Below are positions 1 through 64,000 of a stretch of DNA of 64,000 bases, one piece after another. The position numbers were made by a program, and so were the translations under genes. The DNA lies in the NCBI RefSeq assembly GCF_002742335.1, contig NZ_MDGR01000007.1, positions 1,120,501 through 1,184,500 on the forward strand, written 5' to 3'. Origin of the DNA: Reichenbachiella sp. 5M10. GTDB taxonomy: Bacteria > Bacteroidota > Bacteroidia > Cytophagales > Cyclobacteriaceae. Below the pieces are notes generated by a model. That model saw only the letters and a program-made list of their open reading frames with translations. It had not been told where the DNA came from and did no database searches. Positions within the stretch are counted from its first letter, which is position 1, and each line of letters opens with the position of its first letter.

Positions 1-37
1 CAGAGAGGCTGTCTATATATTATCTAATCCTGTGTCT

Positions 38-2449
38 CTAGTTTACTTTTAACATTCTGGACTGTCTACCCCATGATCCATCTATGACTACCCAGTACAG
101 ACCTGCTTTTAGGTTGAGGTCCAAGCTTTTTTTGGTTGATAGTCCGATTTCTTGTAGCTCCATCAGTCTTCCTTCCATGTCAAAGACACTGATCTGCCCA
201 CTGGTCTCCTCTACAAATTCTACGTTGACCTGTCCGTTGGCGGGATTTGGATACATTTGAAAATCAAGAGGGCGGCTTTCAGTACCTATTGCCATGATTA
301 CTTGTTCATTGCCCAGACGTAGATTGCTGATCTCAAACTCGAAACTTTCTTCTTCGCCCTTGGTGTTGATATAGGAGAAGATGACTGCTTGGATTGATTC
401 GATCTGTTGGCCAGTATTTACTCCCTCTCTTTTGAATTGATCAAATGGTAAGACTATTTTTTGGTTGCTAGATGTACGACTGATCGTGGTTTTAAGACGT
501 TGAGACCAGTCAGTAAGCCCCTTTTCTAGTAAGACTACCTCCAACTGCGTGCTGCTATTGATGTCGAATGATAATGAGCTAAATCTGGATACGTCAAGTG
601 TTCCATGACCTGCCATTACATTCCTAAAAATATTCACCACATCTGAGCTTTTTCCTTGGACTACAATGTTGCGTTCCAATATGTATTGGCTATTGTTTCT
701 GTCTGTGTATTCAGGTGCTGCGATGTTGAACTCATCTAACGTCGAGTATTGTTCGTTGTAGTCAGTGCCCCAGGCGCCATCTGCTAGATATAGAGCATCA
801 AAGGCAGTCTCGTTAGGTACCTGGACCGAGATGCCCGCGTCGAAGAGACTCTCGATATCTAAGCTGATGGTCTCGGTGTTTTCACCTGAGAGAACAATGC
901 TTTCAGTATAGGGTGAATAATTGCTGCTTTCAGTCGCTCTAAGGTTGCCAGATATCTCAATTTGCTTCACATGCTCTGGGTTGTTGATTTCTAAGGTAAG
1001 TTTGCCTTGACTGTAACTTCCCTTTTTGACCAAAACTTTGGGTATTTGTGTTCCTTGCTCATTGGGCAGGACAGTTTTTTCATTGGCCAATTGATCCAGT
1101 ATATGGGAGATGGTATGAAAGACCTGAGCAGGGCTTGTACCCCATGCTTGGAAATTTAGATAGTCACCTGGAGGATAGTTGTCAATATTCCATAGGCTGT
1201 AGACTTTGTAATCTTCGTCATTGTCTTGTGCCGAAAACCAAGAGGCATATTCTGTAGTTGTATTGTCAAGTTTTATTTTGGCAAAGATGACTTGATGGCC
1301 TTTTAGCTCAACTGAGCGTAGTTCTTCTATGCTACCACCATTGAGTCTATCGCATACATTTTTGGAGTGATTGTATACAGAAGTGGAGGTTTTAGTAAGC
1401 AAGGCTGCGGCTACTCTTTGCTCGGCCATGTAGTAGTCGGTTGCGAATACCTCATCGGCGTTAGTGAGACCTATCAGATCTTCAGGGCTTGATACTCTTA
1501 CATCCTCTTGTCCTGTAAAACCCTCGGAGGGTAAGTAGGTCTGAGTACTGCTTGTTCTTGCGCTGCGCATATGAGCAGACATGGTTACCTGTCTTGCTTT
1601 GACGTTGTGGTTGTCGTTGCTTTTGACACGGTTCAGCTGACGTTTGGCAATAGCTGTGGCTAGATCTCCATTGCTTTCTAGACCTCCGTCATTTCCAGAG
1701 CTTATGTTTTGGCTATCCACGATCTGAGCAATGTTATTTCTTTCGATCGCCTCGATAGGGTTGGCGGTCACATAGAATATAGCGTCATTGAAATCTTGAT
1801 CACAGCTTTGCCAATCTCTTCGGATGTCTTCAAAGCCCAAAATGATCAAATCACCTTCGGGATCGTTGAGCAGGACATTGTGGTAACGGTCTGATTTTTT
1901 ACTTTCTGGATTAAAATCAGGGTTAGAGTAGAGTACCCAGTGTCCGTCTGTGACATTGTCGTTTCTGTATCCATCGGCAATGAGTACCCAGCCAATACCT
2001 GTGTTTGCAGAGAAAGTCCCGATTTTTACTCTATCCCCAGCATGCAAGCCTCCCCCAAGGCCTTCTTCGGATACATTGGGAAAGATAATGGTAATGTCTT
2101 CCTTGGGAGGAGTAGAAGTATAAGGTGCATCCATGTTGTATGTATAGAATCCCAATACGTTTCTGTATCCCGCGCCTTCTTTGACGAAGGTTACCCATAC
2201 ATCGGCACTATCCAGCAATTGGATATCATTGTCATATCCTGAAGAGATCAGATGTGGGTTGTAAGTCGGTACAGGTTTGCTTTCTGGGAGTGAGGCATCT
2301 ATGTTGTTGAGCAATTCTTGAGAAAGAGCATCTCTTCCATCTAAATAGTCAGGTACTCCCTGTCGGTCGAAACCACCGAGGAATTGATATTGAGCCATGA
2401 GAGGGATATACAGGAGGGTCAGTAGGCATGTGTAAATTAATTTTTTCAT
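38..2449 (-). CDS. secreted DUF4114 protein with type IX sorting domain
   Basis: Secreted protein of about 803 residues. I start it at the internal MKKLIY because a clean signal peptide ending in PLMAQ follows; 17 extra residues upstream look untranslated. Residues about 95-230 carry a DUF4114 pattern (GWVLIADGY, then GFEDIRR followed by CDQDFNDAIFYV). Residues about 600-720 look like a carbohydrate-binding beta sandwich. The C-terminus (FQMYPNPANG...GLYWVVIDG...LKVN) is a type A type IX secretion sorting domain, so the protein should cross the outer membrane and be released or anchored on the surface. It is transcribed away from the FIST/kinase operon. Its ligand is unknown; surface adhesin or matrix protein is an inference from the neighbouring polysaccharide genes. 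Confidence 0.85.
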   Translation of the reverse strand: MKKLIYTCLLTLLYIPLMAQYQFLGGFDRQGVPDYLDGRDALSQELLNNIDASLPESKPVPTYNPHLISSGYDNDIQLLDSADVWVTFVKEGAGYRNVLGFYTYNMDAPYTSTPPKEDITIIFPNVSEEGLGGGLHAGDRVKIGTFSANTGIGWVLIADGYRNDNVTDGHWVLYSNPDFNPESKKSDRYHNVLLNDPEGDLIILGFEDIRRDWQSCDQDFNDAIFYVTANPIEAIERNNIAQIVDSQNISSGNDGGLESNGDLATAIAKRQLNRVKSNDNHNVKARQVTMSAHMRSARTSSTQTYLPSEGFTGQEDVRVSSPEDLIGLTNADEVFATDYYMAEQRVAAALLTKTSTSVYNHSKNVCDRLNGGSIEELRSVELKGHQVIFAKIKLDNTTTEYASWFSAQDNDEDYKVYSLWNIDNYPPGDYLNFQAWGTSPAQVFHTISHILDQLANEKTVLPNEQGTQIPKVLVKKGSYSQGKLTLEINNPEHVKQIEISGNLRATESSNYSPYTESIVLSGENTETISLDIESLFDAGISVQVPNETAFDALYLADGAWGTDYNEQYSTLDEFNIAAPEYTDRNNSQYILERNIVVQGKSSDVVNIFRNVMAGHGTLDVSRFSSLSFDINSSTQLEVVLLEKGLTDWSQRLKTTISRTSSNQKIVLPFDQFKREGVNTGQQIESIQAVIFSYINTKGEEESFEFEISNLRLGNEQVIMAIGTESRPLDFQMYPNPANGQVNVEFVEETSGQISVFDMEGRLMELQEIGLSTKKSLDLNLKAGLYWVVIDGSWGRQSRMLKVN

Positions 2450-2596
2450 TTTTCTAGTGTTTAGAGGAAGGGGTGTTCCATTCCCTGATTGAGGATACAA
2501 GGATATAATACTCAGAAGTGCCTTTGAGTGGAGTTTCGTTGGATGGCAGAAATCGAAGGGTGACCTGCATTTTAGAGCCTGTGCATATGATTTTGC

Positions 2597-2645
2597 AATT
2601 CGACGATAACTTCGACAGCTCGACCCCTTAAAAGTACCATTCGTC
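2597..2645 (+). promoter_or_regulatory. candidate LytTR-type operator (three 9-bp direct repeats)
   Basis: Upstream of the FIST operon the + strand shows CAATTCGAC (2597-2605), CAGCTCGAC (2616-2624) and CCATTCGTC (2637-2645). The last two are separated by exactly 12 bases, giving the 21-bp period typical of LytTR dimer sites. CCATTCGTC differs at one base from CCGTTCGTC, the known AlgR site. A matching pair lies upstream of the TPR/barrel gene at 8668-8705. Binding by the LytTR regulator encoded at 5811-6536 is inferred. Confidence 0.45.
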
Positions 2646-2713
2646 GTAGAGTCTATGGCTTGCTCTTGGGTTGTAGTAATTTTCAGCTGATTTCATAATT
2701 TAAACACTAAGTC

Positions 2714-3799
2714 ATGCTACTGAACACGAGCCATATATCAGAAATACTCGATCACTTTAGTCCAAGTGCAGTGAACCTCATCCTTGTAGGAGAAAAGACT
2801 CCTTTAGATGTTCGTCAACTTATCGAAGGAGCCAATCAGAGAGGATTGAAACTTGCAGGAGGGGTATTTCCAATGATCATTTTTGAAAATGAGCATCTTG
2901 AAAGTGGTATTATATTGAAGCATGTGGAAGCGTGCACAATCGAACCCGTACTCATCAAAGACCTCAATAAAGTACCGATAGCTCAGCAACTACCTCTGGC
3001 TTCTGAAGATATGAATTCATGTATAGTATTGTTTGATGGGTTGATGAGTCATGTATCTACGCTGTTAGACGGTCTGTACGAAGAGTATTGGAATCAAATG
3101 AATTTTGTGGGGGCAGGATGTGGCTCAGCCAGTTTGGTGCAAAACCCGTGTATCATTAGTAATGAAGGGTTTTTTGAGGATGCCGCATTGCTTTTGATAA
3201 TAGGTCGAGAGATCAACCTGGGAGTAAACCATGGTTGGACTGAGGTCCAAGGGCCATTTGTAGCCAACAAGACTGAGGGAAATGAAATCATAGAGCTGAA
3301 CTGGAAACCAGCATATGATACTTATCGGGAAATCGTCGAATCACATTCTTCTCATCAATTTTCTGAGAATGAATTCGGAGAAATATCGCAAGGCTATCCG
3401 TTTGGGATTGCACGAGAAGGGAAAGAAGATATGGTTAGGGATCCAATCATTGTGAATGAACAAGGAGCGTTGCTATGCCTCGGCGAAATCCCACAAAATG
3501 CTAGCCTGAATATATTGTCAGGAACCAAACCGAATTTGATCCGAAGTGCTGGGAAAGCTGCAGAAAAGGCTACCAAAGATATTTTTCCTCTTGATATTTT
3601 CTTAGTAGATTGTATAACTAGGGTTATGTATCTAGAATCTGAGTTTGGCGAAGAGCTCCTAGCGATAAAGGAAGTGGTAAAGGCTAGCAATGATCAGCTT
3701 AAAGTGGAGGGGGTTTTATCACTTGGAGAGGTTTCAACATCAAAAGGAGGCTTTTTAGATTTATATAACAAAACCATAGTCGTAGCTGCCACCTATTAA
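2714..3799 (+). CDS. FIST domain sensory protein
   Basis: Cytoplasmic protein of 361 residues with an N-terminal FIST_N region (about 20-190) and a FIST_C region (about 210-345). FIST proteins are proposed small-ligand sensors in signal transduction, often placed next to kinases or cyclic-di-GMP enzymes; the ligand is not known. Family features visible are the GAGCGSAS loop near residue 133 and the QGYPFGIAREG segment near 233. No signal peptide or membrane segment. It is the first gene of an operon with the kinase (8-base gap) and the LytTR regulator, so it probably feeds a signal into that kinase. Start ATG fits the domain length. Confidence 0.85.
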   Translation: MLLNTSHISEILDHFSPSAVNLILVGEKTPLDVRQLIEGANQRGLKLAGGVFPMIIFENEHLESGIILKHVEACTIEPVLIKDLNKVPIAQQLPLASEDMNSCIVLFDGLMSHVSTLLDGLYEEYWNQMNFVGAGCGSASLVQNPCIISNEGFFEDAALLLIIGREINLGVNHGWTEVQGPFVANKTEGNEIIELNWKPAYDTYREIVESHSSHQFSENEFGEISQGYPFGIAREGKEDMVRDPIIVNEQGALLCLGEIPQNASLNILSGTKPNLIRSAGKAAEKATKDIFPLDIFLVDCITRVMYLESEFGEELLAIKEVVKASNDQLKVEGVLSLGEVSTSKGGFLDLYNKTIVVAATY

Positions 3800-3807
3800 A
3801 TGACCAT

Positions 3808-5808
3808 ATGAACTTAAGTCTAGACTTGTTGTCATTATTATATGAACTGAGTCTCACCAACCTCAACTATAGGGATCCAGAGGATACCGCACGAAAATTC
3901 ATTCGAAAATTTCTTTCAAGAAAATCTCTACAATACGGTGCAGTATGGCGAATAAAAAAAGGGGACAATCAAAAAATTGTTTTTAGCAAGATCTATTCTA
4001 TGCCTAAAACCGAATGCCTCAGAGAGATTTCTCTCGAAACATTCAATGAAGCCTTTGCTACGGAGGAGTCTTTTTTTTGTGAGCATTCCTTGTTTGATGA
4101 TGTCACCTTGACAGGAAAGTACGGGTATTTTAAACTAAGAGAGTTTGGTCTTTTGGAATTGTTTAGTGACAATATCCCAGAGGAGGAGTTCAATTATAAG
4201 GCTTTCTACCCATTTAGTGATGTAATCAAACAGTTTGCAATAAGTCTTGAAAGTGGGTTTTCTTATCAAAATCTTCAGCAAGAAATAACCCAACGTCAAT
4301 TGGCAGAGGCACGAGTGATTGCCAACGAGAATAAATATCGAAGGATTATAGATAACATTGATTTGGGGTTGTTGGAAGTAGACAACAATGACTTGATTCA
4401 ACATGCAAATAAGTCCTTTCTTGAACAATTTGGGTACGAATGGCAAGAACTTGAAGGCAAGAAGGCTTCTGATATTTTTCTTGGAAGTAGTGACCGCAAA
4501 GCAATTCAGAAATTTTCAGAAGAACATCACCTAAGGGGACAAGGAGAATCAGGTTCTTATGAAGTCATGCTTCATGACAAGGAAGGCAATAAAAAGTGGG
4601 TGATTATCAGTGTTTCGCCAAACTACGATCAAAATGGTGAATTGATTGGCTCAATTGGTATCCACCTGGATATTAGTGATCAGAAGCAGTTAGAAGAAGA
4701 CAATCAGTTCAAAGACTATAGACTTGATAAATTGTTTCAAATGTCTCTGGACGCTTTGATCACTATAGATGAAGCAGGGCTAATCATAGAATGGAACCCT
4801 CAAGCCGAGGTGATCTTCGGTTATGCTTTTGAGGAAGTCAAGGGGAAGGGGTTGAGCGAGACGATTATCCCTATGCAACATCGTGAAGCTCACAATAGAG
4901 GGATGTCGCACTTTCACAAAACAGGAGAGGGACCGGTATTGAACAAGAGGATAGAGATTACAGGGTTGCATAAAAAAGGTCATGAATTTCCTATTGAGTT
5001 GACGGTTTTTCCTATTCCATTCAAAGACACACATTACATAAGCGCATTTGTACGAGATATTACAGAAGTAAAGAAAGGGCAAGCAACTCTAGAACGGAGT
5101 ATTGCTAGACAAAGAGAGCTAAACAATATGAAATCTCAATTTATATCCATGACCTCTCATGAGTTGCGTACACCGTTGACAACTATCCGATCCAATACCG
5201 AGCTGGCTTCCTTTCAGTTGATCAACAATGAGGATTTGAATAGAGAGAGGCTGCAAAAGAACATTACTCGAATCAATGACAATGTTGAGCGGCTAAATAC
5301 ATTGATAAATAACATATTGATTATCGGGCAAGTAGATTCTAATAAAGTACCCTTCAACCCAGAGAAGGTTCTTTTGTCAGTATACATCAAGGAAAGAGTA
5401 CTGGCCAACTTAGTTTATGACAGAGAACCAATTCAGTTTGCTATCAAGGGTACAGAATGTCCGGTGTTTGTGGATAAAAATTTGTTCTGGCATATTATGA
5501 GCAATCTATTGGAGAATGCTCTCAAGTATAGTCCAGAAGCAAAGAGTCCGAAGTTGTTAGTGGATTTTGAAGCACCTAATGTCGTCAAGATCCATGTTGA
5601 GGATTTTGGTATGGGTATTCCTGAGGATGAAGTGGAAAAATTGTTTGATTCTTTCTTTAGAGCTTCCAATGTAGGGAATATTCAAGGCTCTGGTCTTGGT
5701 CTGGCCATTGTGCATGAGTTTATCAAACTACACGAGGGTACGATAAATGTAGAAAGCAAGTTAAATAAGGGTACAATATTCACTATATTAATACCTAAAA
5801 CAACCTAA
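3808..5808 (+). CDS. PAS-PAS sensor histidine kinase
   Basis: Soluble hybrid-free histidine kinase of 666 residues. An N-terminal domain of about 150 residues resembles the heme-nitric-oxide/GAF-like input region often paired with FIST but is not clearly assigned. Two PAS domains follow (about 175-295 and 300-425), then HisKA with the H-box SHELRTPL (phospho-acceptor His451), and an HATPase domain with N-box NLLENALKYSP, G1 DFGMGIP and G2 GSGLGLAIV. No membrane helix, so it senses a cytoplasmic signal, plausibly through the FIST protein encoded just upstream. Two bases separate it from the LytTR response regulator, its likely phosphorylation partner. Confidence 0.9.
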   Translation: MNLSLDLLSLLYELSLTNLNYRDPEDTARKFIRKFLSRKSLQYGAVWRIKKGDNQKIVFSKIYSMPKTECLREISLETFNEAFATEESFFCEHSLFDDVTLTGKYGYFKLREFGLLELFSDNIPEEEFNYKAFYPFSDVIKQFAISLESGFSYQNLQQEITQRQLAEARVIANENKYRRIIDNIDLGLLEVDNNDLIQHANKSFLEQFGYEWQELEGKKASDIFLGSSDRKAIQKFSEEHHLRGQGESGSYEVMLHDKEGNKKWVIISVSPNYDQNGELIGSIGIHLDISDQKQLEEDNQFKDYRLDKLFQMSLDALITIDEAGLIIEWNPQAEVIFGYAFEEVKGKGLSETIIPMQHREAHNRGMSHFHKTGEGPVLNKRIEITGLHKKGHEFPIELTVFPIPFKDTHYISAFVRDITEVKKGQATLERSIARQRELNNMKSQFISMTSHELRTPLTTIRSNTELASFQLINNEDLNRERLQKNITRINDNVERLNTLINNILIIGQVDSNKVPFNPEKVLLSVYIKERVLANLVYDREPIQFAIKGTECPVFVDKNLFWHIMSNLLENALKYSPEAKSPKLLVDFEAPNVVKIHVEDFGMGIPEDEVEKLFDSFFRASNVGNIQGSGLGLAIVHEFIKLHEGTINVESKLNKGTIFTILIPKTT

Positions 5809-5810
5809 AT

Positions 5811-6536
5811 ATGGATGCATACACTATATTGATTGTCGAGGATGACAGTCAAATCGCAGAATCACTATCAGAGATTCTAGAAATACTGAATCATAAAGTC
5901 GTCGGTATTGCCGAATCCTATGATCAAGCTATTGGCTTTTTAGAAAAGGAAGATATCGAACTTGTGTTGTTGGATATTCAACTCAAGGGGACAAAAAGTG
6001 GAATCGATGTGGCAGAGAAAATACGTTCTGATTTTAAAGTTCCATTCATTTTTACTACGGCTTTTGCTGACAAAGAGACCATCAAAAAGGCATCTACGCA
6101 TAGCCCTTATGGATACATTGTCAAGCCCTATGGCATCAAGGATATTAATGCTGGGATAGAAATAGCCATTGAAAATCACAAGAATTTTAAAAGCACCCAG
6201 TCCAGTGATGAAGGAGTGTTTAATAGGGAAAGTCTCTTTGTTAAGGCCAATTCACGGATAGTGAGAATCAATATTGATGATATTTTATTCATAGAAGCTA
6301 AAGGGGATTATGCGATTTTCAAGACAGAGGAGAAAGGATACATCGTACACACTACGTTCAAAAATGTAGAGAGTAGTCTGGATCCGGATCAGTTTGTTAA
6401 AGTCCATAGATCTTACATAGTCAATGTCAATAAGGTGGTCGACATAGAGGAGAATAATTTGTTGATCAAGGAGCAGGTCATTCCTATTTCTAGAGGTCAA
6501 CGAGCACATCTCCTTAGTAAACTTAATCCGATATAG
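5811..6536 (+). CDS. LytTR family response regulator
   Basis: Response regulator of 241 residues: receiver domain (about 5-120) with acidic pair ED near residue 11, phospho-acceptor Asp55 (LLDIQL) and Lys in IVKPYG, then a LytTR DNA-binding domain (about 140-238; RINIDDILFIEAKGDY, FVKVHRSYIVN). It is the output partner of the kinase directly upstream. Candidate LytTR direct repeats lie upstream of its own operon and upstream of the TPR/barrel gene, which suggests autoregulation and control of the polysaccharide locus. Its 3' end overlaps the convergent TPR/barrel gene by 14 bases. Confidence 0.93.
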   Translation: MDAYTILIVEDDSQIAESLSEILEILNHKVVGIAESYDQAIGFLEKEDIELVLLDIQLKGTKSGIDVAEKIRSDFKVPFIFTTAFADKETIKKASTHSPYGYIVKPYGIKDINAGIEIAIENHKNFKSTQSSDEGVFNRESLFVKANSRIVRINIDDILFIEAKGDYAIFKTEEKGYIVHTTFKNVESSLDPDQFVKVHRSYIVNVNKVVDIEENNLLIKEQVIPISRGQRAHLLSKLNPI

Positions 6537-8610
6537 TAGAAGATGATATCTTTTTAAAGAAGAGGGGCTTGTGAGTCAATCTGAAAGTGAGCTGTGCTCG
6601 CAATTCTAAGTGAGAAAACCCGTTGTATTGAGAACTAGAGATGGAGCTATATGCTCCACTCATTTGAGCATTCAACCTGCCCATCGTCTTTGATAGTGTT
6701 AGTTGGGTTCTCCAAGTGGGTTGTTTCATGCTATCGACGATCTGATACCCACCAGCCAAGTCCCAGCTCAAATCAATCGGTAACTTGTCGTACATCAAAC
6801 CAGAAAATAACTCTACCTGATGGTATAAACTGGGCGAATAGTACTGCGCGGGTTTTGCCTCACCAAAACTCATGATCGTATAGTTGATACCCGCTTTTAT
6901 AGCTGGTTTTTTAGTAAGGCTTCTGTACACAGAGGTGAATAAAAGGTTTTTGGTATTCCCATCAGAAAAATAACTTCTGTATAGCTCAGAGTACCATCCC
7001 AGTTTTCTTTCTTTCCAAAAGAATGAGTTCTTGATCATAAAGTTGGAGACCTTCAGTTTTTGTTGAATTAATGCTTGATTAAAGTCTTGCACTTCGCTGA
7101 AGTACCCAATGGTCAGCGACTGAGATTTGGAAATTCTCAGCTGTGCTGACAGGCCCATCGTACTGCGGTAGTCTGCATTGGTCGTGTCGTTAAGCTGCAG
7201 CTTGGATAGGCCATAGACTGCTTGCAGTTTGATGGTCGCATTCAACTGGTGACTCAAAGAAATACTGCTACTCTCGGTATACGAGGTACTTGATTCGGTA
7301 TTCACTGAACTGTAGTATTTTTTTTGATGATCCATCGTAGCAGACCACCTTGGAGTGATGCTGATTTTTCCACCCAGTTGATAGCTTGTGGATACACTTC
7401 CGTCACTAGAGCGTGTATAGATGTACCCTACAAACGCATGAGGACTATGCTGTGCATTGAGCCGATTGATGAAATTGGCAGCATCTTTTTGTCCTGGGTA
7501 GTATGACAAAGTGCGAAACCCATATTGGTAGGCAGCATCATCTAAACCGAGCGCGTGCATAGCGTCTGCTTTACCAAGATTGCCACCAAAGGACCCTGGC
7601 ATGAGAGCCAAGTAGTCATCATATTTCATTGATCCTTTCTTGAAGTCTGCTGCGTACATCGCGATTTGAGCTTGGGTGACAAGTATCTCAGGACTAAAAG
7701 GTAGTACGGATGACAAGGAGTCTAAATAGTCATCTGCTTTTGAGATTTTCTCATTCCATAGCAGGGCAGTTACATAGTGGAGGTGGGCATCCATGATTTT
7801 GGCAGTGTCCTTTTGCATGGAAGCTTTGCTTACCAAAGAATCTGCTAGGCTCAAGGCCATCTCATTGTCTTCTAGCAAGTGGGCTGTGAGGGATTGACCT
7901 TTCAGAGAAACCAAGGTGTCCGAAAGATGAAGATATGTAGAGGATGAATCTTCAAATTTGCCTGCTACGAGATAGATGGTTGCTTTGAGTTGCAGCGACT
8001 CCTGATCACTGGGATTGAAAGCTATGTTTTTATTGATCATCACCAAGGCACTATCGTAGAGATGATTTTTGGATGCTAGTTCGTTGGCGAGTCCAAGCGT
8101 AATGTATTTTCTCGAAAGTGCAGCCTGCGGGCTGTCTGGATCAAGGTCGATCGCTGTTTGGATGGTTGAATAGGCAGAACCATAGTTTTGAGTCATCGAA
8201 TAGCTATTGGCCAAACCGAGTTGCGCGGCGAATAAGGTCGAATCTTCTTTTAGTATTGAAATGTAGTCAACAATAGCTGACTCGCCATCTTTTTTCCAAA
8301 GGTAGGCTTCAGCGAGATTCAGCCTGACTTCCATGTCACGGGGGTATTTGACCAAAAGCGCTTTAAAGATGGCAATGGCAGAATCGGGATTTCCTGATAG
8401 CCCTGTAGCACGCCCATAGCACAGTTTGGCTGTTTTGTTGTCGGGATAATCTATCAAGGTCTGTTGGAAGAATTTTTCAGCAGATTGGAATTGCCCAGCC
8501 TCTAGCATAGCAAAGCCAGCAGTCATCTCTTGACCATAGGTGTGTAATACTTGAGTAAATAAGAGAATGATTAATGCCACTTTGTGAGTGTTCGTGTTCC
8601 AGGTCTGCAT
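6523..8610 (-). CDS. TPR and YaiO-type outer membrane beta-barrel protein
   Basis: Exported protein of 695 residues. Signal peptide at the N-terminus (hydrophobic VALIILLFTQVLH, then TYGQ). Residues about 28-385 form successive tetratricopeptide repeats (for example AKLCYGRATG, VRLNLAEAYLW, AAQLGLANSYS, GNLGKADAMHALG). Residues about 388-685 have alternating beta strands like YaiO-family outer-membrane barrels. TPR followed by barrel is the plan of polysaccharide export porins such as PelB, BcsC and PgaA, though direct homology cannot be shown here. It sits head-to-head with the STAS/flippase operon and next to glycosyltransferases, so export of a polysaccharide is the likely role. A LytTR-like site lies in its upstream region. 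Confidence 0.75.
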   Translation of the reverse strand: MQTWNTNTHKVALIILLFTQVLHTYGQEMTAGFAMLEAGQFQSAEKFFQQTLIDYPDNKTAKLCYGRATGLSGNPDSAIAIFKALLVKYPRDMEVRLNLAEAYLWKKDGESAIVDYISILKEDSTLFAAQLGLANSYSMTQNYGSAYSTIQTAIDLDPDSPQAALSRKYITLGLANELASKNHLYDSALVMINKNIAFNPSDQESLQLKATIYLVAGKFEDSSSTYLHLSDTLVSLKGQSLTAHLLEDNEMALSLADSLVSKASMQKDTAKIMDAHLHYVTALLWNEKISKADDYLDSLSSVLPFSPEILVTQAQIAMYAADFKKGSMKYDDYLALMPGSFGGNLGKADAMHALGLDDAAYQYGFRTLSYYPGQKDAANFINRLNAQHSPHAFVGYIYTRSSDGSVSTSYQLGGKISITPRWSATMDHQKKYYSSVNTESSTSYTESSSISLSHQLNATIKLQAVYGLSKLQLNDTTNADYRSTMGLSAQLRISKSQSLTIGYFSEVQDFNQALIQQKLKVSNFMIKNSFFWKERKLGWYSELYRSYFSDGNTKNLLFTSVYRSLTKKPAIKAGINYTIMSFGEAKPAQYYSPSLYHQVELFSGLMYDKLPIDLSWDLAGGYQIVDSMKQPTWRTQLTLSKTMGRLNAQMSGAYSSISSSQYNGFSHLELRAQLTFRLTHKPLFFKKISSSTISD

Positions 8611-8667
8611 GGTGATCGTGATTTAATTGGTGATTCAAAAGTAAGATCTATAATAAGGTGAGGGAGG

Positions 8668-8705
8668 GAGTCTACGACGAAATGCAGGTATCATGGGTCG
8701 AATGG
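8668..8705 (-). promoter_or_regulatory. candidate LytTR-type operator pair
   Basis: Read on the minus strand, CCATTCGAC and CATTTCGTC are separated by 12 bases, a 21-bp period. The second half, running CATTTCGTCGTAGACTC, matches the site at 2638-2653 apart from one inserted base and one change. It lies between the divergent TPR/barrel gene and the STAS/flippase operon, and 58 bases upstream of the former. The resemblance to AlgR-type sites makes the neighbouring LytTR regulator the obvious candidate; this is inference. Confidence 0.45.
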
Positions 8706-8861
8706 TAAATCGGTGTGATTCATCTGTTTACCTGACTTAAATGACCACTGAATTGGTGAATCGTGCGCTCCATCTTTTCCTACCCGTGTAGCATCCTGGG
8801 AGTAGATACTTTTACTTCAAGTCTTCACAACGAGGACAAGCAATTTTAAACTTTAAGGACA

Positions 8862-9134
8862 ATGAAAATACAAATCACAGCAGGAGACGTCATGGAGCCA
8901 TCTAATTGGAAAGAACTTGTATCCATGGTCAGTAGCAGAGCAATCGATGCAAAAGAATTTAGAATCAATATGGAGAAATGTAAGAAAATTGATTTAGCCC
9001 AGTTCAATGCCTTAGTCATGCTCTATGTGAAACTTAGAAGACAGCATAGAGAAGTGAAGTATACCAACTGCTCTCATCCTTCTATTCAAAAGTTTATTCA
9101 AAAAACCCAGTTTGATCATGTATTTAGCAACTAA
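8862..9134 (+). CDS. STAS-like small protein
   Basis: Protein of 90 residues with the STAS fold pattern: a beta strand with KEFRINMEKCKKID, then a helix and C-terminal FIQKTQFDHVF, as in anti-sigma-factor antagonists. The position normally occupied by the phosphorylated serine (DSAG in SpoIIAA) reads DLAQ, so a phospho-switch is unlikely. Its end overlaps the start of the flippase gene by 17 bases, so the two are translated together. A role as a protein-interaction module tied to the polysaccharide machinery is inferred. Assignment to STAS is by pattern only. Confidence 0.7.
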   Translation: MKIQITAGDVMEPSNWKELVSMVSSRAIDAKEFRINMEKCKKIDLAQFNALVMLYVKLRRQHREVKYTNCSHPSIQKFIQKTQFDHVFSN

Positions 9135-10362
9135 ATCACTCTCAAAATCAGTACAGTTTAGAGCGTATTTTACGCCAGTAAGAGTATTCTTGATTAGTAC
9201 AATGATTGTCAATGGCGGCAACTATCTCTATAATTTGGTACTAGGTAGAGTATTGACACCTGCACAGTTTTCGGAGGCAGGGATTTTGGTCACACTGCTG
9301 TTGGCATTTTCTTTTTTGGCGATGACTTTTCAGATCGTCTCTGCCAAGTTTAGCATCGAACTGGATGGAGTAGATCAGATCGCTTTCAGGCAATGGGTCA
9401 GCAAAATCAGCCTATATGCTGGCGGGGTACTGTCATTTGGGATGATGCTCGGGAGTGGATTTATTTCAGACTACTTTCATATAGATGACATATGGGCATT
9501 GCTTGTGTTCTCTTTGGCTTTACCGCTTTATTTCCTGATGAGTGTGAAGAGAGGGTTTATGCAAGGGAAGGAGAAATTCATAGAACTATCGACTTCTTAT
9601 CAAGCTGAAATGTGGGTTAGGCTGTTGATGACTTTTGCCCTTATTTTTTCGTTGGGGGGAGAATCTACTACTTGGGTGTCTATTGCTATTGTGGCTTCCG
9701 TTTTGGTAGGGTATAAGAGCATGGGTAGGACTTCTACGGTAGTGATGGATACGGTTCGGTTTGATAAGTCACAATTGGTGTGGCGATTTTTCCTCTTGAC
9801 GGCTGCTTATGAGTGCGCGCAGATTATAATAAATTACAGTGACATCTTCATGGTCAAGCACTATTTTGACAGCCATCAAGCAGGTCTTTATACGTCTATG
9901 GCTTTGATTGGCCGCATGATTTATTTCGTCACCTGGATGGTCGTGATGATTCTGATTCCACGTATTGTAAAGCTTCGCAAAGAAGGTAAGGCATTTAAGT
10001 CACAATTGTTACAGTACATCATCGTGATCTCAGCTTTCTCTGTGGGCATAGCTGCTATTGCTTTTTTCTTTCCAGACTTGATTGTGTTGACTTTGTTTGG
10101 AGAGGCATATTTAAGCATAGCTCCTTATCTCTGGCTCTATGCTTTTGCCACGATGCTCTTTGCTCTATCCAATGTGTTTGTCTATTATTTCCTGTCGATA
10201 GATCAGTATTTGCCTGTGTATATTGCCATTTTTATGGGACTTTTGCAGGTACTTCTCATCTACTTTTTTCATGATAGTTTGATCCAAATTATCTATGTAC
10301 AGATTGTCAACCTGAGTATTTTGTTGTTCATTCAGGGGATGTTTTTTGTCAGCAAGGCCTAG
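9118..10362 (+). CDS. Wzx-type polysaccharide flippase
   Basis: Integral membrane protein of about 414 residues with roughly a dozen hydrophobic helices of the MATE/MVF oligosaccharide flippase superfamily. The N-terminus (TMIVNGGNYLYNLVLGRVLTPAQFSE) is typical of Wzx and PelG-like transporters, and a later helix runs YSDIFMVKHYF. I prefer the ATG at 9118; a TTG at 9112 would add two residues. It would move lipid-linked or nascent glycan across the inner membrane. Co-translated with the STAS-like gene; it ends 8 bases before the convergent GT4 gene. Confidence 0.85.
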   Translation: MYLATKSLSKSVQFRAYFTPVRVFLISTMIVNGGNYLYNLVLGRVLTPAQFSEAGILVTLLLAFSFLAMTFQIVSAKFSIELDGVDQIAFRQWVSKISLYAGGVLSFGMMLGSGFISDYFHIDDIWALLVFSLALPLYFLMSVKRGFMQGKEKFIELSTSYQAEMWVRLLMTFALIFSLGGESTTWVSIAIVASVLVGYKSMGRTSTVVMDTVRFDKSQLVWRFFLLTAAYECAQIIINYSDIFMVKHYFDSHQAGLYTSMALIGRMIYFVTWMVVMILIPRIVKLRKEGKAFKSQLLQYIIVISAFSVGIAAIAFFFPDLIVLTLFGEAYLSIAPYLWLYAFATMLFALSNVFVYYFLSIDQYLPVYIAIFMGLLQVLLIYFFHDSLIQIIYVQIVNLSILLFIQGMFFVSKA

Positions 10363-10370
10363 TAGATAGA

Positions 10371-11555
10371 CTAGTGCCTTGTCAATAGTTTGTCCATATG
10401 GATCAAATACCAATCAGCAATGTCCGCCATGCTCAAAGAGGCCGCAGCTCGGAAATTTGCTCGTTCCAATTGGTTGCGATATTCGTCATCTATCAATAAG
10501 CGTTCGATAGCTTTTGCTAGGCTTTCGACATTTTCCGGTTCAAAGAATTCCCCTCGGTATCCTTCCTCCTCGACCAATAGAGCTAGGTCTCCAAGGTTAG
10601 GTAAAATGGCTGCTTTGCCATAGCTGCCCGCCTGATGCAAGACGCCAGAGCTACCAGTAGTGGAAGTGTAAGGAAAAACAACAACTGTCGATGATTTGAA
10701 TATTCGAGGTACATCTTCCTCTTCTACATATCCGCTAAATACCATGTCAGGCACCTCTTTGTATTTTTCCTGGACTCCTTTGAGGTAACCGGCTACATTT
10801 GGGTTGTCAGTACCTGCTACTACGAGTTCTATGGGCATATCTACTCTTTTTCTGACTTCTACAATGGCCTCTATCAGTACCTCTACTTTTTTGTATGTAC
10901 CAAACTTGCCAAACGTCATGACTTGACGTGGTCCCTCTGGGATACTGTAGTCTGGAATAGGAGGTACTTCAAATGATCCATGAGGCAGCAATACGATGTT
11001 GTTTTTTTTGTATTTAGCTTTCAATACGTCAACATATTTCTCAATTGTGACACCTACTAGATTCGAAGTTAAAATAAATCGTGTGAGGATGTTTCCTATC
11101 AGACCGTAAGCCCATTTCAAAATCGGGTTAGAGGTTAACCCTGCCTTGGTTAGGTCTACTTCTTCCATGATGTTGTGCAGTAGGACGATGTTTTTGTAAC
11201 CAAACAATCTCAATAAGCCTGGGAGCATCAACCCCAAAGCAGCAGCTACTTTTTTGTCACCAAATAATAGGAATTGCAAATTGATGATTACTACGTCTGG
11301 TTTGTGTTTTCGAACCTGCTTTAGAATAGAAAAGGCATTGTTCATGCTGTTGAATTGCCAACATGGAATGAATTGTAGTTTGTCACTGTCTGTTTCATAT
11401 TCTTGATTGTCAGTTAGATGTTCCACATACAATTGAATTTCTGTCACTTCCTCTTTCTCATGGAAATGTCGAGTGAGATGAAAGCCATATTCATTGAGTG
11501 TCGTCTTGCTAGGTGGATAGGCAGATACCATTCCAATTTTCAGTTGATTTATCAT
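10371..11555 (-). CDS. family 4 glycosyltransferase (GT-B)
   Basis: Cytoplasmic GT-B fold enzyme of 394 residues. The N-terminal domain begins IGMVSAYPPSKTTLNEYG; the C-terminal domain has MTFGKFGTYKKVEVLIEA and VFPYTSTTGSSG, the nucleotide-sugar site. The usual EX7E acid pair near the second glycine turn is not present: the segment reads SGVLHQAGSYGKAAI. This occurs in some GT4 subfamilies but is worth noting. Last gene of a four-gene operon; its ATG overlaps the stop of the glycosidase gene by 4 bases. Likely adds a sugar to the polysaccharide made by this locus. Confidence 0.85.
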   Translation of the reverse strand: MINQLKIGMVSAYPPSKTTLNEYGFHLTRHFHEKEEVTEIQLYVEHLTDNQEYETDSDKLQFIPCWQFNSMNNAFSILKQVRKHKPDVVIINLQFLLFGDKKVAAALGLMLPGLLRLFGYKNIVLLHNIMEEVDLTKAGLTSNPILKWAYGLIGNILTRFILTSNLVGVTIEKYVDVLKAKYKKNNIVLLPHGSFEVPPIPDYSIPEGPRQVMTFGKFGTYKKVEVLIEAIVEVRKRVDMPIELVVAGTDNPNVAGYLKGVQEKYKEVPDMVFSGYVEEEDVPRIFKSSTVVVFPYTSTTGSSGVLHQAGSYGKAAILPNLGDLALLVEEEGYRGEFFEPENVESLAKAIERLLIDDEYRNQLERANFRAAASLSMADIADWYLIHMDKLLTRH

Positions 11556-13126
11556 TTTGTTTCGTTTAGATGATTTTGAATAATGGAATAAGTTTTTTTC
11601 TTATTCCCTTTGGTGTCGATTATTCCATAAGCCTTTTGAGGTGCCCTTTGCCAGGGCCATTTACCTGCGACGTTGGCAGGGACCGACGAAAAGTCATAAA
11701 GTGTCCATGTGGCAAAGTGCAAACCCAGAGTGGTGGATTCGGATAGAATGTTTTGGTAATAATTGGCTTGGTCTTCGGGACTATTGCTCCAGGGGTACCA
11801 AAATGCAGAAAAGCTGTGTTTTCCTACCTCACCAAGAAATAGTGGCTTGGATACCTCCATACTATCTCGCAAAGCGGCTACTCGTCCAGCCAATTGTCCT
11901 GTTTTTTCATAGTAGTGGAAAGAGACAAAGTCCAACTCATCGGCAAGGTGGTGTGCTCGTTCTGGTACTGACCAGCCTACTGTGGTCACAGCATGTGGGT
12001 CATAGGTTTTGATTCTTCTATTGATAAAAAAGAGCCAGTCTAGTACTACTTGTTTGCCTTTCGTGTCAAAGTCTAGGTCTGGTTCGTTTTTCAGGTCCCA
12101 AGCCAAGAGGGCAGGATGGTTCTTTAGTCGTATCACGATTTTTTCTGCATGACGATCAGAGAGGCTCCAGTCTACTACGTCATACCCTAGGAAAAAGTCG
12201 AAAAGCGTCACGATGACTTTTAGACCGTGACGGTCTATCTTGTCCATGAGGTCTTGTAGGTGATCTAGATGCTGCCCTGAAGTACCAGGATCACTGAACT
12301 CTCCGTATGGCACGAATATCCTTAGTGTATTAAACCCTAGGTTTTGGATCAGTGTGAAATCCGAATCGAAATCGATCGAGGTATAATTGAGCCACATTTC
12401 TTGCCAGGGATACTGTTGTGGATAGTAGTTGATGCCCTGGATATGAAACGGTTCGCCCTCTACTAGTAGCTCTAGGTCTTTGACTTTTTGGCTCTGATTG
12501 GAGGGGGAGGAGACTTTGTTTTGGTTGGACAATGGCTGACTCACTTTGTGGCGAATACGCCAATGATTGTCTTCTAAGAGGAGCATTACTTGGTACTGGG
12601 AGGTATCATAGAAGGAGATTTCGGGTTGATCCAGTTGTCTGATTTTATGAAAACTGACTACACGATCTTCCAAGGTAGCCACTGTGCCATCTTGAGAATA
12701 AAATTTAAGCTCAACCTCATGGGAGATGGTGGTTGCATCCAGCATTTTTTTGTCTTCAATGAATTGCGTAAGTAGAGGCAACAGTTTCGCCCTAAACTGC
12801 TCGGTGAAATAATCATTTAGCCCTTGACTTTCTCGTTTTTTGAATGCTTGAAACTGATAAAAGTAGGACGCTAAATAGTCTTTCCCCATTTTGATTTGAG
12901 CATAGGGCTCAAAAATTCGACCTTCATTCTGTCCTACGTTGACCCACTGAATTTTGGGTTGGTAGAAGTGATTGATATGGTGAGAATCCAATAGCAACAT
13001 GTCACTGCGCTCGGCACCTGTTTTGAAAAACGTAAGGAACTGTGATGCACCATAGAAGAATAGGAATAGAATGACCACAAAACTGGTTGACATGTATATG
13101 ATCGATAGTTTCTTGGAATTTCTCAT
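11552..13126 (-). CDS. membrane-anchored GH5-like glycoside hydrolase
   Basis: Protein of 524 residues. One N-terminal membrane helix (about 8-30) anchors it with the rest outside. Residues about 45-200 form an accessory domain (ends EDNHWRIRHKV) that recalls NTF2-like folds. Residues about 218-515 are a clan-A TIM barrel: INYYP start, LGFNTLRIFVPYG, acid/base Glu348 in WDLKNEPD, FHYYE, and nucleophile Glu433 in FLGEVG. This fits GH5 and relatives (GH39-like PslG is another possibility). Glycosidases inside polysaccharide operons (PelA, PslG, BcsZ) trim or release the nascent chain. It overlaps both neighbours by 4 bases. Confidence 0.82.
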   Translation of the reverse strand: MRNSKKLSIIYMSTSFVVILFLFFYGASQFLTFFKTGAERSDMLLLDSHHINHFYQPKIQWVNVGQNEGRIFEPYAQIKMGKDYLASYFYQFQAFKKRESQGLNDYFTEQFRAKLLPLLTQFIEDKKMLDATTISHEVELKFYSQDGTVATLEDRVVSFHKIRQLDQPEISFYDTSQYQVMLLLEDNHWRIRHKVSQPLSNQNKVSSPSNQSQKVKDLELLVEGEPFHIQGINYYPQQYPWQEMWLNYTSIDFDSDFTLIQNLGFNTLRIFVPYGEFSDPGTSGQHLDHLQDLMDKIDRHGLKVIVTLFDFFLGYDVVDWSLSDRHAEKIVIRLKNHPALLAWDLKNEPDLDFDTKGKQVVLDWLFFINRRIKTYDPHAVTTVGWSVPERAHHLADELDFVSFHYYEKTGQLAGRVAALRDSMEVSKPLFLGEVGKHSFSAFWYPWSNSPEDQANYYQNILSESTTLGLHFATWTLYDFSSVPANVAGKWPWQRAPQKAYGIIDTKGNKKKTYSIIQNHLNETK

Positions 13127-14298
13127 CGTTCTATTGCTATGGTTGTGCTTAGTTGGCTCAAGCTGATGGTGGCTTTGTAGTCACCTGGTTTCATGTCCAA
13201 TGGCCATGTGAGGTGGGCGTACCCTGATTTGATCGGGGAAGAGGTCTCGTAGTGGTAATTTTCTCCTTTTAGAACCATTTTTATATTGATTCCATCCTTC
13301 ACTTGCTGATTCATAAAACTGAGTACTGGACCTACGATGATTCCATGATCATTTTGTGATACTGGTAATGATCTGATCGCTTGTTTGAAGTGGAGCTGAG
13401 CGCTCTGTCCTGTAGCGTATCCAGGTATGCTAGAGTGGAGTATCCATGTGGTGGAGTCAAGTGGCGCAGGTAGGCTGACTTGGGCTACTCCGGATATGGT
13501 CTGGCCAATCAACTGAGCATTGAGTTGCCCAGTAGTGTCATAAATGTAGAAATAGACAGCTGTACCGTTTTCAATTGTATTGTTTTTATCGTCTTCTATT
13601 TTGCTTGTTTCAAGATATATGATTTGGTTGCCATCTGCAAAGTCATGCTCTCTAGATATTTTCAGTCGGTAGTCAACGGGATCATTGCTGTAGTAGCTGA
13701 GTCTAAACTCTTTGGATCCGACCTGTCCTTTTTTGACAGAGACTGAGCCCGTGCCAATGGTTTGAGGGGAGTATACTCTTTTGTAGGCGACCAAACTATT
13801 CATAGATATGGCATAGGTGGAGATGTGATGTGAATGTAAGTATTCTATTTCCAATGGGCTATTGTCCGGATATGGGTTGTCATATTCATCAAGTAGTGAG
13901 GCTGTAATCATTGCAAAGTCTGTTTTGTTTACGATCAAGTGTTTTGGCCCACAGTAGGCCTCTATGCTTACTTCAGCCTTTTGATCTGCCATGATTTGAG
14001 TCTCTCCCTTCCATACCATTTGTTTTCCGGCCAGCAGTTTTATTTTGATCAATCCTGCTATCAGGCTGATGTTTTGAGGTAGTGCGAATGTCACTTTCTT
14101 TGATGCTACTTGCCCTTCTACTGTTTCGACTCCATAGGCATAGATGAGAAGCATTTTGTCTGGCAAATCCGTGCCAAGACAAGTAAGTGTGACGGTTTCA
14201 CCAGCGGTATAGCTTGGCTCTAGATTCACCTCTAATTCGGGTTGAGCCTGCAGGGCTAGAGAATACAAAAATGACAGGGTCAGTAGATAATGTCTCAT
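13123..14298 (-). CDS. secreted Ig-like beta-sandwich protein of unknown function
   Basis: Secreted protein of 391 residues; start set at MRHYLL, where a signal peptide (LSFLYSLALQAQ) follows and the gene lies one base after the preceding stop. No membrane helix beyond the signal. The sequence is beta-rich with two or three Ig/invasin-like modules (for example SYTAGETVTLTCLG at the N-terminus and DYKATISLSQL at the end). I recognise no catalytic motif. Translational coupling to the large membrane protein before it and the glycosidase after it suggests a periplasmic or surface part of the polysaccharide apparatus. Confidence 0.7.
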   Translation of the reverse strand: MRHYLLTLSFLYSLALQAQPELEVNLEPSYTAGETVTLTCLGTDLPDKMLLIYAYGVETVEGQVASKKVTFALPQNISLIAGLIKIKLLAGKQMVWKGETQIMADQKAEVSIEAYCGPKHLIVNKTDFAMITASLLDEYDNPYPDNSPLEIEYLHSHHISTYAISMNSLVAYKRVYSPQTIGTGSVSVKKGQVGSKEFRLSYYSNDPVDYRLKISREHDFADGNQIIYLETSKIEDDKNNTIENGTAVYFYIYDTTGQLNAQLIGQTISGVAQVSLPAPLDSTTWILHSSIPGYATGQSAQLHFKQAIRSLPVSQNDHGIIVGPVLSFMNQQVKDGINIKMVLKGENYHYETSSPIKSGYAHLTWPLDMKPGDYKATISLSQLSTTIAIER

Positions 14299-14299
14299 A

Positions 14300-17200
14300 T
14301 TAGAATGGTCCAGGGCTACCAACAAAATTGTTGAGGTTAATCATTACGAATCTACATTGTTCTCCTGGGTAAGGAGTGAGTTGAAATAGAGGAACAGGAT
14401 GTTTTGACTCATATTTGGACACTATGCCGTCATTGTCTAGGCCGTTGACTTGTAAGATGGCTTGTGACTGCAAAGGGATTAGTTCCAGACTATCTAGTGA
14501 GAGGTTTCGACTATGGAAATTTGCATACTTCATCGGGAACACACTCTTTTCTGCGAGAGAGGTTGTTACCCATTGTATTTGTTGATCCTGATCAAAGAAA
14601 GAATACACCAGTTCGGTAATCGTGGAAGTAAGGTGACCATAGTTATAGAGTCGTCCAGAGATTTGCTCTTTATCGATATGCAAGTCTTGCGTAGCAATAC
14701 TCTTGTACAAGTCTTGAACGATGACAGTTCCTAATACCTCGAGTTTGAAAGTAGCCGGGGTAGGCATATGGGAGAGAGAATCTAGTTGCAGTTCGTTCCA
14801 AGCCACTGCCTCAAAGTCGATACGGAAGGCAGTCATCTCCTTGGGGAGCAGTTTGTGTGTCAAGTGGAATTTGTCATAATAACTTGTAAGTACTTGCTGA
14901 TTTTGCCCGAGAAGAGTTGCCTTGACTGTGAGGTCCGCGGGGTAACTGTCTACATTCTGAATCAAGCCGACTATGTGATACTCTTCTCCTTTTTTGACCA
15001 TATTGGCTTGTACGATACGTAGAACAGGCCTGTCAAGTACGTCCTCGTGGAAAGTTTCCTTGGTAGTGATTTTGCGTCGGCCCTGATTATGAAAACTCAC
15101 TTCTGGGACATCTGAGAACTGATCGGCGGGGATATAGTTATTGAATTCTGTGGCTTTGATGTACCATTTTATACCTCGTTTTATGACTTCATGAATTTGC
15201 GTTTTGTGATAGCTTTCGAGTGGTGTGATCCACTCCAATTGTGTCTCTATCATGGCGTATTCTGAGGTGGATGTCAATACCTTCGTATGGATTGAATTGA
15301 TTTTTCCATAGGAATCGACGATTCCATCGGTTACTGAAGTTTCCAAGAGAAAAAAGTCCAGCGTCAGGCTGTCGGCGGGATCTATATATGAGTGCGCTTC
15401 GTCGAACCTTTTAAAGTCTAATGCATCGTAGTAGGATTGTACGACACGTTCTGGATCAATTTGTTTGGCATTCATGAGGTAGATTTTTGCCACTAGAACC
15501 AATGAGAGCAGGATGATCATTAGCAGCCAGTACTTGATGGTATAGTAAAAGATCGGACGGATTTTGCGCAGTGTTTCTTGATTGCGATAGTCATCGTCTA
15601 ATTTTTTTGATCCAGAGACATGATGTATCCAATGGAGCTGGACATTGAAGAAAAATGCAATGAGAAGTGTACATAGTGGCACTATTCCCCACATGATTTT
15701 TTGGAATCTAGGAATGTCTTTCTTAGGTAAAACCGCAGGTAGAGCAGAGACGTCCGACCTTTCCCAAACTGTGATGCCGTTGCTGAGGGATTTGATTCTC
15801 AACCAACCCGAAAAGTAAAGTAGGGGGTCATAGAATTTGTCATTAGAAAAGACATACTTGAGGTGAAAGGTTTCTGGCGAACTGAGGAACTGCTGTAGGG
15901 TGGCAATTCCTTCGACTCCTCGGTATTTGGAGTTTTCTAATCTTTCGATGGCACGAGTGGTTAGCTCAGGTACACGTCGGGCAGAGTGGTAGTTGCCATC
16001 TATGGTCAGTGCATCTGTATTGGCAGACAGCCAAGCCATTTGGTCTCCAAAGCCGAGCGTTAAATAGCGCCATTTGTAATGTTTGTCACTCTGAAGGAAG
16101 TTCTGAATAGGTTTTAGATTAATTGTTTCTGGTTGTAGCGGGCGAAAAAAGCTGAGATTCATCGTGAAGCCAGCACTGAAAAACATGCTGATAATCACAA
16201 TAAAGAGGTAAACCGAGTGAACTGCTTTTGATTTTTTCTGTATGATTTGCTCATAAAGATCCCCTTTGGAAAACTGCCAAAGGAACTCCCCTGCCATGGG
16301 CATCGCATATATAGTGGCCCAAAAGGTGAAGCGCTCCAAGGTTAGGATATTGAATGCATTTTCACCCAATAGCATCTTAGGAATAGGAGTGGTGCCTCCT
16401 GTACCCAATAAAGTAAGCATGGCAAAGGACAACCCCAAGAAGATGTTTCGCTTAGAAAAATAGCGATAAAAGCAATAGGGCCAGATCATCAACAAGAACC
16501 CCCAGGGTATGATAAAAAAGACCAAGCCCGAACTGAATACTTCGGTGAAGTTGTCACGTGATCCATGCGGTATAGGTACCTGTGTGATAGGGTCGCTTTT
16601 GGACCAAATCCAATATGGTAAGATGACAACCATGGCTACTACTATAGTCATGAACCCAAAGAAGATGACGCGGGGTAGATACTTTTTTACATATTTGATA
16701 AAGAGAAGAATGCCTACTTTTTCGTAGCTCCCAACTTCACGTCTGGCACCATCCATGACTGCTGTACCCATGAGCGGTACTACGAAAAATACCATCCCAA
16801 AAATAGGTGTCACGTGATGTGAACAGACAGCAACAGCGATCAGACTCATGCCATTGAAGAAATATCGAAATTTCCCATAGCGTACGTAGAGGTAAATCTC
16901 AGGCAAAGCGTGCAATAGCCAGCTGATTCCCATCATCATAGGAATCTGTCCAAATACATGAAAGGCTTCTACCACACTGGGTAGAAACACAGCGATAAGA
17001 GCGGCATAGGCAGCTGATTCATCATTGGCGGTGATGAGTTTGGCAAAACGGTAGGCCCCAGTGACGTACAAGACTACAATCGCGAATGCAAGTAAAAAAG
17101 CTGCGAACTTGAGCCCTCCAATAAAAGAGAGTAGAGCCATCAGTTGGTGGGTCAAAGGAGGGTAACTGATCAGACTGAATCCGGTATACCAGCTAGGCTC

Positions 17201-17365
17201 CCATGGATCAAACCAAGATTGGCGGTAGTGATCACCAAAGAAGATATGGACATAAATATCATAGGTGCCTTCTAGTGTGCTAAAAAAGGATGCCCCATGA
17301 AAGATTAATCCAATAGCCACTGCAAGCGCCAGTATATTGTATGTCTGTCTTTTGTCGTCGATCAT
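14300..17365 (-). CDS. large GT-C-like membrane protein with periplasmic C-terminal half
   Basis: Protein of 1021 residues and the first gene of the minus-strand operon. Residues about 10-415 hold about ten membrane helices; an acidic first outer loop (GTYDIYVHIFFGDHY) and the YTGF/SYPPLTH segment recall GT-C glycosyltransferases and the 6-pyruvoyl-tetrahydropterin-synthase-related membrane family. Residues about 430-540 are an exterior domain, followed by helices near 555-575 and 605-630. About 635-760 looks NTF2/SnoaL-like (VVQSYYDALDFKRFDEAH), then beta-rich domains to the end. It may polymerise or transfer sugars from a lipid carrier. Function is inferred from topology and context only. 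Confidence 0.65.
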   Translation of the reverse strand: MIDDKRQTYNILALAVAIGLIFHGASFFSTLEGTYDIYVHIFFGDHYRQSWFDPWEPSWYTGFSLISYPPLTHQLMALLSFIGGLKFAAFLLAFAIVVLYVTGAYRFAKLITANDESAAYAALIAVFLPSVVEAFHVFGQIPMMMGISWLLHALPEIYLYVRYGKFRYFFNGMSLIAVAVCSHHVTPIFGMVFFVVPLMGTAVMDGARREVGSYEKVGILLFIKYVKKYLPRVIFFGFMTIVVAMVVILPYWIWSKSDPITQVPIPHGSRDNFTEVFSSGLVFFIIPWGFLLMIWPYCFYRYFSKRNIFLGLSFAMLTLLGTGGTTPIPKMLLGENAFNILTLERFTFWATIYAMPMAGEFLWQFSKGDLYEQIIQKKSKAVHSVYLFIVIISMFFSAGFTMNLSFFRPLQPETINLKPIQNFLQSDKHYKWRYLTLGFGDQMAWLSANTDALTIDGNYHSARRVPELTTRAIERLENSKYRGVEGIATLQQFLSSPETFHLKYVFSNDKFYDPLLYFSGWLRIKSLSNGITVWERSDVSALPAVLPKKDIPRFQKIMWGIVPLCTLLIAFFFNVQLHWIHHVSGSKKLDDDYRNQETLRKIRPIFYYTIKYWLLMIILLSLVLVAKIYLMNAKQIDPERVVQSYYDALDFKRFDEAHSYIDPADSLTLDFFLLETSVTDGIVDSYGKINSIHTKVLTSTSEYAMIETQLEWITPLESYHKTQIHEVIKRGIKWYIKATEFNNYIPADQFSDVPEVSFHNQGRRKITTKETFHEDVLDRPVLRIVQANMVKKGEEYHIVGLIQNVDSYPADLTVKATLLGQNQQVLTSYYDKFHLTHKLLPKEMTAFRIDFEAVAWNELQLDSLSHMPTPATFKLEVLGTVIVQDLYKSIATQDLHIDKEQISGRLYNYGHLTSTITELVYSFFDQDQQIQWVTTSLAEKSVFPMKYANFHSRNLSLDSLELIPLQSQAILQVNGLDNDGIVSKYESKHPVPLFQLTPYPGEQCRFVMINLNNFVGSPGPF

Positions 17366-17580
17366 ATCACGAAGATGGTACGTTTGACCTGTCTCTTATT
17401 AGCATTGTTGGTCCAACTGAATCAAACAAGTGTCGAATGTGTGTTTTTTCTAAAAACACTACTCAACTATCAAAATCTGCTAGTCATCATATGATTTCGG
17501 TATCTCGACTTTAAATGAAATAGTGTGGTCTGAAATCCCGCAATATTTGTGATGTAATCATTTGATAAATAAAAGATACT

Positions 17581-18366
17581 ATGAAACACGGAATCGTAAT
17601 ACCATGCTACAATGAATCTTCAAGATTAGATCTAAATACATTCATTGAATTTGCCAAAAAGCATCATGATGTCACACTTTGCTTTGTCAACGACGGTAGT
17701 GGCGATCCTACTCGATCAACCTTGGCCGGTATCAAAAACCTTGTTCACGAAAATGTTCATGTCTTCAACGTAGAACAAAATGCGGGAAAAGCCAATGCGG
17801 TAAGACAAGGAGCGTTGTTCTTGCACGAAGAAACAGAAGTTGAAACGATTGGTTTTTTGGACGCTGATCTGTCCACTTCATTTCAGGAGTATGGTGATCT
17901 GATTCATGAAATGGAGAAATCAAAAGGGGTTATAAAAATAGTCTTTGGATCAAGAAATATGAATGATGGCTCTAATGAGATTGAGAGGAACCCTATTAGA
18001 AAATTCGTTAGTGATATGATCAGAATCCTGATATATATGATTACTCGTCTAAGGATTGCGGATACTCAATGTGGAGCAAAGGTTTTTCATAGGGACCTAA
18101 TCCATATGATTTATGACAAATCTTTCTTTTCACGATGGTTATTTGATGTCGAAATCTTGTTGAGACTCAAGAAGAAAATGGGGAAAACTTCTTTTTTAGG
18201 GATTTTCATGGAGAAACCACTTAAGACATGGGTGCACATGGAGGGATCAAAATTGAGTGTCAAGGATTCCATAATGATACCTTGGAACCTGATTAAAATT
18301 TGGTTGGAGTACGAATTCAAACCAGTATTCCAACCGAAGGAGAAAGCTGTCAGCAGCAATAGTTGA
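17581..18366 (+). CDS. family 2 glycosyltransferase, dolichyl-phosphate glucosyltransferase-like
   Basis: Enzyme of 261 residues with a GT-A fold starting at GIVIPCYNESSRL, nucleotide-binding FVNDGSGD, NAGKANAVRQG, and metal-binding LDADLS near residue 98. The later block DTQCGAKVF and the overall length fit prokaryotic relatives of dolichyl-phosphate beta-glucosyltransferase, which make polyprenyl-phosphate sugars. No C-terminal membrane helix pair is evident. Such a product would be the natural donor for a GT-C enzyme like the one encoded divergently at 14300-17365, so the two may form a pair. It closes the polysaccharide region on the right. Confidence 0.85.
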   Translation: MKHGIVIPCYNESSRLDLNTFIEFAKKHHDVTLCFVNDGSGDPTRSTLAGIKNLVHENVHVFNVEQNAGKANAVRQGALFLHEETEVETIGFLDADLSTSFQEYGDLIHEMEKSKGVIKIVFGSRNMNDGSNEIERNPIRKFVSDMIRILIYMITRLRIADTQCGAKVFHRDLIHMIYDKSFFSRWLFDVEILLRLKKKMGKTSFLGIFMEKPLKTWVHMEGSKLSVKDSIMIPWNLIKIWLEYEFKPVFQPKEKAVSSNS

Positions 18367-18437
18367 GAAAACCACTTGAGCTGAGGAAAGGGGGGACTTT
18401 TACCTTTGCTTTTTTGTTTACGGCAGATAGTACCATT

Positions 18438-18842
18438 CTAAAAGTACTTGTCTATGATATCAGACAACATTTCCTTGGTGAGCGGTTTGGTATGGTGCTC
18501 TGACGCACGGGTTGTGGAGCGGGTTCTATTGATGTCATCGGGATTGTTCGAGGTAGTGAGTATGATGAGGACCATGTGATGACTGCTCGAAGGAGTAGTT
18601 TTATCATACTCTTCCAAGAACTCCCACCCGGTCATTCCGGGCATGTTAATATCCAAAAATACCAAATCTGGACTGACCTGATTTTTTTGCTCATGAGTCT
18701 TCATATAATCTAGAGCTTCTTGTCCGCTTTGGAAAACAATCACTTGATTGGCGCATTCACTTTTGTTGATGACACGCTTATGAAAGAAATTGTCATCAGG
18801 GTTGTCATCGATTAGCATGATGCAGTTTACTTTCTTAGCCAT
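18438..18842 (-). CDS. single-domain response regulator
   Basis: Receiver-only regulator of 134 residues; start set at [10 protein letters not shown], giving an 8-base overlap with the kinase stop. Acidic pair DD (IDDNPDDN), phospho-acceptor Asp64 (FLDINMPG), a Thr in ILTTS and a Lys in HTKPLT complete the active site. There is no output domain, so it probably acts through protein contact or as a phosphate relay partner of the kinase encoded immediately upstream. A Rcp1/CheY-like role is the usual reading for this subfamily. Confidence 0.9.
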
Positions 18843-20307
18843 GAGTGATACGTGGTATGGTGAAATAAAAGATACTGCCTTCACCTTCTTTGGACTCGAC
18901 CCAAATCCGGCCTTCGTGCAGTTCTACTATTTTTTTGCAATGAGCTAAACCTAATCCATGACCTTCGTACTTTCCTTTGGGGTTGAGGGTTTGAAAGATG
19001 AAGAAGATTCGTTCAAAATTTCTTTTGGGTATCCCGATTCCATTGTCCTGGAATTGAAATTCGTAGTAGTCTTTTCTTTTTAGGCAAGAGATCTTGATTT
19101 TGGGTATATCTGTTTTTTTTCTAAACTTTATCGCATTGGTAATGAGGTTTTGAAAAAGCTGCCTCAGATCCACATCAAACCCAATGAGAGTGGGGAGCGG
19201 ATCATTTAACGTGATATCGGCCTCTGTTTTTTGAATCAGGTCATTAAGGTCACTGCGCACCATTTTCATGATTTCCGAACAATTTACTTTTGTCATTTGT
19301 CTATCTCCCGTACCGATTCGAGAGTAGTCGAGCAGTGCTTTGACTAAAATCACCATGCGATCTGTGGCCTTGCCGATCGTCTCTAGATAGCGCATAGCCT
19401 CTGCGTCCATACTTTCGAGACAGTCTTCCTGAATCACTTGTATATAATTATTGATTGTACGCAGTGGTTCTTGTAGGTCATGGGAGGCTATGTAGGCAAA
19501 CTGCTCTAATTCCTCATTTTTAGCCACCATCTCTTTTACTATTGCTTGGTTCTTCTCTTGGATCTTTCGCTCGGTGATGTCAATGATAGAGGCAAGTACC
19601 ATCTCACCTTCATCGGTATTGATAGGATTGAGTCCTATCTCAATTTGCACCTCTTTTTTGTCCTTCCTCAAGCCAAAAAGTTCACGACCTGCTCCCATTT
19701 TTCGTGTACTGGGCGCTTCAAAATATCCCGTTCTATCGCTGGGGTGCTTGCCTGCGAAACGTATTGGAATAAGCATTTCTATTCTGTTTCCAATCAGTTC
19801 TTTTTTGGAATACCCAAATAGCTGTTCAGTTTGGGCGTTGACTAGAGTGATCACCCCTTTCTGATTGACTAGAATCATGGCGTTGGGTGCAGACTCTACG
19901 ACCAGCTTGAATCGCTCTTCGGCCTTTTTGCGCTCAGTGATGTCAATGATGGAGGCCAATACCAAAGTGCCCTCTGTAGTCACCAATGGGTTCAATCCAA
20001 TCTCTACTGGAAACTCGGATTTATCTTTGCGCAGAGCATAGAGATCTCTCCCAGCTCCCATAGACCTGACAGTAGGCGAAGCAAAAAACATGTTTCTAAA
20101 ACGGGGATGGTTTTCGTGAAACCGGGGAGGGATGAGGGTTTCTATCAATTGTCCAATCAACTCCGTACGGTCGTACCCAAACAGCTGTTCGGATGGTTTG
20201 TTGAGATAAGCGATTTTTCCCTCTTTATTGATCAAAACGATCGCATTAGGGGTAGACTCGATCATGAGCTGAAAAGTCAGCTCCGAATGAATAGTTTTTT
20301 CTTCCAT
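18835..20307 (-). CDS. tandem-PAS histidine kinase, phytochrome-type HisKA
   Basis: Soluble kinase of 490 residues. Two PAS domains (about 13-125 and 133-246) are recent duplicates of each other: both carry PNA(I/M), EQLFGY, MGAGR(D/E)L, LRKDK and [12 protein letters not shown]. The HisKA box is [10 protein letters not shown] with phospho-acceptor His276, followed by an HATPase domain ([27 protein letters not shown]). This kinase class usually pairs with Rcp1-like single-domain regulators, as here, where the genes overlap. No transmembrane segment. Signal unknown. Confidence 0.9.
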
Positions 20308-20456
20308 AGGATCATCATTGCTTCGCCAGATTCGTCGGGTAATGTCAGCGGTTTTATCGAAAGCGCTATTGGAAGACCATTACTAGGTCGGTTCCTAGTA
20401 GAAATTAGTCATTAGTTGTGGGATCAACAAGGCCTAGGTATGATAAATGAATGAAT

Positions 20457-20487
20457 AAAAAAACAGCAACATGATACATGCTGCTGT
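20457..20487 (-). terminator. rho-independent terminator
   Basis: On the minus strand an 11-bp stem (ACAGCAGCATG paired with CATGTTGCTGT, one G-U) with a 3-base loop is followed by seven Ts. It lies 37 bases past the stop of the gene at 20524-21069. Confidence 0.75.
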
Positions 20488-20523
20488 CTAAGCAATTATC
20501 GCCAAAAAAGGCAATCATGAAGT

Positions 20524-21069
20524 CTAAAATCTTCGGTAACTGTGGTTTTTGTATTGACTCCAAGCGCTGGCATACTTCTCTTGGCGCTTGGTTCGATTTC
20601 TTTTTCCTGACAAGTTGATAGACAAACGTCCTTCTATTCTTGGCAATTCATCAATGAAACGTGCCGATGCGGCTACTGCTAGGTGAGGGTTGATGTAGTA
20701 CTCGGCTACAGCAGCGAAGGTGATCAAGAACTTCTCTGCATCAAAAGCCCCTCCTCGCATGTTTACCCCGAAACCGATTTTTTCATTTCCTACTAGATAT
20801 ATTGTAGTGTAAATGCCGGTGTAGTCCTTAGCTATCATCGAGCTCACATCGTCGTCTGAACCTTCACCTAGATATCCATTTTTCTCAAAGAAGCCACCCA
20901 CTTCGATGTCTCCTATTCCGCCTGGAAGCAATATGCCCACCGCAGTCCCGAAATCTGACCTGCCCATGCTAGGTGTAGAGTATACTGATAGTTTTAGATC
21001 CTGTGCCCAGAGAGTAGAATACATAACTACTAATAGGCTAGTTGAGATAATTTGCTTTAGATTTTTCAT
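20524..21069 (-). CDS. small secreted outer-membrane-like protein, unknown
   Basis: Protein of 181 residues with a signal peptide (ISTSLLVVMYSTLWAQ). The mature part is beta-rich with glycine turns (GTAVGILLPGGIGDIEVGGFFEK) and alternating strands such as FLITFAAVAEYYINPHLAVAASARF, as in small outer-membrane barrels; the tail is basic and soluble. I do not recognise the family. It stands alone, with a terminator behind it and, 34 bases before its start, an upstream element shared with the gene at 21251-21583, so the two are probably co-regulated. Confidence 0.6.
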   Translation of the reverse strand: MKNLKQIISTSLLVVMYSTLWAQDLKLSVYSTPSMGRSDFGTAVGILLPGGIGDIEVGGFFEKNGYLGEGSDDDVSSMIAKDYTGIYTTIYLVGNEKIGFGVNMRGGAFDAEKFLITFAAVAEYYINPHLAVAASARFIDELPRIEGRLSINLSGKRNRTKRQEKYASAWSQYKNHSYRRF

Positions 21070-21102
21070 GATTATAGTTGTTAGCTTGATGACTTATTAT
21101 AA

Positions 21103-21177
21103 TTCAAAGGTGCAGTGCTGCCGCGCCAATTATTATTCGGGAAATCCGTAACTATTTCTTTACTAGAATCTCGTAAC
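21103..21177 (-). repeat. upstream element copy A
   Basis: Copy A of an element repeated upstream of two unknown genes. The inner 49 bases (21129-21177) match copy B at 42 positions, and an outer TTCAAAGGTG is identical and held at the same 17-base distance from the TTATTATTCG block. On the minus strand it ends in CACCTTTGAA, close to the Bacteroidota -7 element TAnnTTTG. Within it GTTACG occurs twice with a 25-base period. Confidence 0.7.
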
Positions 21178-21204
21178 CTGCTACTATCCATTTGTTTTTA
21201 GGAT

Positions 21205-21223
21205 AAAAAAGGCTACCCTAGCC
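21205..21223 (-). terminator. short rho-independent terminator
   Basis: On the minus strand GGCTA-GGG-TAGCC is followed by six Ts, 28 bases past the stop of the 110-residue gene. The stem is only five pairs. Confidence 0.5.
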
Positions 21224-21250
21224 ATATCAGATTGAACTTAACGCTAAAGA

Positions 21251-21583
21251 TTATGAGGCAATTCTACAGAATTGGAATTCACCAATAATGATTTCAAGTT
21301 CGTTCAATACGAGATGGGTCCACCTGTCGAGGTCTGCTGATGTCATCTCTTCTGAAGTTTGGAATTGCTCGAGTAAATACCATAGGTCATCTTGATTCAA
21401 GAGTTGGGCTGTATGCTGCCACTGCTGGACCAGTACCCTCAAATTGAGCTGATCGTTGGTCTCTGAGAATCTCTTTAGATCTCTCTTGAATTGAGGGTAC
21501 TCAGATAGCGTCGTATCCACAGTTGTTGTTTCCCATTCTCTATCGTTGAAAAATACAGTTTTGAAATAGCTTATGTTGAGCAT
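21251..21583 (-). CDS. hypothetical 110-residue protein
   Basis: Small acidic, mainly helical cytoplasmic protein (FKRDLKRFSETNDQLN, DLWYLLEQFQ, DLDRWTHLVLNELEIIIGEF). No signal peptide, membrane helix or known motif. I do not recognise it. Support for being real comes from its own terminator at 21205-21223 and its own copy of the duplicated upstream element at 21666-21740, shared with the secreted protein gene that follows on the same strand. Confidence 0.55.
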   Translation of the reverse strand: MLNISYFKTVFFNDREWETTTVDTTLSEYPQFKRDLKRFSETNDQLNLRVLVQQWQHTAQLLNQDDLWYLLEQFQTSEEMTSADLDRWTHLVLNELEIIIGEFQFCRIAS

Positions 21584-21665
21584 CTTGATGGTGTTTATAG
21601 TTGAAAGTTTTTACTAAGAGGTGATATCCTCTGTCATATCCGGCATAGTTGAAATACTATCATAC

Positions 21666-21740
21666 TTCAAAGGTGTATTCTTATGATGCCATTTATTATT
21701 CGCAAAACCCGTAACTATTTCTTTGCTAGATTCTCTTAAC
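21666..21740 (-). repeat. upstream element copy B
   Basis: Copy B of the element described at 21103-21177, here 82 bases before the start of the 110-residue gene. The repeated GTTAAG/GTTACG pair again has a 25-base period, and the CACCTTTGAA end is conserved. Outside the element the two upstream regions differ, so this is conserved regulatory DNA or a duplicated promoter rather than a larger duplication. Confidence 0.7.
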
Positions 21741-21913
21741 AAGCTATGATCAGTCTCTAGGAAAAAACACAAGGGCTGGTAGTCAGTTGTATAGCAGGAA
21801 GGGTATCAAATCTTGGGGCAATCCTCCAGAAATACGGAGGGATCCGTGATTGAGAGGTCGATGCATCGTAGGCTTCAGGAACAAGCGTACAATTGGCTAG
21901 TATAATGGGGAAG

Positions 21914-21947
21914 AAAAAAACCTCTGTGATCATTGATTACAGAGGTT
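21914..21947 (-). terminator. terminator of tRNA-Leu
   Basis: Nine-pair stem AACCTCTGT/ACAGAGGTT with an 11-base loop, followed on the minus strand by a run of seven Ts. It begins three bases after the tRNA CCA end. Confidence 0.8.
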
Positions 21948-21950
21948 TTT

Positions 21951-22037
21951 TGGTGCCCACGAAAGGAGTCGAACCTTCACGTCCATACGAACACTAGAAC
22001 CTGAATCTAGCCTGTCTACCAATTTCAGCACGTGGGC
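21951..22037 (-). tRNA. tRNA-Leu (CAG)
   Basis: Minus-strand cloverleaf: acceptor GCCCACG/CGTGGGC, D-arm with TTGGTAGACA, anticodon stem CTAGA/TCTAG with loop TTCAGGT giving anticodon CAG, a long class II variable arm, and T-arm GGTTCGACTCC. The 3' end reads A-CCA in the DNA. Length with CCA is 87. It reads CUG leucine codons. Confidence 0.93.
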
Positions 22038-22118
22038 AAAGCGGTTGCAAGATTAAGAATTCTTTTGATTAATATGACAGCATTGGAGTGAAAAATGTTG
22101 GAAGAAATGGATGGCATT

Positions 22119-22248
22119 TGTCCCTAGCTAACCAGATGACGGGACATTGCTGGAGTATAAGAAGAGGAGGTAGACTTCTTGCCTAAAAGCCCAGTCTTGC
22201 CATCTGGTAGCTTGATGGAGTGATAATTAGAGAATTTTCTTCCTCCAT
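22119..22248 (+). promoter_or_regulatory. candidate structured leader of the glucuronidase operon
   Basis: Several pairings are visible on the + strand: TGTCCC/GGGACA (22119-22124 with 22141-22146); a long-range stem of AGCT plus ACCAGATG (22126-22138, one bulged A) with 22201-22212, whose 5' half lies in the loop of the first hairpin; AAGAAG/CTTCTT (22159-22180); and ATGGAG/CTCCAT (22215-22248). Together they suggest a folded leader with a pseudoknot about 140 bases before the operon start. No known riboswitch class is recognised, and chance pairing is possible. Confidence 0.35.
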
Positions 22249-22385
22249 TGAGCGATGGTGACTTAAACTTGTCATTGCTTGCTTTATTTTACGCAATCGA
22301 TTGTGTTTCTTGTTGTGTTGCTATTCTTTTGTTGATCATTGGGAGCGATCGAATGGTTGGTTCCATTAGGATGACTATGAAGCAT

Positions 22386-24533
22386 ATGAAAAAAATACTA
22401 TTGATCTATTTGGTTTTTTGGAGTTATGTAGCCACTGCGGAGGATGGACACGGACTGTGGCTCAGATATACTCCCATTAGCCAGGAGGCTGTGTTGACCC
22501 AATATCTACAGACCGTCGATCACTTCGAGGTACATACGAGTAGCGAGACGGGACTACTGATCCACGAGGAGTTGACAAACGGACTGAAGAGCATGTACCA
22601 GCAGGAGTTGGTTGCTACTGAGGGGTTGGAGCATTCGCTTCAGGTCTGCAAAACGGATCATTCGCTGGTGAAAGGACTCGGGATCGATGCGGAAATCAAA
22701 GAACAAATCGGAGCAGAGGGTTTTTTGCTTCGCTCAGTGCAGCGAGAGGGGAAATCCTTTTTGCTCTTGACTGCCAATACGGATATAGGACTGTACTACG
22801 GTACGTTTCACCTGCTCCGACTGATGCAGACTGAGCAGTCGCTGGTGGGCTTGGATGTTGTGGAGTATCCACGCATCGAGACCCGTATGCTCAACCACTG
22901 GGACAACTTGGACCGCAGTTCGGAGCGTGGCTATGCCGGGTTTGCAATTTGGGATTGGCATAGGTTGCCGGACTACCTCGACCCCATCTATGCCGAGTAT
23001 GCGCGTGCCAACGCCTCGATTGGTATCAATGCCATGGTACCTGTCAATGTCAATTCGAATGCTTTGATTTTGACTCCCATGTACCTAGAGAAGGTAAAGG
23101 CCTTGGCGGATCTGCTGAGACCCTATGGTATCAAGATGTACCTCACGGCGCGATTTAGCGCGCCAAGCGAAATCGGTGGGTTGGCGACTTCCGACCCGCT
23201 CGACCCAGGGGTAGCGGCTTGGTGGGCTGACAAAGCAAAGGAGATATACAGTTACGTCCCAGACTTTGGTGGATTCTTGGTCAAAGCCAATTCAGAAGGG
23301 CAGCCTGGCCCGCACGACTATCATCGCAACCATGCCGAAGGGGCCAATATGCTCGCCAAGGCTCTCGCGCCTCATGGGGGACAGGTGATCTGGAGAGCCT
23401 TTGTCTACAGCGAAGAGAATCCCGTCGATCGCCACATGCAGGCCAATGATCAGTTCGTGCCGCTGGATGGGCAGTTCGATGACAATGTGTCGATTCAGGT
23501 CAAAAACGGTGCGATAGATTTTCAACCTAGAGAACCTTTTCATCCGCTGTTTAGCGCGATGAAGGAGACGCGGCTAGCGATGGAGTTTCAGATCACGCAG
23601 GAGTATCTGGGACAAGCGACGCAGCTTGTGTACCTAGGGACCTACTATGAGGAGTGTTTGGATGCGCAGATAGGAATCAAGAAAGCGACTGTTAGCGAAG
23701 TGATAGAGGGGCAGTCGAACGAGCAGGAGCATAGTGTCATTGCTGGTGTGGCCAATATCGGCACAGACCGCAACTGGACGGGGCATTTGTTTGGACAGTC
23801 CAACTGGTACGCCTTTGGGCGGTTGGCATGGAATCCAGATTTGAGTGCTGATGCTATTGCGGACGAATGGATCGCGATGACTTTCGATCACGATCCACAG
23901 GTACATGCGACCATCAAGGACATCATGATGCATTCGCGTGAAGCGGCGGTCAATTACATGACGCCACTGGGGCTGCATCACCTCATGGCGACTGGTCACC
24001 ACTACGGGCCTGGACCTTGGGTGAGTGAACTGGGTAGACCTGAGTGGAATCCAGTCTATTATCATCGTGCAGATAGTTTTGGGATAGGGTTTGACCGTAC
24101 GGCAAAAGGAAGCGGGGCTGTGCTTCAGTACCAGAAGTCTATCGCCAAGAAGTTTGGCAATCTGAAATCCTGCCCTGAAGAATACCTGCTATGGTTTCAC
24201 CATGTCTCGTGGGACTATGAAATGCAATCGGGTAGGACGCTTTGGGACGAAATGGGATTACACTATCAGAGTGGTGTCGATGAAGTGAGGCGTTTTGCGT
24301 CCCAATGGAAAAGCCTAGAAGGGAAGGTCGATGCGCGGCGCTTTGAGGAGGTGCAGATGCTCCTGACCATACATGAGAAAGAAGCTGTATGGTGGAAGGA
24401 TGCAAGTTTGCTGTACTTTCAGACGATTTCCAATCGACCGTTTCCTGCGGAGATAGAGACGCCAAAGGGGTCGTTGGCACATTACAAGCGTTTGAGATTT
24501 CCATATGCACCGGGCATCAAGCCTCAGTGGTAA
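22386..24533 (+). CDS. alpha-glucuronidase, GH67
   Basis: Enzyme of 715 residues that removes 4-O-methyl-glucuronic acid from xylo-oligosaccharides. Start at MKKILL, which opens a signal peptide (LLIYLVFWSYVATA) before the mature DGHGLWLRY, the usual GH67 N-terminus. Visible family blocks are YPRIETRMLNHWDN, MVPVNVN, FLVKANSEGQPGP with the acid Glu, NGAIDFQPREP with the base residues, and GRPEWNPVYYHRAD. Length fits the family. The next gene, 12 bases on, is mannonate dehydratase, so released glucuronate is fed to the hexuronate pathway. The remaining pathway genes and a transporter are not in this window. Confidence 0.95.
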   Translation: MKKILLIYLVFWSYVATAEDGHGLWLRYTPISQEAVLTQYLQTVDHFEVHTSSETGLLIHEELTNGLKSMYQQELVATEGLEHSLQVCKTDHSLVKGLGIDAEIKEQIGAEGFLLRSVQREGKSFLLLTANTDIGLYYGTFHLLRLMQTEQSLVGLDVVEYPRIETRMLNHWDNLDRSSERGYAGFAIWDWHRLPDYLDPIYAEYARANASIGINAMVPVNVNSNALILTPMYLEKVKALADLLRPYGIKMYLTARFSAPSEIGGLATSDPLDPGVAAWWADKAKEIYSYVPDFGGFLVKANSEGQPGPHDYHRNHAEGANMLAKALAPHGGQVIWRAFVYSEENPVDRHMQANDQFVPLDGQFDDNVSIQVKNGAIDFQPREPFHPLFSAMKETRLAMEFQITQEYLGQATQLVYLGTYYEECLDAQIGIKKATVSEVIEGQSNEQEHSVIAGVANIGTDRNWTGHLFGQSNWYAFGRLAWNPDLSADAIADEWIAMTFDHDPQVHATIKDIMMHSREAAVNYMTPLGLHHLMATGHHYGPGPWVSELGRPEWNPVYYHRADSFGIGFDRTAKGSGAVLQYQKSIAKKFGNLKSCPEEYLLWFHHVSWDYEMQSGRTLWDEMGLHYQSGVDEVRRFASQWKSLEGKVDARRFEEVQMLLTIHEKEAVWWKDASLLYFQTISNRPFPAEIETPKGSLAHYKRLRFPYAPGIKPQW

Positions 24534-24545
24534 CCGAGAAGAAAC

Positions 24546-25712
24546 ATGTATTTGATGAAACAAACCATGAGGTGGTTTGGTCCTGGAGACCCGGTCAGCC
24601 TCAGAGATATCAGACAGGCAGGCTGTAGTGGAGTGGTCACGGCGCTGCACCAGATTCCCGTGGGAGAGGTGTGGACTGTGGAAGCGATCGAGGAGCGAAA
24701 GGCTATAGTGGCTGCCGAGGGGATGACCTGGACGGTAGTAGAGAGCCTGCCCGTGAGTGAAGCGATCAAGACGCGCTCAGAAGACTGTGCGTTACATATC
24801 AGTCACTACAAAACGAGTTTAGAGAATTTGAGTCGCTGCGGGATAGAGGTCGTGACGTACAACTTCATGCCGATACTGGATTGGCTCAGAACCGATCCGT
24901 TTCATGTGCGCCCAGACGGTACGCGTACCTTGCGGTTCGAATGGACGGACTTTGTCATCGTAGATTGGCTGTTGCTTCAGCGACCGGGTGCAGCGGAGGA
25001 GTATTCGGTAGCAGACAAGGAACAAGCGCAGGAGAAATTTGGACGTATGTCCGAGGATCAAAAGAAAAGACTGTTTGATAACATGCTACTCGGTTTGCCA
25101 GGGAGCAAAGAGGCCTTTACCCCCGAAGGGATCCTCACCGCTCTCCAATCCTACGAACACATCGATGAGAAACAGCTCAAGGAGAACTTGGCGCACTTTC
25201 TCCAAGCTGTGATCCCTATGGCAGAAGCCTGCGGGATCCACATGGCCATCCATCCAGATGATCCGCCGTATTCGGTACTGGGGCTGCCTCGGATTGTGAG
25301 TACAGAGCAGGATTTGGCGGATATCTTGTCCTTCGCTCCTTCTCCTGCTAACGGACTGTGCTTTTGTACGGGTTCGCTCGGTGTACGGGTAGACAATGAT
25401 ATCTTGGGGATGTTGACCCGCTTTTCGGCACACATTCATTTTGTGCATTTGCGCAATACCGCCAGAGATTCGGAGGGTAACTTCGAAGAAGGGGAGCATC
25501 TCTATGCCGATACCGATATGGTCGCGGTGGTGGACGGACTGCTGGATATCATGCAGCGTCGGCGGGTGAGTTTGCCGATGCGACCCGATCACGGGTTTCA
25601 GATGATGGATGATTTGTCGAAAGATACCTATCCCGGCTATACCTGCATCGGGAGGATGAAAGGCCTGGCTGAACTGCGAGGGCTAGAATTGGGCTTGGCG
25701 TATCGCAAGTAA
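24546..25712 (+). CDS. uxuA: D-mannonate dehydratase
   Basis: Enzyme of 388 residues that converts D-mannonate to 2-keto-3-deoxygluconate in glucuronate breakdown. Family blocks: MRWFGPGDPVSL, VVTALHQIPVGEVW, GIEVVTYNFMPILDWLRTD, MAIHPDDPPYSVLGLPRIV, CFCTGSLGVR, and RPDHGFQMMDD near the C-terminus. His and Cys of these blocks bind the metal. The first ATG is used; a second ATG three codons later is also possible. Probably co-transcribed with the GH67 gene. Confidence 0.96.
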   Translation: MYLMKQTMRWFGPGDPVSLRDIRQAGCSGVVTALHQIPVGEVWTVEAIEERKAIVAAEGMTWTVVESLPVSEAIKTRSEDCALHISHYKTSLENLSRCGIEVVTYNFMPILDWLRTDPFHVRPDGTRTLRFEWTDFVIVDWLLLQRPGAAEEYSVADKEQAQEKFGRMSEDQKKRLFDNMLLGLPGSKEAFTPEGILTALQSYEHIDEKQLKENLAHFLQAVIPMAEACGIHMAIHPDDPPYSVLGLPRIVSTEQDLADILSFAPSPANGLCFCTGSLGVRVDNDILGMLTRFSAHIHFVHLRNTARDSEGNFEEGEHLYADTDMVAVVDGLLDIMQRRRVSLPMRPDHGFQMMDDLSKDTYPGYTCIGRMKGLAELRGLELGLAYRK

Positions 25713-26108
25713 CACTAAATACCTCCCTGCAGCCTGCGAGAAGCTTTCCCGGTGGCTACTTTCCGTGGTATTCCATGTCGGGAAGGGGCTCGTTTTCTTT
25801 CAAGAATCGATCAAACTAGAGAGTGATCGTTATTTTCTTGGATAAGCATGGAGTGAATCGGCAAAGAAGAGAAGTTATCAATGCGTCGTTTGTTGATGAG
25901 CAAGGGTGAGTTCTAGGCAAAGCTGGTACAGCACACCAGCGTACGCATCAGTGTTGCGTACAGATGGGTTCGAATGTTTACAAACAGAGGATTGAATGGG
26001 TTTAGATTCAGCATGGTGTTGTTTTTGAAGTTTTTGACTTTATGTCTCTAGGTGTAGTTTTATCAGTCTTTTATTACCGATCCCTAAGGAAAATCAAAAC
26101 GCTGTGTT
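25713..26108. other. intergenic region after uxuA
   Basis: Convergent gap of 396 bases between uxuA and the HTH/beta-lactamase fusion gene. Apart from the possible terminator at 25739-25800 I see no gene, tRNA or clear repeat in it. Confidence 0.5.
25739..25800 (+). terminator. possible terminator of the GH67-uxuA operon
   Basis: An imperfect stem (AGCTTTCCCG near 25742-25751 with CGGGAAGGGGCT near 25779-25790) closes over an inner hairpin and is followed by CGTTTTCTTTC. The T-run is interrupted, so the call is tentative. Confidence 0.4.
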
Positions 26109-27860
26109 TTAGTGCGAGTACGGGATGTAGTTTTCCCACTCCCACGGAGTATAGGTGTCTGCCATGGTGTAGGCCAGCAGTTCTTTGAAGATACTCTCCC
26201 CATTGTCTGAGTTGGTTAGGATGAGGACACCCTTGCCCGACTCGGGAAACAAGATCGAGTAGTGTTGAAACCCATTGCCATGCCCTTCTTTGAACAGGCC
26301 TATGCCGTAGGGTGTCTCTAGGTATCCCCATCCCAGCCCATAGCTCAGGTTGATGTCGTCGTATTTGTCGGTAGATGTTGCTGTGCCTTCACCAAACTGA
26401 GTCAAAGAGCGAATCCTGATCTGTGGACGAAAGATCTCCTCGTAGGATGAGGGATGGATGATTTTTTGATTCAACACGGCGGTTAAAAATTTGACATAGT
26501 CCTCTGCGGTCGTTTCCAAGGTGCTGCCGCCTCTGGGTTCATTGTCTTTGTCCTTGGGGTAGGTTTTGCCATTGGTTTGGTGGCCATAGGCAAAGTCTTT
26601 GTCAAAGCGTGGTTTCCATTCGTAAGAGGATTTATTCATACCCAGTGGCTGGAATATGATCTCTTGTGCGAGCTGCTCCAGCCCTTTGCCGGTCAACTTC
26701 TCCAGTACCACTTGGAGGTATATGAAGCCTTCTCCACTGTAGCTGTATGTGGTACCTGGTGTACCATGGGTTTTCAATTTATGGTCAGATTCCATACCTC
26801 TAGAGTTGGCAAAGCTCGTGGTATGTGTCAGGCACATGCGTGCAGTGATCAGGTGGTAGAGACTGTCATCCTTTAGATCCGAGAAATCGTCGTGCCACCG
26901 TGTTTGCGGGGTGTATTCGTGCAGTTTTTTGGGTAGATAGGACTCTAGAGGTGTGTCTAGATCAATGATGGAGTCCTCTATCATTTTCATCACCAGCACG
27001 CTAAATACGGCCTTACTCAACGAAGCGCCATACATGTTGGTCGAGTCGGTCAAGGCTAATTTTTGAGGGGCGTCTTTGTATCCAGAGAGGTGTTGATACA
27101 CGGGTTGTTTGCTGTTGAATATGGCGACAGCCATTCCCTGCACTTGGGCATCCTCGGTGAGTTGGTTGATTTTCATCGTGATAGAGTCTTTGGCTACTGT
27201 ACTGCCATCGAGGCGTTCTATTGTCGCATGGTCAGGGGCACACTGAACAAAAGATAGCGCCACTAGAAGTAAGGCAATACTATCCGCAGTATGTCTTTTC
27301 TTGATTTTCAAGAAGGGGAGGGAGAACGGGTAGTAGCACTTGTCCGCACGTAGGACATAGATGATGTTGCATATCACTATACCTACGCAAATAGGGACGG
27401 TCAAGATGAAGAGGAAGAATCCCCATTTTTCGATGGTGACGAGGCTGACAAAGGAGAGAACGGCGAGTATTGCGGCGGTAATCTGAAAGTTGATCACCTT
27501 GATGCCGTGGGTGTTGTAGATGGGGTTGTCTTCTCGCTTGTGGATCCATAGAAACAGCGGTATCAATATATTGAACAGCGGCATGAAGATGCCTAAGAGA
27601 GGAGTGGCATGGATCAGTAGGAGCCATTTTTTCTTGACCGTTTCTACTTTGGGATCATCGATGGGGAGCAAGTCGCCTACTTCTACTTCGAGGGCTACTG
27701 CCAGCAACTTGATGGTATTGAGGTGGGGGTTGACCTCAGCGTTTTCTATTCGTTGGATGGTGCGGACAGTGACACTCGTTTTGTTGGAGAGCTCTTCTTG
27801 GGAAAACCCTTTGATTTTTCTCTGGTATCTGAGTCGATCAGCTAGTGATTGATTGCTCAT
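26109..27860 (-). CDS. HTH-DUF4870-beta-lactamase-like serine hydrolase fusion
   Basis: Protein of 583 residues from the ATG at MSNQSL. Order: XRE helix-turn-helix (about 5-66; RLRYQRKIKGFSQEEL), DUF4870-like membrane region (about 77-171), a further hydrophobic stretch ending in a lipobox-like LSFVQC (Cys207), then a class C beta-lactamase/D-aminopeptidase-type domain (about 235-570). Catalytic blocks are SLSK (Ser280, Lys283), Tyr374 in YSYSG and GHGNG (His527). XRE-DUF4870 proteins and serine-hydrolase lipoproteins are normally separate. Positive loops suggest HTH inside and hydrolase outside. It may be a membrane sensor-regulator or a fused lipoprotein precursor with an internal start at a TTG. 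Confidence 0.8.
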   Translation of the reverse strand: MSNQSLADRLRYQRKIKGFSQEELSNKTSVTVRTIQRIENAEVNPHLNTIKLLAVALEVEVGDLLPIDDPKVETVKKKWLLLIHATPLLGIFMPLFNILIPLFLWIHKREDNPIYNTHGIKVINFQITAAILAVLSFVSLVTIEKWGFFLFILTVPICVGIVICNIIYVLRADKCYYPFSLPFLKIKKRHTADSIALLLVALSFVQCAPDHATIERLDGSTVAKDSITMKINQLTEDAQVQGMAVAIFNSKQPVYQHLSGYKDAPQKLALTDSTNMYGASLSKAVFSVLVMKMIEDSIIDLDTPLESYLPKKLHEYTPQTRWHDDFSDLKDDSLYHLITARMCLTHTTSFANSRGMESDHKLKTHGTPGTTYSYSGEGFIYLQVVLEKLTGKGLEQLAQEIIFQPLGMNKSSYEWKPRFDKDFAYGHQTNGKTYPKDKDNEPRGGSTLETTAEDYVKFLTAVLNQKIIHPSSYEEIFRPQIRIRSLTQFGEGTATSTDKYDDINLSYGLGWGYLETPYGIGLFKEGHGNGFQHYSILFPESGKGVLILTNSDNGESIFKELLAYTMADTYTPWEWENYIPYSH

Positions 27861-28019
27861 GATTTTGAATTTTGATGATGAAGCAAGTTTAGCCTTTGCC
27901 TTCTGCCTTTTTGCCGACATTTAGATGTCATGTCTCTGTCATTGGCCTAAAAATCAATGGTTTTCAACGAATTACGAAAGGAATGCTGAGGTTTTTGACT
28001 CTTGGTATGGAAGAGTAGA

Positions 28020-28055
28020 TAAAAAAAGGGAGAGCCATTTGTGAGCGGCTCTCCC
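28020..28055 (-). terminator. terminator of leuS
   Basis: Nine-pair GC-rich stem GGGAGAGCC/GGCTCTCCC (28028-28036, 28047-28055) with a 10-base loop, followed on the minus strand by seven Ts. It lies 26 bases after the leuS stop. Confidence 0.85.
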
Positions 28056-28081
28056 TTTTCGGTTATGTTTTTTCCGTGTCT

Positions 28082-30865
28082 CTACAGCACGATGTTGATG
28101 ATTCGCTTAGGGACGATGATCACCTTCTTGGGTGCTTTGCCCTCGGTCCATTTGACTACTGTCTCATCGGCCAAGACAGACTTCTCTATCTCACCTTTGT
28201 CCATATCTACTGGGTAGCTGATTTTCGTTCTCACCTTGCCATTGATGGATACTGGGTATTCGTGGTTATTCTCTACCAGTAGACTTTCGTCGAAAGCAGG
28301 GAATGCCACTTGACTGATGCCTTCGCTATGTCCGAGTTTCTCCCAGAGTTCCTCACTGATGTGCGGAGCGAAAGGCGACAGAATAACGGTCAAGTTCTCC
28401 AGGATTTCACGTTTGTTGCACTTGAGAGCGGTCAAGTCATTGACGGCTATCATGAGCGTACTTACCGACGTGTTGAGGGAGAGGTTGTTGATGTCTTCCT
28501 CGATTTTCTTGATTGCCTTGTGTAGGATTTTGAGTTCCTCAGGCGTGGCTTTGTCGTCCGATACGTTCCATTCGTTTTGCTCGTCATGGAAGAGTCTCCA
28601 TGCCTTGCGTAGGAACTTCGATACGCCATCGATTCCGTGCGTGTTCCATGGTTTGAACTGCTCCAGCGGCCCGAGGAACATCTCGTACATACGAAGTGTG
28701 TCCGCACCGTACTTCTCGATGATATCGTCTGGATTCACGACGTTGTACTTGGACTTGGACATCTTTTCTACCTCATAGCCGCAGACATACTTGCCGTCCT
28801 CGAGTATGAATTCGGCATCCGCCAAATCAGGTCTCCATGCTTTGAAGGCATCCGTATCCAATACGTCATTGTCTACGAGGCTTACATTCACGTGCATCGG
28901 TGTACAATCGTACTCACTTTGCTTGTTGAGGGAGACGAATTGGTTCGTGCCTTTTACGCGATAGACGAAGTTGGATCGCCCTTGGATCATGCCTTGGTTG
29001 ACGAGTTTTTTGAAGGGCTCTTCTTCCTGTACGAATCCCATGTCAAACAAGAACTTGTTCCAGAATCGAGAGTACAGCAAGTGCCCCGTAGCGTGCTCGG
29101 TACCACCGATGTAGAGGTCTACATCCTTCCAGTATTTTTGTACGTCATTGTCTACGAATGCATCACTGTTGTTGGCATCCATGTAGCGGTACCAGTACCA
29201 ACTTGATCCCGCCCAGCCCGGCATGGTGCTGAGTTCTAGCGGATAGGCTGTGTTTTCTCCTTTCGGTGTATAGGTATAGTTTTCTGCTCTAGCGAGTGGT
29301 GGATCACCGTCCTCAGTAGGCAGGTATTTGTCGATTTCGGGCAGTACGATCGGTAGATCTTCTGTGGCTACAGGGTAGGGGATGCCGTCCTTGAAGTACA
29401 CGGGTACAGGCTCGCCCCAGTATCTTTGTCTTGCGAAGATGGCGTTACGGATGCGGTAGTTGATCTTGCCTGATCCGATGCCTTTTTCTTCGAGAAAGGC
29501 AGTGGCTTTATCGGTTGCTTCTTGGAAGGTCAGTCCCTTGAGTATGCCTTCGTTGATGATTTTGCCTTCTTTGGTTGCGTCAGCTTCTTTGCTCACATCC
29601 ATGCCTTCGTAGACAGGTAGGATAGGGAGGTCAAAATGCTTCGCAAAGTCATAATCTCTTTGGTCACCGCCTGGTACGGCCATTACAGCACCTGTGCCAT
29701 AGCCTGCCAGTACATAGTCTGCGATCCATACGGGGATTTTCTCTCCGCTGAATGGATTGATCGCATACGCTCCCGTAAATGCGCCCGACACTTTCTTGAC
29801 ATTGGTCATGCGGTCACGCTCGGAGATGTTTTTGGCGACTTCTACATAGGCTTCTACCTCTGCTCTTTGTTCGTCGGTTGTGATTTTTTTGATAAGATCC
29901 AGTTCTGGTGCGAGTACCAAAAAACTGACTCCATAGACCGTATCGATACGTGTCGTGAATACCGTGATCTTGTCATCATGGCCTTCGATATCCATGGTCA
30001 TCTCAGCACCTTGTGATTTCCCAATCCAGTTGCGCTGCATTTCTTTGAGTGGCTCAGACCAGTCGAGTTGATCTAGGCCGTCGAGTAGTCTCTCAGCGTA
30101 GGCAGTGATGCGCATGCTCCACTGCTTCATGAGTTTCTTGACGACTGGGTGTCCGCCGCGTTCTGAGAAGCCGTCTTTCACCTCGTCGTTGGACAGTACG
30201 GTACCGAGCTCTGCACACCAGTTGACCGAAGTTTCGGATAGGTAGGTGAGGCGATATTTGAGTAGGGTTTCTTGTTGTTCTTTTTCAGAATAGCCTTTCC
30301 ACTCTGCCGCAGTGAATGACACGGTGTCCTCGTCGCAGGCTGCTTGGACAGACTTGTTGCCTTCTGACGCAAAGATCGCTACGAGATCGTCTATCGGCCG
30401 AGCTTTTTGTTGGCTTTGGTCGTACCATGCATTGAATAGCTGGATGAAAATCCACTGTGTCCATTTGTAGTAATCTGCGTCACATGTACGTACTTCTTTG
30501 CTCCAATCGAAAGAAAAGCCAATGTTCTTGAGTTGCTCTTTGTAGCGCGCGATGTTTTCTTCGGTAGTGATGGCAGGGTGCTGTCCGGTTTGGATGGCAT
30601 ACTGCTCCGCAGGCAATCCAAAGGCATCGAATCCCATGGGGTGCAGTACGTTGAAGCCTTTGTTGCGCTTGTATCTAGAGATGATGTCCGAAGCGATATA
30701 GCCTAATGGATGACCGACGTGTAGTCCAGCTCCAGAAGGGTAAGGAAACATATCGAGTGCATAGAACTTCGGTTTGGAGGTGTCGACGTGGGCTTCAAAT
30801 GTTTTTTGGTCTTGCCAATACTTCTGCCATTTGTTTTCTATCTCGGAGTGATTGTAGTCTGCCAT
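28082..30865 (-). CDS. leuS: leucyl-tRNA synthetase
   Basis: Class I aminoacyl-tRNA synthetase of 927 residues that charges tRNA-Leu. HIGH motif at His49-His52 in GLHVGHPLG, the CP1 editing domain (about 250-430; [27 protein letters not shown]), WYWYRYMD, and KMSKS at 701-705. The domain order is the bacterial LeuS type, and the length, slightly above the E. coli enzyme, is normal for Bacteroidota. Transcribed alone, with a terminator directly behind. A TAGATTTG -7 box lies 34 bases upstream of the start. Confidence 0.98.
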
Positions 30866-30899
30866 GATATGAGGATTTCTGGATTTGATCTTTGCCCTA

Positions 30900-30907
30900 C
30901 AAATCTA
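30900..30907 (-). promoter_or_regulatory. possible -7 box for leuS
   Basis: TAGATTTG on the minus strand matches the Bacteroidota TAnnTTTG element. No clear TTG is present at the -33 position, so only half of the promoter is supported. Confidence 0.3.
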
Positions 30908-31001
30908 TTTTTTTTGAGAAATATCACCGTGTGTTATCGGATAATATTCGGTAGAATTTGATGATTTGGGCTTGCTAATTAAAAGCTTGAAAAGTCTTTC
31001 T

Positions 31002-31041
31002 AAAAAAACAAAAACCCTTATATTACAAGAATACAAGGGTT
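31002..31041 (-). terminator. terminator of tRNA-Met
   Basis: Stem AACCCTT/AAGGGTT (31013-31019, 31035-31041) with a loop of 15 bases that can pair further, followed on the minus strand by TTTTTG and a run of seven Ts. It begins just past the tRNA 3' end. Confidence 0.7.
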
Positions 31042-31049
31042 GAAATTTG

Positions 31050-31123
31050 TAGCGAAGACGGGAGTTGAACCCGTGACCTCAGGGTTATGAATCCTGCGCT
31101 CTAACCAACTGAGCTACCTCGCC
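31050..31123 (-). tRNA. tRNA-Met (CAT)
   Basis: Minus-strand cloverleaf of 74 bases: acceptor GGCGAGG/CTTCGCT, D-arm GCTCAGTTGGTTAGAGC, anticodon loop TTCATAA, T-arm ACGGGTTCAACTCCCGT, discriminator A. CCA is not encoded. The form is elongator methionine rather than initiator. The anticodon stem CAGGA/CCCTG has an A-C mismatch next to the loop, and the acceptor carries G-U pairs including the first. Confidence 0.9.
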
Positions 31124-31139
31124 ATTGATTTTGGAGGTG

Positions 31140-31168
31140 CAAAGTTATTATTATTGTTGATTTAACAA
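31140..31168 (-). promoter_or_regulatory. promoter of tRNA-Met
   Basis: On the minus strand TTG (31166-31168) and TAACTTTG (31140-31147) are 18 bases apart, matching the Bacteroidota -33/-7 pattern. The predicted start falls about ten bases before the tRNA 5' end. Confidence 0.6.
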
Positions 31169-31236
31169 TGGCTGATTAGAAAAAAAATGGATTAGCTTAC
31201 GGGAAAAATTAACAGTGTCTTTATATCGATCTGATT

Positions 31237-31620
31237 ATGAGTAAATTCAAGTACATAGGAGAGTATGAAATAAAAGCATCGAAAAAAATGCTTTACCCTT
31301 ATTTGTCTACTGCGAGTGGATTGTCTCAGTGGTTTGCTGATGATGTCAATATCGACGAAGATAAGGTGTTTACTTTCGTGTGGGATTGGGATGAGAGCCG
31401 TGCCAAGATCGTGTCGCATAGGACGCACAGTCAGGTGAAGTTTGAATTTATCTCAGAGGATGAAGATCCGAATTATCTAGAATTCAAATTGGAAATGAAT
31501 GAGATTACTCAGGAAGTGTTTATTCGAGTGACAGACTACTCTGAGATGGATGATGAACAAGAACTAGCCGATCTATGGGGTAGTCTGATGAGTAACCTCA
31601 AAGAGCTAGTTGGCGGCTGA
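31237..31620 (+). CDS. START-like (AHSA1-type) domain protein
   Basis: Cytoplasmic protein of 127 residues of the SRPBCC/START-like fold: YEIKASKKMLYPYLSTASGLSQWFADDV at the front, a run of beta strands, and a C-terminal helix (LADLWGSLMSNLKELVGG). Small proteins of this type are nearly universal in Bacteroidota; they resemble Aha1 C-terminal domains, but a function is not established. It stands alone between tRNA-Met and the zinc-ribbon gene on the other strand. Confidence 0.8.
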   Translation: MSKFKYIGEYEIKASKKMLYPYLSTASGLSQWFADDVNIDEDKVFTFVWDWDESRAKIVSHRTHSQVKFEFISEDEDPNYLEFKLEMNEITQEVFIRVTDYSEMDDEQELADLWGSLMSNLKELVGG

Positions 31621-31633
31621 TTTCTACGGAGGT

Positions 31634-31810
31634 CTAGGCGTGTTCTAGACGGACGACTATTCCGTCACAGGCTCCACATTTTCCCGCAAAGAGACCTGGT
31701 TTGCCCAACTCCTCGTGGCACTGAGTGCACCAAGTTCTTCCACACCCTTTACATTTCAAAACAGCCCGCTTTTGGCATTTGTTGCAGTTTTCCATGGTTG
31801 AATTTTTCAT
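31634..31810 (-). CDS. small zinc-ribbon protein
   Basis: A 58-residue protein with four CxxC knuckles: Cys9/12 (NCNKC), Cys20/23 (KCKGC), Cys28/31 (WCTQC) and Cys45/48 (KCGAC), enough for two zinc sites. The regular spacing and absence of stops make it convincing despite its length. An ATG at 31795 would shorten it by five residues. A TTG-N19-TGATTTTG promoter-like pair lies 27-56 bases upstream. It converges with the START-like gene, 13 bases stop to stop. Specific function unknown; nucleic acid or protein binding is usual for such ribbons. Confidence 0.75.
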   Translation of the reverse strand: MKNSTMENCNKCQKRAVLKCKGCGRTWCTQCHEELGKPGLFAGKCGACDGIVVRLEHA

Positions 31811-31836
31811 TAAAGTACAGTTTTGGGAGGAATTTC

Positions 31837-31866
31837 CAAAATCAAGTTGGATGAAACTTTTGTCAA
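31837..31866 (-). promoter_or_regulatory. possible promoter of the zinc-ribbon gene
   Basis: On the minus strand TTG (31864-31866) and TGATTTTG (31837-31844, one mismatch to TAnnTTTG) are 19 bases apart. Confidence 0.4.
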
Positions 31867-31927
31867 CGTTTGGGTGTATGTGATGTATTGTTAGAATTCG
31901 CTAGTTTTGTAAAGAAGCATTAATGTT

Positions 31928-32485
31928 ATGATGAATAGGGTAAAAATAAGTGCGGTGTTGACCATCCTGTGTGCATTGGGATTGGCTATTTCTTCTTTTG
32001 TGTCTCCTGAGATGGAGCAGCAGGGGGAGGAAGTGAAGTGGTATACATTTGAGGAAGCTGTAGCTTTGAACAAAAAGAAACCAAAGAAGATTTTTATCGA
32101 TGTGTATACGGATTGGTGCGGATGGTGCAAAAAGATGGATAAGGCTACTTTTAATCACCCTGTCATTGCTAAATACCTCAACGATAAATATTATCCTGTC
32201 AAACTGAACGCAGAGCAACGTGAAAGCATAGAGTTCAATGACCATACATTCAAATGGGTAGACAGTGGACGCAACGGTATTCATGAGTTGGCCTACTCTC
32301 TGCTCAACGGGAAGATGAGCTACCCTACAGTAGTGTTCATGGACGAGGAGTTCAGAATGCTTTTACCAGTGCCAGGTTATTTAGAGGCAGGGGTGTTTGA
32401 CGAAATCATCCATTATTATGGGGAGGACAAGTACAAGGATACTCCTTGGAAGGAGTATCAGGAAAGTTACGAGTCGGACTTGTAA
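31928..32485 (+). CDS. exported thioredoxin-fold protein
   Basis: Protein of 185 residues with an N-terminal hydrophobic signal or anchor (ISAVLTILCALGLAISSF), so it acts outside the cytoplasmic membrane. The thioredoxin domain starts near residue 35 and carries the redox pair Cys64/Cys67 in TDWCGWCKKMD, in the style of DsbD C-terminal domains and DUF255 proteins. A cis-proline segment SYPTVVFMDE follows near residue 138. Probable disulfide reductase or thiol-disulfide carrier in the periplasm. It converges with the exonuclease gene, six bases apart. Confidence 0.88.
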   Translation: MMNRVKISAVLTILCALGLAISSFVSPEMEQQGEEVKWYTFEEAVALNKKKPKKIFIDVYTDWCGWCKKMDKATFNHPVIAKYLNDKYYPVKLNAEQRESIEFNDHTFKWVDSGRNGIHELAYSLLNGKMSYPTVVFMDEEFRMLLPVPGYLEAGVFDEIIHYYGEDKYKDTPWKEYQESYESDL

Positions 32486-32491
32486 TCGAAG

Positions 32492-33298
32492 TTACCGAGC
32501 GTTGAAGCCTCTCAATTTGATTTGAGTCAACTTGCGTTTGGTGTCTAGAGGGAAATCACCCTTCATCATCCAATCATAATATCCCGACTCTGCTTTGAGT
32601 ATGTCTTCTACGGGTTTGTTTTTGTGTTTGCCAAAGTTGAATACTTCTACACCTTGGTCATTGAATACGAATCGCCCAGCTAAGTCTACCATTTTGGAAG
32701 CTGAGATGTTGTGCAAGCTGTCTACACTATTCTCGATTTTTCCGATTTTGTTGCCCAAAGCATCAACGGCTTCTTGGCCTTGATACCTTTCGACTTGTGC
32801 TTTGATGACAGCAGCGGTAGCAAGTGTATCTGCTTCTGCTCCATGGGCCCCTTCTAGGTCTTGGTCACAGTAGAATTTGTATGCAGCAGTCAAGGTGCGT
32901 TTCTCCATCATGTGGAATATCTTCTGTGCATCTACCATTTTGCGGTGACTTGTGTCAAACTCTATATCCGCACGTAGAAACTCTTCGACCAGTAGAGGGA
33001 TGTCAAACTTCATGCAGTTGAATCCACCCAGGTCTGCTCCATCTAGAAATGCTGAAAGCTCTTTAGCAACGGATTTGAAAGTAGGTTCGTCTTTGACATC
33101 CTTGTCGTAGATGCCGTGAATCAAGCTGGATTCCAAGGGGATAGGAATCTCGGGGTTGATTCTCATTGTTTTGACAATTTGCTCGTTGGTTGGGAGTAGT
33201 TTGACAATAGAAATCTCGACTATTCGGTCGTGTGAAGTACTGGTGCCAGTCGTTTCCAGATCGAATATGGCCAAGGGGTTTTTTAGTTTCAGTTCCAT
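32492..33298 (-). CDS. DnaQ-family 3'-5' exonuclease
   Basis: Protein of 268 residues. The DEDDh exonuclease domain (about 8-180) has ExoI DLETTG (Asp13, Glu15), ExoII with FNCMKFDIPLL, and ExoIII HGAEADTLAT. The C-terminal 60 residues (FNFGKHKNKPVEDI...YYDWMMKGDFP) form the small module common to Bacteroidota DnaQ-like exonucleases. It may serve as proofreading subunit of DNA polymerase III or as a separate repair nuclease; sequence alone does not decide. Transcribed after mpl, 20 bases away, in the same direction. Confidence 0.9.
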   Translation of the reverse strand: MELKLKNPLAIFDLETTGTSTSHDRIVEISIVKLLPTNEQIVKTMRINPEIPIPLESSLIHGIYDKDVKDEPTFKSVAKELSAFLDGADLGGFNCMKFDIPLLVEEFLRADIEFDTSHRKMVDAQKIFHMMEKRTLTAAYKFYCDQDLEGAHGAEADTLATAAVIKAQVERYQGQEAVDALGNKIGKIENSVDSLHNISASKMVDLAGRFVFNDQGVEVFNFGKHKNKPVEDILKAESGYYDWMMKGDFPLDTKRKLTQIKLRGFNAR

Positions 33299-33318
33299 GT
33301 GCTGTGTTTGGGAGGGGG

Positions 33319-34683
33319 TTAGTCTATGATTTGATTCGCCAATTGGTTCATGTCCAAGCCACCGAAGTTGCCTGAGCTCATCATGAGTAGGTCAGCGTTT
33401 GTCCAGTTTTTGCTAGTGAGGTGTTGTTGCAATGCAGCCTTGTCCGTGAATACAAGGAGGTTGTCCCTACCAAAGAAGCTTTGAAGTTCGTGTTCGGTCA
33501 AGGTCATGTCGTTGTTTTTCGAAGCAAGAGTGCTTGGGTTGTAATAGACGATAGCTTCGTCAGCTTTAGCCATTTTGTTTTCGTAGTGCGGGAGAAAATC
33601 CTTGTTGAGACTACTGAAGGTGTGTAGCTCGAAACATGCCGTTAGCTTTCTATTTGGGTGAAGTTCTTTCACGGCATGGATGGTTGCTTTGAGTTTGGAC
33701 GGTGCGTGTGCAAAATCGGAGTACAATGCCGTGCTGTCGTTTGCTTTGACCAGATTGTTTCTTTTTTCTGCTCCCTCGTACGAAGGGATCGCCTCGTAGA
33801 ACTGTTCGTCGGTGATGCCAATTAGATCCAGTACTTTGCGAGCTCCTTCTAGGTTTTGCATGTTGTGCTTTCCAAACACCTTGAGAGGGATGTTCCCATG
33901 GAGGAGGAATTGCCCATCCTTGACAGTATACTTGGGGGCTTTGTAGGGGATGGCTTTGACGTCATCTCTTTCTTTGCTGCCGATGAGGACAGCCATGCGG
34001 TCGTCTTCGCAGTAGATCAATGACCCTGCTTTAGGGGAGCTGTCTGCTAGTTTTTCGAATTGCTCAACATAACTTTCCATGGTTGGAAAGACATTGATAT
34101 GGTCCCACTCTGTGCCACTGATCAGTGCGATGTGATGGTCGTACTTGAGGAATTTCGGTGAGGGGTCGATAGGCGAACTGAGGTACTCGTCCCCTTCGAT
34201 GACAATCACAGGAGCATCAGAGAGCTGGATGGTGTTGTCGAGTCCCTTGATTTTTGCGCCAAGCAAATAATCACAGGGTTTGTTCCAGTACTGCAGCACA
34301 TGGACAATCATGCTCGTGATCGTCGTTTTGCCATGGCTGCCCGCGATGACAATGCGCTGTTTGTTTTCACTTTGAGAACGAATGAACTCCGGGTAGGACA
34401 AGATTTTCAACCCTAAGTTTTGTGCTTTTATTAGTTCCGGATTGTCTGCTTTGGCATGCATACCTACAATGACTGCATCGAGATCTTCTGTGATGTTGGA
34501 CTCGTCCCATCCTTCGGACCCTGGCAGGAGCTTGTTCGATTTGAGGGCACTGAGTGACGGGTCATAGATTTTGTCGTCAGACCCTGTGATCTTCAACCCT
34601 TTGTTTTGGAGAGCAATAGCTAGACTGCTCATGACTGCTCCGCCTATCGCGATGATGTGTACGTTTTGGAAGTTCTCGTTCAT
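33319..34683 (-). CDS. mpl: UDP-N-acetylmuramate:murein tripeptide ligase
   Basis: Mur-ligase family enzyme of 454 residues, assigned to Mpl, which attaches recycled L-Ala-D-Glu-meso-Dap to UDP-MurNAc. N-terminal nucleotide fold (HIIAIGGAVMSSLAIALQ), P-loop GSHGKTT at 115-121, EGDEYLSSPID, and the SGTEWDHINVF block distinguish it from MurC. It indicates peptidoglycan recycling with meso-diaminopimelate. Divergent from dnaB across 222 bases. Confidence 0.92.
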   Translation of the reverse strand: MNENFQNVHIIAIGGAVMSSLAIALQNKGLKITGSDDKIYDPSLSALKSNKLLPGSEGWDESNITEDLDAVIVGMHAKADNPELIKAQNLGLKILSYPEFIRSQSENKQRIVIAGSHGKTTITSMIVHVLQYWNKPCDYLLGAKIKGLDNTIQLSDAPVIVIEGDEYLSSPIDPSPKFLKYDHHIALISGTEWDHINVFPTMESYVEQFEKLADSSPKAGSLIYCEDDRMAVLIGSKERDDVKAIPYKAPKYTVKDGQFLLHGNIPLKVFGKHNMQNLEGARKVLDLIGITDEQFYEAIPSYEGAEKRNNLVKANDSTALYSDFAHAPSKLKATIHAVKELHPNRKLTACFELHTFSSLNKDFLPHYENKMAKADEAIVYYNPSTLASKNNDMTLTEHELQSFFGRDNLLVFTDKAALQQHLTSKNWTNADLLMMSSGNFGGLDMNQLANQIID

Positions 34684-34862
34684 GTTTTCTCTTCTGTGTT
34701 GTCCAAAATTAAGACAAATACTTAGGTGCGCAAATTAATCTTTTCGATTGGCAATGTCGCAGCGCAAGTCGAGAAAATGACAGAAGTGAAAGGGCCTGCC
34801 AAGGTGGATAAAATGTTATTAATCTTTATTGTAAAGGGCGACTATCTGCTCTGCCTATTATG

Positions 34863-34870
34863 TAGGTTTG
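34863..34870 (+). promoter_or_regulatory. possible -7 box for dnaB
   Basis: TAGGTTTG matches TAnnTTTG and lies 35 bases before the dnaB start. No TTG at the expected upstream distance. Confidence 0.35.
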
Positions 34871-34905
34871 CCTTTTGAAACTTAGAGTCAATAAAGTCAG
34901 CGTAT

Positions 34906-36483
34906 ATGAATGTGAAGGGATCAGACACAGCGACAGATAGAGGAGGCAACAGAGGCCGTGCGGGCAACCGCAAGCAGCCAGGTATCCAGGAGCTGTCCGT
35001 CCAGTTGGGTAAAGTACCACCGCAGGCTACTGATCTAGAGGAGGTGGTTTTGGGGGCTTTGATGCTCGAAAAGGATGCTTTGACGACTGTCGTTGATATC
35101 TTGAAGCCCGAGAGCTTTTACAAGGAAGCACATACCAAAATTTACGAAGCGATCGTACAGCTCTTCAATAAATCTGAGCCTGTAGATCTGATGACTGTGA
35201 CTTCTCAGTTGAGGAAAAATGGTACGCTGGAAGTGGCTGGTGGAGCGTATTATTTGGCGGATCTCACCACCAAAGTCAACTCTGCAGCGAATATCGAATA
35301 CCATGCACGTATCATCACGGAGCAATCCATCAAGCGTGAATTGATTCGTATCTCGTCTCAGATTCAGACGGATGCTTTTGAGGATACACAGGATGTGTTT
35401 GAACTGCTGGACAAGACTGAGCAGTCGTTGTTTGAGATTTCGGAGTCTCACATCAAAAAGAACTATGCAGGAATGCAGCAACTCATGCATGAGGCGATTT
35501 TAGAGATCGAAGCACGCAAGGATCAGAAGGACGGACTGACAGGTGTGCCGACAGGGATGTCCGATCTCGACCGTGTCACGGCAGGTTGGCAACCCTCTGA
35601 TTTGGTGATTATCGCAGCTCGTCCAGGTATGGGAAAGACCGCTTTTGTAGTGTCCTGTATGCGAAACGCTGCGGTGGATTTCGGGGAAGCAGTCGCGATA
35701 TTCTCATTGGAGATGTCGGCTATTCAGCTCGTCAATCGTTTGATCTCTGCAGAGGCAGAACTCGAAAGTGATAAAATCAAAAAGGGTAATCTGGCAGATC
35801 ATGAGTGGGAACAACTCGTGCATAAAACAGCCAAATTGACGGAAGCACCGATATTTATCGATGATACACCTGGTCTCAGTATTCTAGAACTTCGTGCCAA
35901 ATGCCGTCGTCTCAAGGCGCAGCATGATATCAAACTGGTAGTCATTGACTATCTCCAGCTTATGTCGGGAGATACCTCCAAAAGTGGAGGCGGAGGAGGA
36001 AACCGTGAGCAGGAGATTGCTTCGATTTCTAGAGCCCTCAAAGGGATTGCCAAAGAACTCAACGTACCCGTTCTTGCGTTGTCCCAGCTCAGTAGAGCGG
36101 TAGAGACGCGTGGAGGAGACAAACGTCCGATGCTGTCGGATTTGAGGGAGTCGGGATCGATAGAGCAGGATGCGGATATGGTGATGTTTCTCTATCGCCC
36201 AGAGTACTATGATATCACTGAGGACGAAGATGGCTTGCCTACGGCAGGTACGGGAGAGGTGATCATTGCCAAACATAGGAATGGATCACTTGAAAATGTG
36301 AAACTCAAATTTATCGGTCGATTTACCAAGTTTGCCAATCTCGATGGAGGATTGATGGGAGGTGACTATGGAGGAGGGTTTCCATCGGATGGGGCTGCCA
36401 GTTTCGATAGTTCACCGAGTACGATGACTTTCCAGTCCAAGGCCAATGACGAGCCGAATAGCAATGATCCTGCTCCTTTTTAA
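34906..36483 (+). CDS. dnaB: replicative DNA helicase
   Basis: Hexameric replicative helicase of 525 residues. N-terminal domain about 40-150 (PPQATDLEEVVLGALMLEKDA), linker helix, then the RecA-like ATPase domain with GVPTGMSDLDRVTAGW, Walker A ARPGMGKTAF near residues 234-243, Walker B VVIDYLQLM, and the arginine finger region KHRNGSLENVKLKF. The first 35 residues are a basic low-complexity extension and the last 50 a glycine/serine-rich tail, both common in the phylum. No intein is present. Confidence 0.98.
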   Translation: MNVKGSDTATDRGGNRGRAGNRKQPGIQELSVQLGKVPPQATDLEEVVLGALMLEKDALTTVVDILKPESFYKEAHTKIYEAIVQLFNKSEPVDLMTVTSQLRKNGTLEVAGGAYYLADLTTKVNSAANIEYHARIITEQSIKRELIRISSQIQTDAFEDTQDVFELLDKTEQSLFEISESHIKKNYAGMQQLMHEAILEIEARKDQKDGLTGVPTGMSDLDRVTAGWQPSDLVIIAARPGMGKTAFVVSCMRNAAVDFGEAVAIFSLEMSAIQLVNRLISAEAELESDKIKKGNLADHEWEQLVHKTAKLTEAPIFIDDTPGLSILELRAKCRRLKAQHDIKLVVIDYLQLMSGDTSKSGGGGGNREQEIASISRALKGIAKELNVPVLALSQLSRAVETRGGDKRPMLSDLRESGSIEQDADMVMFLYRPEYYDITEDEDGLPTAGTGEVIIAKHRNGSLENVKLKFIGRFTKFANLDGGLMGGDYGGGFPSDGAASFDSSPSTMTFQSKANDEPNSNDPAPF

Positions 36484-36550
36484 TGAATGTCAGTAATGAG
36501 TCTAAGGGCTTTCTCGTTTACTATCGGTCACTGCTTTGTGGTCTCATTCA

Positions 36551-37723
36551 TTAGTTTTCTAAAATCAAAAATTCAACGCGACGATTGAGCGCACGGTTTT
36601 GTGGAGTGCTGTTGGGGACGATGGGTCGGCTACTGCCGTAGCCTTTGTACGCTAGTCTAAACTCGCTGATGCCCTGTGAAACCAAATAGTCCACGACAGC
36701 TTTGGCTCGTTCGGTAGATAGTTTTTCGTTGACTTCTCGAGAACCGACATTGTCTGTATGTCCTTCGATTTGTATTTTTATCCTTGGGTGATTGTCCAGG
36801 TATTCTTTGAGACGTTGTAGTTCAAGAAGCGAACTGCGCAACAACTTGGTTTTTTCAAACTCAAAATAGATATTTTGTAAAGCAAAGGTATTGCCGATTT
36901 CGGCGGGACCGAAGTATTCTTCGTCTAGAGGCGCTTGCGCGACGGGGTCTGGGAAGATGGATTCGTTCGGGTCAAGTGGGATGACTTTCACGTCATCGAT
37001 GAAGTAGTAAGCGATCATTGGCTGGAGGTGCTTGGGTAGGTTTTTGTCACGACCAGTGATGAATTTTCTTTTGGTTTTCTTGACACGGAGTGAGGAGTCA
37101 GGTACGAAAGTCCCGATAGTGAGTGCGAGCTCGTCTCCTTTGGCAGTAAATTCGCCAGATATCTTGGTCCATCCGTTGTTGTTTTTGAGGTCGTGTTTGG
37201 GGTTGCTGTTGATTTGCGGTTTGTAGTAGCCTAGATCCATGGCTTTCCAATCGATATTGGGCATGTCTTTGGTGAAGTGCATTCCGATACTGTTGATCGA
37301 AAATTCGCAGGCATCTGCGAGGTTGACCCAGAACTCTCCATAGTACTTGTGCCCTGCGACGAGAGGTTTGGTGAGTTGGACCATGACGAACTCCCTGTGA
37401 TTGGCGGGGACTTTCCATCCTCTACCAGAGCGCGAAGTGAGGTAGCAGATCATGCCGATATAGGATTCTCCACTATGAGCTTGCTGCTCTCCAAATAGGT
37501 TTTTTGGGACCCCCATGAAGCCATCTGCCGCACAGCCATGGAAGAAGTCAGGTGAGGGGTCAGCCGTTCCAAAAGGGAACCAAGACTTGACGTACTCGAG
37601 TTGATTCATGGTGAAGGGACAATCCCAAATCTCTTCGAAACTCGGGTTGATGACCATGTTTTGGCTCCACCCTATGTCGGGGAGCGTGCAAGCGAAAACC
37701 AATATCCAAACCTTTCTGACCAT
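36551..37723 (-). CDS. OmpA-family outer membrane protein
   Basis: Exported protein of 390 residues. Signal peptide (VWILVFACTLPDIGWSQ), then a beta-sandwich of about 220 residues that starts NMVINPSFEEIWDCP and resembles carbohydrate-binding jelly rolls, then an OmpA C-terminal peptidoglycan-binding domain (about 275-390; YFEFEKTKLL, IQIEGHTDNVGS, LSTERAKAVVDYL, NRALNRRVEF). It probably sits in the periplasm or outer membrane holding on to the cell wall. It converges with dnaB. Confidence 0.88.
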   Translation of the reverse strand: MVRKVWILVFACTLPDIGWSQNMVINPSFEEIWDCPFTMNQLEYVKSWFPFGTADPSPDFFHGCAADGFMGVPKNLFGEQQAHSGESYIGMICYLTSRSGRGWKVPANHREFVMVQLTKPLVAGHKYYGEFWVNLADACEFSINSIGMHFTKDMPNIDWKAMDLGYYKPQINSNPKHDLKNNNGWTKISGEFTAKGDELALTIGTFVPDSSLRVKKTKRKFITGRDKNLPKHLQPMIAYYFIDDVKVIPLDPNESIFPDPVAQAPLDEEYFGPAEIGNTFALQNIYFEFEKTKLLRSSLLELQRLKEYLDNHPRIKIQIEGHTDNVGSREVNEKLSTERAKAVVDYLVSQGISEFRLAYKGYGSSRPIVPNSTPQNRALNRRVEFLILEN

Positions 37724-37863
37724 TGCCGCAAGATAATTGGAATTCTCGATTTATAACGTCCATCTAAGGTCCCTGTAAAAATGAAAGATAATTTGAGATG
37801 GGCGACAAAGAAGTGATTCACGAAAAGTGAATATGTATGTCTAATGAATTAAGTTTGCTGCTG

Positions 37864-38613
37864 ATGAATAAAAGGCAATTCTTTAAGCAACACCTCTTTG
37901 CTGGAGTCATTCTATCCTTGATATGTGTGTCCTTGTGGGCATGTGATGAGGAGGACGATTCGGTAGTATATGATACTGGGATTGATGTAGTGTTTTACAA
38001 CATGGACAGTTTGAGTAAGGTTATTGTGGTGACAGATTCTCTTTCGGATTCCCTCAAAGTCCTCGATGATACGGTGACCTACTTTGCGGATTCTGCGAGT
38101 GCAGTGGAAGACAGTTTGGTAGTGGTACGGCTGTTGATTCAGCAGGGAGATACTACTTTGGACTCTCTTCTTATAGAATTGGTCGATGAATTGGTCTCCA
38201 TCAATCAAGATTATCGCTATTTCTTTGGGATAGATTCTGTGCTCTACATAGACTACCAAGAATGGCTAGCTGTAGAAACCAAAATCGAGAATGGTAATGT
38301 ACAAGTACTTTCCATTACCAATAACCTCAACAATCAGGTCGTCTATTATGACGACAGTGCCACGGTGTGGCGTATTCCTCTAGATATGAATAGTGACTTG
38401 TCCGATCTCACGATAGAGATAGGTGACAAATACTACGATCTCAAAATTGGCTACCAAAGATCCATCGTGACCAATGAGTACGGCGATGTATTGGTGAGTA
38501 GCTATGGATTTGATGAGCAGAACATTGAATCTACTTCGTTTGATAGCCTCCAGTTAAATTGTAAAACATCAGATTGTGTTGATATTGAATCATCGATATA
38601 CATTTATTTTTAG
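37864..38613 (+). CDS. DUF6452-like lipoprotein
   Basis: Lipoprotein of 249 residues from MNKRQFF, with signal LFAGVILSLICVSLWAC (lipobox Cys27) followed by an acidic DEED stretch that favours surface or outer-membrane placement. The middle is rich in aspartate and serine (DSLSDSLKVLDD). The C-terminus with SFDSLQLN and SSIYIYF resembles DUF6452 proteins, which lie next to DUF6048 genes, as here. That assignment is tentative. It overlaps the next gene by 38 bases, implying translational coupling. Function unknown. Confidence 0.65.
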   Translation: MNKRQFFKQHLFAGVILSLICVSLWACDEEDDSVVYDTGIDVVFYNMDSLSKVIVVTDSLSDSLKVLDDTVTYFADSASAVEDSLVVVRLLIQQGDTTLDSLLIELVDELVSINQDYRYFFGIDSVLYIDYQEWLAVETKIENGNVQVLSITNNLNNQVVYYDDSATVWRIPLDMNSDLSDLTIEIGDKYYDLKIGYQRSIVTNEYGDVLVSSYGFDEQNIESTSFDSLQLNCKTSDCVDIESSIYIYF

Positions 38614-39274
38614 TCTCCTCGTAGTACTGGGCATGGCTGTCAATCCGGTTTGTGCGCAAGTTGGGGATTTGCCAGATACGGTTGAGGTAGACAAAGTTCC
38701 CGTCTTATCGGAGGTGTCGGTGATGGTTGACTATGGCAAGTTGATCGCAGGGTTGGTGTTGGATACTGAGACAAAGTATGAAGTAGGTGCCCAAGTTGTA
38801 TTTTACAACAAGTTGGTGCTAGTTGGGGAATACGGGATAGCCACTTTGAACCCGAGGGGTGCCTATGTCAATGCGGATTATCAATCGGAGGGGAGTTACT
38901 ATCGTGTAGGTTTAGGTTATAAAATTGACATGAATCAGAAGAATAACTTTTATCTAGGGATAAGGTACGGCCATTCGACGTATTCGGATCAGGGAAATGT
39001 ACGGATAGTAAGTGAGTCTGGGATATATGATACTTTTCTTTATCCATTCGAAAGGGAGGATATCCACGCGCAATGGTTCGAAGCAGTGTTGAGTTCGGAA
39101 CGAAGAATTTGGAAAGGTCTCTACGCGGGGTTCAATCTGCGTCTGCGCGTGATGATTGACTATGACAACCAAGCCCCATTGGATGTTTTTTCGATACCAG
39201 GGTACGGTCGCACGTTTGATCATACAGTCCCTGCCGCCAATCTTTATATCAAGTACTCCTTCGAGAGGTTCTAA
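38576..39274 (+). CDS. DUF6048-like outer membrane protein
   Basis: Protein of about 232 residues with a signal peptide (FIFSLLVVLGMAVNPVCAQ) and a beta-barrel-like mature part (YRVGLGYKIDM, FYLGIRYGHSTYSD, AGFNLRLRVMID, ending IKYSFERF). The pattern matches DUF6048. No ATG is available before the signal sequence: candidate starts are GTG at 38576, or TTG at 38579 and 38585, all inside the preceding gene. Such overlapping starts imply translation depends on ribosomes finishing the upstream lipoprotein gene. Confidence 0.75.
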   Translation: MLILNHRYTFIFSLLVVLGMAVNPVCAQVGDLPDTVEVDKVPVLSEVSVMVDYGKLIAGLVLDTETKYEVGAQVVFYNKLVLVGEYGIATLNPRGAYVNADYQSEGSYYRVGLGYKIDMNQKNNFYLGIRYGHSTYSDQGNVRIVSESGIYDTFLYPFEREDIHAQWFEAVLSSERRIWKGLYAGFNLRLRVMIDYDNQAPLDVFSIPGYGRTFDHTVPAANLYIKYSFERF

Positions 39275-39531
39275 CAGTTACTATCCAATTACACAGTTTG
39301 GTGATTTAGTGTTTTTGTGCTCGACAATGTTGAGACTTTTTGATTGCACCAGTTATGTACTTGCAGCCAACATGAGGGTAGTCATTTGGGAATGCTTCTT
39401 GGTAGTATGGAAGTGTTTTTTAGTTGTCGATCTAGATCTCAAAATGGTAGTCAAATAGAAAAAGGTCATCCTATTGGGAAATCTATTTTGGAAAACAGTT
39501 GTCCGAATGGCGGGTGGTGTTAATTTTGCGC

Positions 39532-41061
39532 ATGGCAGAAAAGATCATCATTCTCGATTTTGGTTCTCAATACACACAGTTGATCGCAAGACGCGTCAGA
39601 GAACTCAATATTTATTGTGAAATACACCCCTTTAGTAAAATTCCCGAACTTGACGAAAGTGTCAAAGGACTGATTCTATCGGGCAGTCCTTGTTCGGTGC
39701 GACAAGACGAAAACCCAGACATCGATCTCGATGCTTTGGTGGGCAAGTTGCCGATTTTGGGTGTGTGCTACGGCGCACAGCTGATTGCATACAAGTCTGG
39801 CGGAGAGATATTGCCCTCAGAGATCCGAGAGTATGGTCGTGCCAATTTGGCCAAGGTGGATTCTCATAATGAACTCCTCAAAGAAGTCAACATAGGTTCG
39901 CAAGTGTGGATGTCTCATGGAGATACGATCCTTGATTTGCCTGCTGGATATGAGGTTATCGCGAGCACAGATTCAGTCAATGTAGCAGCGTTTCATAGTA
40001 CTGAGCACCCCGTGTGGGGGATTCAGTTTCATCCTGAGGTGACTCATTCGGAGGACGGTAAGAAGCTTCTCCGAAATTTTGTGGTACATATCTGTCAGTG
40101 CAGCCAAGACTGGACGCCAGACGTGTTTGTAGAGTCTACAGTAGAAGCACTCAAGGCACAGCTAGGAGAGGATCAAGTCGTGCTTGGGTTGTCAGGAGGT
40201 GTGGATTCGTCGGTAGCGGCGATGTTGATTCACAAGGCCATTGGCAAAAATCTACATTGTATTTTCGTAGACAATGGATTGCTTCGCAAGAATGAATTTG
40301 AGGATGTCCTAGAGTCATACAAGGGCATGGGGCTCAATGTCAAAGGAGTGGATGCTTCTAAGGAATTTTATGCAGCCTTGGCTGGATTGACAGATCCAGA
40401 GGACAAACGCAAGGCTATCGGTCGTGTGTTTATCGAGGTGTTTGACAAAGAAGCGCATGAGATACAAAATGTGAAATGGCTGGGGCAAGGAACGATCTAT
40501 CCAGATGTGATCGAGTCGGTATCTGTCAATGGCCCGTCAGTGACGATCAAGTCTCATCACAATGTAGGAGGCTTGCCAGAAAAAATGAAAATGAAGGTTG
40601 TTGAGCCTCTCAATACTTTGTTTAAAGACGAAGTGAGAAGGGTCGGTAGAACCTTGGAAATAGATGAAAGCATATTGGGGAGACACCCTTTCCCAGGTCC
40701 AGGTTTGGGGATTAGAATCCTAGGTGATGTGACTGCCGAAAAGGTGCAAATATTGCAAGAGGTAGACTCTCATTTTATCAATGGACTCAAAGAAGCAGGC
40801 TTGTACGATGATGTATGGCAGGCAGGTGCAATGCTGCTGCCAATCCAGTCTGTAGGAGTGATGGGAGATGAACGTACCTACGAACGTGTAGTGGCATTGA
40901 GAGCTGTGGCCAGTGTGGATGGTATGACAGCCGATTGGTGTCACTTGCCGTATGAGTTTTTGGCCAAGGTATCCAATGATATCATCAACCGTGTCAAGGG
41001 GGTCAACAGAGTGGTGTACGACATTAGTTCTAAGCCACCCGCAACGATCGAGTGGGAGTAG
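39532..41061 (+). CDS. guaA: GMP synthase (glutamine-hydrolysing)
   Basis: Enzyme of 509 residues converting XMP to GMP. The ATG at 39532 starts the family sequence [16 protein letters not shown]; eleven residues upstream are rejected. Class I glutamine amidotransferase domain with nucleophile Cys79 in GVCYGAQL and the HPEVTHS triad, ATP-pyrophosphatase domain with P-loop LSGGVDSSV, and C-terminal dimerisation domain ending [14 protein letters not shown]. It ends three bases from the convergent Hpt gene. Confidence 0.98.
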
Positions 41062-41064
41062 AGC

Positions 41065-41433
41065 TTAGTAAGAGTCGGACGCTAAGTCCTTCTTGATTTC
41101 AGAAATTAATAGGTCGCAGAATTCTTTGAGTTCTGCGATTTCTTTTTCTATGGTTTCGAGATTTTTTTGTCCTTTGGCATTGCCTTCGAGGGTCTTGATA
41201 TGAGCTGTCAAGGATTCAATGTTGAGTAGCAATAAAGAGGGCTTCAGCTTGTGAACCTGACGACCTACTTCTGTCCAGTTTTCCTTCGTGCTGGCTTCAA
41301 TGATGTCACCCAAATTTCCTGGAGTGTTTTTGACTATAGTCGCCAACATGTCTTTGATAAAATCACGGTCATGGTCGCTGATTTCGTAGAGATACGAATA
41401 GTCGATAGGGAGAGGGATGTTGATGTTACTCAT
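41065..41433 (-). CDS. Hpt phosphotransfer protein
   Basis: Histidine phosphotransfer domain protein of 122 residues, almost entirely helical. Phospho-acceptor His61 lies in GRQVHKLKPSLLLLN, and the helix ending HIKTLEGNAKG matches the domain. It has no kinase or receiver of its own and no neighbour that does, so it must relay phosphate for proteins encoded elsewhere, perhaps one of the two kinase systems earlier in this window. Confidence 0.88.
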   Translation of the reverse strand: MSNINIPLPIDYSYLYEISDHDRDFIKDMLATIVKNTPGNLGDIIEASTKENWTEVGRQVHKLKPSLLLLNIESLTAHIKTLEGNAKGQKNLETIEKEIAELKEFCDLLISEIKKDLASDSY

Positions 41434-41535
41434 CGGTTTGTAGGAAGATTAAAGTTTTCGATTGTGCTGCAAATTAATACTTTATTCTCATTATAAAAAT
41501 GCTAATTGCATCGACTTGTGTGGGTTTTTGGCACA

Positions 41536-41565
41536 TAGATAAAATTTATATTTATGTTTTATCTA
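41536..41565. repeat. inverted repeat
   Basis: TAGATAAAA and TTTTATCTA form a perfect 9-bp inverted repeat around a 12-base AT-rich centre. It could be a regulator site for either divergent gene, or an AT-rich hairpin of no function. Confidence 0.4.
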
Positions 41566-41691
41566 TCTATTATTCAGTTGTTTGATATGTAAGTATTAAA
41601 GTTATTGAATAATGTAAGATGAGAGGGTAGGTATGATGGGAGATGTTACGCTGTGCTTTGAAAGACACTCGTGATTTAGGGTTTGCTGTTG

Positions 41692-41699
41692 TACATTTG
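41692..41699 (+). promoter_or_regulatory. possible -7 box for dCMP deaminase
   Basis: TACATTTG matches TAnnTTTG and lies 35 bases before the start codon; no TTG at the -33 distance. Confidence 0.35.
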
Positions 41700-41734
41700 T
41701 GAGAGATGCATAATTTTAGCAATGATCAAATAGG

Positions 41735-42223
41735 ATGGATATGAGCAAGCCTGCTTTCGAAGATATATTTATGGAATTGGCGGTGAACCTAGCCAAACGA
41801 TCGCACTGTATCAAACGACACGTGGGAGCAGTGTTGGTCAAGGATACTCGGATTATTTCGATAGGCTATAATGGACCTCCGTCTGGTACACATAACTGTG
41901 ATGAGGAGTTTGCAGAGCAGGGCTGTGCAAGGGACTCCAAGGGGAGCTGTTCACTTGCCATACACGCTGAGCAAAATGCAATTTTGTATGCTGTGAAAAA
42001 CAATGCCTCTGTTGAGGGGTCTACACTCTATGTGACGTTGTCCCCATGCCTCTCTTGCGCCCGAATCATCTATTCGATGGGTATCTCCGAAGTGATTTAT
42101 CTCAAGTCCTATGCAGAGTACAAAGGGTTGGATATCGACGAGGGAGTCGATTTTCTCGAGACTTTTGGTGTGAAGTGCTCCAAGTACCAGGGAGAGATAG
42201 ATCATGCCACGACTATGATTTGA
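41735..42223 (+). CDS. deoxycytidylate deaminase
   Basis: Zinc deaminase of 162 residues that turns dCMP into dUMP for thymidylate synthesis. Zinc ligands and catalytic Glu are in HAEQNA (His77, Glu79) and PCLSC (Cys105, Cys108). The N-terminal KRSHCIKRHVGAVLVKD and GYNGPPSGTHNCDE segments are those of the dCMP deaminase/ComEB branch, not tRNA or cytidine deaminases. A second ATG two codons on is an alternative start. Confidence 0.93.
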   Translation: MDMSKPAFEDIFMELAVNLAKRSHCIKRHVGAVLVKDTRIISIGYNGPPSGTHNCDEEFAEQGCARDSKGSCSLAIHAEQNAILYAVKNNASVEGSTLYVTLSPCLSCARIIYSMGISEVIYLKSYAEYKGLDIDEGVDFLETFGVKCSKYQGEIDHATTMI

Positions 42224-42416
42224 ACCTGCCGGATTTAGATTATATGCTAGGGCAGGACTTGCCGGTGTGCCTTACCAAATGCCTCATGTCTTGACAAAGG
42301 GGCAGGAAGCCACTTGTTCTATCCCTGTGCAAGGCAGATAATTGGATTCTGAGAAATGATTCCTATTCAATTTGTATAATATTACGACTTGAAAATTTTC
42401 AATTCCTGTTTGCCCA

Positions 42417-44867
42417 ATGAAGAATTTTGATATGAAAAAGGATTTGTTTCCTCACCTCATTGCCGTACTGTTGTTTTTGATCGTTACGGTAGTTTTTTAT
42501 TCTCCAATTTTTTTCGAAAACAAGGTGCTTCCTCAGCATGACATCATGCAATGGAAGGGCAGTGCACAAGAACTCAAAGCGTATCGCGAAGCGACTGGTG
42601 AAGAAGGCTTGTGGACCAATTCGATGTTTGGAGGGATGCCAGGATACCTCGTCAATATGGAGTTTTCGGGCGAACTGACAAAGGATGTCCAGCAATTGAT
42701 TTCCTTTTATTTGCCACATCCTACAGGGCTGATTTTGATAGCCTTCTTGTCGTGTTATGTCATGCTGATGGTATTCGGAGTACGTTCTTGGGTGGCGATT
42801 GCTGGGGCTTTAGCTTTTGGCTTGACTTCCTTTAGTATCATCTCTATTGGTGCAGGGCACAATTCCAAAGTAGCGGCTGTTGCTTACATGCCACTGATTT
42901 TGGCTGGGGTACATGCTGCATTTAGCAATCGACGATTTTTGGGCTTTGCATTGACTGCTTTGGGTTTGGCGTTGCAGTTGCGGGTCAATCACTTGCAGAT
43001 CACTTACTATGTGATGTTGATGGTACTCGTGTACGGCTTGTTTGTATTGATTCGAAGTGTGAAAGAGAAGACACTGCCTCACTTTCTAAAGACGGTAGGT
43101 TTTTTGCTGGTTGCAGTGGTCATTGCGGTAGGTGCCAACCTAGGGAGACTATGGACCATCTTGGAGTATAGTCCGTATTCGATGCGTGGCAAGTCTGAGC
43201 TTACCGTACAAGGAGAGGCTCCAAAGAGTGGCTTGGACAAGGATTATGCTTTTCAGTATAGCAACGGTATTTTCGAGCCTCTCGTTCTTTTTATTCCCAA
43301 TTTCTTCGGTGGTTCGTCGCAGCAGGATTTGGGCAAAAATTCCAACCTAGAGCAGGCACTCAAAAAGCAAGGAGCCAACAGGCAACAAATCAAAGAACAA
43401 GTGGAGCGTGCTCCCGCATACTGGGGAGACCAGCCATTGACCGCACCTTACTATGCAGGTGCAATTGTGGTATTCCTCTTTGTATTGAGTTTGCTCGTAC
43501 TTGATCAAAAGTATACCCGTTGGGTGATGGTCGTGGTAGTGCTATCGATTTTGATGAGTTGGGGCAAGAACTTCGAGACCTTCAATTACTTGATCTTTGA
43601 TTATCTGCCCGGGTACAACAAATTTAGATCCGTGACCTTTGCCATCATCATGGCTATACTGGCTATGATCTTGTCTGGATTCATGGGCTTGGAAAAAATG
43701 CTTGGGAGCACGTGGGACAAAACTTTGCAAAAGCGATTTTTGATGGCAACAGCCATTGTAGGTGGTTTTGCACTTTTGGCAGCACTGGCAGCCGGTATGG
43801 GGGCTTACCGTGGAGCGATTGATGTGCGTTTGGCATCTTACCCTGCGTGGTTTATAGAAGCTTTGCGTGAAGATAGAGCGTCTTTGCTACGAGTGGATGC
43901 TTTTCGGAGTTTATTCTTCGTTGCAGCAGCAGCGGCGGTCATTTGGTTTCATCACAAGCAGAAACTATCGAAGACTTTGGCCTACGGGCTAATGATTGCC
44001 TTGGTACTGGTAGATATGTTTGGAGTGGCCAAGCGCTATCTCAATGGTGACAGCTTTGTCCGTGATACAGCTTCTGCAGAATTTGCTCAAACGGAAGCAG
44101 ACGAGCGTATCTTGCGCGATGAGGATTTAGACTATCGGGTGCTTAACCTGATGAACCCTTTCAACGATGCAAAAACATCTTACTATCACAAATCTGTTGG
44201 AGGCTATCACGGTGCGAAAATGCAAAGGTATCAAGATCTAATTGAGGCGAATATCTCTCCAGAAGTGTCTATGGTGATTGGTGGATTGCAGGAGGGGAAG
44301 GTCAATTTTGAGAAGGCCAACGTGTTGAATATGCTCAATACGAAATACTTCAAAGCGGGTGAACGAGCAGCTGCTGTGATTCCTAATCCTGCAGCAAATG
44401 GAAATGCTTGGTTTGTCAGAGATATCTTGGAGGTCAAGAGTCCAGACGATGAACTCATGGCTTTGGTAGGAATGAATACCAAGGAAGAGGCAGTGGTCGA
44501 TGTGTCGAAGTTTGATTTGGCTGTGGCAGGATATGATTCAACGGCTCAGGTAGCACTGAAGTCCTATGCCCCCAACCGATTGGTGTATGAATCCAACTCC
44601 GATCAAGCTGGGTTGGCAGTGTTTTCGGAGATTTATTATCCGAAAGGGTGGACGGCAACTGTCGATGGCCAAGAGATTGATATCCTACGGGCTAACTATG
44701 TACTACGTGCTCTGGAGCTACCGGCAGGGCGTCATGAAGTAGTTTTTACATTTGCGCCGCAGGCCTACTATGTGGGCAATACGATGACTTGGATTTTCAA
44801 CGTCATATTGCTATTGAGTTGTGTGGTGTATGTGGTAGTAAGTTTTAGAGGGAGTAAAGAAGCCTAA
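42417..44867 (+). CDS. YfhO-family membrane protein
   Basis: Integral membrane protein of 816 residues: an outer loop after the first helix (NKVLPQHDIMQWKGSAQELKAY), about twelve helices to residue 545, an exterior domain of about 230 residues, and one final helix (MTWIFNVILLLSCVVYVVVSF). The pattern is YfhO, a GT-C-like family linked in Bacillus to sugar decoration of lipoteichoic acid; in Bacteroidota the substrate is unknown. It starts an operon with a GT4 enzyme (2-base gap) and a methyltransferase, so glycan modification is likely. An ATG at 42432 is a possible alternative start. Confidence 0.85.
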   Translation: MKNFDMKKDLFPHLIAVLLFLIVTVVFYSPIFFENKVLPQHDIMQWKGSAQELKAYREATGEEGLWTNSMFGGMPGYLVNMEFSGELTKDVQQLISFYLPHPTGLILIAFLSCYVMLMVFGVRSWVAIAGALAFGLTSFSIISIGAGHNSKVAAVAYMPLILAGVHAAFSNRRFLGFALTALGLALQLRVNHLQITYYVMLMVLVYGLFVLIRSVKEKTLPHFLKTVGFLLVAVVIAVGANLGRLWTILEYSPYSMRGKSELTVQGEAPKSGLDKDYAFQYSNGIFEPLVLFIPNFFGGSSQQDLGKNSNLEQALKKQGANRQQIKEQVERAPAYWGDQPLTAPYYAGAIVVFLFVLSLLVLDQKYTRWVMVVVVLSILMSWGKNFETFNYLIFDYLPGYNKFRSVTFAIIMAILAMILSGFMGLEKMLGSTWDKTLQKRFLMATAIVGGFALLAALAAGMGAYRGAIDVRLASYPAWFIEALREDRASLLRVDAFRSLFFVAAAAAVIWFHHKQKLSKTLAYGLMIALVLVDMFGVAKRYLNGDSFVRDTASAEFAQTEADERILRDEDLDYRVLNLMNPFNDAKTSYYHKSVGGYHGAKMQRYQDLIEANISPEVSMVIGGLQEGKVNFEKANVLNMLNTKYFKAGERAAAVIPNPAANGNAWFVRDILEVKSPDDELMALVGMNTKEEAVVDVSKFDLAVAGYDSTAQVALKSYAPNRLVYESNSDQAGLAVFSEIYYPKGWTATVDGQEIDILRANYVLRALELPAGRHEVVFTFAPQAYYVGNTMTWIFNVILLLSCVVYVVVSFRGSKEA

Positions 44868-44869
44868 GT

Positions 44870-46066
44870 ATGCGGATAGGAATGATCTTGGACGGGGTGT
44901 TTCCTCCTGACCCAAGGGTCGAAAACGAGGCGGTGACGCTGATCGAAGCGGGCTTTGAAGTCTATCTTTTTTGCCTGGACTATACAGGCGATCTTGCCGA
45001 AAGCGAAGTGATCCAAGGGATAGAGGTGCGACGCAGGTACTGCAAGCCGCTCGTCTACAAATTGTCGGCATGGGCTTATACGTTCCCGTTTTATCATCGG
45101 GTGACCAAGCGCTGGATTCAGGAGTTTATCACGGACAATGCTTTGGATGCCATTCACGTGCATGACTTGCAGATTGCAAGGGCCGTGTTTGAATTGAAGG
45201 TTCTAGTACCTATCGTACTGGACCTGCACGAGAACAGACCGGAGATCATGAAATTTTATGGACACTTGCAGAAGTTTCCAGGTAAGCAAACGATTTTTCC
45301 ATCAAGATGGGAGAAGTTCGAGAGCAAATACATTCGTCAGTCGACACGGACTGTGGTGGTCACAGAGGAGGCAAAGCAATACTACGTAGACAAATTGGGA
45401 GTGGATGCAGACAAAATCATCGTCGTACCCAATACGGTGCGAGCGGCGTTTCGTGAGGAGATGAACAATGACCGTTCGATCATCAAGCGTTTACAAGATC
45501 AGTTTGTGATTCTTTATGTCGGTGATACCGGGTTGCGCAGAGGCTTGTTGACGGCCATAGACGCCATGCCTGAATTATCGGCTAGCATCCCTAAAGTTAG
45601 ACTTGTCATCGTAGGCAAAAACAAAACAGATGATGTGCTCAAATCTCGTGTGAAAGCACTTGGGATGGAGAATTTTGTAGATTTTGAGGGATGGAAGGAT
45701 TTTACTTTGTTTCAATCCTATATCACGGTCAGTGACATATGTATCAGTCCTCTGCATCGCAATATTCACCATGATACAACCTACGCCAACAAGATTTTTC
45801 AATACATGGCTTTCGCCAAACCACTGGTGGTGAGTGACTGCCTTTCGCAAGAGGCGGTGGTCGAAAAAGCCCAAAGTGGATTGGTTCATGAAGCGGAGAA
45901 TGTAGCGGAGTACACCCGTTGTATTTTGGAACTGGAAGCCCATGCGAAACGTCGCGCCGAACTAGGAGCAAACGGGAAGCGGTTTGTCTCCGAAGTGTAC
46001 AACTGGGAGACAACCTCTCAGGGATTAATCAATTACTACAAGCAATTAGAAGAAGATGTCATTTGA
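44870..46066 (+). CDS. family 4 glycosyltransferase
   Basis: GT-B enzyme of 398 residues. N-terminal domain RIGMILDGVFPPDPRVENEA and HVHDLQIA; C-terminal domain VILYVGDTGLRRGLLTAI, FEGWKDFTLFQSYITVSDICISP, then YANKIFQYMAFAKPLVVSDC, the nucleotide-sugar loop of this GT4 subgroup. Located between YfhO and a methyltransferase that overlaps it by 11 bases, so all three probably act on one glycan. The sugar is unknown. Confidence 0.9.
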   Translation: MRIGMILDGVFPPDPRVENEAVTLIEAGFEVYLFCLDYTGDLAESEVIQGIEVRRRYCKPLVYKLSAWAYTFPFYHRVTKRWIQEFITDNALDAIHVHDLQIARAVFELKVLVPIVLDLHENRPEIMKFYGHLQKFPGKQTIFPSRWEKFESKYIRQSTRTVVVTEEAKQYYVDKLGVDADKIIVVPNTVRAAFREEMNNDRSIIKRLQDQFVILYVGDTGLRRGLLTAIDAMPELSASIPKVRLVIVGKNKTDDVLKSRVKALGMENFVDFEGWKDFTLFQSYITVSDICISPLHRNIHHDTTYANKIFQYMAFAKPLVVSDCLSQEAVVEKAQSGLVHEAENVAEYTRCILELEAHAKRRAELGANGKRFVSEVYNWETTSQGLINYYKQLEEDVI

Positions 46067-46592
46067 CCCTAAGTATAGCAAAACACACCAGGTAAGATTT
46101 GAGCGAACACTCCGTTTTTTGGAGCGCAATGTACAAGCTCCTGCCAAAGTATTGGATTTGGGACCGAGCAACCCTTTTGGTCAAATCATGACTCAGGCGG
46201 GTTTTGAAGTCACCAATACAAAGCTAGGCGTGGATTTGGATTTGGAGTACGAGATCGTCAAAGAGGAACAGTACGAGGTAGTGACGGCTTTTGAGATATT
46301 TGAACACATGGTGGCACCTTTCAATTTGCTGCGTGAAATCAAAGCAGATAAGCTCGTCGCATCGATACCTCTCAAACTGTGGTTTGCCAATGCCTACTGG
46401 AATGAAAAGGATCCTTGGGATCGACATTACCATGAGTTTGAACCTCGACAGTTTGATATGCTTCTAGAAAAGGCAGGTTGGAAAATCGTGGATGCAGAGA
46501 AGTGGACATCTCCTGCATATAAAATCGGTGTGAGGCCGCTGTTGCGACGCATCACACCGAGGTATTATATTGTATCTTGTGTAAGGATATAG
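46056..46592 (+). CDS. SAM-dependent methyltransferase
   Basis: Class I methyltransferase of 178 residues. Motif I reads KVLDLGPSNPFG, with a GVDLDLEYE second strand and VTAFEIFEHMVAPFNLLRE as motif IV, the pattern of small UbiE/Tpm-like enzymes. The GxGxG turn is degenerate (GPSNP), but such variants occur. It overlaps the GT4 gene by 11 bases, pointing to glycan or lipid methylation. It ends two bases from the convergent SRPBCC gene. Confidence 0.82.
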   Translation: MSFDPKYSKTHQVRFERTLRFLERNVQAPAKVLDLGPSNPFGQIMTQAGFEVTNTKLGVDLDLEYEIVKEEQYEVVTAFEIFEHMVAPFNLLREIKADKLVASIPLKLWFANAYWNEKDPWDRHYHEFEPRQFDMLLEKAGWKIVDAEKWTSPAYKIGVRPLLRRITPRYYIVSCVRI

Positions 46593-46594
46593 TT

Positions 46595-47215
46595 TTACAT
46601 GACTTGTGTAGTGTCACTGCTGGTTTGAGTCGAATCATTCTCCATACTCTCTAGATCTGATTTGATGGGAGGAGAGGGCTGAGACTCTAAGACGTTTTTG
46701 AGACGAGCAAGCCCTTCTTCGTAGGTAGGGCCGAGCATGCTGTCCATGAACAACCCCATGCATCTGTAGAATGGGTTGATACCAAAGTCTCCTTGAAAGC
46801 CCCATTTGACGCTGCTGACTCCTGAGGATTCGGTGATGAGGTACGTGGCATAGTTGGGTTCGTCGAATCCTGCGAAGTACATTTGGATTTTGATGAATTC
46901 GGGACGTACAGCCTCTATGATCTCTTGACTGCCCGAACCTACGTCTGGATGCTCACTCTCCCAAGAGACTTTGGAGCCGATACCTGTAGTGGGCCCTTCG
47001 GCAGTGTAGGTCGTACCCTCTGGGTCAATTTGGTACCAAGGAGACCATTGATCCAGTTTGCTCAGATCATTGAGGTAGTCGAATACTTGATTTGCTGGAG
47101 CATCGATGGTGGTTTCACGATAGACTTCTACTTCTCTGGGGAGTATCCATCCGACGACTGCTACTACGATGAGTACGAGTACAATTACTCGAATAATAAT
47201 TTTTAGAATCTTCAT
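46595..47215 (-). CDS. membrane-anchored SRPBCC protein
   Basis: Protein of 206 residues with one N-terminal helix (IIIRVIVLVLIVVAVVGWIL) and a polyketide-cyclase/START-like domain (about 32-175): TTIDAPANQVFDYLNDLSKLDQWSPW, WESEHPDVGSGSQEI, and VKWGFQGDFG. The acidic, serine/threonine-rich tail is disordered. Function unknown; hydrophobic ligand binding is the usual role of the fold. Confidence 0.85.
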   Translation of the reverse strand: MKILKIIIRVIVLVLIVVAVVGWILPREVEVYRETTIDAPANQVFDYLNDLSKLDQWSPWYQIDPEGTTYTAEGPTTGIGSKVSWESEHPDVGSGSQEIIEAVRPEFIKIQMYFAGFDEPNYATYLITESSGVSSVKWGFQGDFGINPFYRCMGLFMDSMLGPTYEEGLARLKNVLESQPSPPIKSDLESMENDSTQTSSDTTQVM

Positions 47216-47266
47216 AAGTCTAGTTTTTGTTTGGATGAATTTAGAAAATTAGACCATAGCATTCAA

Positions 47267-47274
47267 TAGATTTG
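47267..47274 (+). promoter_or_regulatory. possible -7 box for the RDD gene
   Basis: TAGATTTG matches TAnnTTTG, 29 bases before the start codon; no matching TTG at -33. Confidence 0.3.
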
Positions 47275-47303
47275 AGACCTATTACGATCTATACTTAGAC
47301 TCT

Positions 47304-47708
47304 ATGAATATCTACGAAGGAGCGGCGAGCTTTTCCAAGCGCTTATTTGCGTACAACATCGATATCACGGTGATGATGCTGCTGATGTTGCCTTTTTTAC
47401 TTTGGGTAGAGAGTGATCGCTTGTTTTATGGAGCTGCTGTTGCGATTGTGTGCTTGTACCATGCGCTCATGGAGAGTTCGTCATGGCAGGGGACGTTGGG
47501 AAAGCATTACAGCCATATGGTTGTGACAGATTCGGCTGGTCAGCCGATTGGGTTTGGACGGGCATTGCTCAGGATTCTGTGTAAATTTCTTTCTCTAGGA
47601 CTGTTGTTTGGTGGGTTTATGATGATTTATTTCCGAGAGGATCGGAGAGGCTTGCATGATCTACTCGCAGGTACGGTGGTGAGGCCAAGGGGAATTCCTG
47701 ATGCTTAG
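47304..47708 (+). CDS. RDD family membrane protein
   Basis: Membrane protein of 134 residues with three helices. RDD-type signatures are FSKRLFAYNIDITVMMLL, SSWQGTLGKHYSHMVV, and the final DRRGLHDLLAGTVV. RDD proteins are small membrane proteins of uncertain, possibly transport-related, function. Single gene. Confidence 0.88.
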   Translation: MNIYEGAASFSKRLFAYNIDITVMMLLMLPFLLWVESDRLFYGAAVAIVCLYHALMESSSWQGTLGKHYSHMVVTDSAGQPIGFGRALLRILCKFLSLGLLFGGFMMIYFREDRRGLHDLLAGTVVRPRGIPDA

Positions 47709-47822
47709 AAGAGGGTTTTGCATAAATCGGGTGAAAATTGAAGGGGACTGTCGTCTAAAAAGAAAAATTAGTCTTAATTTTAGCACTACATTGAAAAATA
47801 GAAAATAAGCAACTTAAACACT

Positions 47823-48395
47823 ATGGCAGGAAAGATTAAAGCTTTTGGGTGGTTCGAAAATGTATTTGAAGGGATCATATTTTGGAGTAGATGGGTGCAA
47901 GCACCTCTATACGGTGGTTTGATCGTAGGAGCTGTCCTATATTTGTTTACGTTCTTTACTGAATTGGCACATTTGTACCATCAAGTGCTAGGCGGAGAAA
48001 AAGAAACGAAAGTAATGCTCAGCGTATTGAGTTTGGTGGATATATCGATGGTGATGAACTTGGTCATCATGGTGTCTATTGGAGGGTATTCTATTTTTAC
48101 CTCTAAAATCGATGTAGAGATGCACGAAGATAAACCTCTCTGGCTGGAAGGTCTTGATGCAGGGATGCTGAAGATTAAATTGGCGACCTCATTGGCTTCT
48201 ATTTCTGGGGTTCAGTTGTTGAAGAAATTTGTAGATTATAGAGATATTGCTGCAGTCGAAGGGACAGATGGTATCTATGTAGAGATTGTGATTCACATGG
48301 TGTTTATCGTTTCGGCACTGTTGTTGTCGTTTACTGAAAAAACCATTCACTCGTATGCACATGCTGCACCGGGAGAATCACCAGAAGGCCATTGA
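47823..48395 (+). CDS. UPF0114 (YqhA) family membrane protein
   Basis: Membrane protein of 190 residues, a member of the TIGR00645/UPF0114 family: SRWVQAPLYGGLIVGAVLYLF, LVDISMVMNLVIMVSIGGYSIFTSK, LKIKLATSLASISGVQLLKKFVD. Three to four helices. The molecular function is not known. A strong terminator follows 27 bases after the stop. Confidence 0.9.
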   Translation: MAGKIKAFGWFENVFEGIIFWSRWVQAPLYGGLIVGAVLYLFTFFTELAHLYHQVLGGEKETKVMLSVLSLVDISMVMNLVIMVSIGGYSIFTSKIDVEMHEDKPLWLEGLDAGMLKIKLATSLASISGVQLLKKFVDYRDIAAVEGTDGIYVEIVIHMVFIVSALLLSFTEKTIHSYAHAAPGESPEGH

Positions 48396-48421
48396 TCTAA
48401 TAAAGGAAACGTAAAGACATG

Positions 48422-48449
48422 AGGCGCCTATCTTGGCGCCTTTTTTTTT
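48422..48449 (+). terminator. rho-independent terminator after the UPF0114 gene
   Basis: Perfect GC-rich stem AGGCGCC/GGCGCCT with a 6-base loop, followed by nine Ts. Only four bases separate the T-run from the next start codon at 48454. Confidence 0.9.
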
Positions 48450-48453
48450 GACT

Positions 48454-49002
48454 ATGAAAAACCCTTGGACGAAACTTAGCGGAAAGGAGATTTATTCCAA
48501 CCCCTGGATACAACTGGAAGAACATCAGGTCATCAACCCACGAGGAGGGCAGGGGATCTATGGAAAGGTACATTTCAAAGGGAAGGCGATCGCTATCATC
48601 CCCATCGATGAAGAAGGCAACACGTGGCTCGTAGGTCAATATCGATATACCCTGGATGAATACTCATGGGAGGTCCCTATGGGTGGAGGTCCTTTGGATG
48701 AAGACATCGTAGAGGCTGGACGTAGAGAGCTCAAAGAAGAGACGGGGTTGATAGCAGAACGATGGGACAATATCGCGAGGATACACACATCTAACTCGGT
48801 GACCGACGAAGAGGGTTTCATCTTCGTGGCACGGGGCTTGACTCAAGGAGAGACGGAGTTTGATGAGACGGAAGATTTGGCCATACGTAAACTACCGCTT
48901 CAGGAGGCCGTAGAGATGGTGATGTCTGGAGAGATCACAGATAGTTTGTCGATGGCTGGCTTGCTCAAAGTGGATAGGTTATTGGCGAATGGTCAGATTT
49001 GA
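48454..49002 (+). CDS. Nudix hydrolase, ADP-ribose pyrophosphatase-like
   Basis: Hydrolase of 182 residues. A complete Nudix box runs through GGPLDEDIVEAGRREL followed by KEETGL, with preceding EYSWEVPMGG and VHFKGKAIAIIPIDEEG as in ADP-ribose/GDP-mannose pyrophosphatases. The ATG at 48454 fits the family start (MKNPWTKLSG); a TTG seven codons earlier would lie inside the terminator stem and is rejected. With the ATG four bases after the terminator T-run, the mRNA either begins there with almost no leader or depends on read-through. Confidence 0.9.
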   Translation: MKNPWTKLSGKEIYSNPWIQLEEHQVINPRGGQGIYGKVHFKGKAIAIIPIDEEGNTWLVGQYRYTLDEYSWEVPMGGGPLDEDIVEAGRRELKEETGLIAERWDNIARIHTSNSVTDEEGFIFVARGLTQGETEFDETEDLAIRKLPLQEAVEMVMSGEITDSLSMAGLLKVDRLLANGQI

Positions 49003-49055
49003 CAAATAACGCCGAAGGAGTGCGTTCTCATCTTCATAGAAAATAGAAATATACA

Positions 49056-50393
49056 GTGACGCTCAAAGAACATTATAAGAAGAATTTTGTGTTGGCTTAT
49101 CCGGTCATGCTCAGTCAATTTGGACATATCATGGTGTCTGTGGCTGACAGTGTGATGGTTGGACAGCTTGGTGCAGTGCCATTGGCTTCTGTTTCTCTTG
49201 CAGTGAGTGTGTTCACAATGTTTATGCTTTTCGGTATAGGGGTTTCCTTTGGGATGACGCCATTGATAGCTGCAGCGGATGGCGCGAATGACAAGTACCT
49301 CGTGAGTCGGTATTTCAAGAATGGTTTGGTACTCAATACCGTCTTGGGAGTGTTGTTGTCCGGGTTGGCTTTAGCTTCTGTTTTCGTGTTTGATCACCTT
49401 GGTCAAGAGGAGTCAGTATTGGTGGGTGCGATTCCATTCTTTCAGATCATGGCTGTGAGCCTGTTGCCATTGATGGTGTTTCAAGCTTTTCGTCAGTTTG
49501 CCGAAGGCTTGTCGATGACGCGTCAAGCCATGGTCGTATCAGTAGTGAGCAATCTGGTGAATATAGGACTAAACTACGTGTTGATTTTTGGACATTTTGG
49601 TATAGAGCCTATGGGGGTAATCGGTGCGGGAGTAGCAACTTTGCTCTCACGTGTGATGATGGTCTTTGCGATGGGAGGTTTTGTCTTGTGGTATGGCCGA
49701 TTGGCCAGGTACCGGAGCATTTGGGCACGTATTGGTTTGAAATGGCATACAGTAGGACAGATTTTGAGGATAGGGGTCCCTACGGGGTTGCAGTTTGTAT
49801 TTGAGATTGGTGCTTTCAGTGCTTCTGCGATCATGATCGGTTGGTTAGGAGCCATCCCTCTTGCTGCACATCAGATTGCACTCAACCTATCAGCAGCGAC
49901 ATATATGACTGCTACGGGGATCTCAGCGGCTGCCTCGATTCGAGTGGGTAATCAATTGGGGAGGAAAGATTATGTGAATCTTCGTACGGCCGGAATGACG
50001 TGTTTTTATATGGCTGCCTCGCTGATGGCATGTTTTTCTGTTTTGTTTGTAGCGACACGGACCTTGCTTCCTTCATTGTATGTTGACGATGCGGAGGTGA
50101 TTCAGTTGGCTTCTGGTTTGTTGATTATTGCAGCCTTTTATCAAATTTCGGATGGGATACAAACTGTGGGGTTGGGTGTATTGCGTGGATTGGGAGAGGT
50201 GAAGGTACCTACCATAGTGACATTGATAGCCTATTGGGGAGTAGCGATCCCTATGGGGTATGTGCTCGGGTTTGTGATGGGCTGGGGCTCATCAGGTGTG
50301 TGGGTAGGCTTGCTGACTGGGCTCACGCTGGCCGCTGTTGCGCATGTGTATCGTTTTAGGCGCTTGACGAGTCAGTTGATCATCCAAGGTTAG
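49056..50393 (+). CDS. MATE family efflux transporter
   Basis: Twelve-helix transporter of 445 residues in the NorM branch: YPVMLSQFGHIMVSVADSVMVGQLGAVPLASVS at the start and AAHQIALNLSAATYMTATGISAAASIRVGNQLG in the second half. These expel cationic drugs or metabolites in exchange for sodium or protons. The start is GTG. Its stop overlaps the convergent methyltransferase stop by four bases. Confidence 0.93.
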   Translation: MTLKEHYKKNFVLAYPVMLSQFGHIMVSVADSVMVGQLGAVPLASVSLAVSVFTMFMLFGIGVSFGMTPLIAAADGANDKYLVSRYFKNGLVLNTVLGVLLSGLALASVFVFDHLGQEESVLVGAIPFFQIMAVSLLPLMVFQAFRQFAEGLSMTRQAMVVSVVSNLVNIGLNYVLIFGHFGIEPMGVIGAGVATLLSRVMMVFAMGGFVLWYGRLARYRSIWARIGLKWHTVGQILRIGVPTGLQFVFEIGAFSASAIMIGWLGAIPLAAHQIALNLSAATYMTATGISAAASIRVGNQLGRKDYVNLRTAGMTCFYMAASLMACFSVLFVATRTLLPSLYVDDAEVIQLASGLLIIAAFYQISDGIQTVGLGVLRGLGEVKVPTIVTLIAYWGVAIPMGYVLGFVMGWGSSGVWVGLLTGLTLAAVAHVYRFRRLTSQLIIQG

Positions 50394-51079
50394 ACGTTCT
50401 GAATCTTGGCGAGGTATTGGTCGTTTTCGTCAGTCATTATTATTTCGATCTCCATGCCAATCTCGTGGACGATTTGGGTTAGGGTCTCTGGGTCCACATA
50501 TACCCAATCAAACCATTCGTCTTGTTCAGTCTTGTATTCGTATCGGTAGCGTACTTCTCCCAGATAGCCCTCAGGTTTGGAGATTCCTTCCTCTTCGTAG
50601 AGGTAGGATATGTCTGATGAGTCGACGATGATGTTGCCTTTTGGAGTCATGAGAGACTGACAGTAGAGCAGAAGGTCTTTGACTCCAGATAGTTTGCCTG
50701 CTATGCCGAGACCATTCATGAGCATGAGGATAGTTTCATACTTTCCCTGATGGTCGCGATAGTCTGTCTCGATGACGTGCTGTATACCCGATTTTTGCAT
50801 GGTCTCTACACATCCCGGAGAGTTGTCGAGAGCTGTGACCTCAAAATCCAAGGCTTGGAGGAGTAGGGCATGTGCACCCGCACCAGCTCCGAGATCTAGT
50901 ACTTTGCGGTAGCAGTGTGCTATGGCGCAGTTTTCCAACTCACTGAAATCCTCTGCTTCTCTAAAAAATACCTCAACGGGCATTTCTTCGGGCTCTCCGT
51001 AGGAGTTGTGCAGGATGAGAGGAGATGGTGTTTCCTTTTTGTAGTAGTCTAATATGGCACGGCCATGGAGGTCTTTCAC
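50390..51079 (-). CDS. class I SAM-dependent methyltransferase
   Basis: Protein of 229 residues with a GTG start next to the ffh stop. Motif I VLDLGAGAGAHALLLQ, acidic TALDNSPGC, and ETILMLMNGLGIAGK are standard Rossmann methyltransferase blocks. The C-terminal part (VRYRYEYKTEQDEWFDWVYVD) is beta-rich. Substrate unknown. It directly follows ffh without a gap, so it is co-transcribed with it. Confidence 0.85.
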   Translation of the reverse strand: MKDLHGRAILDYYKKETPSPLILHNSYGEPEEMPVEVFFREAEDFSELENCAIAHCYRKVLDLGAGAGAHALLLQALDFEVTALDNSPGCVETMQKSGIQHVIETDYRDHQGKYETILMLMNGLGIAGKLSGVKDLLLYCQSLMTPKGNIIVDSSDISYLYEEEGISKPEGYLGEVRYRYEYKTEQDEWFDWVYVDPETLTQIVHEIGMEIEIIMTDENDQYLAKIQNV

Positions 51080-52408
51080 TTACTTGCCCATCATGTTCAT
51101 CCCAGACATCATGCGTTTGGCTCCCCCCATTTTGTTCATGGTTTTCATCATCTTACGCATTTGATCAAATTGCTTGATGAGCTGGTTGACTTCTTGGATA
51201 GAAGTTCCACTACCGTTGGCTATTCTTTTCTTTCTGCTGCCATTGATCAAATCAGGGTTTTCTCTTTCTTGGAGAGTCATGGATTTGATGATTGCTTCGA
51301 TAGGCTTGAGCGAATCGTCATCTATGTCGATGTCTTTGATAGCCTTGCCTACACCAGGGATCATGCCCATGAGATCTTTGAGGTTACCCATTTTTTTGAT
51401 CTGCTCGAGTTGAGAGAGGAAGTCGTCAAAACCAAAGTTGTTTTTACGGATCTTCTTTTGGATCCTTTTGGCTTCTTCTTCATCGAAGTTCTGCTGTGCT
51501 TTTTCTACCAACGAAACAACATCCCCCATGCCGAGGATTCGACTGGCCATCCTTTCTGGATAGAATATATCCAGTGCCTCCATTTTTTCACCGTGAGAGA
51601 TGAATTTGATAGGCTTTTCGACGACTGTACGAATGGATAGCGCAGCTCCTCCACGGGTGTCACCATCCATTTTGGTAAGGACTACTCCGTCAAAATTGAG
51701 ACGCTCGTTGAAGGTCTTGGCGGTATTGACTGCATCTTGACCAGTCATGGCATCCACGACGAATAGGGTCTCTGCAGGGTTCAATTTGTTTTTTAACGCC
51801 TCGATTTCTTGCATCATTTGTTCGTCTACGGCGAGACGTCCTGCCGTATCCACGATGATGGTTTTCTTGTTGTTTTCTTTGGCGTATTTGATCGCATTTT
51901 GGGCGATCTTGAGTGCATCTTTGTTTTCTGGCTCTGCATATACATCCACACCGATTTGCTCGCCAAGGACCTTGAGTTGGTCGATCGCTGCAGGGCGGTA
52001 GATGTCACATGCAACCAATAGTACATTCTTTTGTGACTTGAGATGGTTGGCGAGTTTTCCTGTGAAGGTCGTCTTACCAGATCCTTGAAGACCTGAAATC
52101 AAGATGATGTTGGGATCGCCTTGGAGATTGATGTCTTCTTTGGCTCCTCCCATGAGTAGGGTGAGTTCGTCCGATACGATCTTGGTAAGCAATTGTCCTG
52201 GAGATACTGCTGTGAGTACGTCTTGTCCGAGGGCTTTTTCCTTGATGGTGTCGGTGACATTTTTGGCCACCTTGAAGTTTACATCGGCATCAATTAGCGC
52301 ACGTCTGATTTCTTTGACAGTAGAGGCTACATTGATCTCTGTGATCTTGCCTTGTCCTTTTAGGTTCTTAAATGCCTTATCTAATTTTCCACTTAAATTA
52401 TCAAACAT
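51080..52408 (-). CDS. ffh: signal recognition particle protein Ffh
   Basis: SRP54 GTPase of 442 residues from MFDNLSGKL; nine extra upstream residues are rejected. N domain, G domain with GLQGSGKTTF, VACDIYRPAAIDQL, IVDTAGRLAVDEQM and LTKMDGDTRGGAA, then the methionine-rich M domain (MGNLKDLMGMIPGVGKAIK, MRKMMKTMNKMGGAKRMM). It binds 4.5S RNA and nascent membrane proteins. The RNA gene is not in the window. Confidence 0.97.
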   Translation of the reverse strand: MFDNLSGKLDKAFKNLKGQGKITEINVASTVKEIRRALIDADVNFKVAKNVTDTIKEKALGQDVLTAVSPGQLLTKIVSDELTLLMGGAKEDINLQGDPNIILISGLQGSGKTTFTGKLANHLKSQKNVLLVACDIYRPAAIDQLKVLGEQIGVDVYAEPENKDALKIAQNAIKYAKENNKKTIIVDTAGRLAVDEQMMQEIEALKNKLNPAETLFVVDAMTGQDAVNTAKTFNERLNFDGVVLTKMDGDTRGGAALSIRTVVEKPIKFISHGEKMEALDIFYPERMASRILGMGDVVSLVEKAQQNFDEEEAKRIQKKIRKNNFGFDDFLSQLEQIKKMGNLKDLMGMIPGVGKAIKDIDIDDDSLKPIEAIIKSMTLQERENPDLINGSRKKRIANGSGTSIQEVNQLIKQFDQMRKMMKTMNKMGGAKRMMSGMNMMGK

Positions 52409-52605
52409 ACTCCGTGCGATTTTGAATTTCGGCAAAGCTAATCATTAGACAAGGAAAAGTCTAGCGTTAGGTTTTGGAAAAGGGGATTTTGTTGTGACTT
52501 GGTCATGATGGATGAGGGATCACAACTTGTAACTGTTGAGTGATTTTGACGCATAGTCCAAAATCCATACGATCAAAGTAGGTTTTTGGCTTTTCAATCC
52601 AGTGC

Positions 52606-54171
52606 CTAGGCGTGGTGTTGCGGTATTTCTTTTTGGGTTTTGCTGTTGAGTTTGAGATAGGCCCACAGTGCGGTGATGGATAGTGAGATCCAAAGCATGT
52701 CTATGGTGAATGACTGTATGCGTCCTTCGAGGAATGAAATCCAAAACCAGTCACTTGTTTGGACGCCATGAGCGATGGGTATCAGAAAGCCAAGGAGTGC
52801 ACCAGAGAGCAGCGCGTATTTGTGGATGAAATTCAGATCTTTCTTGAAAATGAAAAATACAGTTGCAATCAGCCAAGTGATGAAATAAACGGAGTAGATA
52901 GGGGTTTGGCCTGAGAGGTGTAATGTCTTGACTGCCAAAAATGTCAAAGCTGTCACCGGGAACATACTTAGGCAGATGGCTAGGTACACCAAAGCTACGT
53001 TACGGTTGAATATTCGTCGTTTTTCGGGAATATTCTTTTTGTCGCGTGCGACGAGCCAAATCATGACTCCTGAGATGATGACAAAGCAAGAAAGAAGTCC
53101 TAGTACAAAGGAGATGACCTTGAGTGCATAGCCTCCATAGTCACCATAGTGTAGACGGTACAGGCTGTTCTTGACTCCTTCGAGGTAGCTGGTGTTCGTG
53201 TAGGGGATAGTTTGTTCGACGATTTCACCTGTTGCTATTTTGTAGACGCGTTTGCCTGAGCCAGTAAACTGCCTGTTGCGCTTGAGCTGTCCCTCGATGG
53301 ATACGTGCATGTTGGCATCTCCGTAGTGAAATATATGGAGGTGGTTGACTTCAAAATCCTCCCAGTCCTGTTGTGTTTGTGCCACGAGCGCGTTGAGAGA
53401 GTAGGGCTCAGGAGACTTCTGGTTTTCTGCCTCAAAACTAGGTTCTGTATAGCCCAAATCCGCGTAGAGTTTGGCTTGGTCACCTCCATAGAGTACAAAT
53501 ACACTCGGAGCGACGAGGAGGGCTTTGATCATGAAGAAAGCTCCTGTCACCGCGTAGACAAATTGGAAGGGAAGGCCTATGGTGCCAAGAGCTGTGTGGG
53601 CATCGGTCCAGAGAGTCTTGAGTTTGGCCCAAGGTCGAAAAACATAAAAATTGGAGACGATCTTGTCCCAATGAATCAGGATGCCTGTCAGGATAGCAAA
53701 TAAGAAAAAGAAGGCGGTGAAACCAGAGATATAGTATCCTACAGGATGAGGGATTTGCGCTAAAAAGTGCAGACGATACAAAAACTCTCCCAGACTGTAA
53801 GATTCATAATAATCACTGGTTTCAAAATTTTGAGTGTCTAGGTAGAAAAATTTTCGACCTTTTTGGGAGTTGGCTATTGTGTCTTGGGGCGTACTGAGGT
53901 TGACACTGATGCGTCGCTCAATGTAGTGCTTGGCGATGGATACTTCGCGACTATAGAGTTCGTATTGGGTATCCAAAGAATCAAAAGTAGCATCATAGTC
54001 CATGGTCAGGTTTTCGGTCGGTTCGATGCTGTGATCCTTTTCCCAATTGACGATCTCGTCTCTGAAAAATGAGAAAGACCCCGCAAAGAATATGACAAAG
54101 AGAATGACACTGATGACGATACCACTGACGGTATGGAGGTGAAAGAAGATGTTGTATGTCCGTTTGTCCAT
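52606..54171 (-). CDS. PepSY-associated membrane protein (siderophore reductase-like)
   Basis: Membrane protein of 521 residues from MDKRTYN, placed two bases after the preceding stop. Helix 1 (HLHTVSGIVISVILFVIFFAGSFSFF) and the LHFLAQIPHPVGYYISGF block mark the PepSY-associated TM family, which has four core helices and a periplasmic PepSY region; additional helices follow after residue 390. Conserved histidines in the helices suggest heme binding and electron transfer to ferric siderophore, as in related inner-membrane reductases. Last gene of the iron operon. Confidence 0.88.
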   Translation of the reverse strand: MDKRTYNIFFHLHTVSGIVISVILFVIFFAGSFSFFRDEIVNWEKDHSIEPTENLTMDYDATFDSLDTQYELYSREVSIAKHYIERRISVNLSTPQDTIANSQKGRKFFYLDTQNFETSDYYESYSLGEFLYRLHFLAQIPHPVGYYISGFTAFFFLFAILTGILIHWDKIVSNFYVFRPWAKLKTLWTDAHTALGTIGLPFQFVYAVTGAFFMIKALLVAPSVFVLYGGDQAKLYADLGYTEPSFEAENQKSPEPYSLNALVAQTQQDWEDFEVNHLHIFHYGDANMHVSIEGQLKRNRQFTGSGKRVYKIATGEIVEQTIPYTNTSYLEGVKNSLYRLHYGDYGGYALKVISFVLGLLSCFVIISGVMIWLVARDKKNIPEKRRIFNRNVALVYLAICLSMFPVTALTFLAVKTLHLSGQTPIYSVYFITWLIATVFFIFKKDLNFIHKYALLSGALLGFLIPIAHGVQTSDWFWISFLEGRIQSFTIDMLWISLSITALWAYLKLNSKTQKEIPQHHA

Positions 54172-54173
54172 GA

Positions 54174-54479
54174 TTAGATGACTGTAGCAGAGTGGAGTGT
54201 GATGCCTAAATAGAGTATGCCGACGCATAGGGCTGAGAGGAGGAGGTAGATGCCCCAGGTTATCCAACCGTTTTTGCCAATGAAGGCGATGATCATCAGG
54301 ATGGCCCAAAGGATGAATCCAGAGTAAGTAGCAGTGATCAATATGGTGGCCTTGTCAAACCAACTGGCCAATGCGAGGTGGGTGACTGTACTGAGGATGT
54401 AGCCACCGAGTATAGCGGCGGATATTTTAGCTACACGTTGGTGAATGGATGACGTGAGGTACTTGGGGTTTGCAGGCAT
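54174..54479 (-). CDS. small membrane protein, DUF3649-like
   Basis: Protein of 101 residues with three helices. The pattern RVAKISAAILGGYILSTVTHLALA and WAILMIIAFIGKNGWITWGIYLLL resembles DUF3649, an iron-uptake accessory family usually found between a DUF3325 protein and a PepSY protein, as here. Family call rests on pattern and gene order. Two bases separate it from the PepSY gene, three from the gene before. Confidence 0.65.
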   Translation of the reverse strand: MPANPKYLTSSIHQRVAKISAAILGGYILSTVTHLALASWFDKATILITATYSGFILWAILMIIAFIGKNGWITWGIYLLLSALCVGILYLGITLHSATVI

Positions 54480-54482
54480 GAG

Positions 54483-54815
54483 CTATGGCAGTATGATTTC
54501 GAATACAAAGGACAAGGCGGATAGGATGCAGATCGATAGGTAGGTGAGGATGCGGAGAGGACTGATGATGGTCACCAAGCTCCCTATGGTCATAAGCATG
54601 ACGAAAAAGAACAGGCTGCCAGAACCCGTGCCCCACAGAACGATAGAAAGTGCAAGTGATAAACACATCAAAATAGCACCGAGAGTCTTCGCGATGGGTG
54701 CATGGTTGTGCATCCATTTTTCTATTGACAAGGAGCGGTCTATTTGTACTCTGGTAGAGGTCAAATAGAAGAGATAAAAACTGATCCAGATGAGGATCAA
54801 ATTGAGAGTTACCAT
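54483..54815 (-). CDS. small membrane protein, DUF3325-like
   Basis: Protein of 110 residues with three to four helices. A short basic loop after the first helix (STRVQIDRSLS), then TLGAILMCLSLALSIVLWGTGSGSLFFFVMLMTIGSLVTIISP, match the outline of DUF3325, an accessory of siderophore uptake operons. Pattern similarity is moderate; position in the operon supports it. Confidence 0.6.
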   Translation of the reverse strand: MVTLNLILIWISFYLFYLTSTRVQIDRSLSIEKWMHNHAPIAKTLGAILMCLSLALSIVLWGTGSGSLFFFVMLMTIGSLVTIISPLRILTYLSICILSALSFVFEIILP

Positions 54816-55019
54816 TTTGCTGTGTTTATAAAGTTAGAAGTGTGTATCCATACAGTTGAGATGCTTTGTTTCAGTTTCTATGGGGCTTGTTGGTCCGAGA
54901 GTCTTGATGACTTTCTTGCCCACCATCTAATGCGTAGCACCTAGGACTCGGTGTGCGTATTGCCGAGAGCTGTATGTTGCTGAATTTTGCAAGCCGTCTG
55001 TTCATAGGATATCACTTGA

Positions 55020-55742
55020 TCAATGAAGAAGTAGAGGCATGGTGGCACAGTGCCAAACAAATTCGTAAGCGTCTCCTTTGTATTTGCCTGGGACTTCTTC
55101 TTTGGTCGTGGTTTCGACGATGTATTTGGTATCCCAAGGGAGTTCAAAGGAGACTTTGCCATCTTCGTCAGTATAGAGTGTTTTGGACCACTGATCAGCA
55201 ACGAATACCGTAAGTTCGTTTTTGGCCAATGGTTTGTTTTGGAAGAAGACCTGTAGCAGGACGGTATCGTCGTTAGTGGCTATTTTTTTAATTGCCAGTC
55301 CTTTTTCGTTTTGCAAGACCGAGTCGGTGATGTTTGTGCCAACTTGTACAGGTACGACGCTGTGGTAGTGTGTTTTGAATATTCCAAAATCATATTTGGT
55401 GTAGTCGATTACTTCGATGTTGTTGTTGTCGAGGATGACTGTATAGGTACCGTTTTCGGTTGGAGTGAATTGAGCGACATAAGCGTTTTCTTTTGCCGTT
55501 GTTTTGAGGGTGGATTTTTTACCCGAAGGGCTCACTACCCAAAGGTCAAAATCTGCCATTTTGTTGAAAGACTCTTCTCCGACTTTTTCAAACACGCCGT
55601 AGGTATATTCACCAAAGAATACACGGACTTCTTGGCTTTGGTCGATATGTCCTGTAGGATTGGTTTCTACCCACATGAAGTGAGCGAATGAAGGAGCTAC
55701 ACTCGATAGTAGGAGTGTGAGGAATAGGATTGTGTGTTTCAT
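55020..55742 (-). CDS. DUF4198 periplasmic protein
   Basis: Exported protein of 240 residues from MKHTILF, with signal LTLLLSSVAPSFAH. The mature protein opens HFMWVE, the hallmark of DUF4198 (GH25-like/metal-uptake accessory) proteins, followed by two Ig-like beta domains (about 20-130 and 145-225). Such proteins accompany TonB receptors for metals and may bind metal through the N-terminal histidine. A gap of 204 bases separates it from the DUF3325-like gene; I see no convincing gene there. Confidence 0.82.
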   Translation of the reverse strand: MKHTILFLTLLLSSVAPSFAHFMWVETNPTGHIDQSQEVRVFFGEYTYGVFEKVGEESFNKMADFDLWVVSPSGKKSTLKTTAKENAYVAQFTPTENGTYTVILDNNNIEVIDYTKYDFGIFKTHYHSVVPVQVGTNITDSVLQNEKGLAIKKIATNDDTVLLQVFFQNKPLAKNELTVFVADQWSKTLYTDEDGKVSFELPWDTKYIVETTTKEEVPGKYKGDAYEFVWHCATMPLLLH

Positions 55743-55764
55743 GGGTGAGGAGTGAAAATTGAAA

Positions 55765-55798
55765 GAATCCCGACGGTGCGATGTGCCCATCGGGATTC
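55765..55798. repeat. intercistronic hairpin
   Basis: GAATCCCGACGG pairs with CCATCGGGATTC, 12 positions with one mismatch and a 10-base loop, between the DUF4374 stop and the DUF4198 start. On the minus strand only a broken T-run follows, so it may attenuate or protect the mRNA rather than terminate fully. Confidence 0.5.
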
Positions 55799-55816
55799 AA
55801 CTATTTATAAGAATGA

Positions 55817-57055
55817 TTAAAGTGCTGCGAAACCTTTGGTCCAGTTTCCTTCGATTTTGGCTCCTTTTTGAGCGGTGGCTGTCGTCGGGTCGATGACGTA
55901 AATGTAGGCTTCATCAGCGTTGCTGATGTTGACATACACTTTACCGTCTTTGGTCAAATTTGCCATGCCCCACTCGCCCCCGTGAGCAGGGATGTCAAGT
56001 TTAGAGAATGTTTTGGCTTCCATGTCTACTACTGCCATTTCGCAAATTGCGAGATCTGGATCAATAGTAGGTTTGTAGGTGGCCCAGAGGTAATCTTGGT
56101 TGGTGTCGTCTTCTTTTGCCATTCTTACGACTGCTTTGCCATTGCCGACATAGACGGCATTGTTGAGTTTGTATCCGCCGCTTACTTCTTCGAAGTTGAA
56201 GAAGTAGCTATCGTCAAATTCCGTGGTTCCGTTTTCGATCTTCAAAAAACCAGAGGGGTTGTCTGGTGTTGGGTAAAACCCATTGGCCAAGGCCGAAGTA
56301 GAGTAGGTGTATAGGTCACCATCTTCTGTTTCCATCAGGGCGTTTTCGCCTGAGTATACACCGATATCTGAGGTGCGGTCATCCGTCATGATTTTCTCAA
56401 ATTCCATCTCAGGATATGAGTATACCGCTACACGTGCCTGATCAGAGTTAGGTGTAGATGAAGCCGGTACGTTTTCATCCTCTCCTGATCCTTTGAGTTG
56501 GTAGGCTACATAAAACTTGTCGCCAAGAACTCTCATGCCTGTTGGCCAAGCCACGAGACCTTCGTCTTGACGTTCGTCGATACGCGTGTAGGTACGACTG
56601 GTGATGGACATGCTTTCTAGGTCGATGGTGTAGAAGATTCGGTCTTCGTATCCTGATCGTGTCAATCCGGCTAGAATGGCCGTGTTTTCATCTACTTCGA
56701 CTACTCCATAGATACCGAGCTCAGTGATGAACGACCCGACGTCTGTCAAGACACCATTGACCATGCGGTAGCCAGTAGTGAGGTTGTCGGTTGAGTATCC
56801 ACAGGCGAGCAAGGTGTTGCCTACTTGGTAGAAGGACATCCATGCTGGTTGTTCGATTCCATTGTCGATGGGTGTGATCGTGCCCGTGGACAAATCGTCC
56901 GAGCTGACCAATACGTCTGTTCCTGATTCTGCTTCTATACCTACGATGAATTCTGCACCAGATGATCCACTGGCACCATCGTCTTCTACACATGATGTCA
57001 AAACGATCGCTGCGCTGAGTACGCTAGCTGCTAGGTTTACTATTTGTTTTTTCAT
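55817..57055 (-). CDS. DUF4374 surface lipoprotein
   Basis: Lipoprotein of 412 residues; signal SAAIVLTSC with lipidated Cys22 followed by VEDDG, an acidic start that suits outer-membrane or surface export in this phylum. The body is a beta-propeller-like DUF4374 protein (WMSFYQVGNTLLACGYS, GVVEVDENTAILAGL, GEWGMANLTKDGKVYVNIS). DUF4374 genes sit beside siderophore TonB receptors, and family members are thought to capture the siderophore. Sixteen bases after the receptor stop. Confidence 0.9.
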   Translation of the reverse strand: MKKQIVNLAASVLSAAIVLTSCVEDDGASGSSGAEFIVGIEAESGTDVLVSSDDLSTGTITPIDNGIEQPAWMSFYQVGNTLLACGYSTDNLTTGYRMVNGVLTDVGSFITELGIYGVVEVDENTAILAGLTRSGYEDRIFYTIDLESMSITSRTYTRIDERQDEGLVAWPTGMRVLGDKFYVAYQLKGSGEDENVPASSTPNSDQARVAVYSYPEMEFEKIMTDDRTSDIGVYSGENALMETEDGDLYTYSTSALANGFYPTPDNPSGFLKIENGTTEFDDSYFFNFEEVSGGYKLNNAVYVGNGKAVVRMAKEDDTNQDYLWATYKPTIDPDLAICEMAVVDMEAKTFSKLDIPAHGGEWGMANLTKDGKVYVNISNADEAYIYVIDPTTATAQKGAKIEGNWTKGFAAL

Positions 57056-57071
57056 GATTTATTTCTAATAA

Positions 57072-59423
57072 TTAATTGCTAATAAAGTATCTGATTTTAA
57101 TGCTGAATGCTCTTCCAGGGTTTTGTTGGTTGAAGTTGTCGTAGACTTTGGTGTCAAGGACATTGGAGACCAGTAGGGATAGGTTGTAGCGCCCGTCTTG
57201 CATACTGTAGGTCATCTGTAGGTCGTTGGTCAGTCGGTGCTGAATAACCGATTTGCCAGAGGCGGCTAGGCTGGGCCACTTGAGGTAGAAATCATGTACG
57301 TAGCGATTGGTATTGCTGAAGGTCAGTTGATCTTGCGAGCTCAAGAGGTTGGAGATGCTATAGGTCATGATCAAATTGCCAAATAGGTAGGGCTCGTTGG
57401 GTAGACGATCACCGTAGAGAGAATTATTCTTGTCATTGTTTCTCAGGTCCAAATAGGTGACTCCTAAACCAATGGTAAATCGCTCTCGAAGTGCGTAGCG
57501 AGTAGCTAGATCTATGCCTTTGGCGAGGACACTTCTGTCATTGACATAGGTGCTTCGGTTTAGTTGGGGTTCAAAGCGGATATAGTTTTTGCTGTTTCTG
57601 ACGAAGGTGTTTATTTCTACCGTGTAGCGGTTGCTTCGCTGAGGGAGTGAATTGAAACGGAATCCCAAGTTGTAATTGAAGCTTGACTCGGGTACCAGAG
57701 AGGGGTTAGGGATGACATTGAGGCCATCTCCATACATCTCGTAAGACTCAGGGAAACGGTAGGCTTTTTCAAAGGATGTTTTGAGTTGTAGTCCTTCTTT
57801 CAAAAAGAAGGTCGTGGCAAATCCATACCCCATGCGTTGTTCTTTATTTTCTAAAAATTCGGTTTCGGTACCGTCGTAGCTGGCGATGTTGGTTTGAATC
57901 AGGTAGTTGTAGCCTTTGGCAAACAACGTGGTGCTTAACCTGTCACCCAAAGCTTTGTTAGTGTACCCAAGGCCAGTCACTTGCTTGGTGACGTTGTTGG
58001 GATTGCTAAACTGTGTATTGTTTTGGGGTTGATAGTCGTCGTGTCCACTCAACTCTAGGCGGTTGAGTGAGTAGTTGATCGAGAGGTTGTGCTGTGGATT
58101 GATCGCATATTCTGCGTTGGCGTTGGCCAATAGATTTTTGCGATTGAGGTAGAAGTGGGTTTTGCGCCCGAGTTCTCCAGTGGTTGTGTGTACGTCTGGA
58201 GTGTAGTTGCCAAACCAGTCGTATTGGTTTGGGCTAATGTCCAGATACTCCTCGTTGGCGTCTAAGTACACGGCATATCCTCGTGCATTGAGTCCCTTGA
58301 CGAGCAAGTCTTTTTTGCTATAAGATAAATTCATGATTTTGATGTCTGACTGGGATGTAGCTTCGCCGACAGGGTAGGCTGAGGTGCCTGTGGCAAATGG
58401 ACTTTGTTGTATTTCCTTGTAGTTGTCTGAGAGTACTACACCGACCATTAGCTCGTCTGCGTAGGCTTTGTTCATGACGCCTACTTCGGCCCATATCATT
58501 TTGGAATTGTACGCATCATGAAAGCGCCGTACTTCGGTTGTTTGTTCGTCGAGTTTGCCCGTTTCAGTGTTGAGGATATTGATGTCTATGGGGTAGTCGT
58601 TGTCCGAATAGTTGTAAAATGACTTGACTCGAAGTGTTAGTCCTGTTTTTTCGTGATGCCATTGACCATTGACTGCAGCGGTGTGGGTGTTGAACGAACC
58701 ATAAGAATATGAGGCATCCAAGTAGTCGATCGGTCGAGAATCCGTGATGATATTGATGGCACCTCCGAGTGCGTCAGAGGACAGGTGGATCGGTACGGCG
58801 CCTTTGTAGATCTCGATGGTACTGACGAGGTTTGCAGGGAAGTTGTTGAGGCTGAGTGATGAACCGAAATAATCCATGGGTACACCATTGATGAAGGTCC
58901 GAACACGGTTGCCGGAGAGCCCGTTGAGTGATAGGTTGAAGTTTGAGCCCATGCCACCACTCTGGCGTATATTGATTCCTGATACGCGGTTTAGGATTTG
59001 GTTGACATCTTGACTCGCATTTTTGAAGGCTTTGGCTTCCACTACGGAGACAGCATAGGCTTGTTCGCGAACTTGTGTGGCTTCAGATTTTGCGACGATG
59101 GTCACTTCATCAAGACTGGTTGCCCCTTCTTGGAGTTGTATGTTTACATGCGTGGTTTTGCCGGGGCTGGTTATGAGCTCGCGTACGATAGGCTCATAAC
59201 CAATCGCTGTGATACGGATTTTGTGTTTGCCACTGGGGAGGTCTTGGAGGAGAAACTTGCCATCTATGTCAGCTGCCGCTCCAGCACTGCTGCCAAGCAG
59301 CATGACTGTAGCACCAGGTAGTGCTCCTCCATCCGCATCTGCTACGACTCCAGAGATAGATTGGGCGACGGAGATTGTGGTGATGAGTAGAAAGAGTAAT
59401 ATAAAACTCGCTGATTTAGACAT
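57072..59423 (-). CDS. TonB-dependent siderophore-type receptor
   Basis: Outer membrane receptor of 783 residues. Signal peptide ending SVAQ, a CarboxypepD_reg-like domain (about 22-105; ISGVVADADGGALPGATVMLLG), a plug (about 112-225; LNRVSGINIRQSGGMGSNFNLSLNGLS broken by the NGVPMDYFG loop), then a 22-strand barrel ending FSIKIRYFISN. First gene of the operon with DUF4374, DUF4198 and PepSY genes, which points to ferric siderophore rather than glycan uptake; no SusD partner is present. A good TTG/TACATTTG promoter lies 33-64 bases upstream. Confidence 0.92.
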   Translation of the reverse strand: MSKSASFILLFLLITTISVAQSISGVVADADGGALPGATVMLLGSSAGAAADIDGKFLLQDLPSGKHKIRITAIGYEPIVRELITSPGKTTHVNIQLQEGATSLDEVTIVAKSEATQVREQAYAVSVVEAKAFKNASQDVNQILNRVSGINIRQSGGMGSNFNLSLNGLSGNRVRTFINGVPMDYFGSSLSLNNFPANLVSTIEIYKGAVPIHLSSDALGGAINIITDSRPIDYLDASYSYGSFNTHTAAVNGQWHHEKTGLTLRVKSFYNYSDNDYPIDINILNTETGKLDEQTTEVRRFHDAYNSKMIWAEVGVMNKAYADELMVGVVLSDNYKEIQQSPFATGTSAYPVGEATSQSDIKIMNLSYSKKDLLVKGLNARGYAVYLDANEEYLDISPNQYDWFGNYTPDVHTTTGELGRKTHFYLNRKNLLANANAEYAINPQHNLSINYSLNRLELSGHDDYQPQNNTQFSNPNNVTKQVTGLGYTNKALGDRLSTTLFAKGYNYLIQTNIASYDGTETEFLENKEQRMGYGFATTFFLKEGLQLKTSFEKAYRFPESYEMYGDGLNVIPNPSLVPESSFNYNLGFRFNSLPQRSNRYTVEINTFVRNSKNYIRFEPQLNRSTYVNDRSVLAKGIDLATRYALRERFTIGLGVTYLDLRNNDKNNSLYGDRLPNEPYLFGNLIMTYSISNLLSSQDQLTFSNTNRYVHDFYLKWPSLAASGKSVIQHRLTNDLQMTYSMQDGRYNLSLLVSNVLDTKVYDNFNQQNPGRAFSIKIRYFISN

Positions 59424-59455
59424 TGTTTTTATTTAGACTTGATATAAATAGGGTG

Positions 59456-59487
59456 CAAATGTACCTCTATGAATGTGGCTATCGCAA
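59456..59487 (-). promoter_or_regulatory. promoter of the iron-uptake operon
   Basis: On the minus strand TTG (59485-59487) and TACATTTG (59456-59463) are 21 bases apart, a full match to the Bacteroidota -33/-7 consensus. The -7 box lies 33 bases before the receptor start. Confidence 0.65.
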
Positions 59488-59573
59488 TCGCTACTTGTAG
59501 TGAAATTCTCTTGAAGAGAGGTGTTTTTCCGTTTTCAGCCTGTTGGCGTGGGTTTATGCTGTGATTCATTGGC

Positions 59574-59615
59574 TTTCATGGAGCAGTCCTTCGTTGCTCC
59601 ATGAAACCTTTTTTT
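59574..59615 (+). terminator. orphan + strand terminator hairpin
   Basis: A perfect 12-bp stem TTTCATGGAGCA/TGCTCCATGAAA with a 9-base loop, then CC and seven Ts. It reads on the + strand, yet the nearest gene on its left is on the minus strand. It therefore ends no annotated gene and may close a small RNA starting between about 59430 and 59550, or stop transcription running out of the iron operon region. Confidence 0.75.
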
Positions 59616-59646
59616 GTGAATGGAGTATTCTTATTTGTTATGTATC

Positions 59647-59679
59647 TTGCAATGCATAGTACCTGTCAATATATGTTTG
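59647..59679 (+). promoter_or_regulatory. promoter of the 157-residue secreted protein gene
   Basis: TTG (59647-59649) and TATGTTTG (59672-59679), 22 bases apart, match the phylum consensus. The start codon follows 16 bases after the -7 box. Confidence 0.6.
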
Positions 59680-59695
59680 AACTAAAGAAATAATA

Positions 59696-60169
59696 ATGAA
59701 AAGTATCATCGGAGTATTTGTATTTGTCCTGGCATGCTATGTCGTAGAGGCACAACCCAAAAAAGTAAAAACCAGAGACTTGAATGGGGTTTGGCAATTG
59801 AAAATTGATTTGGGAGAGGAGTTTTTGGAGGAGGAGATGGAAGACGAAGACAACGCCTTTGCGCGTGTGATCTTGCAAGCCACGGGGTCTTTTGTCAATG
59901 GCATACTAGATGAATTGGATATTCGGTTTGAATTTTTACCAGACAATCGCTGCATGGTGTATGTATCGGCATTTGATTCAGATACTGAAATCGAGGAAGC
60001 TCGGTGGGAGATCAACAGGGATGGGCAGTTGGTCATCAGTGACACAGATAGTTTTCAGACCAGTGACGAGGAGTACTGGATGATGCAGGATGACATACTC
60101 ATCGCGATGAAAGACGGAGAGGTGCTCGAGGACGATGCTCGAATATACATGGTACGTCTAGACAACTAA
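59696..60169 (+). CDS. secreted lipocalin-like hypothetical protein
   Basis: Protein of 157 residues with a signal peptide (IIGVFVFVLACYVVEAQ). The mature part begins LNGVWQLKIDL and contains strands such as IRFEFLPDNRCMVYV, ARWEINRDGQLVIS and EYWMMQDDILIAM, a layout like lipocalin/DUF4923-type small barrels. It is strongly acidic (GEEFLEEEMEDEDNA). I cannot name the family. Its stop overlaps the stop of the convergent EEP gene by four bases. Confidence 0.7.
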   Translation: MKSIIGVFVFVLACYVVEAQPKKVKTRDLNGVWQLKIDLGEEFLEEEMEDEDNAFARVILQATGSFVNGILDELDIRFEFLPDNRCMVYVSAFDSDTEIEEARWEINRDGQLVISDTDSFQTSDEEYWMMQDDILIAMKDGEVLEDDARIYMVRLDN

Positions 60170-61263
60170 TCTGTATGTTTGGGAAGGGCGTAGTGTGCTC
60201 TTGTCGGGAAGTGATCGGAGATTCGCATGCTGCGGTCCACTGCGAATGAGCGAGCTTTTAGGCCATTGCCGGTGAAGTGGTGATCAATCCGAAGGAAGAA
60301 CAGGAGGCTGTTGAAACTGAATCCAAATCCTGAACCGACTGCTTCGAATGCATTGGTGTAGTGGTGTTTGAGGCGATGGTAGTTGTAGCTATACGGTGTA
60401 TCGTTGAAATCTCCTACAATCACGAATGGGTAAGGGCAGTTTTGGGTGTGCGTGACGAGCGCATCGATTTGCCCAGAGCGATTGACGGCTCCATTTTTGA
60501 GAGCCTGCAGAAGGTAGAGGATTTTTTGACCATAATGTCCTGTTTTTTTGTATTGTTGCAAATCAATGTGCATCGAGGCGAGATGAACATTGTAGATGCG
60601 GATTGTGTCTTTAATAGGGGCTATATCGACGAAGAGCCCTCCGTTTTTGGACCTGGGACTGTTCCACACTTGCCCAGAGTTGAGAATAGGAGATTTTGAA
60701 AAGATCGCCATTCCTGGATTGTGGTCGTTTCCTCTGATTTTTGCTGCAAAGGTGCAGCCATGATAGCCTTGCTTCTCCATTTGTCCTGTGACATCTAGAG
60801 CCTCCCATTTGGGGTTTGTGCTGTATTCTTGGAAGCATTTCACTTCAGTAGCATCAGCGACCACCGATTGGATCAGCGCTGTGGAGAAGGAGTCATAGCC
60901 ATGTGGCTTGCGAAATTGCTTGACATTGTAACTCAAAATGGATAGTTCTTCTGTCGTACTTGGGAGGGGACTGTTGTAGGCAAAAGTCTCTTGGATGAAA
61001 GGCGTTCCGATCATCATCATAGCTACTGGGTAGAGAACGAACTTTAACCGCACAAAAAGCAATGTCAAGGCCAGTAAGAAATTGACCAGCCATACGCCAG
61101 GAATGGCATAACTGACCAATGAAGCAGGCCAAAAGTCTCGAGGAGGTATCCATACACTCATGTAGCATAGCAACCCCATCACACACCATAGCGCCAACAG
61201 CAGACGCCATCGGCGGTACTTTTTCTGAAAAGAGAATCGGAAGGTCTGTGACAGGATAGACAT
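60166..61263 (-). CDS. membrane EEP-family hydrolase
   Basis: Protein of 365 residues: three N-terminal helices (about 19-90), then an endonuclease/exonuclease/phosphatase domain (about 105-360). Catalytic blocks are ILSYNVKQF (Asn), VKCFQEYS (Glu), RIYNVHLAS (His), VIVGDFNDTP (Asp, Asn) and SDHFPTRA (Asp, His). The domain is probably outside the membrane and may hydrolyse a phosphodiester or lipid head group. It follows bioA by 11 bases and so shares the biotin operon transcript, with no evident functional tie. Confidence 0.88.
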   Translation of the reverse strand: MSILSQTFRFSFQKKYRRWRLLLALWCVMGLLCYMSVWIPPRDFWPASLVSYAIPGVWLVNFLLALTLLFVRLKFVLYPVAMMMIGTPFIQETFAYNSPLPSTTEELSILSYNVKQFRKPHGYDSFSTALIQSVVADATEVKCFQEYSTNPKWEALDVTGQMEKQGYHGCTFAAKIRGNDHNPGMAIFSKSPILNSGQVWNSPRSKNGGLFVDIAPIKDTIRIYNVHLASMHIDLQQYKKTGHYGQKILYLLQALKNGAVNRSGQIDALVTHTQNCPYPFVIVGDFNDTPYSYNYHRLKHHYTNAFEAVGSGFGFSFNSLLFFLRIDHHFTGNGLKARSFAVDRSMRISDHFPTRAHYALPKHTD

Positions 61264-61274
61264 GGGGAGTGCAC

Positions 61275-62558
61275 TTAATGATCAGCCAAAAAAGTCAAGA
61301 TCTCCTGATAGACCGTATCCAACTCTTCGTTTGTGATGATGTAGGGAGGCATCAGGTAGATGACATTGCCGAGAGGGCGGATCAGGATGCCTCTTTCGAG
61401 GAAATAGGGGTAGATTTTTTGTCTCGCACTGCTTTCATATCCTGTTTCTCCGAATCCTTTGAGGTCGAATGCAATGATCGTTCCTTGTACACGGATTTTT
61501 TCGATGTTGTCATATGCTTTTAGCTTTTCGGCGAAAGCCAGATGTTTGGTATGGACACGCTGGATGTTTTGTTGACAGGTGTCACTTGTGAATATTTCAA
61601 AGCTGGCATTGGCGACAGCACAGGCGAGTGGATTGCCGGTGTAGGAGTGTCCGTGGAGTAGCGCTTTGGCATAGGAGTCACTGCGAAATGCATCTTCGAT
61701 TTTGGCATTGCACGCGGTGATGCCCAGAGGCATAGTGCCTCCCGTGATGCCTTTGGAGAGGCAAATCAGGTCAGGTTTGTGCGAGACGTGGTCTGTAGCG
61801 AGCACTTTGCCAGTACGTCCAAACCCTGTCATCACTTCGTCTGCGATACAGATTACGTCGTGCTGCTGGGCTATGGCGATCAGCCTGTCTAGTATCTCTG
61901 GAGAGTACATGCGCATGCCGCCAGATCCTTGGATGAGGGGTTCGAAGATGAAGGTACTACAGTCTTCGTGTGCGACCAGTTTTTCAAATTGTAGGTAGAT
62001 TTGCTCCTTGTTTTCTTCGGTAGGGAAATCAATGAAATCCACCTCGAAGAGGAAAGGAAAAAACGGAGCGGTGAACCCCCCACGTCCACTGACAGACATC
62101 GCCCCGAAAGTATCTCCATGATAGGCTCCGTCTAGTGCTACGACTTTGGTTTTGTTGGTGTTGCCTTTGTTGTACCAGTACTGTAGTGACATCTTGAGGG
62201 CTACTTCGATAGATGTGCTGCCGTTGTCCGAGAAGAATACCTTGGAGAAACCTTCTGGGAGTAGTGTCATGAGGTTTTGGGCCAAGCGAACGGCAGGCTC
62301 ATGAGTGAATCCCGCAAAGATTGCGTGCTCCATCTGCATGGCCTGGTCGTAGAGGGCTTTGGCTAGCGTCTCATTGGAGTGACCGTGGATATTGACCCAC
62401 CAAGAGGAGACAGTATCGATGATTGTTTTGCCGTCGGAGGTATGGAGGTAGACCCCTTTGGCCGAATCTAACGGGATGTATTCAAATGGTGAAAGTAGGG
62501 GCGCAAAGGGGTGCCAGATGAGGTCCTTGTCTTGTGTGCTGAGTTCTTGTGTGGTCAT
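61275..62558 (-). CDS. bioA: adenosylmethionine-8-amino-7-oxononanoate aminotransferase
   Basis: PLP aminotransferase of 427 residues that makes 7,8-diaminopelargonate from KAPA, using S-adenosylmethionine. SSWWVNIHGHSN at the substrate site, FFSDNGSTSIEVALKMS, DGAYHGDT, ADEVMTGFGRTG and PLP Lys269 in LSKGITGG are BioA features. Start overlaps the bioD stop by four bases (ATGA), so it is translationally coupled. Confidence 0.97.
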   Translation of the reverse strand: MTTQELSTQDKDLIWHPFAPLLSPFEYIPLDSAKGVYLHTSDGKTIIDTVSSWWVNIHGHSNETLAKALYDQAMQMEHAIFAGFTHEPAVRLAQNLMTLLPEGFSKVFFSDNGSTSIEVALKMSLQYWYNKGNTNKTKVVALDGAYHGDTFGAMSVSGRGGFTAPFFPFLFEVDFIDFPTEENKEQIYLQFEKLVAHEDCSTFIFEPLIQGSGGMRMYSPEILDRLIAIAQQHDVICIADEVMTGFGRTGKVLATDHVSHKPDLICLSKGITGGTMPLGITACNAKIEDAFRSDSYAKALLHGHSYTGNPLACAVANASFEIFTSDTCQQNIQRVHTKHLAFAEKLKAYDNIEKIRVQGTIIAFDLKGFGETGYESSARQKIYPYFLERGILIRPLGNVIYLMPPYIITNEELDTVYQEILTFLADH

Positions 62559-63166
62559 GAAATATCAATTTTGTTGGCCAGTGACGCGATGCTTTCGGGA
62601 GTCACTTGGTCGAGTTTGGGGATTCTGCCCAGACAGGGCAACTGAGAATGATTGAGTATGAAAGACTCGCTTTCGGTGTTGGTCTCGTCGTTGAATATGA
62701 TGCCGGCAATGCGGAATCCACGGGCCTGCAAATATGCGATCGAGAGCAGCGTGTGGTTGATACTACCCAGATAATTGCGAGAGACGAGGATGACTTCCGC
62801 GTCAAAATCGTCGGCTAGGTCGATTACGAAATCATGGTCGTTGAGCGGGACCATCAGTCCTCCTGCTCCCTCGATGATGAGGGTGTTATCTGTCTTGGGT
62901 AGTATGATTTGATCCCGTCGGATAGTGAGGTGCTCTGCTTTGGCCGCAGCATGAGGAGACATGGGCAGTTGTAGTATGATTCCCTCACGGTGTACGGTGA
63001 GGCTTTCGTCGATCAGCGATCGAACCGTCTCACTGTCGGTAGGAAAACCTGCTTGTACGGGTTTCCAGTAATCAGCCTGTAGTTTTTGGGCAAGCGCGGC
63101 GCTCACTACGGATTTGCCACTGTCTGTGTCTATGCCTGTGACGAAGTATCGTTTGGTAGCTGTCAT
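62555..63166 (-). CDS. bioD: dethiobiotin synthetase
   Basis: ATP-dependent carboxylase of 203 residues that closes the ureido ring of dethiobiotin. P-loop-like GIDTDSGKS (residues about 11-19), YWKPVQAG, IIEGAGGLMVPL, and a C-terminal LPCLGRIPKL are typical. Overlaps both bioF and bioA by four bases. Confidence 0.96.
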   Translation of the reverse strand: MTATKRYFVTGIDTDSGKSVVSAALAQKLQADYWKPVQAGFPTDSETVRSLIDESLTVHREGIILQLPMSPHAAAKAEHLTIRRDQIILPKTDNTLIIEGAGGLMVPLNDHDFVIDLADDFDAEVILVSRNYLGSINHTLLSIAYLQARGFRIAGIIFNDETNTESESFILNHSQLPCLGRIPKLDQVTPESIASLANKIDIS

Positions 63167-64000
63167 AGTTGCGAAGATAGGGTATCGATTAGATTCTTGA
63201 TGTCTGCTTGTGTGTTGTGTAGGTGGAGGCAGATTCTGAGACGCTCCGATCCTTCGGGTACGGTTGGTGACAAGATGGCTCGGACGTCTAACCCCTCTCG
63301 TTGTAGTTGATGAGAGAGGGCTTTGACTCGGGTGTTGCCAGGTATGATGAGGGGCTGGATGGGGGTACTACTAGTTGTTTTGGAGCATTCTGGGTTGGAG
63401 CCGATTTGTTGGTCGAAGTATTGATTGAAGTAATGGGTTTTTGCTTGGATTTGTTCTTGCATAGCTGGCTGCTCGGAGAGATAGTCAAACGCTGCTTCGA
63501 TCGAATAGAGACTATGAATAGGGAGAGCAGTGGTGTAGATGAAAGGGCGCGCAAAATTGATGAGATATTCGATCAATGCTTGGGACCCGATGATGCAGGC
63601 ACCGTGTACACCCATGGCTTTGCCAAAGGTGTAAATACGAGCCAGAAACTGGTCTTGTAGGTTGAGTGAACAGACCTTGCCGTTGCCTTGTTTGCCATAT
63701 AGTCCCGTGCCGTGGGCTTCGTCTACCAAGAGTTTAGCTTCGTACCGTTGACAGATGGTGATGAGGTCATCGAAGCGTGCCATGTCACCATCCATGGAAT
63801 AGATCGATTCGATGATGACATATTTTTGGCCTTGTGCTTTCTTGAGTTTGGTCTCCAGATCATTGGGGTCATTGTGACGAAACGAATAGCTCTTGGCATG
63901 ACTCAATTGAGCCCCCTCTTTGATGCAAACATGGGAGAGACTGTCGTAAATGATCGTGTCCTGACGCTGTGGTAGGGTAGAGATCAACGCGAGATTGGCT
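63163..64000 (-). CDS. bioF: 8-amino-7-oxononanoate synthase (N-terminus outside window)
   Basis: PLP enzyme that condenses pimeloyl-thioester with alanine. The window holds about 279 C-terminal residues; the frame is open to the right edge (ANLAL before ISTLPQ), so the true start lies beyond 64000. Visible: IIYDSLSHVCIKEG, VIIESIYSMDGDMA, LLVDEAHGTGLYG, PLP lysine in TFGKAMGVHG, and the C-terminal domain. The apparent start at 63987 is a TTG codon inside the gene. First gene seen of the bioF-bioD-bioA operon. Confidence 0.95.
   Translation of the reverse strand, partial: ANLALISTLPQRQDTIIYDSLSHVCIKEGAQLSHAKSYSFRHNDPNDLETKLKKAQGQKYVIIESIYSMDGDMARFDDLITICQRYEAKLLVDEAHGTGLYGKQGNGKVCSLNLQDQFLARIYTFGKAMGVHGACIIGSQALIEYLINFARPFIYTTALPIHSLYSIEAAFDYLSEQPAMQEQIQAKTHYFNQYFDQQIGSNPECSKTTSSTPIQPLIIPGNTRVKALSHQLQREGLDVRAILSPTVPEGSERLRICLHLHNTQADIKNLIDTLSSQL

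Follow-up and report, generated by a model that had tools for sequence, protein, structure and literature searches.

c-di-GMP is the gating signal of the best-studied exopolysaccharide exporters. Synthase-dependent export uses a TPR protein with an outer-membrane barrel of 16-18 strands. In the Pel system, a TPR/barrel protein (PelB), a MOP protein (PelG), a GT4 glycosyltransferase (PelF) and a glycosidase are found together, wherein PelF polymerises the sugars and PelG conducts the chain. Three-component glycosylation, carried out by GtrB/CsbB, GtrA and GtrC/YfhO, offers a model for the decoration of a polymer. Five synthase-dependent polymers are named in PMC7112194, whose main text contains no word starting with Bacteroid-, Flavobacteri- or Cytophag-. 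The outputs of H-NOX and NosP named in passages of PMC8738867 are c-di-GMP enzymes, quorum sensing, iron-uptake genes and the syp regulon; in V. fischeri, H-NOX controls exopolysaccharide genes via an Hpt domain (PMC8738867).

The locus described here lies in a window (the whole stretch of DNA analysed) of 64,000 nucleotides from Reichenbachiella sp. 5M10, in which the following genes were recognised.

38-2500, minus strand: secreted DUF4114 protein with a T9SS type A sorting tail (Pfam DUF4114 5.7e-19, and Por_Secre_tail)
2714-3799, plus strand: FIST-domain sensor (FIST and FIST_C), distant NosP relative
3808-5808, plus strand: PAS-PAS sensor histidine kinase, starting after an 8-base gap behind the FIST gene
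5811-6536, plus strand: LytTR response regulator, 14-base convergent overlap with the TPR gene
6523-8610, minus strand: TPR protein (ORF and Pfam TPR domain)
8862-9134, plus strand: STAS-like protein of 90 aa, preceding the flippase gene; weak assignment
9112-10362, plus strand: MOP-type (Wzx-like) flippase (Polysacc_synt_3 1.1e-8); in-frame ATG at 9118
10371-11555, minus strand: GT4 glycosyltransferase (Glycos_transf_1 1.8e-19); no TM segment seen
11552-13126, minus strand: GH5-like glycosidase (Cellulase/GH5 2.3e-8); one N-terminal hydrophobic segment
13123-14325, minus strand: Ig-like protein, probably secreted; an in-frame ATG gives 13123-14298
14300-17365, minus strand: 1021-aa polytopic membrane protein with a long C-terminal soluble part, candidate GT-C glycosyltransferase/polymerase
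17581-18366, plus strand: GT2, candidate polyprenyl-phosphate sugar synthase (Glycos_transf_2 4.3e-15)
18438-18884, minus strand: stand-alone receiver protein (Response_reg 4.9e-16), adjoining the unfused GT2
18835-20307, minus strand: PAS-PAS histidine kinase (50-base overlap with the receiver gene)

All ORFs claimed in the initial annotation of this DNA are present at the positions it gave. The packed main operon that it described has the 4-base overlaps (GT4/GH5 and GH5/Ig) and, if the ATG start is used, the 1-base gap between the Ig and 1021-aa genes; however, the tight packing is limited to these four minus-strand genes, and the TPR gene, the STAS-flippase pair and the GT2 gene are separate units.

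Like the Pel, PNAG (Pga) and cellulose (Bcs) systems, the locus has a TPR protein with a strand-rich end and a glycosidase in the operon, and it shares with Pel a MOP protein and a GT4. The earlier view that it keeps the core plan of Pel holds only as an analogy: PelG (PF16933) was matched by 0 of 18 flippase homologues at E 0.01 and by nothing in the window genome at E 0.001, and Pel membership was rejected on this profile. The window GT4 matches general models (Glycos_transf_1 and Glyco_trans_1_4 in Pfam, weak GT4 models in NCBIfam), and none of its matches is named PelF in these libraries, which may be without a PelF model; no match named PelD, after the c-di-GMP receptor of Pel, was obtained among the locus proteins scanned. 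That the Pel c-di-GMP subunits are lacking was right and goes further, as a search of 20 carriers for GGDEF domains found none (the control was positive in 8 of 14 genomes). Besides the missing PelG and GGDEF matches, a GT2, the 1021-aa membrane protein, an Ig-like protein and receiver/STAS-like control set the locus apart from synthase-dependent systems. With Wzx/Wzy pathways it shares a MOP flippase (Polysacc_synt_3) and soluble glycosyltransferases; however, Wzy, Wzc, OPX and initiating-transferase models were absent from the matches of the window's locus proteins searched, and a TPR/strand-rich protein is present instead. The polyprenyl-phosphate-type GT2 and the large, possibly GT-C, membrane protein recall three-component glycosylation, whereas the MOP flippase, GT4, GH5-like enzyme and TPR exporter candidate do not. 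Meanwhile, H-NOX, a FIST-type sensor, kinases, Hpt and response regulators resemble the H-NOX/NosP phosphorelays of Gammaproteobacteria, from which the present relay differs in that no GGDEF was found and the receiver is often on the pathway glycosyltransferase itself.

The genes for GT4, the GH5-like, Ig-like and 1021-aa proteins and GT2 co-occur in 20 of 21 homologous neighbourhoods, usually accompanied by those for the flippase and the TPR protein; GH5 and Ig are weak in one neighbourhood, and GT2 has moved in one. Such co-conservation was one of the checks named beforehand in the initial annotation, and it argues against a chance grouping. Within a sample of 249 genomes of the G392 family, 66 carry the locus and 183 do not; the carriers span 63 genera, and 14 stretches from 14 non-carriers contained no core set. 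In several of the genome searches, absence means absence among the best 2-7 candidates scored per genome. Fragment L058 (302 aa of the 1021-aa gene, G766) was excluded from all alignments, and L050, with short or weak copies, from those of GH5 and Ig. Recent transfer from Flavobacteriaceae is unsupported; the window sequences group with G535, G118 and G547 (with a support of 1.0 in the 1021-aa tree and of 0.93 in the GT4 tree). Among the titles listed from open-licence papers, none describes the locus. The proposal of an undescribed polysaccharide synthesis/export locus is supported by the recurring gene set and by the conserved catalytic pair of glutamates in the GH5-like protein.

These glutamates, Glu348 and Glu433, are both kept in 20 of 20 sequences, and the family retrieves PDB glycosidases from 2.8e-11, including GH2 and GH158. 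Together with the Cellulase match (PF00150), this makes the protein a homologue of TIM-barrel glycosidases that has both the acid/base and the nucleophile Glu. The TPR protein with its strand-rich C-terminus is a predicted periplasmic/outer-membrane exporter; its AlphaFold model has confident TPR helices to residue ~385, then low-confidence strands, and in hhalign comparisons E. coli PgaA and BcsC aligned with it over the TPR repeats only. The PgaA model TIGR03939 is matched by 14 of 14 TPR homologues, but this is unspecific, since the XrtA-type TPR, MamA and C39_PA2778 models match all 14 as well, and the window protein scores 31 against a cut-off of 367. In the window, the STAS-like protein matches PF01740 at E 0.0065, below the Pfam cut-off. 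Small ORFs occupy the equivalent position in other loci, and some of them have STAS (those in L045, 4e-9, and L056, 2.8e-5, exceed the cut-off); an HMM built from these counterparts missed the window protein. Polysacc_synt_3 is matched by 12 of 18 flippase homologues. GT4 homologues are 48-57% identical to the window GT4; the GT4 profile found no PDB entry at a strict E of 1e-12, a result of little weight. At E 0.05, members of the Ig-like family match Invasin_D3 (19 of 20) and Big_1 (13 of 20); PDB profile searches with this family and the flippase family gave nothing useful. A domain shared between the 1021-aa C-terminus and either the GH5 N-terminus or the Ig protein found no support, and mannose was rejected as the substrate, GDP-mannose pyrophosphorylase lying inside one locus only (G535). 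The T9SS/DUF4114 gene at 38-2500, omitted by the initial annotation, recurs near the locus: homologues, sought with a seed without the sorting tail, were found in 11 of 24 genomes, window included, and the one scanned with Pfam (L079) has the tail only, without DUF4114. Its product may be a partner at the surface or in the matrix.

Pfam offers no confident match for the 1021-aa family. The window member has nine hydrophobic segments (12 once 21 homologues are averaged, at a lower threshold), and Asp36, after the first segment, is kept in 21 of 21. Its match to PTPS_related is sub-threshold (E 0.0029), and among the 21 family members three match this model at E 0.01; hhalign profile-profile comparison of the family with one partial PTPS_related protein found nothing, and PTPS_related was not confirmed as its home. 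A PDB profile search was likewise of no use, and the predicted structure, based on two input sequences only, was unusable (mean pLDDT 31). The earlier GT-C-like label is based on the PTPS_related match and is weak; the protein is a putative, weakly assigned GT-C.

A CheY-like receiver is fused to the GT2 homologue in 50 of the 66 carriers; 15 others have unfused GT2 only, and one, with a broken locus, has neither. Fused forms were among the matches listed in 3 of 183 non-carriers (all counts at E 1e-50, best seven candidates per genome). The fused gene lies less than 1 kb from the 1021-aa gene in 40 of the 50, at 3-6 kb in seven and on another contig in three. All 16 fused rows aligned keep the phospho-acceptor Asp, the Ser and the Lys, and 14 keep the second acidic-pocket Asp; the GT2 DAD motif is present in 23 of 23 rows. 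A PDB search with the REC-GT2 profile A7 (E 1e-15) listed receiver domains; one started from a single GT2 sequence found no entry at E 0.01, which again carries little weight. The window GT2, unfused unlike that of most carriers, matches PpgS (1.2e-9) and ArnC (6.4e-8) across most of the domain, both below cut-offs, and PgaC (1.1e-11) over residues 5-98 only. The fusion had been overlooked in the initial annotation.

By Pfam, the signalling module of L069 is composed of REC/H-NOX/HK/FIST/HK/Hpt/LytTR, with Hpt just under its cut-off and the H-NOX (PF07700, 7.4e-39) adjoining a histidine kinase. Of the 66 carriers, 59 have H-NOX (58 of the 64 whose 1021-aa gene is intact), versus 33 of the 183 non-carriers (Fisher p 2e-25, in a test that ignores phylogeny). 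H-NOX and locus share a contig in 51 of the 59, and 50 of these pairs are 3.5-33.4 kb apart; carrier G651, with broken pieces only, entered this count as one interval. The two signalling modules, previously regarded as flanks, are indeed both beside the locus; the comparison indicates that many genomes keep a related module linked to it, which had been passed over. The window itself is an incomplete variant: FIST, kinase and LytTR genes are adjacent, GT2 and receiver are separate neighbours, and a REC-H-NOX-kinase-LytTR set lies about 1 Mb off, with the H-NOX at C7:139 kb. A search of the first 40 kb of the window turned up no Hpt. The candidate proximal His is present in 18 of 18 H-NOX sequences and YxSxR in 17, the sole exception being that of the window genome, whose motif ends in K; we take these to be the heme/NO motifs of H-NOX, and heme/NO binding is a prediction. 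Against the NosP model NF041558 (cut-off 450) the window FIST scores 20.6 bits and the L069 FIST 59.9, and the module FIST HMM finds the window FIST at 332 bits. Seven of 22 genomes have FIST near the locus, as does G778, and G547 has it in pieces. The window LytTR regulator is 40% identical to that at the corresponding place in L069.

We consider it reasonably probable, with much room for doubt, that the locus serves surface-polysaccharide assembly and export under heme/NO phosphorelay control, acting on both a glycosyltransferase and transcription. Gene content, the recurring neighbourhood, the REC-GT2 fusion, the H-NOX linkage and the GGDEF result in 20 carriers are read from sequence, whereas product, chemistry, direction of regulation, phosphotransfer and the GT-C assignment are what we infer. 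GT2 would charge polyprenyl phosphate with a sugar, GT4 would add sugars from nucleotide donors on the cytosolic side, and the MOP flippase would carry the lipid-linked intermediates over the inner membrane. The 1021-aa GT-C-like protein may then polymerise or transfer sugars periplasmically, with help from the Ig-like protein and from its own C-terminal domains, while the membrane-anchored GH5-like enzyme may edit or trim the chain, the TPR/strand-rich protein may take it through the periplasm and outer membrane, and the T9SS-secreted DUF4114 protein may bind the product. H-NOX and/or FIST sensors would modulate the histidine kinases, which, via the Hpt protein, would phosphorylate the LytTR regulator to affect transcription and the GT2-fused receiver to affect enzyme activity.

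The phosphorelay might instead be an independent neighbour of a real polysaccharide locus, with the GT2 receiver answering other kinases. In its favour, 33 of 183 non-carriers have the H-NOX module, seven of 66 carriers are without H-NOX, and the module is far off or on another contig in the window genome (G000), G118, G272 and G672 (contig ends limit G118 and G272). The first two counts also weigh against phosphorelay control, as do, in the window genome, the unlinked H-NOX with its altered motif, the unfused GT2 and the Hpt missing from the first 40 kb of the window, and, more generally, the few genomes with FIST near the locus and the FIST scores far below the NosP cut-off. However, the closeness of 50 of the 51 same-contig pairs (within 34 kb) in carriers spread over 63 genera, the convergence of LytTR and TPR genes, seen at a corresponding position in several genomes, and the receiver fused into a pathway enzyme make independence rather unlikely. 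Less likely still is a Pel-like synthase, in which the GT4 polymerises, the MOP protein conducts the chain, and the role of GT2 and the 1021-aa protein is confined to decorating the polymer with sugars from polyprenyl phosphate, as in three-component glycosylation of the GtrB/YfhO type. The matching part list, the resemblance of GT2 to PpgS/ArnC and the absence of Wzy, Wzc and OPX matches among the locus proteins searched fit such a synthase; the flippase family, however, matches Polysacc_synt_3 and not PelG, and the GT4 matches general models. In addition, the flippase and TPR genes of G118 are on a contig other than that of the core set, and no flippase was found in G535 by a family profile that was positive in 19 of 20 genomes with the locus; by contrast, all 20 full-length loci retain both GT2 and the 1021-aa protein. 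A role in modifying LPS or surface proteins, by O-glycosylating proteins or by supplying T9SS cargo with an anchor glycan, is improbable, for although T9SS cargo co-occurs and a flippase, such a GT2 and a membrane transferase would also form a glycosylation kit, the TPR/strand-rich protein (its PgaA matches unspecific) and the anchored GH5-like enzyme suggest polymer export and editing, and no O-antigen-ligase model was matched by the window proteins scanned.

For the phosphorelay-controlled polysaccharide locus, the adjacency of H-NOX to the pathway and the receiver-fused transferase suggest that polymer production could be gas-switched without c-di-GMP. More tentatively, and with the balance slightly against it, the locus may represent a new class of exopolysaccharide machine of GGDEF-free Bacteroidota, in which a NO phosphorelay (H-NOX/FIST, kinase, Hpt) would phosphorylate the receiver in a polyprenyl-phosphate glycosyltransferase and so replace c-di-GMP as the post-translational switch. 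A receiver fused to a pathway glycosyltransferase beside a NO-sensor phosphorelay would be a directly testable answer to how gating is achieved in carriers in which no GGDEF was found. If true, this would extend NO biofilm signalling to Bacteroidota without passing through the second messenger.

All genes that the initial annotation had named were found at its coordinates, and Pfam backed its TPR, Polysacc_synt_3, GT4, GH5 and GT2 calls; support for its STAS and GT-C labels in the window's own proteins was weak. The features discussed here are as follows.

38-2500: T9SS-secreted DUF4114 gene
6523-8610, minus strand: TPR gene
8862-9134, plus strand: STAS-like gene
9112-10362, plus strand: flippase (MOP-type, Polysacc_synt_3)
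10371-11555, minus strand: GT4
11552-13126, minus strand: GH5-like enzyme
13123-14325, minus strand: Ig-like protein
14300-17365, minus strand: 1021-aa polytopic membrane protein, candidate GT-C
17581-18366, plus strand: GT2
22248-25712: GH67 (alpha-glucuronidase-type) and UxuA mannonate dehydratase genes

The main operon with 1-base gaps and 4-base overlaps comprises the minus-strand GT4, GH5-like, Ig-like and 1021-aa genes (two 4-base overlaps, and a 1-base gap if the Ig gene starts at ATG); the TPR gene, the STAS-flippase pair and the GT2 are separate units.

The 1021-aa protein is single-copy in the window's genome. With the best few candidates per genome scored, it was detected in 7 genomes from the class sample (395 genomes), 3 from the order sample (194) and 10 from the phylum sample (296), each of these counts including the window's genome, and in 66 from the sample of the family containing genome G392 (249); the four samples overlap. 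This family is probably Flavobacteriaceae, judging from the named match L002, a Tenacibaculum stretch outside our numbered genomes. The set is co-conserved: when 20 fetched stretches, with L002 as the 21st, were compared, GT4, GH5-like, Ig-like and GT2 genes accompanied the 1021-aa gene in 20 of 21 neighbourhoods. In L058, the exception, the 1021-aa gene is itself reduced to a fragment. Gene order is constant except in L060, where an intact GT2 fused to a CheY-like receiver (REC-GT2) sits between the flippase and TPR genes, and in L050, a reduced locus of genome G535 with short or weak GH5 and Ig copies and a GDP-mannose pyrophosphorylase gene (10880-11965) inserted between the 1021-aa gene and the GT2, which hints at mannose as a substrate in this lineage. 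The GT4 and GH5 genes share a strand in the window, L048 and L050 but lie on opposite strands in most others. Of the 21 stretches, 17 contain the flippase and 13 the TPR gene; further stretches (L074, L075, L081, L082, L086, L087) supplied TPR genes for six more genomes, and by whole-genome search 19 of 20 carriers of the 1021-aa gene have a member of the flippase family. Broken remnants of the 1021-aa gene at L058:7347-8255 (genome G766, in a stretch with no other core gene) and on G651:C598 suggest that the locus was lost in some lineages.

The GH5-like enzyme has one N-terminal hydrophobic segment and keeps the catalytic Glu pair in 20/20 sequences; its PDB relatives are endoglucanases, mannanases, GH2 glucuronidases and GH158. 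The GT2 carries a DAD motif in all 23 aligned rows. Its top-scoring model, PgaC, covers residues 5-98 only, and the polyprenyl-phosphate sugar synthases PpgS and ArnC match most of its length, under their cut-offs. In the window sequence, the 1021-aa protein has nine hydrophobic segments (12 when 21 homologues are averaged at a lower threshold), Asp36 directly past the first of them in 21/21, and a long soluble C-terminal part. PTPS_related matched weakly, in 3 of 21 family members, and a PDB profile search gave no useful match, so that GT-C is a putative assignment. The PgaA model matched 14 of 14 homologues of the TPR protein, as did other TPR models, and profile alignment with E. coli PgaA and BcsC covered the TPR repeats alone; in the predicted structure the TPRs are confident and the strand-rich end is of low confidence.

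The long, fused form of the GT2 accounts for 16 of the 23 aligned rows, and the receiver was N-terminal in all four long proteins scanned with Pfam (L043, L045, L052, L055). In the 249-genome sample, 50 of the 66 carriers have a REC-GT2, in 15 the GT2 occurs solely unfused, and G766, the genome with the fragment, has neither form; among the matches listed, 3 of 183 non-carriers have a fused form. The distance between REC-GT2 and the 1021-aa gene is at most 1 kb in 40 of the 50 carriers and 3-6 kb in seven; in the other three the two are on different contigs. The phospho-acceptor Asp, Ser and Lys are kept in 16/16 fused rows and both acidic-pocket Asp in 14/16, the two exceptions being second copies of tandem pairs (L002:7407-9800 and L044:5245-7638), which have His for the second acidic-pocket Asp and retain the phospho-acceptor Asp. 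A degenerate REC-GT2 with in-frame stops occupies the usual site adjoining the 1021-aa gene at L060:6426-7376 (G647:C14:25877-26836). REC-GT2 relatives also occur (L093, L094, L095) in G649, G685 and G689, genomes in which no 1021-aa gene was detected; those of G649 and G685 are some 10-14 kb from the H-NOX gene of a FIST-containing module.

In many carriers a signalling operon is located past the TPR gene. On stretch L069, Pfam identifies in this module a receiver, H-NOX (7.4e-39), PAS kinase, FIST (3.3e-40), a kinase, Hpt (1.4e-4, just under the Pfam cut-off) and a LytTR regulator. The module varies between flanks, FIST being missing in some and H-NOX in G694; at L072:5003-5493 (G547), FIST similarity falls in two short ORFs flanked by two H-NOX genes. 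H-NOX was found in 18 of 20 carriers versus 2 of 20 chosen non-carriers. Across the 249-genome sample it occurs in 59 of the 66 carriers and 33 of the 183 non-carriers (Fisher p 2e-25, uncorrected for phylogeny). It shares a contig with the 1021-aa gene in 51 of 59 genomes, 3.5-33.4 kb away in 50 of these 51. The module also occurs on its own: none of 14 stretches around H-NOX or REC-GT2 from 14 non-carriers held the core set. GGDEF domains were detected in 0 of 20 carriers, the control being positive in 8 of 14 reference genomes.

The window represents a variant. Its FIST, kinase and LytTR genes fill the module's position, the LytTR gene being convergent with the TPR gene, and are divergent from module members (FIST 24-27%, LytTR 40% identity); neither H-NOX nor Hpt was found in this left flank. 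The genome's H-NOX, whose YxSxR motif ends in K, lies about 1 Mb from the locus in a REC-H-NOX-kinase-LytTR module with 65%, 51%, 35% and 61% identity, respectively, to the L069 set. The window GT2 is unfused, and a receiver gene and kinase adjoin it on the opposite strand. Counting the window, 11 of 24 genomes have a homologue of the DUF4114 gene close to the locus; in G118 the homologue is beside the flippase, both on a different contig from the core. By eye, residues ~550-740 of the DUF4114 protein resemble a jelly-roll carbohydrate-binding module, with no match in the Pfam scan. The GH67 and UxuA genes lie in a stretch whose GC content exceeds that of the locus and may mark the beginning of a glucuronoxylan utilisation region.

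The simplest account of these sequence data, and one we moderately favour, is that the locus is an assembly and export system for an exopolysaccharide, or comparable surface polymer, under heme/NO phosphorelay control. The phosphorelay would set synthesis both through transcription, by way of LytTR, and through the enzyme itself, by way of REC-GT2. In this account the phosphotransfer and the GT-C role are putative. According to PMC8738867, exopolysaccharide genes of Vibrio fischeri are under H-NOX control via an Hpt domain. As far as the open-licence literature searched shows, the new element is that genomes in which no GGDEF was detected have a receiver fused to a glycosyltransferase. Our confidence in this account, and in the further reading that follows, is slightly tempered by the low specificity of the PgaA matches and by the 10 of 50 carriers whose fused gene does not adjoin the 1021-aa gene. 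That further reading, more tentative, is that an NO phosphorelay may switch polymer synthesis through a receiver built into a polyprenyl-phosphate glycosyltransferase, replacing c-di-GMP.
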